Of a stretch of DNA of 64,000 bases, positions 1-64,000 are shown piece after piece; within the stretch, counting starts at the first letter, position 1, and the number at the start of each line of letters is the position of its first letter. A program made the position numbers and the translations under genes. This DNA comes from Climacium dendroides (Eukaryota; Streptophyta; Bryopsida; Hypnales; Climaciaceae). The DNA lies in assembly GCA_950106755.1 (NCBI GenBank), contig OX467090.1:7626001-7690000 (forward strand). The letters are read 5' to 3'. Under the pieces are notes generated by a model, which saw nothing but the letters and a program-made list of their open reading frames with translations, was not told the origin of the DNA and did no database searches.

Positions 1-59
1 TCAAAGTGGAAGTACCTATTCCCATATATTTACTTTTCCCCTGCAATGCTGATGAGGAT

Positions 60-265
60 GTTCTCATCCGATGGATGACAGAATATTTCTAGTAGGACAG
101 AAGTGCAATTATTCATCTTCAAAATTTTGTTGTGAAAAGGGCAGGTCTTCTACAATAGTTTGACTTTCAATGAGTGTTTTTTGCATTTTTTTAAGTCAAT
201 GATTCACATGGTAATCAAGGGGATAGTTTACATGGTCAATAGTCTGTCCTTTAAGGGCTAAGCAT
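60..265 (+). repeat. Dispersed repeat A, copy 1
   Basis: The reverse complement of this stretch aligns with 8090-8300. Shared blocks include AGCCCTTAAAGGA, CTCATTGAAAGTCAAACTA and a CACAACAAAATT-like block, in the same order and with similar spacing. The copies are clearly diverged. No coding capacity is seen. Confidence 0.7.
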
Positions 266-1204
266 TTGAACTTTTTGTAGAAAATTTCTACTTCTACAAA
301 AAAAAAATAATGCAATATTTGACAAAAGTATTGGAAATTATAATTTATTATGAATTTATCTTGTATGCCCTCTAAATACCAAATTGTTCATAGGTAGGGG
401 TTAGGGTGTTCAATTTTATTTTTGTAGTAGTCATAAACTTCCTTTTGTTGATTTGTAGCTATAAATCCTTTATATCTATGGACATGGATGAAACATGCAA
501 AATGTAAATGATACCTCACTTGTTAATTCAAAAGTGTTTACATTTACAAGGATACTATAGTCCACTATTCTCTAAAGGTTCTGTAGCAATTTAATGATTT
601 CAGCTATATTGTGAGAAGGAGGAATATGTTATCAAATTTTTCTTCAAAGAAAATTATATCACTATTGAGCAATAAATAACTATAGAATTACATTTAATTG
701 GATATATGAACATTCCCAAAAAATTCTTCAAAAAAATTATATTACCATTGAACAATAAATCACTTCAGAATCATATTTTATAGGGTCTATGAACACTCTA
801 AAGAAATTTGTAAACAAACATTACTTGACTTATAATCCATGAGTAGGTGACTTTGATTCCCCCATGCATCTTCAAGATTCAAAATTCCAATCTTGAATTC
901 CAAACTTCAAACAAACAAAAAATAAACAAACTATAATTCAATAAAACTAATTCTAAAGGTACAACTAGAAGATTTGTTACCAAAAATTTTAAAAATAGAA
1001 ACCTCCACCTCCATTCTTCATTCTATTTAGATTTGTTTTTCAAATAGTACAAACATGGGGACTCACTAAATAGAATTTTTATCATCAACTACCCTCCTAC
1101 ATTACAAACACCATAAATGGCAAAGACCTTATTATACGCTATATATACATGTAATTATAACATCATTCAAAGTAAAATGAAAAACTCAGTCACTTTATAG
1201 TGTG

Positions 1205-1740
1205 GATTCCTTAAGCCCTAAATGTTTAGAATCATCTCCAAAATTGACAATTTGGGGAAAACCATTATAAAGTACAATTAGGAAGAATATTTTGGAATTG
1301 GTATATAAATAAAAGTTGTAGATTTTGAGTTGTAGATTCCATCCGTACGGTTAGATTCACCAATGCTATCACCAATATTTTTCTATAAATTTTGAAAGGA
1401 AAATTTCAAAATTCCTTCTAAATTTGATTACAAACAAAATATTATCATTTTTTGAGTAAAACTTGTTGGAATGGATTTGAAATGAGGTTCTCTTGACATG
1501 GTGATTTTATGAAATTTTTGTGTTCTTTACATCTATGACCTCATTTTTGCAAATCCAATTTAGAACTAGAGTCAATGCAATTTGACCATTTGACACATTT
1601 CCCCATTTGTAATTTTAGAAAAATATGCACTCCAAGAATACCAAATCCAACCATTAGATAAGACAAGAATTTGATAAAATACCTCCTCAAATTAAGATGA
1701 CTTTCATCCAAGCACAAATGAGAAAGAAATAGGAACATGA
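1205..1740 (+). repeat. Dispersed repeat B, copy 1 (left arm flanking the DUF1350 gene)
   Basis: The reverse complement matches 9240-9787 over about 540 bp with interspersed substitutions. Shared blocks include GCTATCACCAATATTTT, AAATTTTGAAAGGAAAATTT and CCAAATCCAACCATTAGATA. The outer edge reads CCTTAAGCCCTAAA here and, reverse-complemented, CTTTAACCCCTAAA in the partner, so both copies end at the same place. The two arms bracket the DUF1350 gene. Confidence 0.8.
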
Positions 1741-1881
1741 ATCTGTTCGTCGTCCAGAAATTGGATGTCGAAAAGGTTAAATCATGGGAGCAACACGAAA
1801 CAAAGTTATCTCAAATATTGTAATGTTATCTATTTAGGCACGTTATCTATTTAGTGTAGAATACACTAAATAGAATGAAGA

Positions 1882-2361
1882 GTGTGGTTAGCCCTCGCCA
1901 CCTGTAGGACGCCGCTTTCTAATAGTCGGTTCTCCTTCTTCTCAAGACTGCCCCCCAAGACCCCCCCTCAAGACTCCCCCTCAAGACTCAACGCCGTGGT
2001 GAGCTCTCTCGCTTGTCACGCACTCTTCACAAACTCTCTCCCAGATTTCTCATCTGGTTTCCCCTTCTGCAAATTCGAAAAACCATCCCCCAAACCACAA
2101 ACAAGCCTTGCGCGAGTGCCTTGAAAATTCTCTCTCCACTATTTCTGGCTCGCCCCACTCCTCAGGTGCATGCTCTTCAATTCTCCCCTTCCGTTTTCTC
2201 AATCTCCTTTTTCCTCTCTCTTCAATTCAATTCAATTCCAATTCCCCAATCCCCAGTTTCCAAGTAAACATTCGTTGCAATTGAATTTTGGGATAGCTCC
2301 CTGTTTTGGGGCTGAATGAAGTTGCATTTGAGCTGAATTCGAGAACTTTTCATGTGCAGTG
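1882..2361 (+). promoter_or_regulatory. Probable promoter and 5' leader of the DUF1350 gene
   Basis: This stretch is richer in C and T than the AT-rich DNA before it and contains short repeats of the type CTCAAGACT followed by C runs (about 1940-1990), then CT-rich sequence to about 2240. Such tracts are common in plant 5' leaders. No TATA element or start site can be fixed. The small frames at 1882-2124 and 2013-2267 look like leader shadows rather than proteins. Confidence 0.4.
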
Positions 2362-5300
2362 ATGGCGGCACACGCATCGGTCGGAGTGGCTATTGCGGTC
2401 ACTGCGATCTCGGTCTCGAGCTCGGGACGTGTGATTCCAGGGCATGTGAATTGTGGACTTGCAGTGTGCAATGGCTTCACGGGGGGGTTGCGCACAAGCG
2501 CAGATGTGGCGATGTATGGTAGACGTGGAAGGAGTCCGGGAAACAGGCGTCACAGAATGCTGCAAGCAAGAGCGGATCTTAATGATAAGCAGAAGGAGAG
2601 TTTGCAGCTCTATGGCAAGATTGAGAGGTCAGGCAGTTGCATATCTGAGAATGGTTAAGAAAGTCGCATTCCTTTTGTGTGCTCTAGTCTTTCAGGTTTA
2701 GAGCAAGAATTCAGACGTTTGTCCGTGTAATGTGTCCATTCAAGTAATTCATAACGTTTCAGGGCAGGGTTGATCGACCACCGTAGCTGCACTATGGTTG
2801 GCAGTGACTAAACCTATTTTTAACATAGTTGGTCTTCGTGCAAACTCTTTTATCTTGAACTGAAGGTATAAAAGAGCTGTGCCAATTGAAGAAAATGTCA
2901 GAGGATTAGGGTCTCTTGGATATCGCAATTCTTCCTTGAATCAGCAGATGGACTCAAGGGGCTGGATTCAAGGGGTTGGGGGCTCTTAAACCTATTTACA
3001 GTAGTTGGCTGAGTGTCTTTCATTCTTGAACTCAAATTATAAAGGATCTGTGCCAATTAAAGAAAATTTTAGAGGATCAAGGTCTCTTGCATATCGTGAT
3101 TCTTCCTTTGAATGAGCAGATGGGCCAAGGTGTTGTGCTGTGTTAGGTCTTTTGAATAATTGTTTTTGGGGTAGATTTGTTGATTGTAGTGGTAACCTCT
3201 AAAGTCCGTATATGGCCAGAAGTGGATACTTCCCACTTCCAGGTTAAGTCACTACAAGTAGAGCCGCAAGCGATTGCATCCATGTCTATTGGACTCGAAA
3301 TGAATCATTTAGGAAGTTTGAGGAAGGTAGTAAACATGCCACTACATTTAGACTTGTTTATTATGGCCCCTTCTAGAATGACATTTTGGAATATTCTGCA
3401 CACTTGTGACAAATTCAATTATTTCATTGCCAGTGTTTTGGGACCTAGGCAGTGGATTAAAGAGGTGAGGTTGTAGAAAGAAGGAACAATTTGCTACATT
3501 TTTGAATTGTAAAAAGCTGTTTTTGGAAATTAGTATATTTGGCAATGAGCTTCCAAAGTTGGTTCTATATATTTTAGGGTTTGGGCACTAAGAGGTACTG
3601 CATCTGCAATCATGGAATAGATGTTATATTGTGCTATTTGTATACGTAACCTTCTGTGTTGCTACAAAATTTCTAGCTTCTTGCTTGTGTCATTATAATT
3701 GTGGTAACGTTTGGTTAAATGGGATCTGGTGGGGAATTAGGGTGATCGCTGATACAGCCCAACGGACCACTGGTGGTGACACGGACCCCGGAAGGTGGAA
3801 AGATATTCAGGTGTGTAATGAATCTTTGCATTCCAGTTGTAGCGTGTTGACATTGTTTCGTTGTTCCCGTTCTAGTTGGGAAGGAGCACATTGCTCAAAT
3901 TTGCTGGAACTTCAATTTTAGTGATGCTGGACCATGAAATTTTGTGTCCAGGTTTGCTATTAAACTCTTCAAGGGGTCCGAATCATAAGATCTCTAAGTA
4001 TGTTCTCTTTCAATGAAATCCACCCTATTGTACTTCTCTGCCAGGTCACTTTACACTCAAACCTCTTTATTACGATCTTCTCTAAATTGAAATTCTAATA
4101 TATCCTGCACACTTGCCACGCTGTCATTGAGTCTAGCACACTTGCCACACGTACAATCTATGTCATAGTGAAAAAAATGGGATCAAGCGGTAAGGTTAAA
4201 GAGACTTGAGTGTATGTCTACGCAGTTGTTTTATGCTAAAGAGTTTGGGGGATGAGTTTAGGGCTCATGGGTACTTACACCAAGTAAGAAGGAAGCTGTG
4301 GCCGTAGTGCACTTCATAGGCGGAGTCTTTGTTGGAGCAACACCGCAATTGACATACCGTTTGTTTCTGGAACGTCTTTGTGAAAGGTAACCAATTGTTT
4401 TTATTCCTTTACTTCATTATCTCTTCTGCATTTTGTTCAATCTGCCAATGTTGGATCTCATCATGTACTGTCTCTTGATGGCAGGGGCTATGTTATTATT
4501 GCAACACCGTACGCTAGTGGATTTGATCACCTAAGAATTGCGGATGAGGCTCAGTTCAAGTTCGACCGTTGTGTACGTGCTTTAGTGGATGACTACAAAT
4601 ATCGACCTCTGGTGCAGTAACTCAGTCTTCTCTCTGTTCTATCCTGCTTATACTATAATCCTTTTACTTACAATGCTCATGCCTCTGCGTCAATCTCCAT
4701 AGAGGTACTAATATTTTAGTGTTGTTGCTTATGATAGGTGGAGGATATGCCTGTTTTTGGAGTGGGGCACTCACTTGGAGCATTGACCCATCTTCTCATA
4801 GGTGAGGTGCTTTGTTGTCTAGTCTTCGCTTGTGTCTATTCGCAACTGAAAACAGGATTGTTGGTCGACGAGTACGTGTAAGTCGTGACCGTGCTAGTCA
4901 GCTTCTTTGTTTGGAATAGTTTCAAGGACAGCTTTTTGTTTTTAAAAGGGTGTCTTCGTCTTCGCAGGGGCTAGGTACGCGGTTCAACGGAAGGGCAATG
5001 TAATTATATCTTTCAACAACAGGGTAAGCAAACTTTCCTTCTTTAGTTTTTTTCGTTCTTTATTAGGAACGTCGCGTGATGAAATTAGCATATATTCGTT
5101 CAATATTTTATGATGTTCTAACTGGAAGGTGAGAAAGTTTACTCTAGGCAAGACCTCTCTATACAAGATCCTTATGCTTTATTTTCAAGAATTCTTGTGA
5201 TGAAAAAAATAGACCACAAACATCAGTTGTCTCCTGCACACGACACACTGCGCACAAGGAGGAATTATTGAAGTAAAAAAAATCCGGAGAAAACGGGTTT

Positions 5301-7107
5301 CTTTTCTGGTTTGGGGACATAGTGCACTTGCAGTTGAACATCGAACACTTGCGAAGGTGGTCATCAGCTCTTAACCAGACTGTGTTCTTCTTTTCATGCA
5401 GTCAGCAAGCGATGCAATACCCTTTTTATCGCCGATGGTAGCACCCATGACACAAAACATCGGTCCACTTTTGTCGCAGTTAACGTCATCACCAGCAGTT
5501 CGCCTTGGGGTATGTAAATTCCTTGAACTTTCCTTTCGAATATCGTTTTCTCATCCTGTAATTGAAGTATGCAAGAAGTTTGGCCGTAGTTGGCTTTTCG
5601 ATTTTAGAGGCTTAATCTATCCCCAACAGATTCTTCATTCTCGTGGGCCTATGTCACTCACTCTTCTGTTTTAGGCTTATGTCACTCTAATTTCCTCTTT
5701 GGTCTATTGGGTGAGGTTTGCAGGCTGAAGTTGCGTTGAAAAGGCTGAAGGAGTTTGGGAACATAAGCCCGCCCATGTTCAAGCAGGTCATGCCATTCTT
5801 GGATCAGCTAGTCCCTCTCTACGAGGACTTCGCAAATGGGAAAGACCAATTTACGCCTGCTCCTCCGGAGACAGACCGTCTGGTGAGTGCATAATGCCAT
5901 GTCCAAGTTTTGAGGCAACCGCGTCACACTCTTGTTGTCTGGTCAGACGAAGGTTATTTTCAGATCAATTGAGCCCTTTCATCAACTTATCAGTAGTACT
6001 GATCTGGAAGTTTGAGATTCGATGAAACAGCTTAACCTTATGTCCAATACCCTTCTTGAGCCTCCCGGCTCTCTAAGCTAGTCTAGTCCATATGCTTTTC
6101 TGGTTTTATTTTACTTCCCCGTATGTATGTGCCACACCTATCTGGAATTTTGAACGTGAGCTCTACTTTGCAGATTAAAGCATATTATGGCGTGAAGCGA
6201 AATCTACTGATCAAGTTCAAGGACGATACTATCGACGAGACGCCTCGCTTAGCACAGATCTTAGTCCATAAATCAGCAGTGAGCACTTTTCTTGACCTCA
6301 CATTGCGAGCTTTACCTGGAGACCATTCTCGCCCGTGTCTACAGGTGAGACGAAATCAGTCTAAAAGCACCCTTTACATATGGAACTGCAGTTTTCAAAG
6401 TGTCGGAAGCTTATCTCCAATGCGTTACTTTCTTTAGAAGCCCACTGTGACACCCAAAGACCCAAATCATCATTCTGATTCTTCTAACTGTTCTATATAA
6501 GGTCTGCATGGTGGCTTGCTATCTTGACATCTAGAACGTGCCAAAGATCCAATAAAGCTCTATGAGAGAAGGCTTGATAAAATTCAAGTTCAGAAAGACG
6601 GTCAATCTTGAAACAATTATGTTAGAATGCGATGGTGATTCTGATTCTCGAAGTAAACGGGTGTAGGCTGACTACATTTAATGAATGTTATGTTAACGTA
6701 GGTGATTTAAGGAGTTTCTGATCAGTTAAAGCTGGAATGTGTTGTGATATGTGTATTCGCAGATCTCCAACTTAATCATAGGGCTAAGTTTTTTGCGAGA
6801 TATATTTGCAAAGCAAGAGTTTGACCACGGAGGTGTATGACATATTGCTTTTGTGCAGGTTTTCCCTGAACTACCTGAAGAATTCACAAGTACTCTCAAT
6901 CGAGGCACTGAGATGTTTTCAAGCATGGCAGCTGGCACTCCGTGGGTCGACCTTGCAAAAGGACTTGGTGTAAATCCTGTAGCGCAACGGCGTCGAGCAG
7001 AAACAATTGCAAACATTGAGAGTCTAGTAGATGAAATCTCAGCTTGGATTGCTGCTTCACCCAAGGATACCGACCGAGCATTGTTGAAGGGCGATTACAC
7101 AAGCTGA
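2362..7107 (+). CDS. DUF1350 family protein, predicted chloroplast alpha/beta-hydrolase-like
   Basis: Ten exons join in frame to 464 codons plus TGA: 2362-2627, 3741-3810, 4262-4386, 4485-4611, 4738-4801, 4968-5023, 5402-5509, 5724-5882, 6174-6344, 6859-7107. All junctions are GT-AG and phases agree. Residues 1 to about 90 look like a transit peptide (Ala/Ser/Arg-rich, few acids). The body matches the plant and cyanobacterial DUF1350 family: VVHFIGGVFVGA, then IATPYASGFDH, then GVGHSLGA, a nucleophile elbow with Ser208. KFKDD (Asp342/343) and PGDH (His376) could complete a catalytic triad; that is inference. The family's reaction is not established. ATG 2362 was chosen because it opens the leader in the right frame; the fourth donor (4611/4612, GTGCAG) is the weakest splice site. 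The gene appears intact. Confidence 0.9.
2857..3134 (+). repeat. Imperfect tandem duplication in intron 1 of the DUF1350 gene
   Basis: Two copies of about 100 bp lie at about 2857-2958 and 3028-3134. Both contain CTGTGCCAATT, AGAGGAT, GGTCTCTTG, ATATCG, GATTCTTCCTT or CAATTCTTCCTT, and AGCAGATGG, in that order. Both sit inside the 1.1-kb first intron, with no coding signal. Confidence 0.75.
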
Positions 7108-8089
7108 GGCCACCGTAAGGGGACGAGGAATCAAGGAGACCAAGCACACTTTCTGATTACTCGTCCACCACTTCCTGCGGTAGAACACGTTTAATTTCTG
7201 ATGATGCCATTTAGATTGTGAATGAGGTAAGGTTTGTATACCAGGCATCCAAGTCGCCAATTCAGGGGTATTGTAATCTGAAGTGTACAGTTTTGTAGAA
7301 AGAAATCCTTCTTCAATTTCATGCTTTGTTGAGAACTTTCATATACAGTGTGCTTTGTTTAGCACTATTTGTCATGGGAATAAAATTTGAGAAAGTTAAA
7401 CACTACATTCAAATGGAGATAAGTATTTCAAACGGAGATAAGTATTTCACTATGATTCCTCTTGGCATAGACAATCAGTTTTTTAGAATTCTTGATACAG
7501 TATCCATTCCATCAATAAGGCAAAAGCAACAATCTAATGGTGCTTGTGTGCCATTAAAGTGGTTGAAGTGGTTAAGCTGTTTAGAGGGGGCTACAAATTC
7601 ATCACACCTACATAATTCCATTGTAAAAAATTAGTTTTTCATTATTAAAATTGAAACTCTAACCACAACAAGTGGTTTTCGTTGATAGAATTGATTTTTT
7701 CATTCAATTGATTTTTGTGGGTCTTGTCCCCATCTTGAGGGGTTTCTAATATACCAAATTATATATAATTTGAATTCAAGTTGAATTGTTGAATTCAAGT
7801 TGAGATTTGAGTAGGGTTTCAATTGTAGCCTAGACTACCCTTGAATCATGAGTATTGCATCTATATCATATTTCAAAAAAATCCATACTTCAAGAAATAT
7901 GTTTGATTGTGATAAGTAGTGATAAGAAGAGAAGTATATAATTTTCTATAAGCATGTGTTTAGATGGTAATCATTATGATTGGTTTCATAATTATGGAAT
8001 ATGACCAATTGTAAGTTGCAGTTCTATATTTTATAACATTGGTGAAGGAGGTCCATGCAGCACCACTGTGGTCGTACCACCAATTGGCA
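7108..8089. other. 3' flank of the DUF1350 gene, then AT-rich DNA
   Basis: The first 200 bases or so are the probable 3' untranslated region. Beyond about 7330 the DNA is AT-rich. The frame at 7326-7634 has no recognisable domain and is treated as chance. A short repeat of TTGAATTCAAGTTGA occurs near 7767-7805. Confidence 0.5.
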
Positions 8090-8300
8090 ATTTTCACGTG
8101 TTCTATTAGCCCTTAAAGGATGGATTGGTGATCGTGGAAATCATATTCTTGTGAATATTGTGGGAATCATTGAATTAAAATAATGCAAAATACTCATTGA
8201 AAGTCAAACTAATATAAATGACCTCTTTTTACAACAAAATTATAAATAGTTGCATTTCTATCTTACATAGAAGGATTTTCTATTGTTCATCATTAGACAC
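8090..8300 (-). repeat. Dispersed repeat A, copy 2
   Basis: Inverted partner of 60-265, with the same ordered blocks. It lies inside the interval bounded by repeat B rather than outside it, so A and B are not one simple long palindrome. Confidence 0.7.
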
Positions 8301-8525
8301 AAAACATTTGTTGCATTGTTTATGGATTTAAAAGAAAGTCAAAACCAAATCTTTAGAGCCCAATACATGCTATAGAGTAGACTTCCATATAGCACCTATC
8401 AACAATTTATTGGTCTCTTTTGTGTTTATAATTTTCCCACTCCATAGAAGTCCACTCTTATTACATTACAAATGGGTGACTTTCTACCCCATTAGAAAAG
8501 CTCTCCATTGACTTTAGAAATCCTA

Positions 8526-8703
8526 AGGCACTAGTAGAAAACGCTGAAATTTCTGTTGTTTCAGTGACGTCGTTTTGGTCACCGAACAACAGATTTCTGC
8601 TGAAATTTACAGATTTTTGTAAATTTCAACAGAAATCTGTTGTTCGGTGACCAAAACAACATCACCGAAACAACAGAAATTTCTGTGTTTTCTACTAGTG
8701 AGG
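8526..8703. mobile_element. CACTA-type MITE, near-perfect hairpin
   Basis: The 172-bp element (8529-8700) begins CACTAGTAGAAAACGC and ends with the inverse, ACAGAAAT...TTTTCTACTAGTG. The CACTAGTAGAAAA terminus is typical of plant CACTA (En/Spm) elements. It is flanked by AGG at 8526-8528 and AGG at 8701-8703, the 3-bp target duplication that superfamily makes. The two halves pair almost throughout, around a short centre near 8615. There is no coding capacity, so it is a non-autonomous derivative. Confidence 0.9.
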
Positions 8704-9239
8704 GCTAAGGTAACTCTAAAATTGCAAGAATAAGCTTTGCAGCATGACTAATATGCTTTAGAAAATGAACAACAACTTTGCACGTTGGTAAAGGTGGTTC
8801 CATAATTTTTGGACACATTATGAATTAGTTACAAACTTTCAAAGATGCAAGGTGTAAGACAAGCAAACCTATATCCATCTGTTGAAGAGGATAGGTCATT
8901 GCAATATAAAAATTTGAGCATGCAAATAAGTGTCATCACCAACCTTCTCCATATTTAAATCCACTCAAATTACCAAAAAATCCATCAACTAATGATCACA
9001 AATTTATGCCCTTCCAATCTCATCTGCTACCATTATCACAAGATTTCCAAATCTCAACTACACGGTAAAGGTGCCAAATGTAGGGTATGACTTTGAAGAC
9101 CAACCAGAATTAGGTTTGCCTACCCTAGGGTGCTAAAAATGTCATGTAGGTGATGCCAAAATGCATTCAATGCACACAAAAGAATGACACTCGAGAAGAA
9201 GTTGACCCTGAAGCACTTTAACATTCGATTTTTAAACAA
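8704..9239. other. AT-rich intergenic DNA
   Basis: No reading frame, repeat or RNA gene could be supported here. Confidence 0.5.
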
Positions 9240-9787
9240 TGAACAGATTGCAAATCACTTTTTTTTCTCATTATTATTTGGACAAAAGTCATCCTAATTT
9301 GTGGAGATACTTTATCAAGTTGTTGTCCTATCTAATGGTTGGATTTGGTATTATTATAGAACATTTTAAAAAAGAATTACAAATGTAGAAGTGTGTCAAG
9401 TGGTTGACCAAGTCAAAATTGCATTGACTTTAGTTCAAAACTAAATTTACAAAAATGAGGTTATAGATTTAAAGAATAGAAAATTTTCAAAAAATCACTA
9501 TATCAAGAGAATCTCATTTCAAATCCAATTTAACAAATTTTACTCAAAAAATGACAATATTTTGTTTGTAATTGAATTTCAAAGGAACTTTGAAATTTTC
9601 CTTTCAAAATTTATAGAAAATATTGGTGATAGCATTAGTGATTTAACTATATAGATGAAATCTAAAACTCAAAGTTTATAGCTTTTACTAGTTTCTCAAT
9701 TCCAAAATATGCTTCCAAAATGTACTTTATGATGATTTTTTTCAAATTGTCAATTGTGGAAAAGACTTTAAACGTTTAGGGGTTAAA
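9240..9787 (-). repeat. Dispersed repeat B, copy 2 (right arm flanking the DUF1350 gene)
   Basis: Inverted partner of 1205-1740. Its outer edge reads TTTAGGGGTTAAAG at about 9768-9782, recalling the TTAACCCC ends of the large transposon at 15165-29680. It contains no gene. Confidence 0.8.
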
Positions 9788-9921
9788 GCAACAGGAAGTG
9801 TACTCAAAATTGTTCACTTCCAAGGTTGCCACCTCCAAAGTATTATTAATAGAGCTGCACACTACTCAAAATTCACTTTACATTTGTCCTTTGTCATACA
9901 CTTCATTTTGTGTATCCTCCC

Positions 9922-10200
9922 TTAGAAAAAATAGGGGTCGAAGTTGAAGAGTGGTCCATTTGAGGTGCAATTACCTCGTAACTGCCGTCCAACGCAAGCA
10001 ACACGAGAACTAGACTTTGCGTGTGTGAGCAAGAGGATTCCATCTGGAGAATTCTGTGCCAATCCCTGGTAGAGTTTTAACATGAACCACAAGACACTGG
10101 CCTTTCTCAATCCATCAACAATGAACTCTATGAGTTCTAGTACATGAAATTTGGAGCCTAAAATTTCAAGCCCTGGCATCAGAAGCGCAAATCTGTGCAC
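9922..10200 (-). other. Unrecognised short reading frame upstream of the transporter
   Basis: A 92-codon minus-strand frame in DNA less AT-rich than its surroundings. The product would be hydrophobic in the middle and Gly/Ser/Cys-rich near the end. No domain, splice partner or start context supports it, and it lies about 290 bp from the transporter start on the opposite strand. It may be promoter-region DNA, an exon of an unseen gene or a gene relic. Confidence 0.15.
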
Positions 10201-10486
10201 ATTGACAACCTCCTCACCGAACTAAAAAATTATGCTATCTACTCTGGAGAACATGCAAGTTGCTAGCAAGTTGGAATCAATTCTCATTCCAGAGAATAAT
10301 GTGCATGTGAAGAATATCGACGATCAAGAGCTCCATTTGGGTTACTTCTTTGAAAATCTTTTGGCAGTTTAGGTTGTACTGTACAGTCCATGGTCCCACT
10401 CAAGGTGTCCCTGGTAGAGAAGCCTGGCCCTGTGGGCAAGACGTAAGTTACAGAAGAAGTTTTGTTGAAGAAGGGTTTTAGGGGCT

Positions 10487-13400
10487 TTGTCTCCAATGGC
10501 GGGAAACGGAAGTTGTTTTCCCAATGGGCGAGGGTACAGCACCCTGGCTATGGACCAACCGTCGCCTCTGCTCTCCGCTGCTGAAGATGCATCGGATGTG
10601 GAAGGAACAACCAAAGACGCGGGGGCACTCTTTGTCCTCGAATCCAAAGGTAAGGCTCGGTTCATTCACTTGCGAGCTTTCGGTTCCTGTCACACTAGAA
10701 GAGTTTGCGCAGGTGCTGTAAACGTACAAGATTTTGGGTATCCGTAATAGAGAAGTGAGGGAAAATCCATTTGGGAGTTTATGGTTTGACTCTTCTTAGT
10801 AGCTTCTTCCTGGGGGTTTGAATTGGCTGTGGAATGTTGGTAGTGTACTTTTGTAGAGATGTGTGTGAATAGTACCAGTTTCACTGCAAGTGCAGGCATG
10901 GGGACGCGTTCAGTGCTTCAAGTTTAGGGTTAAGCTAGAGGACAGGATTTGCGTCACTTTAAGCATTTAAAATAGTTTTCTAGGATTGTGAATTTTTGGA
11001 GATTACTGGAGAGTTCTGGAGAGATCACTGTGGGTACTAGAGAAAATCTTTTTAGATCAAGTTTTAGTCAATTTGTGTGAATTTCTTGTGCAAATTCAGA
11101 ATGAGAAGTCAGAGACCACTAGTATTGGCAATAGGCAACCCCATTTCCATTCAAAGATGAGTGGGGAATTACATTTAGCAAATTCGTGTATAAGTCCAAC
11201 TATTGAGTGTATTAGTAGATCAGTTGCCATCGGTAACAGGGGTGAGTAGGAGACGGACTCTGGTCCCAAATGGCTTGCACAAGGATTAGTTTGACATTGC
11301 AACCCCCACACGTGGCCAGTTACATTTCAGTAATCTGAGTAGAGCACGTACGCTAGTTTTTAATGAAGTAAATGTTCGCATGAACCCTAAACCCTAATGT
11401 TGGGTGTGCATCAATCTTCGGGGCATCACAAGGGGTCACTCCCTGTATTGAAGGAGCTTGATTTTTGAAATACAGGGACATGGATGCACGCGGGATACCA
11501 TCTGACGACAGCCATAGCCGGGCCATCTTTACTCACCTTGCCATATGCAATTCATTTTTTGGGATGGGGTCCTGGATTGCTGGCGCTCACGATCGGTGGG
11601 GCAGTCTCCAGTTACGCTTACTGCTTGTTGTCTAGAGTGTTGGAGCATTTTGCTTCCCAAGGCCAGCGATGCCTACGGTTTCGAGACCTTTCCGAAGTTG
11701 TCATAGGTACGTGACAGGTGCACATAATTATGCAATTTATTATAACTTGCATCAAAAGATCTAAAGTAGAGGATACTCCTTGCGTCACTTTAAGCATTTT
11801 AACAAGTGTTGGAGTGTGATTTTTGGAATATATATGTGGGTACAAGAGCCGAATCTTTTGAGATCAAGGTCTTACTACTGTGTATGAATTTCTTACGTAA
11901 TCAATCAAAGTGGGAGGTTTTAGACTGCTGTAAGTGACGGCAGACCACCCCATGTCAGTTTGAGAATCAATGGCCATTATCATTTATCCAAGTTGAGTTT
12001 ACACGTCTTGCTAATTGAAGGCCGACCAAGCGTATGAAAAGATGAGATACTGTTGGTAACAGGGATCAGTATAGGAGACAGAATCAGGTCCCTAACAATA
12101 TTAGTATCCTGTATCTTATGTCGAGTTTTAATTTTATTATATGAAGCGAAGAGAGATCCGGTATTGTATGGGCTGTTGGAATCTGGTTAATGAGACTTAT
12201 GTTTGGGGCTTTGGCTGGCAGGAAAAGCATGGACAGTGTATTTTGTGATACCGGTGCAGTTTGGAGTCTGTTTTGTGACCCTAATTGGAGTGGTCCTGAC
12301 TGGAGGTTATGGCTGCAAAGTGAGAATCTTAGTCCCAATTTCATTGCTGTTGCAACTGGGCTCAGATAATGGGAAAATTGCCACTGTTTTTCCTGTCCTT
12401 GCCTCCTTGCATTCTTTTAATAGTTTGAAGATATTTTCGAGTGCCAAGGTCAACGATACTATTTGCGTCAGTCTAAGTATTTTAATATATGCGATTCTTG
12501 GGAGATCATTATAGTGTTAGTGTTGTTGAGAGTTCTTTGAGTACAAGACCCAAACAGCTGTATAGATATATGGTAATGGAGGCCAGCAGAGGAATTGAGA
12601 TCTGGCCCCTGTCAGATTTAGTATCCTCTACCGTGCAGACACCAGAAACCGAGATTTTAATGCCGTTTTTTACTTGTGAATGCAGCTAATATATCAGGGT
12701 CTAGTTCCAGATGGCCCAATTCAGCTGTGGGTATTTGTTGCCGGTTTTGGTGCTGTGATGATGGTTCTAGCGCAACTGCCGTCTTTTCATTCACTGCGAT
12801 ATATAAGTCTCGTTTCCCTCGTCTTGTGCTTGACATACAGTGCTTGCGCGGTGGCCGGGTCCATTATTGCAGGTCTGGAACTTCTCAAAGCAACCCCACT
12901 GCATTTGGAATTTGCCAAAGTTATGTCCAATTCTATGTCCAACGGATTTTTAGTGTGCTCCTATGTTCAATCAATTTCCCGTTCCATGCATAGTGTACGT
13001 TCGTGAATTGGCAATGTCTATGCTCCTCTGCAGGCTTTAACCCAAACGTTCCCCCCAAGCACTACAGCGTTGAAGGCAGCCCCATTCACAAGATATTTGG
13101 AGTCTTCACAGCTCTATCAGTTATGGCTGGTGTATATGGTGTGGCTCTCATTCCTGAAATACAGGTATATTGTCTTTCAGTGACAAAATAAGTGCCTGAA
13201 TGGCCCAAAGTGGTCACTGCATATCTATAGGAGTTGAAATAAATCATATAAAAGTTAATCATATTATAGGTTTAAAAGTATTTTGAATCTCATTTTGGAC
13301 TTCCACGACAGGCAACGGTGGCGCCACCTGTAACAGGGAAGATGGAGAAGGGGATTGCATTGTGCTACTTAGTTGTGTTTATCACCTTCTACCCTGTGGC

Positions 13401-14402
13401 CATCTCTGGCTACTGGGCATTTGGTAATCAAGCCCAAGGCAACATTTTCGACAATCTAGTTCCTGATGACGGACCAGACCTCCTGCCACAATGGCTGGTG
13501 GGCACTGCAAGTATCGCCATCGTCGTACAACTCCTTGCCATTGGTTTGGTAAGTATCTGCAATGCCCTTGTGTCAAAACATGCTAGAAGCTAAAAAGATA
13601 GTGATCTTTCTCACGTGAGGCCTTTTGTCCTGGTAACTAGTAAGGGTGGTAGCCTTTGAATAGGCCATTAGTGGAGTAACTAGTAAGTACATATTTAGAA
13701 TGTACTGAATAAAGTTTACATCATCTGAAGAGTGAGAGACTACTTACACTATTACTCACCCTTATAAGTAAAACTGTGAAACTTTACAACTTATCCTTAC
13801 GATACCTAAATAGTGTGTATTTTACCGTGTTAGAATCCTCTAGAAGATGCGGATAAGAATCACATTAATGTAAATATATTCCATTCTAATACGAGAAACC
13901 ACTCAGAACAGCTTGAAATTGACAGGAATGGGTTTCCTACCTTAGGAACTGTATGTTAAGTACAAGGAATAGGGTTTAGGGTGAAATTTTGTTATCTAAC
14001 TCAACCAATGGATGAGTGCAGGTGTATGTCCAACCCATATATGAGGTTCTGGAAAGTAAAACCGCAGATGTTCGAGAAGGCAGATACAGTTTCCGGAACG
14101 TGGCCCCTCGTCTGGTGGTCCGATCTCTTTACTTGGCCATTGCCACGGTGCTGGCAGCCATGCTTCCCTTCTTTGGAGACATTGTTTCGCTGATAGGGGC
14201 GTTTGGGTATACGCCTCTGGACTTCGTTCTGCCCATGCTGTTCTACCAGCTGGTGTTCAAACCTTCCAGACGAACCAAGATTTTCTGGTTAAACTGGACC
14301 ATCATTGTGGTGTTTTCCATCGTTGGAGTGATGGGCTGCATAGCTTCGTTTCGGAGCATCGTCATGAATGCAAATACTTATCATCTGTTTGCAAACGCCT
14401 GA
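10487..14402 (+). CDS. AAAP amino acid transporter, GABA transporter (GAT)-like
   Basis: Seven GT-AG exons join in frame to 475 codons plus TGA: 10487-10649, 11476-11706, 12222-12319, 12686-12872, 13034-13164, 13312-13548, 14022-14402. A second in-frame ATG at 10496 would give 472 residues. A polar N-terminus leads into the family opening [19 protein letters not shown] and TLPYA. Later landmarks are [63 protein letters not shown] and PLDFVLPML, all in the order known in Arabidopsis GAT1. Hydrophobic stretches fit a plasma-membrane carrier of 9-11 helices that imports GABA or other amino acids with protons; substrate is inferred from family. The length is normal and no break is seen. Introns 1, 2 and 3 share a repeated sequence. 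Confidence 0.92.
10930..11280 (+). repeat. Intronic repeat, copy 1 (transporter intron 1)
   Basis: Contains TTTGCGTCACTTTAAGCATTT, then GTGGGTAC, then TTTAGATCAAG, then GTGTGAATTTCTT, then GGTAACAGGGGTGAGTAGGAG. The same blocks recur in the same order in intron 2. No coding potential is seen. Confidence 0.7.
11760..12100 (+). repeat. Intronic repeat, copy 2 (transporter intron 2)
   Basis: Contains CTTGCGTCACTTTAAGCATT, GTGGGTAC, TTGAGATCAAG, GTATGAATTTCTTA and GGTAACAGGGATCAGTATAGG, collinear with the intron 1 copy. A shorter, weaker relative (TTTGCGTCAGTCTAAGTATT, then GAGTACAAGA) lies in intron 3 at about 12457-12620. Confidence 0.7.
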
Positions 14403-15164
14403 GATCGGCATGAAACGACGATGCATTCATCCGCTGAAAGGAAAAATCGAGAGCCAAACCAACTGCAAGGATATTGCATGAAAAAATCTACAGCAACGGC
14501 CTTCATTTCATTGGGTTATAATGGAAGAAGACGATGAGACTTCTAACCAAGGATTGTCTTCAACCAATTAGTCACCAAAGGTAACAACTCTGTGCTATGA
14601 TTTTTGGAAGGGAAAAATTCGTCATTATTGGGGTTCAGACCTTTGCAATGAAGTGCATCTTTAGCCACAATTTCTGCTCCTGATATTTAAGAAACTCTCG
14701 ATTGGGGTAGATGTCCTTATCGTTGATTCACTTCAATGCAAAGGTCTGAATTCACCCTCTATTGGCAAGGTCCACGATTCAACGTGGGACAAAGTTAAGA
14801 AGGATGTAAATTGTTTGTTTACAGTAACTCTTTTGATTCGTTCTAGTCGGTTCTCTTTTTGTTTTGAGCAATAGCTTCATGATATTTGGGAACCCATTTT
14901 GAATAGAATTTAAGCTGCAGCTTATGTTGAACATCAGTGTGTAAAATGTCATGTTTTCTCATGTGTGGAGCTGTGTACTTGTATAACCAGGCTCTTTGTT
15001 TGCGATTCGTGGATTTCTTTGGGTTGCTGCTGACGTGAAAGTTGATCTCCTTCACAAGATGATTCCTTATGCAATTGTGTGGACAGCAATAGAGGACCTC
15101 TTCTCATACGAGTACACTGAGAACTCTATATCATCATGACCACGTACAATCTTTCATATTTGTG
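14403..15164. other. 3' flank of the transporter gene
   Basis: Probable 3' untranslated region followed by spacer. No gene is visible; the minus frame at 14843-15055 has no domain. The last three bases, GTG at 15162-15164, may be one copy of a short target duplication for the transposon that begins next. Confidence 0.5.
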
Positions 15165-16215
15165 TTTAACCCCTTACCGCCCAAGGCCTAACCATGTCAA
15201 AAAACAACCTTGCTTTTCGAGTGTTATAAGTCTAAATATGAGTAAGTTATGAAAATCTTAATCATACAATCTTGTAGTGTGCATGTTGTAGATGGTGTAA
15301 ATAAAATTTGGGGTCATTTGACCGTATAGATTGAAAGATTATAATGTTTTAGTGTTGACAAAAGATGCTGAAATTTTCCTAAAAACACATTTGGAGGTGA
15401 AATTCGATTTCTAAACCTACTCAAATGAAAAAACTTTAAACTACAAAGTGATTTAAAATCAAAAGACAAACACTTTGGTGTAAAAAAAATCATTCAATTG
15501 ACTCATTGCGTTTGCAAAATTGTTTTGAAATGTCAAAAAACAGTGAAAAAGTAGCAAAAAAAAACACATCTATGGCTAAACCTACCTCTACTAAAATGCT
15601 TCTTAGTTAATCATAACTTCTTGGATTGATATGAAATTTTTACCACAAGAACTAGACTAGTATGCACAACTTTTCCAACAAAAATTATTGAAAACAAACC
15701 CTGTCTGAAGAAGTTATAAGTCGCCAAAGTTCACTATAATGCAAAAATGTCTGGAAATTGAACTTCAAATTGCTCCCAAGCATTGAAAACAACTTGGATT
15801 GACATGAAAACTTTATCACAATAAGTAGACTTTATGGGGAACAAAACCCAACAAATTTTATTGAAAACTAACATTTGATGAAAAAGATACAAGCCCCCAA
15901 AGTTGCAGCCATCTCATTGCACTGTGGTGAACTCAAATTGAACCTGCGAACTTTGAATGGATTTCAAAAACTCATTACATCTTGGATAGACCTGAAAATG
16001 TTACCACAAAAAATACAACGATGCTAGCATGCAAGCCTTGAGCGGCGAGCTTGTGAGCTGCGAGCGTAGGCCTTGCGAGCGTGGAGCCCCAAAAATTGGA
16101 AACCCCCCCCCAAAAAAAAACCCAAAAAAGATAATTTTTTTTCCAAAATTAGACGTATATTTACTATTTTTAGTAAAATTTGGGACCTATGACCAAGACA
16201 CCTATAACCGTGAAT
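15165..16215 (+). repeat. Left terminal and subterminal region of the large transposon
   Basis: After the 22-bp terminal repeat come diverged subterminal units of roughly 180 bp, opening near 15611, 15789 and 15977. Each carries a CTTGGAT(T/A)GA...GAAAA/T..TT(A)CCACAA-type block followed by a TAGACT-like word and, in the first two, TTATTGAAAAC. A G+C-rich block with repeated GCGAGC and TGAGC words follows at about 16021-16085. Near 16170 lies GGGACCTATGAC, matched in inverse on the right side near 29445. Confidence 0.65.
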
Positions 16216-16439
16216 TTAAAAAAAAGAAGTTATTTCAATAATGACCATTTGAAATGGGAAAATTTCCTTAAACATTAGTATACATTTAGGCATGTACTTC
16301 CAACTCTATAATGCAACTATGTATGCATTCACCAATCATTTATAGGAAAAAATATAATTAGTTTAGAGTTTAATACTACAGAAAATATTTGGTGGATATT
16401 AACTAGCCTCCACAATAGCTGTTATTGAAGAATTCTTAA

Positions 16440-16545
16440 GACTTAGCTCAATACAGAGATTGCGCCCAACGGCATAATTTGGGGCCTCACGGGATTCAAA
16501 CCCGGGCCATCACAATTCAGTCTCATAGACCTCTCGCTAATATAC
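16440..16545 (-). mobile_element. tRNA-derived SINE head (pol III A and B boxes)
   Basis: On the minus strand TTAGCGAGAGG at 16540-16530 fits a pol III A box, and GGTTTGAATCC at 16502-16492 fits a B box, about 27 bases apart, as in a tRNA. The sequence between and around them does not fold into an obvious full tRNA cloverleaf, so a tRNA-derived SINE head is more likely than a tRNA gene. The 3' boundary and any tail are not clear. Confidence 0.5.
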
Positions 16546-16579
16546 CCCAACTTAATGGAGTGATTACTCAAGTGAAAAA

Positions 16580-16935
16580 AATAAATATAAAGCATAGAAG
16601 ACGTTGGACTAGAAAAATGGGTAAGCAACTATGAAAAAGAAATGACATAGAAGAGAAAAAGAAAACAAAAGGAAGAAATGGGAAGTGAAGGGTAAAAAGG
16701 AGGGTACTAAATGATACAAAATAGAAAACTAAAATGAAATAAAAGTAACAATGGAGGAAAAAACAATAGTATGGACTTGGGATAGGAAAAATATAAAAAA
16801 AACATACAAATGCATGACGAAATAAATGAAAGTCAATTTCAAGAAGAATGGAAATACTAATGGAAACCCAAGGGAAAAAAGGGGAAACACATGAGAAATA
16901 CAATTCAAGGAAAAAAAAAAAAAATGAAAAAAAAA
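16580..16935. repeat. Purine-rich (A/G) tract
   Basis: About 350 bases in which the plus strand is dominated by A and G, ending in two A runs near 16911-16932. It lies downstream of the transposase stop. The opposite strand shows Phe/Ser/Leu-rich frames that are products of composition only. Confidence 0.6.
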
Positions 16936-17049
16936 TGTCACATATTCATATTTTCATAACTACATTTTCCTTTACTTCCCATCAATTCAATGGTATTTTG
17001 AATATATTAATAAAATACCACTGAAATACATATGAAGTTTACTACATGC

Positions 17050-20000
17050 CTATTGTGGCACAGTGATTATTCCTGCTCGAAGTAAAAGAAGTTTCAACTC
17101 ATTAAAACTATAACTCGGTGCATGAATGAATTTGTCGTCGTGGATGTCCATCTTGTAGAAATATCGATACAAGTAATATAAGTGCTTGCAATTCACGTAC
17201 TGTTGACGTCCTCCAATAGCTGAAGTAGACATGTTCACAAAGTCTAGGCATGTGCAAGAAGGAAACATACCCATTGTCACTCGATACACATTTCTGTTCT
17301 GATCTATTCCAGTCTCTAGAGATATGATTGCACCTAGTCCTAGGAAAGGAAGCAAGGTCACTCCTAGAATTTGACCTCTAACATTGCCTACACTCTTCCA
17401 CTTATTGCGTTGTTCTACAGTTGGTGCATTTGCTATTCGCCGTATGGTTCGATAAGTTGGAGTTGGTGTTCCCTTTCGTCCTCTTGCAATTCGAACAGTG
17501 CACTTGATATTTGACCCTCGCTGCTGAGCTTGACACTTAGCATTAGATTTGTGATTGATCCTTGCAATGTGCCACTTTGATGTGTCACAGTCGCTTTCAA
17601 ATGCAATTATGACATGGTTATACCTATTTGACTCTGGTTCTTTTCCTTTGCCCTTTGAAGAGTTTGTAGGAAGAATAGTGGACCTTGTTCGGACATGAGG
17701 TTGAGAGAAATTTACTTTGTCTGGTCGATGTGAATCTCCTGCATCGCCAATTGGAACGTCCAATTTCCTCTTTGTGCTCCCAAAGATCTCTTCTCCTTCC
17801 AAATGTGGTATACGACTTCCAATTCCTTCAGACCCAAGTAGGGAATTCAATGCTTCTGCCATTTTCTTAGGATCTCCACTTCGTCTTACAGCTCTCAACT
17901 TCAACTCCCCCTTTGACGGACCAGATCGAGAGGCATGGCCTCTCAAATATGCACGGTAGTTTGTCATTTGCATCCACGCACGGATGCTATCATCACATGT
18001 GGCATCAAACAAATTGTTTCCTCGGTTGCCAGACATTTGAAGCCACTTATTATGAACTGTCTTTGATAGATTGCACGAAGGCATGTCTGCCATTTCCTCC
18101 AAATTCAAATCCTAGACATGCATCTAATAATCAAAATTACTTCTCATAATTACTTTCATTCATTCTAGCCACAGAAAATAGTAAAGACCACAAACTATGT
18201 GCATGTATAGTTCAAATGGGATGAAAGGCATTCCTAATCAATTAATTATAAGAACATACTATTCTTGCTCAAACAAATATGTCATCAACATACTACTCAT
18301 TTCTTAAGTCCAATATGACTACAACTAGTCCGTATGGTAGCAAAATGACATACACCAAAGTAAATATTCTCTTACCATTTGCATGAAGCCCCCCCACTAT
18401 CGATATCTGAAATGCCAAAATGCCAACCAATGCTCCAAGTGATGAAGCGCATCTTCCGTGGTAGCACCTGATGATAACCACCATGAACGAATTGCTAGGT
18501 AACGTGTCTCTGCCTCCTCCATAGTTTTCGCATCTTTATACTGTTTGCAGAGTGTATTGTGTTGTTGTTGAAATGCTTCCTTTATATGTTTCTGAGTATG
18601 TTTTTGGAGAGAAGTACTCCAATGTAGTAAGCATGTCCTCTCCCTATTTTCCATTTTGGCATTGGCACATCCACTTCTGTAGACAATTCGAACTGCATTC
18701 CAATTGGCCATAGCACTATCTGCCATGAACCCTTTGAAGTTTGGGTGATGTAATCCATGTCTTGACATTACAACATTCAATGACCTCCAGAATTGCACTT
18801 GAATTTCCGTATCTTCGGACTACATATCGCATGTTGCAATGGTCATTACCTTTTTGTATTCGGAATCGTACACGTGGCAAGCCATTGTGGTCCAATCCTT
18901 CACACACTTGACGTGGTCAAACATCATCCATGCATTCTGCAGATTTCCCCCTGGTTGCATGCGCTTCACCAAGTCCACTCCACTACCAGGTCCTTCGGTG
19001 AGCATCTTGAAAAGGTATACTTTCTCCTTTCCTTGACCAGGAAAAACGCTATCATGAATGAACTCGAACTTCGAGTCTCTCTTCATGGTCATAATGTTGT
19101 CTATGAGTCCTCCTCTATTGTTTGAGCGAAATGAAGAAATCACATTCCGAATGTTAGGACTGCTCAAATACTGGAAACGATCCATCACTTCCTCTAATTC
19201 CTCTCCTTCCAACATCTTTTTCTCTCCATTTCCGTTGTGAAATAGATAGTTTGTAAGGAAGTCTTTGCTTGCCGACAGAGCAATGGCGGAGTATGTGGCC
19301 GTAGGTGTTTTGGCCACTTGCTCCGCAATCAATTCACTAATCTTCTTTGCAGAATCTCTATACATGCCTTTGGCAATAGGGTGAGCATGATCTCCAAAAT
19401 GAATAGCGGTCCTAGTCATTTTTGGATTCTCACTATAGCAGTAGTACATCCTAGCATCACAGGTGCTTAAACACGTAGGAGTTTTTCTACAAAGTTTACA
19501 AACCAGAGTACAGTCTTTGGGAGGAGTATCCCCTACTATGAAAGCGAAGCTTGTTGCACCACTCCACTCAGTTTCGTTGCGCTTTGAAGCCCGCTTCAGA
19601 TAGTCACACTCTACATTTAGACAAACAAGATAACCAGCGTAGTATGACTTACGGAACTTCAACTTATCGCAGTTGTGGATGTTTGTGGTCACCAACTTGC
19701 ACCATGGGTGTCCATCATATTTCTTGTCCATTCCTTCCAAGTTCTTGGCCGCTGATGAAGAAGAAGATGAACGACATGGAGGCAACTCAAATATGACATT
19801 TCCATTGAACATGGGTGGAAGAAACTGTACGCGATGGTGCTTCATGCTGTTTAAGTCCGTCGTTGACAACTCATTCCGTGAACGATGCATTTTACCTAAT
19901 CCCCTCAAAGACTCTATTATACTCACTCGGTTCCCTATATCTGGATGCAATGGAGGACGGGGCACTCCAGTTTGACCTCCATTGTTTGATGGGGTGCTTG

Positions 20001-20136
20001 ACAGTGGCTTCACCAAACCATTTTCTTGCCATGCAACTTCAATTTTGCATGCATTTTTCTGAACTGTTAAGTCAGGGGACTCTCCTTCTGATTCACGAGA
20101 CAATTCTATGATGGTATCTAACTTCTCAATTTTCAC
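17050..20136 (-). pseudogene. Mutator-like transposase with SWIM zinc finger, two in-frame stops
   Basis: Two exons, 20136-18376 and 18111-17050, join at GT-AG sites in phase 0 to 941 codons. Residues ~150-280 hold Cys/His pairs (CLNVEC, CKLCRKTPTC, LSTC, then HFGDHAHP), resembling the WRKY-GCM1/FLYWCH zinc class found at Mutator transposase N-termini. FDHVK (Asp codon at 18918) and MADSAMANWNAV (Asp at 18720) are candidates for the first two acidic residues of the RNase H-like core; the third is not assigned. The second exon ends with a SWIM finger: CTC near 17250, 19 residues, then CKH near 17185. TAG codons at 18820-18822 and 18397-18399 interrupt exon 1, yet frame, splice sites and similarity continue past both. 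No frameshift is seen. It lies head-to-head with the ParB-methyltransferase gene. Host domestication is unlikely given the stops. Confidence 0.75.
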
Positions 20137-21131
20137 TAGGCAAAGACCTGAGTTATCAAGAAGGACTAGAAGAGCTTCACGACTAGGACTGGATGATTTT
20201 TGTGATCTGGAGCTTCACATGGTCTGCATACAATCCATTCCAATAAAACCGTCTTTCTACCTTGATGTTCTGAGATTAATGGAAAGTAGAAGTGAACATT
20301 CCAAATGCATGGAGCGTCTTCTTAAATTAGATTACCCTGAGATTCTTCCAGAGACAACCGACCTCATGCATGGAAATTAACTTTTGCTTGAAATCAGGAA
20401 ATTCATAATTCAGACGTCGAAATTTCAAGCTTCCACGACGTCGCATGCATAAGGTGTCATCTCATGCTGTGGACTTGCTAAATCCGAATGCCACCGAAAA
20501 TCCATTTCCCCCTAAACTACCTGTACTCCATGTGAACTTCTCCTGCGTGCAGAATCTCCTAGACTACTGAAATCCATTTCATCATGTGGCCATATTGAAT
20601 TTTTTTGACTTGCTACTAAAATCTAGGACCGCTTGTGGCCATGCTCAAATCAAGGACCAGACTGTCCGTGGCGTCTCTACCTCTGCTTCACTTCATTTCC
20701 AATGAGCATTGCACATGGTATCTTTCTTCCATTCAACACTCACAGATCTAGCTACACGGTCCAGGAGTTCTCCGTGGTTACCCTGAGGTCCTCCTCTTTG
20801 ATAAACATCTTCTTTTCTTATACTGCATCATGAAGTTTACATTCCCATCGTTATATCCTCGTTCATTTCTGCACTGTCAGTGATGAACTACAGGATCCCC
20901 GAAGGTGGTTTACCTTATATATCTACGCTTGAACGAATTCAGAAATTAAGCATCTCCAGTCCTGCAGGTGGCTTTCAACTTCTTCGAAACGTTCCAAATT
21001 CCGAGAATGCGCAACACCAAGAGACGCCGGCGAATGGAGCCGGGAGAGACAAAGCCGACACCGACTTCAAATGAGCTGCACAACAACCAGGTCAGGGACC
21101 TCTGCTAGAAAATGTGGTCATGTCTTGCAGA
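20137..21131. other. Transposon interior between the divergent genes
   Basis: This spacer lies upstream of the transposase and probably holds its promoter and leader. No frame of interest is seen; 20108-20380 (+) overlaps the transposase start region in antisense and is not supported. A run resembling a leader with several upstream ATGs extends to about 21075. Confidence 0.4.
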
Positions 21132-21373
21132 TGTCGTGAATCAGGGGACTTCAACTAGCAATACAGAAACCAGGGGTAGCGTGAGCTACCCCAAAGAACC
21201 CTGTCGGACCCGATAGGATTTCTTGGGGTAGCTCACGCTACCCCCATTTTCGTTTTTCAAAAAACGAGGTGTCCTTGAATATCCGATTGATGCAGCAGCA
21301 GTTCGGTACCGCATGCTTCGTTAGGAGCAGACATCCCCCTTTTTTCTTGTTCTTTTTCTCCAAAACTGTCGCT
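21132..21373 (+). repeat. 242-bp direct repeat, copy 1, with inverted pair
   Basis: Starts TGTCGTGAATCAGGGGACTT and ends near AAAACTGTCGCT. It matches 22816-23057 at equal length with about a dozen substitutions. Inside is an exact 20-bp inverted pair, GGGGTAGCGTGAGCTACCCC at 21173-21192 and its reverse complement at 21225-21244, separated by 32 bases. Confidence 0.85.
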
Positions 21374-22815
21374 GCCCCTTTTGTAGTCTGTGGCCGTTGC
21401 AAAGCACGGCGTGGAAACTCGAATCCAATCACCAAAATCCAGAGGCAAAGTGTCGCGATCCAAGTGACACCTAACAGCTTCCAGTAGCTCACTAGGTTCA
21501 CTCCAACCCACTTATAGCGTCACTTGGTCACCAACTACCTAACACTGCACATGCCAAGCACCCACAGTGTTAGTCCCCATTTTTAATTCAGTTTGCCAAG
21601 TCCCAGTCACCAGGACTACTAGCACACACTCCCATCGTGACACCGGGCATGTCACTTAGTAACATGGGGCGGAACTTCCACCTTAATGTTCAAGGACCCA
21701 TGGTGGCACTACTCACCATGGTCCTCACCGCCCTTGAGTGTCACCCCACTCCATGCTAGCCCTTTTTGCATTTGCTACTCATCCACTAGAGGTAACCAAC
21801 GCTCACAACTCGGGACACATCCAAGGAGGCCTAGTAAGGAGCGGGACTCCACCCCACCGATGCCACGGGACACACACAAGTGTCCCATGGTGCCTTGAAG
21901 TGGTGGTGAAGTCACCACCACCAACCATGAGTCACCGGGACTCATCAAGGCTTCAAGAGGGAGGGAGGAGGGAGACCAACCCCTCCTATAGTACTCTCTG
22001 TGGTATTCGGCAGACCCCCCCGTCCTAGGTCGAAGGAAGTCCTTGGATAACCTTGGGTTGTGGAAGACCACCCACTTCCAACCCAAATCGCCAAGTTACG
22101 TCACCGTTTGGGCTCCCGAACTTCCAACCGGTGTAACTTTGCGCTCAAAGCTCCAAATCCCACATGCAAGCCCATTTTAGATATCTACGCAACGAGTAGA
22201 TGCCGATGGACTGCTCACACGTCCCATTTGGACAAATACTCGCAAAGTTATGGCCCTCTAAAGATTCGGATGCACCGGGGGAGGCGTCACGCCTTCACCA
22301 CGGCTCTTCTTTTGGCCATAACTTTTGACTCATGTCTTAGAACCTCGTAATGCTTGTCATTCTAGGTTTCTTGTGTTCATAGCTTTCCAATGATATGCCA
22401 CATGCCATACTTTGTTGTGGGATTCATTGGGAACCCCTCACACCTAGCCCTCAAGTGTCCCGACGCCACCGGGATCCAGTCAACTTTGAGCGGCCATAAC
22501 TTTTCGCTCACAACTCCAAATTGCGCGTTATTTGCGCCATTAGAAGCGTATTGTCAAGAGCTTTCCAAGAATGTGTGGCATTCTCATGTCCACTTCAAAA
22601 CCAGGGCGCTATTGCACCCTGTTTAATCGGGAGTCTCTTCATTCTCCCTACCTAGTCTATTGCAAGGCTTGGGAAGTCACCCCCAAGGTCCCCCCTTGCG
22701 CACTAAGGTTCATTTGGGCACCCCAAGTAGATAGGGGCGTGACACAAAGCCAGTCCACCTTGCAGACTTCAATGTGTGAAGTAGGGGTACCGAAACAGAA
22801 CCATGCAGTTCCTCA
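21374..22815. other. G+C-richer segment between the two 242-bp repeats
   Basis: About 1.44 kb of DNA visibly richer in G and C than its surroundings, with repeated short words such as GTCAC, CACCAC and GGCCATAACTTTT (near 22313 and 22490). No long open frame or domain is seen. If the 242-bp repeats are LTR-like, this would be the interior of a small non-autonomous element. Confidence 0.45.
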
Positions 22816-23057
22816 TGTCGTGAATCAGGGGACTTCAACTAGCAATACAGAAACCGGGGGTAGCGTGAGCTACCCCAAGGAACCCTGTCGAACCTGATAG
22901 AATTTCCTAGGGTAGCTCACGCTACCCCCATTTTCATTTTTCAAAAAACGAGGTGTCCTTGAATATCCGATTGATGCAGCAGCAATTCGGTACCGCATGC
23001 TTCGTTAGGAGCAGGCATCCCCCTTTTTTCTTGTTTTTTTTTTCCAAAACTGCCGCT
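22816..23057 (+). repeat. 242-bp direct repeat, copy 2, with inverted pair
   Basis: Second copy, 1684 bases after the first. Its inverted pair is at 22857-22876 and 22909-22928, with one mismatch in the outer base. Copy boundaries were set where the two flanks stop agreeing: GCAGA versus CCTCA before, and GCC versus ACT after. Confidence 0.85.
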
Positions 23058-23940
23058 ACTTGTCTTTTTTTGTTTGTCCTATTTATTTATATTGTCTCAT
23101 GGTTGAGGTTCATGTCGGTGGTCTGATCTTGATGATTTGAGGCAAAATAAATACTTGGAACCATCGTTGGGTGCCTGGACCGTCAACGACCTCAAATATT
23201 GTTGACGTGATTGTGTTTCGGTTGTATTGAAGAAAAGTCGAAATTCGACTCTAGTTTTTGTCAAGTCTAATTTAAATTTGTAAATCCTTTGATGGAAAAG
23301 TCATAGAGTATTAATAGCTTATTTTATACGGAAAGTTCTGGAAATGCTTTTTGAGGATGCAATGAAGGGAACTAATGTAAAAAAGTCGTTTACTTTGAGC
23401 TTTAATGTTTTTACTACACATAAAGTATCCAACCTCTCGTAGTTGGTTTCTGTTTAGGGACTAAAAAACTTTAAAACAAGGTAGCGCAAGGTATTGTACA
23501 CACCTCCGTCCGACCGGATAGGGTTTTGGGGGGTGGGTTGCATTACCCTTCATTTTGGTCTTGCAGAAGGAAGTATATTTTTAATTTTAGGGAAGTTTTA
23601 ATGTGCATGAGTTATGTTTCAATAATTGTTTTGATTCTTTGAGTTTCCTACCTGTAGAATTTGAAGGAAGGGATAGGCATATTTCATAAGAGGACTTTTC
23701 CAATTTTGGTGCAAATTACAAAATTTATAAATATTTGGTATTCCAACTATAGGAATGTTAAATATTTAATATTCCAGCTATAGGAAATGGAAGTCAAGTA
23801 ATTTTCGGATGTTAGGTTTTTATTTTAATATTATTTCTTTCTTCCTACTTTTTATTGATGTATTTTTAGTATTATTTTTTGAAAATTTTATTCCATTCTG
23901 ACTGACATTGGCCTACCTCATTATTAAAATGCTTTTGCAG
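23058..23940. other. AT-rich spacer before the rightward transposon genes
   Basis: No coding potential is seen. It ends in TTTGCAG at 23934-23940, a good splice acceptor, so an intron of an upstream leader may end here. Probable promoter side of the ParB-methyltransferase gene. Confidence 0.35.
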
Positions 23941-24417
23941 ATGCATACACATGAGAGTCTGAACAACCATGCGCTTTTACCAGTACCTTCCAATATGGCA
24001 ATCCATATTGCAGATGTTGCAGGAACTTCAGAACCTAGGACTGCAGGAACTTCGGAACCTAGGACTCCAGAAGACAGGAACGTCAACATTGGTAGCCAGT
24101 CATTGCCTCATGAAGACACTGACTTGGTAAGCCTTGGAGACATTCTTGATGCTTGTGACCGAACAGCTGATCAATTAGATGAACCTTGTTGCAGTAGGTT
24201 CAGTGATTCCAACAGACGAAAGCGAAAACAACTAGTGTTCTCTCTTGAGAGTTCTAAGACTGAGTACAGCAGCTGTAACTGTCAAACATCAATCTCCATT
24301 TCTAGTCCATCAATAGAGGATATTAGAGATAGTGCTTGCAACTCCAATTTGGGCAAGCACAAAATTTTCCTCATCCACTTGAGTTCTGACTCAGATGCTA
24401 GTGTAGAAATTGATTGA
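23941..24417 (+). CDS. Unrecognised acidic/serine-rich transposon protein or 5' exon
   Basis: A 158-codon frame opening with ATG directly after a splice-acceptor-like TTTGCAG and ending TGA at 24415-24417. It contains a 24-bp tandem duplication (GTSEPRTA / GTSEPRTP), a basic NRRKRKQ stretch that could act as a nuclear signal, and a Ser/Asp-rich tail ending in SSDSDASVEID. No domain is recognised. The ParB-methyltransferase frame begins 220 bases later, so this could be a separate transposon protein or an alternative first exon. It has no internal stop, unlike its neighbours. Confidence 0.4.
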   Translation: MHTHESLNNHALLPVPSNMAIHIADVAGTSEPRTAGTSEPRTPEDRNVNIGSQSLPHEDTDLVSLGDILDACDRTADQLDEPCCSRFSDSNRRKRKQLVFSLESSKTEYSSCNCQTSISISSPSIEDIRDSACNSNLGKHKIFLIHLSSDSDASVEID

Positions 24418-24637
24418 GTTGGAAAGGAATAGACGCCATTCCAGTGTTGCAGCATTTGTATTACTTAGTCATTGGTATTATCATAAAATGTTCCATTATG
24501 TATTACTTGTACAATCTTTTGTATTGAGGACTTTCTTACCATCATAGTAAAGATTTGGTTTGCAAGTTCAACTTGGAACTTCATGAGGACTTCCGTGTAT
24601 TTCCTAATTGACTTCGGAAATGTACATGGTCTTGCAA

Positions 24638-27600
24638 ATGGAGGAGTCACCAATTAATCTGTCACAGCCAGAGGAAGTTCATTCAACTCCACCTACTAGT
24701 GAAAGAGGTCAACCAGAAATTGGCACTGAGGAAGAAGGAGATGTTGAGGTGAATGATGTTGAGGAGGAGGAGGAGAAGGAGTTGCTGGAAGATGAACTCC
24801 GATGGTTGCATAAGGTAGACTCCGTGGCTACCATTGAGAGTTTGAGGATGAGGCCTCAAAAACACTCCCGAATGCGCATACCTTTGTGCAGATTGGTACT
24901 CATGCTAATGGTTAGGCCCACCCTCTCTTGTGATCTTGTAAAACTTGAACAAGAGTTTGTTCATGGATATCGGGATGGAGCCGCAATTTTTTACGTGTCC
25001 ACAACTAATGAGGCGGGGGAATCTTCGGAATTCTCAAGAGATGAAATAGATGCTTGGGGTCCTTTGTGGAAATCAGAAAATGACATCTTCAATGAGTACT
25101 TAGATTCTTTGCCGGAATTGAGTTACTTGAAGAACTCCAAGTTCTTTATCTGTGATGGAAATCACCGTCGCTTGGCATGGATGAATCATATATCAAGGCT
25201 GCATGTGGCGGAAAGGGCTTGGCACATTTCAATAGACAGCATCATTCTGGACACAAAAGGGAGAATAGAGCTTGTCATGCAGATTATGCATGACATCAAC
25301 AAGTAAGTAAGAATGTATCATATAAAGGTGTTTGATTTAACATAATCTTTGACTTTTAGTATTTTGAGGCTCAATTTCTTTATATCTATGAAATGAACTT
25401 ATTGTTTAATGTGAATTGTAGGTCGACGGAGGATTCCCATGTCAAGACCAATCTAGTTCACACTCTTTATCGTATTCAGAAGTATGGGCTTCTTCCCATG
25501 GAGAAGTTCAATGAAATGTTAAGACCTTCTGAAAGGAAACGTTGTGATACGCAATCTGTGTGAAAAACATGGTACTCAATGCCAATGGAGGTCTTCACGG
25601 CATTTGTTTTTCGGGTAAGAGTGAAAATGTTCTAACTGTTTTATATATGTTTCATTTTATGTCATGATAATATAGGAAAGGTTGAAGAATGTGAAAATTT
25701 GGTATAATTGAAATTGTGTTGATGTTATTTTATAGCAAGAAATAGCACAAGGAGCAAATGCCGCAGTACGAAAGTACAATGAAGTGACAGCAAGTGAAGA
25801 TAAAAGTGATTAAGGGGTGGCTAATGCCATGAGGATTGGAGCTAAGGAGAAGGCGGCGAAGCTATACGTGAAAATGGGAAAATTGCTTGCGGTGGCAAAT
25901 CCTACTCACGGTCCAGGATTTTTGGAAGAGGTGATGGAGAATTTTGATGTGAAAATTGATTGTTATATTTTTTGTTATTATGGTGTATTTATTGTTGATA
26001 AAATTCTATTTCATTTTGAAGGTTGAAAAGCATTGGACCACGAATGAGGTTCCTGAAATGACTTTGGAAAAGCTCCAAATGATAGCTACTTGCAATACCT
26101 CTGCAACACAGAAGACAAAGTTGTTGAAGTGGTGGAACTCATCCTTGCCTTCACGGGATGCTAGATGTTTCCCTCCAAAGCCAGTTTCCGAAGAGAAATT
26201 GGGGCCCTTCCTCAATAAATGGGTTTGCTGGGCAGGGGTAAGTGTTTGTATTTATCTAAATGACTTTTCATATATATATAATGTCAAAATCTTGAAGTAC
26301 TACATTGTAAAGTTTTGTTTTTTTATGTATATCGAACAACAATGAAAATATACTGACAACAACATGATGCAGATTGAGGATAGTGCGGTAGAGTACTTTG
26401 ACAATGTAGTCAATAAAGATGGTCTCGAAATCAATATGGCAGCCCCGCTTTAACCAGAGTATCTTCCAGAGTATATAGAGGGATGGAGAAGGAAGATTTG
26501 GGATCAGGGTTTTGGCCCGTCTTTGAAGGGATCAAACCCTTTCAAGAAGTCAGAGACCTTCTCAAATTTTGATGGATCAAATGAAGCTGTTCGTAGAGTT
26601 ATTTTTCGGTACATTTATGTAAAAATGAATTTCATATTTCCTTGATTTCTTTGGAGGATTAGCATATATAGTTATTTGTTCAGTGAATGTGTATTATTAG
26701 TAACAAAGAATTTGGCTATGTCATTGTTACTAACTTTTGTAATGTTCTTATTGTAGGTATTTCAAGTACGAGCTTCTAGGGAAGAACGCCATCTCTAGGG
26801 AGGATCTTCCTCCATTTCTAACCACATGGTTGGACCGGAGTTCTGAAGACTGCATGTACATATCAAGCCAACTGAAGACATTCACGACGGCTCATCTCAA
26901 TGGTGGTGCATGGTACCTAGATTGTCCGTTGACATTCACTCATCCATCAAAAATAGAACTTCGGAAATCACTAGATGGTCTCGGCGTCATTGACTTGGAT
27001 GTTCCCGAATTCAACAACTACAGTGATCAACAGAAGAAGAGAGCAACTGCAAGGAGAATAGTTGTTGACAAGAAGAAAGAGAACAAAGAGCAAGAGATTC
27101 GTGAGAACAAGGAGAAAAAAGAAGCGGAGCGTCTTCTCAAGTTGGTAGAGAAGGAGAAGGAGAAAGAAGAGGGGAAGGGGAAAGGCAAAGGCAAGAACAA
27201 GGAAGAAGGCAATAAGCAAGTACCGGCCTCTTCAACGGTTGATCAAAACTCGCACATGCAAAGTGGATACCAAAGTGGATTGAAGAGGAAGGCAATACTT
27301 CCAGATTTTACAAAGGACATCGTGACACAAGGTACTCAAGTCATAGTCCTTGGTGATGATGTAGACATCACTTCAGAGGAATTGATCTTAAACATCTCTA
27401 TTGTCGACGTCATAGATAACATGGAGTCCGACATGCCTACGTGCTATACTGAAGTGACAACCTTTTTGAAGAAGGTAACCATGATGTTTTGCCTAAAACT
27501 AAGAATCCTTTTTTTTTTGGCCCTTTGAAACAAAGTTGTATGAATAATTGATTGTTTGTATAAATTCGTTTGTGCAGTTGACACTAGGGAAGGCCCGTAT

Positions 27601-28957
27601 GTATGGAGGTAAAGTGAGCCGAGCTCCTTTAGTGGACCTCATCTTTTTTGACTGCCAGGATAATTTACCTGTCCCGGATGTACATACTCCAGAGAAAGCA
27701 ATACCTTCATGGAATTCAGATCCAGAGTATAAAGCCATTCAATCGGCTTTCTTCTTTGCAGATATGCACTTACAAGACCATGGTTGCATGATAGTATTTC
27801 AATCATGGTGTGCCAATTCAAAGGGCATTATTGCAAGATTGTGCGAGTCTTATCCTTCACTAGTGAAGAAGAAGGAATGGTTGGGTATCAATCGTATGCA
27901 CTTAACGTCAGCTGTGGATGACTCAGAAACGGTTAGTGTTTTCAAATATTTTCATGATTTTAATGGAAATTGACATTCACAAATGGTTGTATTCTTTTCT
28001 AATATATAATTTTTTTATGACTGTAGACTTTGAAATTTGGAATCACTCTCTTGGTGAAGGACCTCGGTGATAAAGAGAAGTTGAAGTTTTCTTTGAAGCG
28101 GTCACAAGCAATGTAGAAGGCAAAAGTAGACCTACGCAAGGATGATATATTAATTAACTACACAACTGAAGAGAGCATGTTGGTCAATCCACAAACCAAA
28201 ATTCCATGGCGAGGGCCTCGCGAAAAGGATACTAGGCTCTTCCAATTCCTTATAGAGGGGACAACTAAAGAAGGCGACTTGGTTTTGGACTGCACAGCAT
28301 CCACTGGTTAGTTTTCATTTCAAGAATTGGATTTTCATATATGTATTGATATAGTGATTCATTGATATGAATTGCATTTTGTAAATTGTAGGTGCATCAA
28401 TTACAGCATGTCGCGGCACATGACGACACATAGTGGCTTTAGAGGAAGACAATAGTGTTTTTCATGGCATCCTTGAACCCATGAAAAGGAACACTCAAGA
28501 AGATGTGATAATAACTGAAACGCAACCGCCAATGCCGGTTGCATCTTCACAAGATCCTAACGCAATGACTGTGGTTCCTCGAAAATTTCCTCGCCGAACT
28601 AAACCTAGTAAGTAAGTTTTTCATATTTTTGAAGTGTTCTTTGACATCCTACTTCTTCTATTTCGTGACTCTAATATTCTATATGTTTTTTTTAGGCATT
28701 AGAAACTGATGTTCGTGGATGCATTGAGGAAGAGACGCAAACTGGTACTAAGTCCAAAGAAGTCTTTTGATCTCCCAATTTATGCTGAGCAATTAGCATC
28801 AGCATTTGCAAACTTTGGTAGCTTAGAACCAAAACGTAGAAAAGATACATATGCTCTTAATGTTTTGCAATTCATAGATGGATCGGCATCAGAGGGGAAA
28901 GAGACTTCGGAGTCTGAGAGTAGCTTGGCATCTGCAGCTGAGTCCATTACAACCTAG
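24638..28957 (+). pseudogene. ParB-like domain fused to beta-class DNA methyltransferase (transposon-borne), six in-frame stops
   Basis: Ten exons join in phase to 1118 codons plus stop: 24638-25302, 25422-25614, 25736-25948, 26022-26237, 26373-26608, 26757-27474, 27578-27931, 28027-28306, 28392-28611, 28696-28957. After an acidic leader, residues ~110-220 resemble a ParB/sulfiredoxin domain, with FFICDGNHRRLAWM centred on Asp173-Arg178. Residues ~605-660 form a Lys/Glu-rich coil. From ~750 comes a methyltransferase fold: VDLIFFDCQDN (Asp772) at the catalytic motif IV position, DHGCMIVFQSW after it, then LVLDCTASTGAS (Asp953) and HIVALEEDN at the AdoMet motif I position. Motif IV before motif I is the permuted beta-class (N4-C/N6-A) order. 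DCQD replaces the usual D/S-P-P-Y/F. A basic RKRRK stretch lies near the end. Stops at 25561, 25811, 26451, 28114, 28421 and 28700 break it; no frameshift is seen. Exon 3's donor could instead be at 25931. Confidence 0.75.
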
Positions 28958-29414
28958 ATTTATGAGATTGACATATCTCATGAGTCAAATTGTTATGTAT
29001 TCATTTTCAATACCATTTGATTTGATTGTGTGTTTTATAGCTACATCTTTAGTATGATTCATTCCCCTTCAAAATTTTGCATTTTATATTTTCTATGAAA
29101 ATTAATTCTTGAACGTCGAGCTGATTACCGTGGAAATCAGTGATTCTAGAACCCTGTGACATCATATACTTTAAAAATACCAAAAAAACTTATTGGGAGT
29201 CAAAGTACTGTAGAAGATCTCTCTTTCCCACCCTTAATTATGTGGATGAATAGTTGCAATTATGTCCTATATATGAGATTCTTTTGTCATTCATTAAACA
29301 TTTGACGTCCTCCGCGGCGTTTATGGATTAAACACAATTGGTTGTTGCAATTTATAATTTCATTTAAGTTTGTAAGTAAGTTAAATTTATGAAGAATGAG
29401 CTCGCATCTTCAAA
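28958..29414. other. 3' flank of the ParB-methyltransferase gene
   Basis: Probable 3' untranslated region and spacer inside the transposon. No further reading frame is supported. Confidence 0.45.
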
Positions 29415-29680
29415 AAAAATAAGACACTTACATCCACAGTCATAGGTCCCCCACATTTTCTTAATAAAAAAAATTTCCCGCTCATAGGCTCACAGGCTCA
29501 TGGGCTCACACTCACAAGCTCGCCTGCTAGCAACCCTGCAAAAAATAGACTATTATGCGCAACTTTCGCAACAAGTTTTATTGAATTTGGACATTGGATG
29601 CAAAAGTTACAGCACTTTGAAGTTGACTGCTAGACTGTGTGAGGACACTTTTGGGTCCCCTTGGGCGGTAAGGGGTTAAA
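29415..29680 (-). repeat. Right terminal and subterminal region of the large transposon
   Basis: Ends with the 22-bp terminal repeat (29659-29680). Inside it is one subterminal unit (about 29534-29620, with ATAGACTATTATGC and TTTTATTGAA) that matches the left-side units on the same strand, not inverted. Next inward is a block of GGCTCA words (29481-29531) that does match the left G+C-rich block in inverse. So terminal repeats are inverted but the AT-rich unit is direct. Confidence 0.65.
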
Positions 29681-30693
29681 GTGAAGAAAACAAATTTTTT
29701 TGCACCTTGCTCAACTACATTACTTGGCTTTAAACTTTCATAATTTTTCATTTTTTCTCTGTTGATTTTGAATTTGTAATTGTGTATAATAAAGAATTGA
29801 GTTGATATTCTAGGAAAAAAATTCAAGAAACACACATATAATTTTCATTCTTAAGAAAATTGTTAAGTAGAAGTAGGTTCAAGATTGAAGGAAAATCAAA
29901 ATTGTTAATAGCTCTAAGATAGAATTGAAATACACCAATCTCAGTGGTGAGATTATTCTAGCAAAAATTTTAACCTTGTGAAACTTTTTTTTAAATTGTG
30001 AAAATTGAGGTCAAAAATGAATTCTACAAGTAATTTTTTTAAGAAGATGATCTAATCACCTGAAAAACAAGATTGTCCATAAGTTTCTCATAACAAATCC
30101 CAATGGAATGAATAAAATCTTTCCATGTACACAAAAATACAATCTATGCCCCCAAAATTAATTTTTTTACTTCAATTTTTTTAGAAGATTTTTTTCTGCC
30201 CACTAAGCCAAAAAAAAGGATTTTTTGTTCTATAACTTTTGCTCTTGGGCTCTGATTGAAATAAAAACTATATTTTTGAAAAACTAATGTGTTTTCTTAT
30301 CTTTACTAAAAGATTTTTAAAAATCACAACAAATATTGAAACCATAGGAGCTTGCCCAAAATCTATTTTGTCCCTTGGGGGGACAATGAGACTTTAGGGG
30401 TTAATAAAGAATAGGACAAGATTTATTCTTTAGATCTAATATAGGTTTAAATAAATGATTTGGAGCTATAGATTTAATATTAGGCTTATAAAATTTGAAT
30501 TTCAAATTTTATTTTATTTTTTCCTATTTAGTCAGGTCTTTAGTGTTTTTTGGATTAGTGATTATTAGAATTTAATCGCCTATTTGGATTTGTTTGTGTT
30601 TTTGAATCATGAGTTTGTATTGGATCTATGAGTACTTATTATATGACCACGTGTATGCTAGACTGAAATTGTAATTGTCAAAATTCTTGAATG
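29681..30693. other. AT-rich DNA with a second, diverged transposon end
   Basis: GTG at 29681-29683 flanks the transposon. At about 30371-30407 TCCCTTGGGG...TTTAGGGGTTAA resembles the right end of the large transposon, and a subterminal-like block (near 30228-30285) precedes it. This looks like the right end of an older relative with no left end seen. No gene is present. Confidence 0.4.
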
Positions 30694-31310
30694 TACAGTA
30701 AGGTCTACCTCATTTACAAATTTTTCAATCCGTTTTCATTACAAAGTTCAACTTTAGGAAGCTCGAGCAGTCGAGCATGCTCAAAAACAAACCAATTTTG
30801 AAACCACAAATTGTGTTGGAATCTCAATGAAGTGCACTTCAACTTCATAACAAGTGAAAATGTGAAATCCAAAATCTTACCACAATTTGAATTTCTTTTA
30901 TACAATATCTACCATCCTTTGGAAGATAGTCAAAGATTTTTTGCAATGGGGTGAAGAATAAGCAAGAAATCATGCAAGCAATTCAACTAGTATAGAATGA
31001 AGTGTATCTACAACAACTACAAACAATCATTTTGAACATGCCTAATCAAATGTGAGCAGAAATTTTGGCAAAAGGTGGTACTAATAAATAATAGATAGTG
31101 TACAAAAAACTTCCAAAATGTTGTATAATTTTGAATTTCACATATACATATTTGTTATGGTGATAAAGTACTCTTCTCTACAATTCCAACACAACTTGCG
31201 GTTTGAAAATTGATTCATTTTTGAGCATGATATGGTTTACTAAAGTTTAGGAACTTGCTAGTGAAAACTGCCGGGGAGCCAAAATTCGTAAATGAAGTAA
31301 CCTTACTGTA
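30694..31310. mobile_element. Tc1/mariner- or pogo-like MITE
   Basis: The left end CAGTAAGGTCTACCTCATTT (from 30696) is matched in inverse at the right end, whose reverse complement reads CAGTAAGGTTACTTCATTT (to 31308). TA dinucleotides flank both sides (30694-30695, 31309-31310), as expected for Tc1/mariner-pogo insertion. The 613-bp element has no transposase frame. Confidence 0.7.
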
Positions 31311-31350
31311 CATGAGTTAATTGGGTTGATGTAGTTGTTGAATTATGTCT

Positions 31351-31831
31351 AAGGTAAACCAGCCCATTGCGGTTGAATGACCCATTGTGGTTATCATTCT
31401 AGGAAATAACCCCATTGTAGTTTTTTCAGTATGTGAGATGTGGGCCACAATGCATGTCTTATATGACAATAATAGAGTGAACAGTGACCTCATTAGGAAC
31501 TTCTAACTTTTCAATGTGAAATTCATTGTAAAAATTGACATTTTAGGCCTTCTACGATAGAAAATATTGTGATTGCATTAGGTTACTAAAAAGATGAGGA
31601 TTATGGATTCAGATTTTGTTGGTTATGGGGTAGTCTACATACTCTTTTGGGGCGTGATGCATTAAACACTTCAAAAATTCCTAAAAAATTCATTTTTTGT
31701 CAAAAAAAATATAATTTCAATTGCACTTGTTGTTTCTCACACTTGTACTAATGTGGGAAAAAAATTGAAAAATTTCAGCAACAAAATGATGTTAAACTCC
31801 TCATATTGACTACAATGGGTTGTTTTACCTT
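31351..31831. mobile_element. Short element with about 25-bp imperfect terminal inverted repeats
   Basis: The left end AAGGTAAACCAGCCCATTGC pairs with a right end whose reverse complement reads AAGGTAAAACAACCCATTGT. Length is 481 bp and there is no coding frame. A target duplication could not be identified, so the superfamily is unassigned. Confidence 0.55.
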
Positions 31832-32466
31832 AATTGGAGTGTTGAGCAATTGTGTTGGAAACAAATCCCTAATTGGAAGTAGAAGCCAAAGATAATTTCT
31901 TTATTGGTATAAAATTTCCATTGACAAGCCTCCCTTGGTTCAAACATATTATATCAAAGAGTAATTTCCAAATTGGTTATTGTTCCTTTCAATAGGCACT
32001 TCAAATAATTGAATATGTTTCATAATTCATTTCATTTCTTTGCTTTAATCCCTAAAGTTCCTTGACTTATCAAAAACTCTCCCAAACTACCATTTCTAGT
32101 ATAAGTACCAAATTTTTTTAAAATATAGTTTTTTGACACATAACCATAGGATCTTGTAGTATGCAAGTTTGAAAAGATGTAAAAAAAATTTCAGAAATTT
32201 CCACCTATGTAGATTGCAAGATATTATTTAGTGTTTGAATTGATGAAAATTATTTTTTTAGCCTTACAAAAAAATAAGGTAGCTACACTTCATAAGGTCA
32301 CATTTGTATGAAAAAATTTCTATGCAATTGGTTATTCTTTAAATTCATTTTTCAAGGCAATTTGTCTACTTGTTTGAAAATTTTCAAATCATTTGGAAAA
32401 AAATAATAAGTAGAAAGGAGTAGAGAATTATTCAAGTTACAAAACTATTAAGAATTTAGTTATGGA

Positions 32467-33196
32467 ACTAGCGGTTGGTGCTTGCTACGCTACGCATTCA
32501 CCATTAGAATTTCATTAGAATTTTTATGTATTAGATAGAATACAGAGCAAGAATTTCAATAAATCTTTAGGTAAAAATTACTAAAATCTTCATATAATTT
32601 TTTTTATAAATAAGCATATACTAAAATAAACAATAGAAATTTAATGAATGATGAATGAAATATATGCAATGATGAATATGGTAAAAGATACACATAAATT
32701 AGAATGCATTAAAAATTTAACTCAATTGTTACAAACAATGGCAACCCAAATAGAAGAATTCAAAGGAAAAACTTGTAAATCTCAAAAGCTTCGTGAACAA
32801 TTTAATTCAAAGCTCACAAAAGCAAAAAATCATAGAAATACAAAAGAAGTATAAAGTCAAGAAAAGCAATGGAATTGCTACCTTTATAATATCACCATAT
32901 TGATCCTCTTTAATATCACCTCAATTGCAACAACTATATTATTTCTATAATATCACCATTTGTAAAAAGTGATATTACAGAGGTGATTGTGAACTACTAT
33001 TCTATTTTTGTAATATCACATTGTATAAAAATACAATTTCTATGTATGTATGATTGGAAATATTTTTACAAAATATTAAAAATAATTATTTTAAAGACTT
33101 GTTGAAATCATTATCATGCATTCTATTCAAATATATCAAATTTTTACTAATATGTGATACAATGAATGCGTAGCATAGCAAGTACGAGCCCCTAGT
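32467..33196. mobile_element. Non-autonomous element with about 34-bp imperfect terminal inverted repeats
   Basis: The left end starts ACTAGCGGTTGGTGCTTGCT and continues ACGCTACGCATTCA; the reverse complement of the right end starts ACTAGGGGCTCGTACTTGCT and continues ATGCTACGCATTCA. The 730-bp interior is AT-rich, with several AATATCAC / GTGATATT words. A target duplication is not clear. The frame at 32648-32854 is not supported as a gene. Confidence 0.6.
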
Positions 33197-33787
33197 ATTA
33201 ATGGTAGCATTTGTGATATTATAGAGGGGCTTATGATTTTAGTAGTATGATTGAAAAATGTTAATCCCAATGTTATAATAAACAATTTACATCCTATTAT
33301 TTTATTTTTTTCCAAAAATATTGAAAATTGAATTAAATAAAGGACCTCAAAGTTGATTTTAGAATAGAAATTCCATAATTGCTTGCCAACTAAAAGTCTT
33401 CATAACTTTCATCTCATTAATCAAAATGGAATGATTCAAAACTTTCTACATATTTATAAATCTAGAAAACCAAATTCAACTTTTTTTCTTGAAAAAGGTG
33501 ATTTTTTATTTGCTTGCATTGCTCAACCAAGGAAAAAAACTACAAACTATACAATTTAACTTTTTTAATCATGTAGTCAAAAGTTATGAAAATTGTTGGG
33601 CCTTAAGGAAAAACCTTGTCCACATAAATAAAAATTCCATTTGTAGTGAGCTACTCAAAATTGCTATGTTGCTAAAAAAACATAGCTTGGTTCTTTATGG
33701 GTTAAACCAACTTCCTAAAGTTAGTCTCTATAACACATTGATAATTATTTATGATTAGTATTTCTTAGTTCACATTAGATACATCTT

Positions 33788-33791
<4 letters not shown>

Positions 33792-33841
<50 letters not shown>
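33792..33841. repeat. (AT)n microsatellite
   Basis: About 50 bases of uninterrupted alternating A and T. Confidence 0.97.
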
Positions 33842-33846
<5 letters not shown>

Positions 33847-35676
33847 TACAAATTAAAAAAAATCTTTTATGTAAATTGACCTTCTATTTTCTAGAACTAT
33901 GGTATAAAACCATCAACTACATAATGTTTCATCTTTGCAACATACCATCAATGTATTTTATAACTTATTAAATACTAACTTAATCTAAATGCACCTGATT
34001 GCAATTCCTACTAGTATATATCTACTAAAAAAACCTACATTCATTCTCAAGATAAACTAATCATTAAACTTTCTAAAACAAATTGAAAAAATAGGTTGGA
34101 ATAGGCTAATATCAAGGTTCTATATTTCTACACCTTTTGGAACAAAAGAAACTTAAAAAACATTTGAACACTCATAATCATCACACTACAAAATACAACA
34201 CATACATATTTTTGCACTAGAAAGAGACACTAAAACCTCAATATTGATTGCATGACATACACAAACAAGACACAACATCCCATGAAGATGTAGTATCAAC
34301 TTTGGCTACACTAGGATACAATACTTTGAAAATCATGTGTTATTGATTATACACATTGTACGTAATTAGAATGAAACAAATTATGAAAACCAATGAGACT
34401 TGTGTCACTTTTTTGTATACCTTGAGACAATACTTTAAAAATCCATAACTTATTAAATATTGTTTAATTTTTTAGAAACTCAAAGTTTTCTTAAAAGAAA
34501 AATGTAAAATTAGGTAGGATTGGATTTTTGGCATGATTTTTTAGATAGAAAATTTAATCAATTTTTTGGGAATATATTTCATATTTTGATATGTATACAA
34601 TTGCAAAATTTGTGCCACCAAAACTAAAATTAGTCAAGTTTCGTCAATACAAAACAATCACAGAAACTCGAAATGAATTTTTAAATTTTTTTAAATTCAT
34701 GGAATATATATATATATATATTATTTTTTTATTTTTTTATTTTTTATTTGGAAATCTTTGAATCATTACATTTGGATAAGTGACACGAAAGCTATAAAAC
34801 ATTTTGTTTTGTAGGCATTTAGAGCATCTTTGTGAATAAATAACATATTGACTTTGTTATTCAATTCAATTCTTTGAAGTTTTCAAGAAGTCCTTGAGAT
34901 TTGTTTTTTTTGTCAATATAATCTCACCATTGGGATTTGCAAACTTTTATTCCATTTTAGAACTATTAACAATATAGTTTTTTTTGCATCTTTAACCTAT
35001 ATTTGCTTAACTATTTCTTAAAGGATGAAAATAACATTTTTTTTATTAATTTTTTTTTCAAAATTTTTAATTCAATTTTCAATATAAAATTTTAAAAATC
35101 ACTTGTATAAAAAATTGAAATTCAAAAGATTGAAAGTCTTATTGTCTTGTGTTGGTAGTACAATGAAAGAAAAAAATCATCTTTACTTCAAATGCTAATA
35201 TCATCCAAACTATAAGGGCAAACTTTACAAAAAATATACCAAGTCTTCTAATACAAGTTTAGGATAAGATCCTATGATTCAATAAGAATTTTTTCTTTGT
35301 TTTTTTGACTCAGTGCTATAGAAATGGTAATTTTTAGTGATTTTTGACCAAAATAAATGACCTTCCACTATAAAAGAAAAATGGATATATTATGATTGCA
35401 TAAATATGATTAGGGATAATTAGCAATTACTCACAGTCCTATTTTTGAAAGCCAACACCTTGGGGAGAAATATGACTACAAAATATGATTGCTAGTCACT
35501 TTCGGGCCTTATACTTCATGGGTGTATTCTATATGTCTACTGGAAACACAAAAATATTTCATTGGAACAGTAGGGAACGTATTTGGAGAATGTTGAGTCA
35601 TATTGCTAGTCATATTTTCATTGTGATGACATTTTTTCTTTTGGGGCAGTCCAAAAAAATATGAACAAACCGTTGA

Positions 35677-35872
35677 TTAGGATTTTGAAATTCTAACCAC
35701 CTCTTTTTTAAGATTTTAAAACCTAGTTACCACTTTTTTAGGATTTTGAAACCATAGCTAGCATTTATTTAGGATTTGGAAATTTAGTTACCATTTTTAG
35801 GGTTTTGAAACCATAGCTAGCATTTATTTAGGATTTGAAAACCTAGTTACCATTTTTTAGGGTTTTGAAACT
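35677..35872 (+). repeat. Degenerate tandem repeat, unit about 31-33 bp in pairs
   Basis: Alternating units carry TTAGGATTTTGAAACCATAG, then CTAGCATTTATTTAGGATTT, then AACCTAGTTACCATTTTT. The longest near-identical period is about 63 bases, between copies near 35743 and 35806. Confidence 0.75.
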
Positions 35873-36258
35873 TATTCTTGCCACTTCGTTGAGCTTTTCT
35901 TCCTTGTCTATTGTTGCCTCTTAGCTCTTCTTGATGCTTCTTTTTTTTTCCTTTTTTTTTAGTTGTTCCCTTTTATTGCATCTTAACTCTTGTTTCTTAT
36001 TACTTTTTAGTTCATGCTTCTTGTTTCTTCTTGTTGCATATTAACTCTTGTTTCTTATTGTTTCTTGTTGCTTCTTTATTGTTGCTTCTTATTTATTGAT
36101 GTATCTTAACTCGTGCTTCTTGTTGACTCTTCATACTTGCTACTTTTTTCTTCTTGTTTTCTCCATCACCATTATTATTCTTCCTACCCTAAACTTGTGC
36201 TACATATTTTGTATTGTCATAACTCATAAGCCTTTAGAGGTTGAGCTTTGTTGTTCAT

Positions 36259-37434
36259 TGTAAATAGGTTTTTATTTCTTTAAACTATTAAAATAAATCC
36301 CTATAAAAATGAATATGAACTATGGAAAGTAAACTATTTCAATAGGTTGTGCTATTTACTCCCTAAAAGCATCAATTGCATGATTTTGACATAAACATTC
36401 AATTCCATCACATCAATAGGCTAAGTTTTGAATATACTTATCCCAGTTCTATTAGCTGATATTCTTTAGCTTTATTCCAATTGCTTCTTCTCCAACGCTT
36501 TAATCATTATCTTTTATTTAACTCCAATTGATATTCCATTCTTTTCTATATCATCTGATTGGTTTGCTCCTTATAAATAAAACCTCACCACCTTGATTCT
36601 CTCCAATCATAATTTTATCAATTTACTAGACCAATGTTTCCCAACTATAATTTTATAAATCTCTAACCGACTGATTTATATTAATTTTTCATTTACAATT
36701 TTTAAACCCTATACAACAAATTTCTCACAATTGATACTATCTACATTCTAATGCCATTCACATATCATTTACATTCCTCAACATCCAATCGACTTCAACT
36801 AATTTCTTCTAATTTCACACAATCTTCACAATTTCACTCCAGTTGATTTTTACTGATTTAATTTTATTCACGCTCTAATTGCACAATTCATTCTCCTCCA
36901 ATTCCTCCAATTGATCATACAAACTTATCACACACCTAGCATACAACATTTACTCATTAAATTATCTCCAATTGGCACACAATCCATTCTATTGATTTTA
37001 TAGCTCACACTCACATATAAATTTCAATCCACTAGACAATTGGCACTTATATAATTCATATACATTCAGCATCTCAATCATACACATCACACAAAACTCA
37101 CAACTGCAAACAAACTCATCTATTCATCAACAAGCAAATTACGAAAACAATTGTTTTACTTCTGTTGCTAGAAGGAGTTCTTGGCTTCCTGCTTCACCAA
37201 GAACAACTAAACTAAACAATTGTAAAATCACCAACCTATACACCTATTGTAACCACCAAACAACATACTACCAATTGGAAGTTGAATCCTTCTATATTAC
37301 AATTTGGTTAAATTCCAATCTCAATTGGCAACTACCAATAGTAAGTCTTTAAACTACACTACCAATTGGTAAAAGTTACTAATAAACCTACAAATTACCA
37401 ATTTATCAAAAAGAAAATTTCAATGTAGACTACA
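36259..37434 (-). repeat. 3' LTR of the retrotransposon (left copy)
   Basis: 1176 bp. It differs from the other LTR by scattered substitutions and by lacking about 74 bp present at roughly 52590-52665 in the right copy. It is dense in CAATTG words. Confidence 0.92.
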
Positions 37435-37448
37435 TGGCCCCCACCTCA
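37435..37448 (-). promoter_or_regulatory. Polypurine tract
   Basis: On the minus strand GATGAGGTGGGGGCCA directly precedes the left LTR. A purine tract abutting the LTR fixes this as the 3' LTR and the element as minus-oriented. Confidence 0.7.
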
Positions 37449-39770
37449 TCGTTTGCGTCCCCGCAAACATCAATTCCTTTAAATGTATCTTAATTGACAT
37501 CGTTACTTCTTCCTTCACCGATTTTGTAGATTTGGAGGAAACCCCATATGGAACCAATTGTAGTTCATAGCTTGTACCCATTGCAATGGCATCATGTAGT
37601 CTAGGCGTATTGCTCCCTTCTAAAACTCTGCTTGATTGGCTTTCTTGCATTTCAATGATAACGTTCTTCAATTGCCATACTCCTGTTTGAAAGTAACATC
37701 CCGATCCCGATTGAGAAACATGTCCATGGCTCCCCTCCAATTGGCCTTCTTATCCCCAATGAAATTATGATGTGCCCCTTGTAGAAATTGCATCATAAAC
37801 ATCAATTCCAATAGGCGCATCTTTTTAAAACAATTGTATTTTAATCGGGCATATAGTTCATTATCTTGTAGCATTTGACCACCCAATTGAGGATCAATGA
37901 TAATCTTGAAAATTTGACACCAATTGGGTATTGCTTTGCAAAATATGACCACTCGGAAACACACAAGATCCCTATGGCTTTTGTGTTCACGCCAAAACTG
38001 AAGATAAGAATCCACACACTCCCACTAATTGGTCCAACTCCCAGGAATAACTGGCCAATTGTACCACACAGTATCTAATTGGGCATCTATACACCACTTG
38101 TATCAGCTCTCAGATAAACACCAATTGGAATTCTTGTGCACTTTTTTGGGCACCTCACCAATATCCAATCGGAGATTAGCGTCATCAGCAATTGAAGCCT
38201 CAATTGGTTTAATTAGTGCCGCTTGCTCATGGTTGTAGTCCTTCCTAATCCAAAGCAAAACTTCCCATAACAATACATCCGATTGGTCACTAATTGTAAA
38301 AAATAAGTTCTTCCATTTACCAAAAAATTGGTCATCTGTTGCATTGATATTTGTCCCAAAACTTCAAGTATCAAGATTTAACGGCATTCCTACTACAACC
38401 TCTGGTGACACTACCCAATTGTATTTATTCTTGAAAATAGCTTGGGTATCCAACTCAAACGGCAACAATTGAAAAAATGTCCTAGCTTTTACTATATGCT
38501 CCAACTAAATCTTTGAATTCCAAAAGGTATAAAAGTACTCACTTGGATGAACATTCAAAAATCGTGTATGCACCAATTGATCTTGATTATCCTTCACCAT
38601 CTTGATTATCCTTCAACCATCCCTCAGATTGATATTCATCTAAAAACTTTTATAAGACTGTCTTCCATTTTACAATTAGACACTGCTTCCAATGAATTGC
38701 CAACTTTACCGCTGTTTTTTTTTTCCAATTGGCACACTTAGGTTGATGCACATTGAAACTCCAATCGATGTCGACAGATGTACTTTTACCTCCTCCAATT
38801 GGTAATAGTAACGAAGTAGTCAAACTCCCATATCATCAATTAACCAATAGGCTTCAACATAGTCCTCTAATTGAAGATCACAATGTACAATAATCTTTAC
38901 CAATAGGTCTTCTTGTTTAAAATTCTTGGCCCTTTTCCAAACATTTTGAAATTCAGTCATCAATAGACACTGGTTTAATGAAAGTTTTGTAGTCATGAAA
39001 AATACTTGCTAATTGTAAGTGTAAGCCTGCTCCAAATTTTGCGCAGGTAGAACAAAAGTTGATAAAGCCAATAGGTTGTCAACATTGATTGTCCCTCCTT
39101 GAATCTCCAATTGGTCTCCTAGCTGCTCTTTTGATGCTACACTATCCTTGCCTTTTCGATTGGTCATTTGCCGTGTAAGTAACTCATGCTCTTGCTGCAA
39201 CAATTGTAACCGATTAATGAGTTCTTCAATCTTTTGCATTTGACTCGCCATCTCCAATTGCAATTGGACATGCTTGGTGTTGAATTTTGCATAAGCCTCC
39301 TTCTATGCCACTTCTTCAATTTTGCACTTTGTCAATTGGTCCTTGAGATTCACTAATTACTATTGCAGCTCTTCTGTCCCACTAGTCTTCAATTATTCTA
39401 CTTGAATCTACAACAATTGATAATGATTTTGGAGAGCTTCATACCGCTCCTTCAAATGCTTGAAGTCGTTAAAAATCATTGGATGCTCCGCTAGCTTCCC
39501 CAATTGACTTGCCTCTTATGCCAATCTTTGATAAAATTTTGCTCCCTGCTTTAACATTGGTGCTCGTGCATTTGCCAATTGAGTACCTGTCTTCTCCATC
39601 TCTAACTTCATTGTAGCCTCAATTGGTATAACCGCATCAAAAATCTTTGTCAAGTAATAACCCCCACAAAAAGTCTTCTCTGAATCAATTGGGTTCAGCT
39701 TCACTTCTTCCACCAATTGATGCAGTTGTCTTGAAACAATTTTGTCCAATTGATTTTATTCCCATACTGA
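37437..39770 (-). pseudogene. Extra region downstream of pol, right part (unknown coiled-coil protein, decayed)
   Basis: Between the nested element and the 3' LTR the minus strand keeps protein-like but broken frames: 39516-39749 (a segment with FCGGYYLTKIFDAVIPIEATMKL cut at its ends), 39009-39263 (a Leu/Gln/Glu-rich coiled coil, IEELINRLQLLQQEHELLTRQ), 37668-38015 and 37420-37740. Together with 44500-45250 they suggest one long ORF between pol and the LTR. No known domain is recognised. Some plant Ty3/gypsy lineages do carry additional ORFs there, so a structural or envelope-position protein is possible. Confidence 0.45.
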
Positions 39771-39814
39771 AACGTTTTCGTAAAGATTGTGGTCTGTTTA
39801 GAAAAGTACAGAAC

Positions 39815-41113
39815 TTTTGTCTCATTCTCAATAAACAGTATAGTGGATCTGCTACATGTGCATAGTCTGAAATCCAGATACAATAGAAAATGCATGCTCC
39901 CAAAATCCTTCATACCTCCTTTGTGTTTTCACACTCTTTCATCTTCTGAATAGCATCCACCTTCTCTGTAGATGGCTTCCGACTATATGATCCGCACACA
40001 TGACCTACAACCAAAACCTCCTTCACTCCAATCATCGACTTAACCCTTGATAAAATCAAGTGGACCTCCTCCAACCTCGACAAAATCTTATCACAGTCTT
40101 CAATATGCTCAGCAACAAACTTTTGGTACCCATTTGAATCCAATGCTTCATCTTTATACACCCCTTAATAGGTACATCATCCAAAAACGGCATAGTCTTC
40201 TCAAGAATGAAGTCCTTTAATACCTTGTTCATCGCATTCATCATGTGTGCAACAGAATTCGTTGCTTTCTAAGGTAATGTACACATCCTCAATAATCCCA
40301 ATGGCGTCTTCAATGTAGTCAAGTCTTTGTTCTGCATAGCCAATTGGAATTGATCATATCCTCAATAAAGATCTCCCATTGAATAGATCGCCTTTCCAGC
40401 AAATGTCTCTACAAATTCATCCACAATTGGACTAGAACCCATATTTCGAATCGTTACTTTGATCACCGGTTGTAAATCTTGAATAAACCTCAACTTTTCA
40501 CTCTTCTTCATAATTGTAAACCACCGATTGGAGTATGGTGCCATAGATGGCTTCAATATGCCCATCATGATCTTCTCATTGAATAATTCCACCAACTATG
40601 GCAAATGTGCCCTTGGTACTGAAATTGGTCGCAAATTCCATAGTACATGTGGAACAACAAAGATAACCATAGGTGCTACAACTCCCGGATCAATGCATCC
40701 AATTTCATGTGTCTCAAATGCAAATGCTCTCCTATGGCATATTAACATCTCCTTAAAACTTTTTACTTCAACCTTTGTCAAAAAGTCTTCATCTCCAACC
40801 TTAGTCCACTCAATGCCATGTCTGTAAACTCATGTCCAATCTTCTTTGGATCTCTCAAATTTAGTTGCATAGTGGCTCTCTCAACTTTCTCCTCACAATC
40901 TAACGGTAATGGAACTGTTACCGGTTTAACTTTCTTTGCAACAATCTTGTACTTTGTATCAACTTGCACCTCATACATACCAATATAACTTTCCATCTCA
41001 TCATAAAGTTCTCTCAAATGCACATTTACTATCTTATCCTCACCCTCAAACTCCATTTCTAATAACATCTTCAACTCACCCACCATATCACTTAAACCTG
41101 ATTCTTCAAACAT
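39815..41113 (-). pseudogene. Reverse transcriptase of the nested element, fragmented
   Basis: Broken minus-strand frames together cover the RT: IDPGVVAPMVIFVVPHVLWN and RPISVPRAHLP (40596-40781), then GILKPSMAPYSNRWF, KLRFIQDLQPV and AIYSMGDLY (40362-40595), then TMPFLDD (about 40190), where the catalytic Asp pair is still visible, then thumb and start of RNase H (39815-40160). Stops and frameshifts separate the segments. Confidence 0.7.
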
Positions 41114-41502
41114 CCCTCAAGTTCTCCTACCTTCTTCACTCTCGATATCTTTGATATACTACCTTTCTTCTCTCTTCAACCTTTTTATGCTTTTGTATAT
41201 AATAGACCCATCCCGAGATAATTCAATCAAACCCATAGTTCATTCTTTCATCTCTCTTTGCAGGGACCCCTCACCCCTAATACCATTGCTGCCCCGCCTA
41301 ACAATGGCATCTAATGAAAATCCCTCACATGAGCAAAACTATCACCAAACTCCCTACTCACCCTTGGTAAAAGATAAGCCCTCAAACTCTCACGATTTCT
41401 CTCATGATTTGCACAAACTGTCAAGAACTGCACAGCTTGCTTCCCATCTCAAGATTTAATCCTCGCATATGTTGAACCATTGTCCATAACCTTTGTCTCC
41501 AT

Positions 41503-41784
41503 TCATGTAGCTGTAATATAAGGATGTCCTAGAATGATTGTATAAGAAGAATTAGTCTGCACAAAAAAAATTTGCTCATCTCTAACATCTCCAATCTTCA
41601 CAATGACATTCGAACATGCTCCATACAAGTCTCCACGTGTGTTTTTGGTTGCCCTAATAAGCCAACCATGGTCTATATTAATAGGCCACTTGCTTTGCTC
41701 GTACAACTCCTTAGACATCAGATTGATTTCCAAACCGTGGTCCACCAAAGCAACATGTTCTTCCAAATCTCCGAGCTTAACCAA
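41503..41784 (-). pseudogene. Aspartic protease region of the nested element
   Basis: ALVDHGLEINLMSKELYEQ aligns with the retropepsin active-site region (usually ALVDSGSEINLMS); Asp is followed by His-Gly rather than Ser-Gly, so the D-S/T-G triad is damaged. TIILGHPYITAT follows, as expected of the family. Confidence 0.65.
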
Positions 41785-42534
41785 TATCTCTGTTGTAGCC
41801 CTTGCCTAATGACTTTGAGAATAGTAACTTGAAGCCTGACTCTCTCCACCCTCTGGAATAAACCCCATTCATGCAACACCTTCATAGATATAGTCTTCAA
41901 CACTTTCATCTTTGCCAACCTTCACTCATCTTTCGTTGTAGCCTCACCCAAATTGTGTCGTTTTTGCTTGATGATGTCCATGATAACTTCATGAAATTCT
42001 CGTTTTGCAATTCCAAGGACTTCACTCAAGGTAAACTCCACCTTACCATTCAATATGCACTTCTCCAGTACCTTCTTCAAATTCTTTGCTGCTTCAATAT
42101 CAGATTGTAGCTTGTAAGATGGAGCCTTGCCCTTGCCCTTCATTGCAATCTCTGGTCCTGACTTTGCTTATTGCACTTTCTCACTTTTGGTAATTCTTTC
42201 AATAGACCTTCAACAACATCATCTCTTTTTCACTTCTCTTCCACCAATGCCTCATGTTGATTTCTTACAATGTATGTATGAATAGATAAGCTATCCACCG
42301 GATCATCCCAACCAATAGCTTGGCAAATAGAATTTCCGGCTAATATCAATTTCTCATCAAGAAGTCCTCTACCCTCAACAAGCTCCATGGCTCTCATCCA
42401 CACAACATCAAATCGGTTTGGTGCATCAATGTTTACACCAGCACAATCACGAATAAGCCCAAGCCCAATCCCAAATGTACTTCGCCCTACCTTCTCATTT
42501 GTTTGTTCTTTTGTTAAACCCTCTACCAACTCCT

Positions 42535-43397
42535 TCATACCACCTTTGCCTGTTTGCCAAAGTTTTTTTCCACCAATAACCCTGTCTCTCGTGAATGAAT
42601 ACAGCCTTCTTTGAAAAACACAACATTGTTTCGTAAAGCCTCAGTGAAATGCGAACAATCCCTCCATGAATACTCAAAATTGTCACACCACATACAACAA
42701 AGAGGCAACCGTCCTCCCGCCTGCCCAATTTTTGGCTTTAATGTTGGATCACCCAGAACTGTACCATTTTCTTCAAGCTTTGCAAACTTCAACTTCAAAT
42801 CCCGCATCCCCTTTATTAATTCATCCATGTCCGAGTCTTCTATCTTTGTAGGAACATGAGAAAGCTTGGAGTAGCAAGACGGATGGCCATACAAATGTGC
42901 CCCAATTGGTACCACAATTTTTGTATCATTGACTATAGACTTGTCTCTCTGTCGCTGCCTCTTTGTAAGCAAAGACATTTCCCCCTCAACATTCTTCCAG
43001 TCAGACTTCAACCACATTCTTCATTTTGATCTTCCAAAAGTGGATCAAGCTTCTCTTGTAACCACGGATCCGTTGCCTATATGAACAACTTTGTTTTCTC
43101 TACCTCCAATGTTGCTCTTTCTGTCTCTGTCAGTTGTACAAATTGACACTCAAATTCCCGAAGTAGCTTGTTTGTTGACGAACCTTTACTTGGCCATGCA
43201 ATCCATTCCAAGAAGGGTTTTTTTGTCACCCTCTCCAAATCCTCCATGAAATACTCTTCCCTCAGTGCTTGGGCAAAATCTCCCCAGCTTCCTCCATCAT
43301 TGTCCTGCAACTCCCTCACTCGTCTACAAATCTCTGGAATAATGGCCAATTGGAAACTTGCAACCATCTCTTCTTCAGTAACCCTATTTAGCTCCAT
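42535..43397 (-). pseudogene. Gag and zinc-knuckle region of the nested element
   Basis: Gag-like helices lie at 43077-43397 (SWGDFAQALREEYF, followed by KPFLEWIAW). In 42535-43017 a CMWCDNFEYSWRDC segment keeps the C-x2-C-x4-x-x4-C spacing of a nucleocapsid knuckle but has Tyr where His belongs. The two frames are separated by stops. Confidence 0.6.
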
Positions 43398-44499
43398 CTC
43401 TCGAGCATAGAACTAGATGTACTTTGAAACATTACATCCGTCAAACTGATCCATCCGATTCACAATAGAGTGCAGTGCCTTAGTTGAATGAGCCTCCTTC
43501 TGCTTCACATCTTGCTATTGGCGCAAAAGCAAGTTCATTGCCTCAAACATCTGCAACGTACCATCGTTTGGCACACCACCGTCTTTGCCAAATCGACCAT
43601 CCCATGGCCCTCCCTCATCACCTTTGCCCTCACGTTCCATCACACCTCTCAAAACCTACACAAACTCCGGATGTTTCACGTCGGGTTCACCAAAAATGTC
43701 GTAAAGATTGCGATCTATCCAGAAAAGTACAAAACTTATGGTTGTAGTAATGTCTGTGAAAATAAAATAAAATAAATCTAACAATCCAGAAACTATTTTT
43801 GCATCCAAACCCACTACAGAAGACTACATAAACTAGGCCAAAAGAATTCTTGATAAATCTACAAAAGCTTTCTGCCCTTAGGCTGAATTCATGAAAAATC
43901 ACTACAAACTGATTTAAATTATAGTAGAACTTGAAACCCTTCCAAGTTTGCCTATTGTACCCTCTCAGCTCTTAGCAACCTTCCAAATGAAACTCAAAAG
44001 AATCCAACATAAATCCTTTGCAACACACAACAAAGTATAAAAAATCTTCAATTCGAATGATCACCTAAAGGTTTTTATGTATTAAACTCATCATGTACCA
44101 AGCGTCCTAAACACAAGTGAAACCCCAGGAAACAAGATGAACAAAGAGGAAGCAACCAAGCCTTCAAGTAGGGGTCCCAAAAGTCCAAACCCTAGCTGCC
44201 AAGCTAACCTTAGCCGCCAAGCCACCGCTTCAAACCTAACTTCATAATAACTTAAAGCCTTAACTTAACTACATAAAGCCTTTCAAACCTAAAGCTTCAA
44301 CTTTTTATAATTAAAGGAAAATGTTAATTTTAAACACTAGACGGCCCACATCACGACAACACTACCATTGTCACCACCACTACGTCATATTCTACCATCT
44401 CAGCATTCAAATCCAAGAAAAGCTAGCGCTGAACATACTCCACCATTTCTCTCCACTCCTTTGTCAATTGACTTTTATGTATCCTATTTGAGTCTTCCA

Positions 44500-45250
44500 C
44501 CTTTGGTGTCAATTATATTGGTGTTGAAAAACACCCACCAATTAATAATCTTCCTCCCTCAGACTCATACAAGTAATTCCGTGATTAAGTGAAGACAATG
44601 CTTTGCTCACCTCCTCCATTGTCAATTCTAATTGTTTACCTCGTACCATGCCAACACGAGTTGCCAATTGATACTTCTCTACAAATTCAGCCACATTCTG
44701 ATTTTACACTTCCGTAGGTACCAAACTTGTAGAAAAAATCCCAACAATCCCGCCTCTCTCAGATTCTTTACAATTTACTTCCGGCAATGAAACTCCAATT
44801 GTGCACTTACAACTAGCCAGGGTACCGATCGGATGAAACTTGCACTCCCCCCACAACCTCGGACTCAGACACTTCACCCTCAATCTTGGATTTCTTTATC
44901 AATTGTAAAAAGTCTGTAAGAGACCGATCCACTTCTAGCTTCACTTGTTTCATAAAAATTACTTCATCATCACTCTCCTCTACAACCTCCACCTCCTTCA
45001 ACATTGCAACAATCTGTTCTTCACGGATGCTCCTAACTTCCTATATTTGCAACACAACTTTATCCAATTTGTATGCAAACTCACCTAGCTTCTACATTCA
45101 CAATCGGTAACCTACAATGTTCTAATTGGTATCACCAATGTGCAAACTTTGCAATTGATTCTCTCCCAAATTTTTGAAATGATAAAATATGCGCCCTGTC
45201 TTGTCTCTGTTGTGCTGTCTTTCTCCAACCCTACCAATTAGTTTCAGCTG
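44500..45250 (-). pseudogene. Extra region downstream of pol, left part
   Basis: A minus frame at 44813-45004 is rich in Glu/Val/Lys (EVEVVEESDDEV) and the surroundings share the CAATTG richness of the outer element. It probably belonged to the same downstream ORF as 37437-39770 before the nested element split it. No domain is known. Confidence 0.35.
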
Positions 45251-46276
45251 TATTAGTCATCTCTTTCCCAATTGATAATTCTTCCTAATTTTCCATCAAT
45301 TGCAATTGGTAATTATCACCCCATCCACACATTATAAGCATAACTTAATCTTGTATTTGCAATTGGTCAAAAAAATGTTTGCATTATTATTTTTATTATT
45401 CTTTTTTTAATTTTATTTTAAAGAATGATATTATCTATCTATCTATAATTTTTTTGTTTTTATCTCTTTCTTTCTCTCTCTATTTCTTAAAATTTAATTT
45501 ATAAGTCTCCAATTGAAAAATACATCTCTCAACATTTCTATATTCACTTCTATTTTCAAATTTATACCTCACAATTGGTCTCTCAATTATATTATTAAAT
45601 TCAATAATCTAAATTCCCACTCTTTGTCTCTGATTTATTACTTTTAAAATCAATCTTATTATTAATAATTATATTACGGATTATTATCATGTTTTCTTAT
45701 TTTATCCTATTGGCTATATAATTATTAACACTCCCTATACCATTAATTCTAATTCTACACTTACATTATGCCCCTATATTAAACATTTCTCTTTTTCCAC
45801 ATTAATGATCTTATTTCCTAATTATTAATTTAACAAAATAACTTATCCCTCTTATAATACTATCACTTATTATTATTTGTGTTATGTGTTATTATTTATA
45901 TTATATTATATTTATTTTATATTTTATATTTTATTATATATATATAATTCTCACCACTCCCTATCTTAATCTCTAACCTTTCTACTCTTTATTTATTTTC
46001 TTTCCTTATTTCTTATTAATATTTATATTCTAAAATTACTATATTTCTACATTAAACTACTAATTATTGTTGAATTATTAATATAACTTTGAATATTATT
46101 ATTATTTATCATATTTTTTTTTCTATTTTTCTTTTTCTTTCGTCTTCTACTCTTCTTCCTATTTTTTTTCTTATTTATTATCTTTTCTTATTATCATGTT
46201 TTATTTCTATCTATTTCTTTCTTTTTAAATTAAATTTTTTTTGTAACTTATATCCTTCTCAAATAAACCATTTAAA
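45250..46276. other. AT-rich, pyrimidine-rich stretch inside the LTR element
   Basis: About 1 kb dominated by T, A and C with TATT and CTTT runs, no CAATTG saturation after about 45600 and no coding frame. It may be an insertion in the outer element or its untranslated spacer. Confidence 0.4.
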
Positions 46277-46726
46277 TTATACCTTCCCCACTCCATCATT
46301 GAAGCCAACCCAAGCTGAATTATAATAAAGTCTTAACCGATAGTCATTAATGTCAGTAGGAAGGAGTTTTCCTTCAAAATCTTGCAATTGAGCCGAACCA
46401 TTAGGATTCATATCTTTAATTATATAAGGTTCTAACCAATGGATTTGAAATTTCCCAGAAAACTTAATGAATCTACTATCATAAGGCAACACTAAATTCA
46501 TTTCTTTAAAAAGTTTAGGGTGTAGTTTACTATTATAAAAAGATTTGTGTTTTTGTTGAGCAACATAAGTATTATAGACAGCCTCTCTTCTATTTTCATT
46601 TAAACGTTCCAATTGATAAAGCTTGGCCTTTAGGCTAGAAATATCACCTAACCTATTGGCAATAGCTATTCTCAAAGAAGGTATTTCAAATTCAATTGAA
46701 AAGATAGCTTCTTGCCCATAGACCAA
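46277..46726 (-). pseudogene. Integrase C-terminal region of the outer element
   Basis: VYGQEAIFSIEFEIPSLRIA, then RLNENRREA, then QQKHKSFYNSKL and YDSRFIKFSGKF...WLEPYIIKDMN follow the standard Ty3/gypsy integrase tail through its GPF/GPY-like end. The frame is open here, but the catalytic core upstream is broken. Confidence 0.8.
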
Positions 46727-47072
46727 TTAGAATGGTGTGTACTTAGTAGTTACTTTGTATGCTATGCGATAAGCCCAAAGAGCTCCATACTTTAAACTTT
46801 ATAATTGAAATTACCATCTTGACACATGAATATTATTCATTAATATTCTACGTAAATTTTTTGTCTACCCATTGGCACGGGGATGATAAGGAGTAGTTTT
46901 CTAGTGTTCAATAAGAAATTTTGTAATTAAAGCTTCAATTGTTTCATTTTAAAAATGCATACTTGTAACCTGTATCACTTATTAATTCAATTGGACAACC
47001 AAAATATGAAATGATATTTTCATACAAGAACCTTGCCACAGTTTGGACATCATTATTTTTAGTAGCCATGAC

Positions 47073-47441
47073 TTACGCCCATTTAGTGGTGTAATTTGTT
47101 GCATTCAATATATAACGTTGTCTACCACGTTTAGATGGAGGGGCTATTGGACCGACAAAATCAAACTCCCATTTTTCAAATGGGGCTAAGGCCAATAGGG
47201 TTTGTAATGGCATAGCTTTAGAAGATGTAGGATGACCCACTCTTTGACATCTTGCACACTCAGTGGTAGTATAGTTTCTCTTTACCACTATCAATTGTCT
47301 GCTTGCAAAATAAATTGGGTGGTCCATACTCTTTTTATCTTTTTGACTAAAAACACAACCCAATGCTATGTTGAAAGCATCCACGTAAACATGAAAGGGT
47401 TCATCCCAATTGAGAGGAATTAATATTGGAGCGGTACTCAA
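47073..47441 (-). pseudogene. RNase H joined by deletion to the integrase zinc region (outer element)
   Basis: The RNase H start (ILIPLNWDEPFHVYVDAFNI, then PIYFASRQL) runs through NYTTTE directly into CARCQRVGHP, the second half of the integrase HHCC finger, then WEFDFVGPIAPPS. The rest of RNase H, the chromatin-side spacer and the HH half of the finger are missing, so an in-frame deletion is inferred. Confidence 0.75.
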
Positions 47442-47618
47442 ACATTCTTTTAAGGTGATAAATGCCTTAGTACATTCTGGTGTCTATATAGGACTTGCCC
47501 CTTTTTCTAATTTTTAAAATAAATTTGTTAAAGGTGCAACATGTGTAGCAAAATCCTTAACCGCTCTCTTATAGCTCCCAAGACTCACAAAACTCCAGAC
47601 ATCCATTATAGTTTTAGG

Positions 47619-48373
47619 TTGGGGGGTGATTGCAAGAAACACTTACCGGTTTGGGGACAAAAAGGCCTATTTAGGTGAGTACTATGACTTTTGGAATAAT
47701 TTTTTTTTAAATAAAATAAAAAATATATAACTTGTAAAGCATTGAAAATAGAATGCCTATGAAATTTTAAACCTAAAAAAATTTATCTCTAAAAGTTATG
47801 CACCAAAAATGCACAATGAAAAACACCAAGAAAATACAAACTTTGAAGTTATATTTAAAAAAAATATTAAATAAACTCTAAAAAATAAAAAATAAGACAT
47901 TTTTCCTAACCTAAAGATGCTCCTTCTCAAGCAATTTATCTCTAGGGAAAAAAATCACGTTCTCTATGGCTGCACAAAGGTAGTGCACTTTGAGTACATA
48001 TGGAAGGTGGACAGATTATTATTTTACAATAATATTTGGCATGATTGTGTAACCTTAGTAGATGTCATCATATAATAATTTTGAAATTTATATTTGCATT
48101 TTTGGGTCGAAAATAGGACTCAAACCTCCAAAATGGCCAAGGTAGACACCCAATCAAGAAATATTTAAAAATAGTAAAATAATTTTTTTTAAATCCAAAA
48201 ATTTACACAATGTCTAAAACTACTTCATCTCCTTTTATTTCAAATTTCATAGAAAACGGACCTATGATGCAAAAGTTATGAGCAAAAAAACACTTGTCCA
48301 TGGGCAAGGGGACATCCAAATAGGACAAGTGAACACCCAAATAGGACAAGTGTTTCTTGCAATCACCTTGGGG
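47619..48373. mobile_element. 743-bp inverted-repeat element inserted in pol
   Basis: Ends are exact inverses over 20 bases: GGTGATTGCAAGAAACACTT from 47625 and its reverse complement ending at 48367. TTGGGG lies on both outer sides (47619-47624, 48368-48373), a 6-bp repeat that could be the target duplication or part of a longer imperfect one. The insertion splits the connection between RT (KINLIINTP) and RNase H (TIMDVWSFVSLG), which fixes its boundaries independently. It has no transposase frame. Confidence 0.85.
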
Positions 48374-48429
48374 AGTATTAATAATTAAATTAATTTTATC
48401 TGGATTGGTGCTAATACCCTCCTTATTCA

Positions 48430-48991
48430 CAATATGACCAAATAGTTTACCATAAAGAACAACAAATTGGCACTTACTGCATAAAGAGAAATACTGAATT
48501 TATTACATTGTTCAAAACAAAATGCCAAATGGTTAGGGTGGTCCTTTTTTTGCCAATAATACAAAAGTTGTCCAGAAAAATCTCCATAAACTTATGGAAA
48601 AATTCATGGAAGGCTATTGTGACAAGTCATCGGAAAGTGGTTGGTTCATTGCACACCCCAAATGGCATTCTCTGATGGAAATATGTACCCCAATCGGTAG
48701 TAAAAGTAGTCAACAATTGGTCTTTAAAGCTATAATAATTTCGTTATAACTAAAGAAACCATCTAAAAATGAATACATCTCATGGCTCGCTTCCGAACCC
48801 AATATACTATCCGTAAAGGGCAATGGGAAGTAATCCTTTTTTGTGTCTGCATTTAATTTCTTATAGTCTTGACATATACAAATTTTTCCATTCTTTTTGG
48901 GTACAACAACAATTGAAGTGATCCATTCACTAAATGGCACAAGATAAATAAATCCTATATCTAAAAGTTTATCGATCTCTTCTTTCACCAA
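48430..48991 (-). pseudogene. Reverse transcriptase of the outer element
   Basis: IDKLLDIGFIYLVPFSEWIT, then VVVPKKNGKICICQDYKKLN, then DYFPLPFTDSIL and MYSFLDGFF match the RT fingers and palm. Near 48577 the catalytic motif reads FMEIFLDNFCI, with Asn in place of the second Asp of the usual F/Y-x-D-D. A shift separates the segments. Confidence 0.8.
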
Positions 48992-49572
48992 TAGAGAATA
49001 TTTTGGATTAAGTCAGTATTGCCTTTGGTGCACTAGTTTAGCATTTTCTTCTAAAGTTATGTGGTGTTGACATAACTCTAGTAGCACACCATTTAAATCT
49101 TTATAGGAAAAAATAAATGTATTCAAATAATTTTTAAAGAAATCTAACCATTGATTAAATTCATCCAAATTTAATTCTCGACAAATTTGAATTATTTTTG
49201 GATTTTCTTCACTACCAATATTTAAATCTTGACATAAGTCCTTAGGGACATGTTTTTCAATTGGTGTGGGATCAAAAGAATAATCCTATAGGTTTTCAGA
49301 TTCCCAATCAGATTCCAATTCCGATTGGTTGTCAGCGATGGATGACCTGTCTATTGGCCAAGCTCCAATTACTCAATCAGAATCTTCATCCTCTTTACAA
49401 GGCAACAAGTATTCCCCCTGTCCAATTTCTTTAAATACTCTACCAATTGGTGTTTTATTTATTTTTGAAGCCCCATGTAATTGAACTTGATTGGCCATTT
49501 GGCCTCCATATTATCTTCATTATTAGAGTCATAATCAAAATCACTTGTATGCTCAAGTGATTTTCACTATGT

Positions 49573-50066
49573 CTATCCATAATATTTTTTTGAATACATT
49601 TGTAATTTTACTTTAAGTAATCCAGACCCAATTATTAATAACCCTCTACTCCAATCATCTTTAGCCTTGGCTTGATATAGCCAAGGCCAACCCAATAAAA
49701 TAGGATAGGATGTATTAGGTGACAATTGTTGAAATACAATATAATCTATATAATAAACAATACCGGATATCATAGCTTTTATTTTTGGTAATATTCCTTT
49801 TAGTATTACACGGCTTTATGGGCCATACGTAGGACTAATTTAGCTTCCTATAATCCCTCTAAATGAGGACTAATCATAGTTTTCCAATTCATCAAATTAA
49901 CACTCCAACTGCCATCAATTTGCACACCACTAATTAAAATACCATCAATTGTCACATCAATCATGGGAGCACCCAGATCAAGGCTAATGGCAACCCCATT
50001 GGTTACAGGATTCAAATTTTTAAAATGTGATTTAACAGGAACTATTGATAGATTTGATTTGTTCAA
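49573..50066 (-). pseudogene. Protease region of the outer element
   Basis: Two minus frames: IDVTIDGILISGVQIDGSWS with VNLM (49848-50066), where a retropepsin D-S/T-G would be expected, and YPILLGWPWLYQAKAKDDWS (49573-49773). The active-site triplet is not the standard one. Confidence 0.65.
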
Positions 50067-50277
50067 TGGTATACTCTGTGGTACTCAATGGGATCCTTGT
50101 TGCAGTACAACCCGATTGTTTTTATCTTATAATAAATGACTCCCCTTGTTAACAACTGGAATAGTGGTGGACTCTAATTGAATTAGTGGTGTCACCACTA
50201 GTACCGGATTTTCTATATCCTAATTAGAAATAATATTTCCCATTGATAAAGGTATATCAGCATTAATTTTGGGTTCA

Positions 50278-50949
50278 CTACCAAATTGGTATTTGTTTGG
50301 CTGCTTTGGCTCTAGTTGTTACTTGCTCAACATTTTTAACATCATCTTGAGATTTAAATTGTTCTTTTAACATAAAATTAACAAAAGCAATTGGTACTCT
50401 TTTTTGATGTACCAAAATGTGATGGACTACTCTATCCTCTGTAAGAAGGACTAATTTTGGGCCTATATTATTATTTTGCACTAACCCATCATTATTTCTA
50501 GGATTATCCTATTTTGGTCCATTGCATTCATTAATTGTGTGACCACCTTGGTTACAATTGCCCACACAATGGGACATAAGGGAAATTTGCCATGGGATTT
50601 GGACAATTCCTAGCAAAATGTTCCAATTGTTTAAAATTATAATACGATATATTTGGATTATCTTGCCAACTTGGATTATTTTCACCATACATGGGATTTT
50701 ACTAATTAGGATTACCATATGGCATTTGATTCCATCCCTTATTTTGGTTTGTGGGATTTTGTGGTAGATATCGAGATTGGAATTTCCACTATATCCCCCA
50801 TTGTTAAAATTCTTAGAATTAAAATTCAGATTAAAATTTTGATTATTTGGTACAAAATTGGGATTAAAATTATTTCCTCTATAATTTGATTGTTTTGTAA
50901 ATCTATTGGGATTATAATTATTGTTATAATTATTATTATCACTATCCAT
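50278..50949 (-). pseudogene. Nucleocapsid region of the outer element
   Basis: Asn/Tyr-rich sequence ends in CGNCNQGGHTINEC near 50520-50560, an intact C-x2-C-x4-H-x4-C zinc knuckle. A further open frame, 50278-50481, links it towards the protease. Confidence 0.7.
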
Positions 50950-51150
50950 TAGGTATACTTGACCGAATTGACTATGTTGATTTGCAACTACTATTAAACT
51001 TTTTTGTAAATTACAATAAGATTCAGTGTCACGTTTTCCCCTACAAAATCTTCATTTAGGAAGTAGGCTTCGTGGAGATGAACAATCCGGTAACATATGA
51101 ACTTGACCCTTGCAATTGGTACACCAAATGTTTGCCTTATCATTAGGGGG

Positions 51151-52201
51151 CTATGCCTTCTTTTTTGTAGCATTATTTAAATGAAGTGCTAGGTCCTCAA
51201 ATTTATATATTAAATCTAATAATTTGGCCTCAATTTTAGTTTGTTCTATTGGTATTGGGTTAGTCACCGTTGTACCAATAGGCAAAGATTGTACTAGCCC
51301 CACATTTATTGGAAATGTTGTTGGTATTGATACTAGGACATAATTAAGAGGAACATAGGAAGTTGGAGAATAAGGATTTTGGTGTAGGACTGCCGGTGCC
51401 AATCTCTCATTCCTAGTGGGTATGAGTTGGGGTTGAGATTGGATGGCTATTCTATAATTATCTTCAAAGTTTACTTCCTCTTATAATTTTGCCCTTCTAT
51501 AGGTAGCATTTAAGGTATTTGAAACAATTTCTTTTACATATGTTTTTAAACAATGTGGCACTAATCCTCTAATGAAAAATCTCATTAACATTTGGTTAGT
51601 GTAACCATGGCCAACTGAAGCCTTAAGACCAAATCTTCCAATCAACCATAATATGAATCAATGGATTCTCCTAGAGTCATCGTAATATCTTGTAATTGTT
51701 CATTCAATTGCTCTTCATAAGCTATTGGTCAAAATTGTGCTAAAAATTTAGTTTTCAATGCATTCCAATCGGCAAAATGGCTAGGGGCTTGCTGCTGAAA
51801 CCATTGTTTTGCACATTCTTGTAAAGTAATTGGAAATATACTAAGCCAATGGGCTTCAGTCCTAATGTTATTCGTATTACAAACAGTTAAAAATTCATGA
51901 ATATGCCTATCAGGATCATTACCAATCTGGCTATAAAAGTAAGAAAATTGGACTAATGAATAAGGCCAATCGGCATCATTCCTAGCCCACATAGCTAGTG
52001 GCACTATATTATAGGTACTTTTTCTAAATTTGTGCTGTAATTTTTCCAATTGGGACTATTAGATAATGACACTAACCGATTGGGCTTAAATTGATTAAGA
52101 CACCATCGATATCTTGACTGTCTATGAGTCCTTTCCTCTCCTACATGAGCTCTCCCCTCCCTTGTATTTAGACTAGATTTGAGAAATCCATTAAAACTCA
52201 T
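51151..52201 (-). pseudogene. Gag of the outer element
   Basis: 52004-52201 is the N-terminus; the frame shifts into 51729-52049, which has DPDRHIHEFLTVCNTNNIR, then WLSIFPITLQECAKQWFQQQ and WNALKTKFLAQF, the retrotransposon gag domain. 51151-51402 holds the later, Pro/Thr-rich part. It is broken by a frameshift and stops. Confidence 0.75.
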
Positions 52202-52313
52202 GAGATTCCCTCATGATATAATAAACAACCATCCCAATTGAACAATTAGGGCATGTAAATTCTATACTTCAGATTGAAATAAACTTATTACATCCCCAAC
52301 ACTGTTGCCTAAA

Positions 52314-53551
52314 TGTAAATAGGTTTTTATTTCTTTAGACTATTAAAATAAATCCCTATAAAAATGAATTTGAACTATGGGAAGTAAACTATTTCAATAG
52401 GTTGTGCTATTTACTCCCTAAAAGCATCAATTGCATGATTTTGACATAAACATTCAATTCCATCACATCAATAGGCTAAGTTTTGAATATACTTATCCCA
52501 GTTCTATTAGCTGATATTCTTTAGCTTTATTTCAATTGCTTCTTTTCCAACGCTTTAATCATTATCTTTTATTTAACTCCAATTGATCTCCTCAATCTTT
52601 CCAGATCTAGCTTCAAGGTTCTTCATCATCTCTCCCGATTGATTTCTTCATCAGTATATATTCCATTCTTTTCTATATCATCTGATTGGTCTGCTCCTTA
52701 TAAATAAAACCTCACCAACTTGATTCTCTCCAATCATAGTTTATCAATTCACTAGACCAATGTTTCCCAACTATAATTTTATAAATCTCTAACCGACTAA
52801 TTTATATTAATTTTTCATTTACAATTTTTAAACCCTATACAACAAATTTCTCACAATTGATACTATCTACATACTAATGCCATTCACATATCATTTACAT
52901 TCCTCAACATCCAATCGACTTCAGCTAATTTCTTCTAATTTCACACAATCTTCACATTTTTACTAATTTAATTTTATTCAAGCTCTAATTGCACAATTCA
53001 TTTTCCAATTACAAATTCCATATCCAAAAATTTAATTCTTCCAATTGATCATACAAACTTATCATACACCTAGCATACAACATTTATTCATTCAGTTATC
53101 TCCAATTGGCACACATTCCATTCTATTGGTCTTATAGCTCACACTCACAGAAATTCTCAATCCATTATACAATTGGCACAAATTCATACACATCCAATAT
53201 CTCAATCACACACACATCACATATAACTCACAATTGCAAACAAACTCATCTATTCATCAACAACCAAATTACAAAAACAATTGTTTACTTTCATTGCTGA
53301 AAGAAGTTTCTACTTCACCAAGGACAACTAAACTAAACAATTGGAAAATCACCAACGTATACACCTAACCACCAAACGACATACTACTGATTAGAAGTTA
53401 AATCCTTCTACATTACAATTTGGCTGAATTTCAATCTCAATTGGCAACCACTGATAGTAAACCTCTAAACTACACTACCGATCGGTAAAAGTTACTAGTA
53501 AACCCACAAAACCACCAATTGGTCAAAAAAGAATTTCCAATTTAGACTACA
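52314..53551 (-). repeat. 5' LTR of the retrotransposon (right copy)
   Basis: 1238 bp, opening TGTAAATAGG and closing GACTACA in plus orientation. It is the 5' LTR because gag lies next to it on the minus strand. Confidence 0.92.
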
Positions 53552-53556
53552 TTCAT

Positions 53557-55561
53557 TCACTAAAAATTAACCTCTTGTTTTTTTAATTATATATGTAGGT
53601 ATTGAAAGTTGAAACAAAATTGTTGGAGACTATTTACAATCCAATAGAGCTATCTTCACATTAATATAAGGAATATAGGCCCTATTAGCTTGTGTGAATG
53701 ATTCATAATTGTGATATATATATATATATTATTGGTGACTAATAATAAATGTCATTGAAGAAAGTCGCATTTTCCCTCCCCAATATGACTGTCTCTTTTA
53801 TATCTCCCAAATCATAAGTATTCATTTTTAATTATATAGAGTTTCTTATTCAATTGAATGTTAAATCATTTTGATGTATGATTGCAACATGTCATGTCCA
53901 TTTAAATGCATGGAAAATGTGATTGTAGTTTATAACAAAGCTATCATGAACCTTAATTACCCCAATCACAAACTCTATATAGCCACATATGAGTCTAAGA
54001 AATGTAATTCTCAATCATTTAGATTATAAAACTTTCTTTTCACAAAATTAGCTTGATTTTGTCGAATTCTATCAAATCTAACCAAAAAACAAACCTTGTT
54101 TAAATTATATTTCATAATATATGTTGACTAGAATGTAATTAGCTTTAGTCATATAATGCTCATAGTTACGTGTGCCAAAATGTGCCTAGCACCTCTAAAA
54201 ACATTGCTCTAGTTAGTTATAAAATTACCAATGACATTCACATGAACTCACCACACCAACGACAAATATGACTCACAAAAATCATATTTCATATCAACCA
54301 AAAATAGGAGTATATGGAGTCATATGTCATGTAGGATTTTTTCTTTGTTTGAATAGTTCAAAAAAAAATCAAGCCCCCAAAGATAGCCAATGTATATACC
54401 ATGTTGGCAAAATATGGCTAATTATGACTAATTATAACTCTCAACTCTCAACTCTCATAACTATAAATATGACTCTTGTCCAAAGCGACTCATCGATAAA
54501 GACTAGACTTAGTTAGATAACAAATTGTATATAGTGATTTTTGTGTGCATCATATTTTTTTATTTTATGACTCATTGTAGTTGTATTTTGCAGTCAAAAA
54601 ATACTAATATTGTTTTAGTGGTGGATTGATTTCACCATGACAAACAAAACAAATAAAGAACCTCATTTAGGCTATAGATTTCAATTCCATGAATAAAATT
54701 ACAAAAAAATTTGCAATCCTTGTAATTTCTATCTTTCTACGAGGAAAAAATTTGCACCACCTTAATAGTACTTTAAATCATCAAATATTAGAGAAATTTT
54801 GAACTCCCTAGAACATTGTCAGGATTTGAGAAATGAGTCTATTTTTGATGTCTTAAGGAGCTAGGAAAAGGACAAAATCTCTAACAAAATAAAGTTTCAC
54901 TTTGTATGAATATCTTAACAAACAAAAAGAATACATAACTTTCCTACTCCGTAGTTGTTAGAGGATATTTGAAGAAAAACATGTCCACCACAACTAGCTA
55001 AAATGTAACTAAATGTCCTAAACAACTATCCTACAACTATAGCTCTCTTTTTTTGCACCAAATTCTTATGTCATTGCTTTATATCATTAGTACAATGTTC
55101 TAGTTGCAAAGTGGTTGTAGAATGAATTGAATATATTGTTTTAGTCACAAAGCAAATATAGAATGAAGTGTAGGATTGTGAGAGTTGTAATACAAATTTA
55201 GAATAAATGTGAGTTATTTTGTATTCAATATTCATCACAATTGTCAATGTGGACTAGTCCACACTCTATGATATCCATCGTGTCAATTTTGCAGTCACAA
55301 ACAACAATTAAAAAATGATTAGGAAACAATTGCAATTGTAAAATGACGGGGTAGTTATTTCTTAGTTGTTTTGTAGTTGTTTCCTAATTGTTTCTATATA
55401 ATTTTTTTGATTGTCTTATACCAATTGTCCCATATTAATTGTTAAGAATATCATTAGGTTGAACAAATAAGATTTCTAAATAATTGTACCCTTATGCAAT
55501 GATTTTTGTTAATAGAATTCTAAGATTTTTACAATTTGTAGATTTTAAAATCTACAAATTC
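53557..55561. other. AT-rich intergenic DNA
   Basis: No gene is supported. Small (AT)n tracts occur near 53715. The frame at 54268-54516 has no domain. Confidence 0.5.
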
Positions 55562-55900
55562 TACAAGTCACAAACTAGTTGCAATGAAATTACAAATAAG
55601 TTGCAAATGAGTCACAATGAAGTTACAATTAAGTTACAATTGAGTTGCAAACAATTTGAATCACAAACGAGTCACAAATTCACAATGAAGTTACAATTGA
55701 GTCACATACAATTGAATTGCAAACGAGTCACAATGAAGTTACAATTGAGTCGCAAACGAGTCACAAATGAATTGCAAATGAGTCACAAACAAGTTACAAC
55801 GAAGTTATAAATGAGTTGCAAATGAGTCATAAACAAATTGCAACGAAGTCACAAATGAATTGCAAACAAGTCATTATGTATTATTTGCAAATGAGTTGTT
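55562..55900 (+). repeat. Minisatellite of about 10-12 bp units
   Basis: Dozens of variants of GAGTCACAAA, GAGTTGCAAA and GAAGTTACAA alternate across the block. The open frame that runs through it (55484-55810) is produced by the repeat and reads as Lys/Leu/Gln/Ser-rich low complexity. Confidence 0.9.
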
Positions 55901-57108
55901 AATAAGTTGTACAACTCATTGATCGAGTAATTGACCTCACAAGGCAACAAATGCCACATAAACAACTATGTCATAAACTAAACACATTGATGAAGTTCCA
56001 AGTAAGTTGACAAATGAGAAACAATCCCATTTTGCCTTGCAACTACAATACGACTAAAAAACTTATCTATAGCAACTAGGGACCTCTAGATTCTCACTAG
56101 TAGTAAATGTTTGATGCAACCCAAAAACCATTTGTTCTTTGTAGTTGCAAGACCCCTCATTTTCTTCTAGTGGAAGCACACCTAAAATGATTTTGTTTAA
56201 TTGCGATTGAATGTAAAACACTAACTATCAACACCCTCCTCCATTTTATAGTAATACTTATAGACCAATACTTTGACATTTGGAAATACTTATGATGTGC
56301 CAAAATAGAAAAAAAGTTCTTCCTCGAGCAAAATAAATGTAATATAGGGGTCTCTTTTGGCACTTCCTAGCAACCTTCAATAAAGTCCAAAATTTATCTA
56401 ATGAGTGCTTAAGAGCAACCCCATAGCAATACTTTGAAGCAACATTGTAAAGGTTTTGTACCATTGATCTTTCAATAATGAGGAATGTCCTCCATTGATT
56501 TGCTTTGGCATGTTACTATAGGGCTGCTCTAAGCAATCAATTATGGGTGACTCCACCTTAAAGACAATACTTTAGAAAATCCATAACTTCTTCATCTTGA
56601 GTCCAAAAAATGCACATTAAAGTGCATTCCGAATCTAATTTCACTTGCCAACCTAACTTACCCCACCAATATGAATTAAGACTCCACTTCCATTCCCACC
56701 CCCACCAACACATGCCATCCCAACTTTTTCAAAACTGCCCATGGCTCCAATAGTCCAATCCCTGACAACCACCGAAACAATCAATTAATGAACTGTGTCG
56801 TCGTCACTGAACGAGACCTTGTCGCCATCACCACCGTGGGAACCAGCCTTTCACATCAATTGCACGCCTTTCCTCCTCAGCACGCGATCTCGCACACTCC
56901 ACGCATCGCCAAACATCCAAGCTCTTCAAGCTCTTCGAACAATGGCTTCTAATTAATCCTCGCTACGAAGTTGCCCACTTTCGCAGTTTCGCAGTTCCGC
57001 AGTTTCCCTTCGATCAAGCTCCGAGTTCACTGCATGCGCGCTTTGCACGTTCAGAGCTAGCTTTGTGGGGAGAGTTCGGTCTTTCGTGCGTAGCATTCAA
57101 TTCCAACC
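55901..57108. other. Spacer and probable promoter/leader of the ADD-domain gene
   Basis: AT-rich to about 56640, then increasingly C-rich to 57108, consistent with a plant promoter and 5' leader. Transcription elements could not be fixed. Confidence 0.4.
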
Positions 57109-60100
57109 ATGGCGGTATGTTGGAGTTCTTCATTGACATCGAAGTTTTGGTGCTAGCTAGCTAGATGGTGATCGATTTATATACTTGGTTCCTACAGTAG
57201 CTGATTTTCAATTTGTGTATATGCATGTATGTACTGTTGGCCGACGCGACTGTCTTAATTTCGTTTGAACTGATTTTGTGTGGTCGAAATGGTGTACTTA
57301 GAGACCGAAGGCAGCGCCGCTCGGGAGGGGCCAGGCGCAGGGGAGTCATGTCGTCGAGTACCCGACTCTGGTGGACGTTATGCAATCCAGGGGAGTATTC
57401 CCGGGAGCGAGGGTACCGGTCAGTGTAGTAGATCGCCAATTGAACCTTCTGATTCCTCTTGCAATGCACTGAACTTTGTCTTTCTTCCGTTGATGATATT
57501 ACACTTGGGTATGAATGTTAGTATTGTGAGAGCTTTGAGTTATAGGTTTTCCAATAGAGACGTAGTCTCAATTTTTGGCAATTGCGCGTTTAATTGTAAG
57601 TTAGTAAGTAATTAGGTCGATCGATCTGCGGTCTGGTTGTGAAGCCCGGCCAGGGGACATATCCCGGGAGGGAGTCCATGCACGTTTGGATATATATTCC
57701 TAGCGTTCTGCTGTTCCTTACCATTGGAACGTTTGTTTTTTGCATTGATGATGTAAAACACGTACTTGGCGGTTTGTTCATTCGTTTTGTGCGAGCTTGG
57801 AGTCGTCGTTTTCTACTGAAGACCTCAGTTTTGGCAATTGTAAGTTAGTAATGGAGTCTGTCTGTCTGCATGGTGGTTGATGATTCAAGGGTGTGGGAGC
57901 GGAGCAAGCTGTGAAGTTGGAGAATGGGAGAGTGATGCACATGAGAGAGAAGACAGAGGCGACCTGGCAGGAAGATCACAGTGGAGTGAAGTTGGAGAAT
58001 GGGAGAGTGATGCACATGAGAGTGAAGAAAGAGGCGACGTGGCTGGTTGATCACAGTGGAGTGGAGCACGCCGGGCAACAGGACAGGTTGGAGAAGAAGT
58101 CACCGCTGGTGGGGGGAGGGTCGAACTCTTTGAATATGGTAAGCGATGGCGAGAACTTGGCTGGGAGCGACCAGAACTTGGCCGGGAGTGACCAGAACTT
58201 GGCCGGGAACGACCAGAGCTTGGCTCGGAGCGACCAGAACTTGGCTTCGGAGGAAGCAGTGCACGGTTATGTCATGCCACAGGTCAACCATATATACTCT
58301 ACTCTTCTTTGCGTTAGACTGGACTTGCTTGGGGATGCATATCTTTGGATCGGAAGTTGCTTGAAGAAGACTGGTGTCAACTGGTGTCGATTGCATTATT
58401 TCCTCCTTTGTCGCAATGAAAAATAGAAACTCTGCTTCGTAAGGGAGAGAAAGTATTCCGGTGTTTTGAGAGAGTTTCGTTATTCGAATGGAAATTCTAT
58501 GTCTGTTTCTTCCTGTTTGTTTTACAATTGTCCCTATTTTCAAGAGGATTTCTATGCACTACAAAGAGCATTACGTAAGGGAGAGAAACCATTCCAGTGA
58601 GAGGGTTCCATTATTATCTGAATGCTAGTTCTCTGTTCCCTTCCTGTTGGTCTTGCAAGAGGATTTGAATGCACTACAAATAGTATTGGTTGGATACCAT
58701 GAGAACAAGTAATGAATTCTTGTTGTATTATTTAGGGTCCCAATCACGAGCACAGTCTATCACTACCATTGTAGCTTGAGGTTGGACGTTCTGCAATTCC
58801 TTGCAATCAGAAGACGTTGCTGCAGAATCAAATGAAAGCATTACCAATGTTCTGCATCTGCCATCACTAGCTAATGATTCCATAATGTTTTCGTGTAATG
58901 CTTGACGAGAGACTTTATCATGACAGGGGAGGCAGAATTTCGGAAAGCATGAAGATGATGCACAATTCATGTGTACAGCATGTGGTCGCAGCGTGGCCAT
59001 TGTCGAAGTGCAAGCACATCCAGTGCTCCACGTGGGGGTCTGCGGGATTTGTTACGGTTTCCTCTTCAGCAGCCCCTTCACCAAGGTACGTCATCTCAGA
59101 TCCCTAAACTCTAATTGACGTATGTTTTTTCACCAGTTTTATGGTGGTCATAAATGATTAACTTTCATTCAATTGAATCTATTTTTTTACCCACCTGAAT
59201 AATGTCCTTCACTCATTCTGGTGAGATAAAATTTTGCTCCATCTGGATTAAAACTTTCTCAATTCTCATCAATTGGTTTCGGCGTTTCAAAACCAAGAAT
59301 TCTGGGCTAAATGTGAATTTTGGTTGTTATCACATTTTTCTTCACAATCTCTGAACTCAAGTACGTTTTGCAGGACAATCCCGAAGACCCGTTTGAGCAT
59401 GAGAATGAGTGCCGCTGGTGCGGCGACGGTGGCGAAGTGATTCTCTGCGACACTTGTCCCAAAGCGTTTTGCAAACCTTGCATCAAACGTAACTTTGGAG
59501 AAGAGATTCTCAACGCCATTGAATCGCCTACACTAAAATGGAGCTGTTTCGTCTGCGATAATTTCCATCTGCAGACATTGATCAGTGATTACAAGAACGT
59601 GGAGGGTTTGGTGAGGACGATGAATAGGAGCAGCCAACCTCAAAAGAGCAGGACGAGCAGGTTCGTTTTCTGACGTGCACATGAAGTAATATTTCATTGA
59701 TTCTAATGTTACAGAATTTGGTCGCATCTGAATTGTACTTTTCGCAATATACTTGCTCATCAGTCTTAGAATGCTCTTCGTCATCTTATAATACACTAGA
59801 TCATCATGAAATCATGAGTTCTTGGTTCTTCACGGGTTAAAACACCCTGAACTTACTCGAAAGAGCAAGGTCTCTAGCTCTGACTTCTTCGAGGACTTCT
59901 CCTTCCGTTGCTAGTCTTCATTTCTAAGCCTTGTTGAGTGCTGTCTTGTATGACAGGGAATCTAATTCACGAATGAGATCAAGAGGACCAAGAAGACGGA
60001 CCACAAATGAAACGACAATAGCAAGCGAGACAATTGCAACCATAATTGCTCGCAAAAAGGTAAATAATGTGTGAAAACTTAGGAGCTCTGACTTTTGATT

Positions 60101-60339
60101 TCATTGCGATCGATTGTTCCAGATGGATTGAATTACGTAGAAGTTGACTAAAGGCGCCTGAGTGGATTTGGCAGGAAAACTTGCGGCGCAGGTATCCAGA
60201 GACAAATTTCACGGGCTTTGAAATACTGAAGGAACGTCGACGCCCGCAACATCATTTTGTGTTTGCACAAAACAATACGCAACGTGAGCATGACACGTCC
60301 AAAAGAGGCAACACAATTCCTGAAGTACATCTTCTGTAG
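57109..60339 (+). CDS. Small ADD-domain (ATRX-type zinc finger) protein
   Basis: Seven GT-AG exons join in phase to 404 codons plus TAG: 57109-57114, 57302-57412, 57890-58282, 58936-59085, 59374-59660, 59957-60059, 60175-60339. Exon 1 encodes only Met-Ala. Residues 48-100 carry a 25-residue duplication (KLENGRVMHMR twice), and ~126-160 carry about five NLAGSDQ-like heptads. A GATA-like finger follows (C183, C186, C206, C209, with AHPVLHVGVCGIC), then a PHD-like finger with eight Cys (233, 236, 245, 248, 253, 256, 278, 281; CRWCGDGGEVILCDTCPKAF). This pair is the ADD fold, a reader of unmodified histone H3 Lys4 and H3 Lys9me3 in ATRX and DNMT3; binding here is inference. No helicase or methyltransferase follows: a basic tail (SRMRSRGPRRR) ends the protein. 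The first two exons are the least certain. Confidence 0.75.
57370..57889 (+). repeat. Imperfect tandem duplication spanning exon 2 end and intron 2 of the ADD gene
   Basis: CCAGGGGA-x-TATTCCCGGGAG-type sequence at 57386-57412 recurs at about 57650-57676, and TTTGGCAATT...AATTGTAAGTTAGTAA at about 57574-57611 recurs near 57832-57851. The interval between matching parts is about 250-265 bp. The second copy is treated as intronic. Confidence 0.5.
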
Positions 60340-61784
60340 AATGGCACTGGATGTTTCCAAAAGTGGTATGTGCCGTTTTCAAGCCCATGCTGGGTTTTTG
60401 AGCTCCGTCGTATTGTTTTTCTGTTAATCAGTCACTGGAAATTGCATTCAAGTAACTGTTGAATGAAATCCCAGGTATTTGATTGAACCTTCGTATTCAG
60501 GTGCAGCAAAATTTTCATGTGCATGAAAGGCAACTTCATGGACGATGTTCCTATTAATCATGCAGGATTCTAAGCAGGAATCTGAGTATCAGTAAGCTCT
60601 ACGGACTACAAATTAGAATTAAGGCGACTTCAAAACCCAAACAATCACGTCAACTTGGTTCCAAATGTTTTGAACGAGGAATGTAACAAACGTCTCTTTT
60701 TTTGTGTTGCACAAGTTCCCTTCAGCAACCAGTGACCAGTGAGGTCCTTAAAATTATGAGGAACCAATCACTGTAACTGTAAATTGTACATTATTTTGAT
60801 GACTTGAACTTTTGCATGATGATGAGAGTTCATGTAAGGTGAGTTACATATGATGCATCATTTTTAATGAGACTTGTGGTCTCTCTCTTCAGGATGTGAT
60901 GTGCATTATTTGATGTCATGTTTCATTGATGGCCTTCCTCATTTTCAACACACTTAAGGACAAACAAATCACTTCTGCTTGTACTTTTAGTATCATAAAT
61001 AATCCATATGGCCTGTGAAATGATTCAAAAGCTAGAGTTCCACATCAGTAGTAACTTATCAGTTGTGAAGTCTTAATGTAATGAAGAAATTCAGGACTTC
61101 TTCAAATTGAGCCCATTTTGATCCTGTCTAGATCAGCTTCATACATACTGACAGGATATGAAACAGAATTAGTCCTGTAGAGCAGCAGGCTGCTTTTCGG
61201 ATATTTCGACATTGAGAACCAAAACAGTAAACTATTCTTGAGCTCACAAACATCAGAATTAGTAAACAATGGAAGCCCTAAACTCAATGTGCACGAGTCA
61301 CAACGGATTGTTGTCATGGTCACAGAGGATGTCCATCTGCAGGAGACGACCTACTTCATACTAAGTTAGATTCTCTCTGGGCAGCAATGCTTTATTCAGG
61401 TATCAGAGCGCACGTGTAAAACTTGTGCAGCAGATCTGCATAGTCAGATCTCAATGACACGGAATACATAACATGCATTTCAAATGTAAGATGGATCTCT
61501 ACATAATTAGAATCGGTAGATATGTACTCGTAATAAAAACCAACGGCAGCAATAACTCAACTATCTTCAAAAGCCAATAATGTAGAACAATATGTCGAGG
61601 TATCACCAACACATTCATTCGTGGCAAACGAGGTCAAGGAAAATGAGTCAAACAATCAGTGAGATCAAATACTCGGCAAGGTTGCGAAAGACGCCTTTAC
61701 TCCGGGAATTTGAGGAAGCACTGTAAGGTACTACTACTACTAAGCCTACGCAAAATTGTCCTACACTAAACCAATCCAAACGAG
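60340..61784. other. Intergenic region between the convergent ADD and NOG1 genes
   Basis: Holds the 3' ends of both genes. No additional frame is supported; the minus frame at 61102-61323 lacks a domain. Confidence 0.5.
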
Positions 61785-64000
61785 TTACCTCCGGTCCGTT
61801 TTACCAGTTCCTCGCTTGCCAGAAAACAAATGCTTTGGCTTTTTGTTGTAGTGAACACGATCTGCTTCTCCCTTCCTAGCATCCAAATTCCTTTGCCTCA
61901 CAGCATTCTTACCTATCTGCATTGCCTTAACCTTCTGGGCACTGTCCTTGAATCCTTCACCTGCATCAATTCATGTAAAATATTGTTTAGGACAGATTGG
62001 TGGTATTGATTAGAAAGATTCACAAGCTCTTTGCAACTAATAAGAAAGTGCCCAAATTGCTTCCGGCAACTACATAGTTTTAATAAAACGACGATAAGCA
62101 AAAACTTCTCCAGAATTTTCAGAAACTATGGGAGCCCATACAAGGTTCCACATACTATAAAAGAAGACTGTACCTGGAAGTGCTTCTTTATGTGGCCGAG
62201 ATAATGAACGAGTTTTAGAACGAATTCTCTTCTGAGCTTGCTCATCCACTTCCATGTCATCACCACCTGCCCCTTCAGATCTATCCCGCTTCCTACTTCT
62301 TGTTCCAGCAGCAGACCTACTCCTTGCTCTATTCACTGCGGCATTAGGGTCCAAGCCCAAGCTTGAAAGATGTCTTCCCATCCGACTAGTATTAAATTGT
62401 CGTTCTACATCATGCCTTCTAGGCATTACAGGTTTATTATCAGCAGTTTTCTTTTTCGCCCTATGTTCAGCCAACATGAGCCTCTTCTTCCGTCGAATTG
62501 CAGCCAGAGCCTCTGCTTCCTCGGGTGTCAAGTCCTGTTCAAAAAGAAACCAAAACAGTTTTCAGTATGACACCTTCACGTCGACAGAGATCAAGATAGC
62601 ACACACAAAAATCAGATTTAAAATAAGTAAATCCTTCAAAAACTGCAAAAAAATTGACCTGGTCGCTCATGTCCTCGTCCTCCTCCATTCCCTCCGCTGC
62701 TGCGGCACGCTCATCCTCCTCCCTCTCCAATTCATCTAATCTTTGAAGAATGTCGGCATCAACAAAGTCAGCAATATTGTGCCCATCCATAATCTCAGGG
62801 ACGATGTCATCCTTCCAATCCGGATCCAACAACAAGTAATGCTTGTGCATATTCGCAGAATACACTCCTGTCATAGCACACATCCACACAAACACGCACT
62901 CATCAGTCGTTGATGTCATACCTGAAATCCAAACGCATACCATCTCAAAAAAAAGCCACTGGATGCAGTTGGCTTGCACAGAAATGATACTAAAATGGAG
63001 GTAAACACTATTAACATTTCTAACCAAGAAAATAATTGTGAAACTGACGGACCTGCACCACCATTTTCGTTCTCAAGATCTTTCTCCAGTTTCCTCTTGT
63101 TCTCAGCAGCCTTAGCGTCGAGAACTGCCTGGGGAATAACAGGTGGACGTTCTTTCTGATCCCGGAGTTTTGGCACAGCCACGTGAATTCGATTGAGACA
63201 ATCGTTGACCTTCTTTGATTTCATCTTCATGTCCACACGCATCTCCAGCAACTTCTCACATGCAGCATTCTTCACATTGATAATGCCCTCCTCTGTCATA
63301 GTACTCATGGCCAACATGCAATTCTCTTCATCAGGCGGAGAACCGTCAACGAGACCTGCTCCAATTCTAGCAGCTTCTTTCCTCATCTCCTCAATAAGCT
63401 TCTTATCAGACTCTGGAAGCGTCTCAAATGGCTGCAAATCGGTCTTGTTGCAGGCGATGATCACTGGTTTGTTGGCGAACAGCATTTTGATTGAATGAAA
63501 CAACGCTACTTGCTGGGCAATAGTGAAGCCACAATTGCCAGAGAGATCAATCACGAAAAGAACTGCAGCTCTGAGATGCGACAAGGCTGTGATACCCATC
63601 ATCTCAATCACGTTACACTCTTCCAAAGGACGATCCAAAAGACCGGGAGTGTCGATCACCTACACAATACGAAATCATTTTTAGCACATAATGCGCCGAT
63701 TGCAAATAACTGACAATCACTTTGACAACGCCCTAAGTAGGAGGTGCTGGAAGTAGAAAAGCGCTTTTAAATAAAGTGTGATGAGTTGTCTACCTGCCAC
63801 CGCATATACTTGTAATCGGTGTGACCTACAAACAGAGACTTCGTGGTGAACGCATACGGCTGCACATCTACATCAGCGCGCGTAATTTTGTTGATGAAAC
63901 TGCTCTTTCCGACATTGGGAGAACCACAGATCAAGATAGTTCGAGTGTTGGGATCGATTGAGGGCAACCTTGACAAATGCTTGCGGACGTATTCCAGGTA
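61785..64000 (-). CDS. NOG1: Nucleolar GTP-binding protein NOG1, N-terminus beyond the window
   Basis: Five minus-strand exons are visible, joining in phase to 519 residues plus TAA: 64000-63794, 63659-63053, 62867-62659, 62534-62174, 61960-61785. The sequence opens [20 protein letters not shown], the usual lead-in to the G domain, so roughly the first 140-150 residues are missing. G1 is [10 protein letters not shown]3 is [14 protein letters not shown], and G4 is NKTD within IIACNKTDL, after [15 protein letters not shown]. Then come [16 protein letters not shown], the acidic [19 protein letters not shown], a [17 protein letters not shown] helix, an Arg/Ser-rich segment and a basic C-terminus ending in [15 protein letters not shown]1 is a conserved GTPase needed for 60S ribosome assembly in the nucleolus. 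All family motifs seen are intact. Confidence 0.95.

Follow-up and report, generated by a model that had tools for sequence, protein, structure and literature searches.

The 64,000-nucleotide stretch analyzed here (the window; coordinates are positions in it on the forward strand) contains a decayed Mutator-like element that landed in a ~980-bp TTAA MITE copy and produced a 9-bp target-site duplication there. Within the element, a gene of bacterial type lies divergently from the transposase gene; as judged from fold and profile matches, its product links a ParB domain with a DNA-methyltransferase fold. A nested, decayed element carrying a non-methylating accessory protein is, on balance, the probable explanation for the whole; its anatomy is highly probable.

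A Mutator-like element nested in a TTAA MITE

In the original prediction, a perfect 22-bp inverted pair marked the ends of a single 14.5-kb transposon. The pair was confirmed at 15165-15186 and 29659-29680 (0 expected; none in 100 shuffles of the window), and it does enclose two divergent multi-exon genes, which is what speaks for such a transposon. The pair reads TTAA|CCCC...GGGG|TTAA, unlike what Mutator-like elements leave. The features of the outer and inner elements are as follows.

15165..16006, no strand: outer MITE, left part (22-bp terminal inverted repeat at 15165-15186; TTAA at 15166-15169)
16007..16015, no strand: target-site duplication, 9 bp, CAAAAAATA, left
16016..29538, no strand: 13,523-bp decayed Mutator-like element, lying within a single copy of the MITE
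16016..16036, + strand: left inner terminal inverted repeat (16 of 21 in-register bases shared with the right end)
16040..16087, + strand: GAGC motif array, left terminus (6 motifs in the first 90 bp)
29480..29521, - strand: GAGC motif array, right terminus (5 motifs in the last 90 bp, inward-facing)
29518..29538, - strand: inner terminal inverted repeat, right
29539..29547, no strand: target-site duplication, 9 bp, CAAAAAATA, right
29548..29680, no strand: outer MITE, right part (22-bp terminal inverted repeat at 29659-29680)

Genome-wide (412.6 Mb, 123 contigs; up to 2 mismatches), the 21-bp MITE end had 721 matches, including the two in the window and thus 719 further ones, and a reversed-pattern control had 0 in the same 412.6-Mb genome. 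Many of the 100 matches listed form facing pairs with a spacing of ~980 bp. Twenty end loci were taken as the best-matching places, with no random draw: 2 were the window's own ends, 14 had a partner end at <1.5 kb, and 4 had no partner within 3 kb. The 14 partnered loci represent nine distinct MITE copies, all of which were aligned to the joined flanks of the window. Every one of the nine is continuous across the junction and lacks the 13.5-kb insert; seven are 94.0 to 95.6% identical to the joined flanks (two shorter, at 594 and 713 bp), and the other two are 83.0 and 84.5% identical. The sequence beyond the TTAA differs in all nine copies, the TTAA itself lying within the search word, for which 2 mismatches were allowed. 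A 3-bp (gtg) target considered for the outer element was dropped because these flanks vary across the nine copies.

The outer MITE is 984 bp long and has no open frame of >91 aa; its family, of ~980 bp, has internal repeat units of ~170 bp. PiggyBac-type MITEs are known for a TTAA target, short CCC.. inverted ends, and the absence of a long open frame, and the outer MITE resembles them in all of these traits. The 22-bp repeats are therefore the ends of a TTAA MITE and not of the gene-bearing element, which occupies 16016-29538. A single 14.5-kb transposon bounded by them is refuted by the empty copies, is further contradicted by the numerous end matches and by the inner ends with their 9-bp duplication, and can be regarded as extremely improbable. 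The perfect ends thus belong to an unrelated insertion, an outcome that the original prediction had itself named as speaking against it, and the pairing of the two genes is rescued by the inner ends. The case illustrates how a perfect inverted repeat may belong to a host MITE.

When joined without the intervening DNA, the MITE flanks align straight over the junction with two other outer-element units (scores, 53 and 56), compared with 27 to 33 for either flank alone and a maximum of 18.5 in 500 shuffles aligned to unit 1. A cut-point scan against unit 1, with 100-bp windows on both sides, peaks exactly along the 9-bp duplication. The two margins share 29 exact 9-bp direct repeats; of these, the CAAAAAATA pair has the best in-register ends (16/21; runner-up, 12), and an in-register match of at least 15 was reached in 1 of 1,000 shuffles. 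Free local alignment of the outermost 600 bp at the two inner ends revealed no long similarity, with a score of 75 that was no better than shuffles (mean, 63; maximum, 102; n = 200), and the inner terminal inverted repeats are therefore considered short. According to PMC6446971, Mutator-like elements make target duplications of 8 to 11 bp, and the 9-bp CAAAAAATA falls within this range. Terminal inverted repeats, absent in some groups of these elements, are present here in a short and imperfect form. The inward-facing GAGC arrays at the two termini were counted after they had been noticed; elsewhere, GAGC occurs at 0.22 per 100 bp per strand.

Two further features lie between the two main genes.

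21007..24417, + strand: predicted gene for a small protein of 186 aa (two exons, 21007-21090 and 23941-24417; low confidence)
21131..23057, no strand: stretch bounded by 243-bp direct repeats that are 95% alike; probably a nested insertion of later date, outside the element proper

The 243-bp direct repeats (21131-21373 and 22815-23057; 95% identical) each have a palindromic core and may represent a small retrotransposon lying in what is presumed to be an intron; no clear target duplication was seen around the stretch. The predicted 186-aa product has a basic start (KRRRRM), and its gene contains no premature stops. Elsewhere in the window, direct repeats at 36259-37421 and 52314-53537, ~16.1 kb apart, are probably LTRs that belong to one retrotransposon, and there are long imperfect inverted repeats at 1211-1768 and 9221-9786, ~8 kb apart, and a tandem array with an 11-bp rhythm at 55555-55891. 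Ordinary host genes were also seen, namely, those for an amino-acid transporter (PF01490; 14016-14402) and NOG1 (PF06858; 62916-63659); these would fit the plant genome assumed in the original prediction.

The two divergent genes

The coding regions of the element are as follows.

17050..18111, - strand: transposase exon 2, SWIM-like CxC..CxH (matches to L005: 51% across 230 residues and 41% across 129)
18376..20166, - strand: transposase exon 1, zinc-binding region and RNase-H-like core (tblastn with residues 124-723 of the relative P0001, 75%; stops at 18820 and 18397)
24620..25302, + strand: ParB-methyltransferase exon 1, ParB fold
25422..27474, + strand: exons 2-6 (25422-25614, 25736-25930, 26022-26237, 26373-26608, and 26757-27474; stops at 25561, 25811, and 26451)
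27578..27931, + strand: exon 7, methyltransferase motif IV region, which reads DCQDN
28027..28611, + strand: exons 8-9, motifs X and I (28027-28306 and 28392-28611; stops at 28114 and 28421)
28696..28957, + strand: exon 10 (stop at 28700, near the start, which may be a splice-choice error)

The transposase reading frame is broken by 2 premature in-frame stops, and the first 123 residues of P0001 had no counterpart by tblastn. Of the SWIM transposase originally proposed, the Mutator-like assignment stands on the fold of a relative, which is that of an IS256/Mutator-related DDE transposase; the SWIM part would correspond to a SWIM-like CxC..CxH stretch that is visible but weaker than the Pfam cutoff. 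Pfam Transposase_mut was matched in one of 68 (E value, 0.034) and in L005 (E value, 0.038), both weaker than the cutoff. At positions 1-4101, L005 holds a transposase relative that is almost complete, with two exons and both frames uninterrupted; this contig, filed under an uncultured cyanobacterium, is probably eukaryotic contamination in a cyanobacterial bin.

The fusion of a ParB-like domain with a beta-class methyltransferase was borne out. The exon 1 product is ParB-like by fold match, and the beta-type N4/N6 methyltransferase part matches phrog_3008 (E value, 2.6e-6) and, more weakly than its cutoff, PF01555 (E value, 0.0015). For exon 1, Pfam yielded no ParB family and only chance-level rows (e.g., DndB, with an E value of 0.032 in 1 of 103), and sequence searches of the PDB gave nothing relevant. 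The full ParB-methyltransferase query had 0 matches among the 7992 most word-sharing candidates scored, a set from which exon-sized frames were probably excluded, so that this count is no evidence of absence. In our hand-made model, the gene is broken by 6 premature in-frame stops.

Motif IV is not DPPY but DCQDN or DCQEN in both of the copies that could be read, and motif I is likewise altered in the window copy; the row BactPh_scaf37, taken in an incorrect frame, was left out. Since neither copy retains motif IV, we infer that the accessory protein lacks methylating activity, and on the same sequence grounds the DNA-modification roles proposed earlier appear doubtful. That the protein is an active N4/N6 methyltransferase marking its own element, as proposed for its algal relatives in PMC12477816, would agree with the domain homology; given the state of both motifs, we consider it unlikely.

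Association of the two genes

Hundreds of relatives of each of the two proteins (231 and 319) were found in public sequence. Contig sharing was judged by equal contig size among the relatives listed (120 of 231 and 120 of 319), whose contigs of >10 kb have 65 and 31 distinct sizes. At least five other contigs, of 15,646, 31,334, 38,454, 239,112, and 583,271 bp, are common to the relatives of both proteins, compared with 0.006 expected by chance among the listed relatives (sizes jittered by up to 5%). A sixth shared size, 2926 (P0099/P0237), was dropped, as it came from different sources and leaves hardly enough room for both genes. The three shorter shared contigs make close linkage of the two genes likely; the pair on the 583,271-bp contig has discordant identities.

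Co-inheritance was not shown, because the identity matrices were uncorrelated across six pairs, i.e., the five contigs and the window (r, 0.13; 17% of 720 permutations as high). This lack of correlation, along with another probable nested insertion in the same region, would suit a ParB-methyltransferase gene that is a separate element, located by chance next to or within the Mutator-like one in the window copy. A single pair of ends with a single duplication encloses both genes, however, and the relatives listed share five contigs, one of just 15.6 kb, so this arrangement seems very unlikely. One pair of ends and the shared contigs support, but do not prove by a second full copy, that both genes moved together. 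The mobile unit originally predicted, with its transposase and ParB-methyltransferase, thus survives with different boundaries. No relatives were confirmed in viral contigs, where the 21-bp end also had 0 matches, and none were found in prokaryotic contigs apart from L005.

Possible roles and comparison with known systems

Tentatively, the accessory protein could be a non-methylating, DNA-binding transposition cofactor or anti-silencing factor, like VANC in VANDAL elements. Its ParB domain would bind or load on the DNA of the element, plausibly at the inward GAGC arrays of both ends, and the methyltransferase fold would serve as a reader or scaffold. In a more specific and rather unlikely version, a Mutator-like lineage acquired a prokaryotic ParB-methyltransferase module that became a non-catalytic, CTP- or DNA-loaded reader, spreading from the terminal GAGC arrays as ParB does from parS and shielding or marking the element against host silencing. 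The ParB domain might instead be an NTP-regulated nicking nuclease that aids excision or integration; this suggestion, which we find doubtful, draws on bacterial ParB domains with DNA-nicking activity, including one in a methylase fusion (PMC5512222).

Extra genes are known in Mutator-like elements (PMC6446971), and ParB-like plus DNA methyltransferase proteins have been published in algal transposons, with green and red algal cases cited (PMC12477816). A full-text literature search, to which most subscription journals are external, found no earlier description of a Mutator-like element with a ParB-methyltransferase. As far as this literature goes, the kind is already known, and what this case adds is its Mutator-like carrier, its boundaries, and the loss of motif IV. 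The same module make-up occurs in algal transposons of other superfamilies (PMC12477816) and, in the window, in a Mutator-like element; if it was acquired repeatedly by unrelated transposons, the module must be of some use to them. Because motif IV is lost, a direct test of whether the module writes DNA marks or binds DNA is possible.

The likenesses to known systems drawn below are by published description. In Bacillus cereus Bce_0392, ParB is likewise joined to a DNA methylase (PMC5512222); that protein is bacterial, whereas the gene described here has introns and lies in a eukaryotic transposon. VANDAL elements are also Mutator-like, with an accessory gene and short motifs repeated in non-coding DNA, and their VANC, which binds motifs arranged in tandem, has been shown to strip the DNA of methylation (PMC5735166); the element in the window has motif arrays at its ends, and its accessory protein would act in a similar way if the comparison holds. 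The closest description is that of Sola1-1_Ec32 of Ectocarpus, a large DNA transposon in which a 1104-aa protein (~1100 aa, as here) combines ParB-like and N4/N6 methyltransferase parts on the strand opposite the transposase. The carrier there is Sola1, whereas it is Mutator-like here; methyltransferase activity is itself a prediction for the algal proteins, and the protein in the window is without an active-type motif IV, which is lost in the two copies read (PMC12477816).
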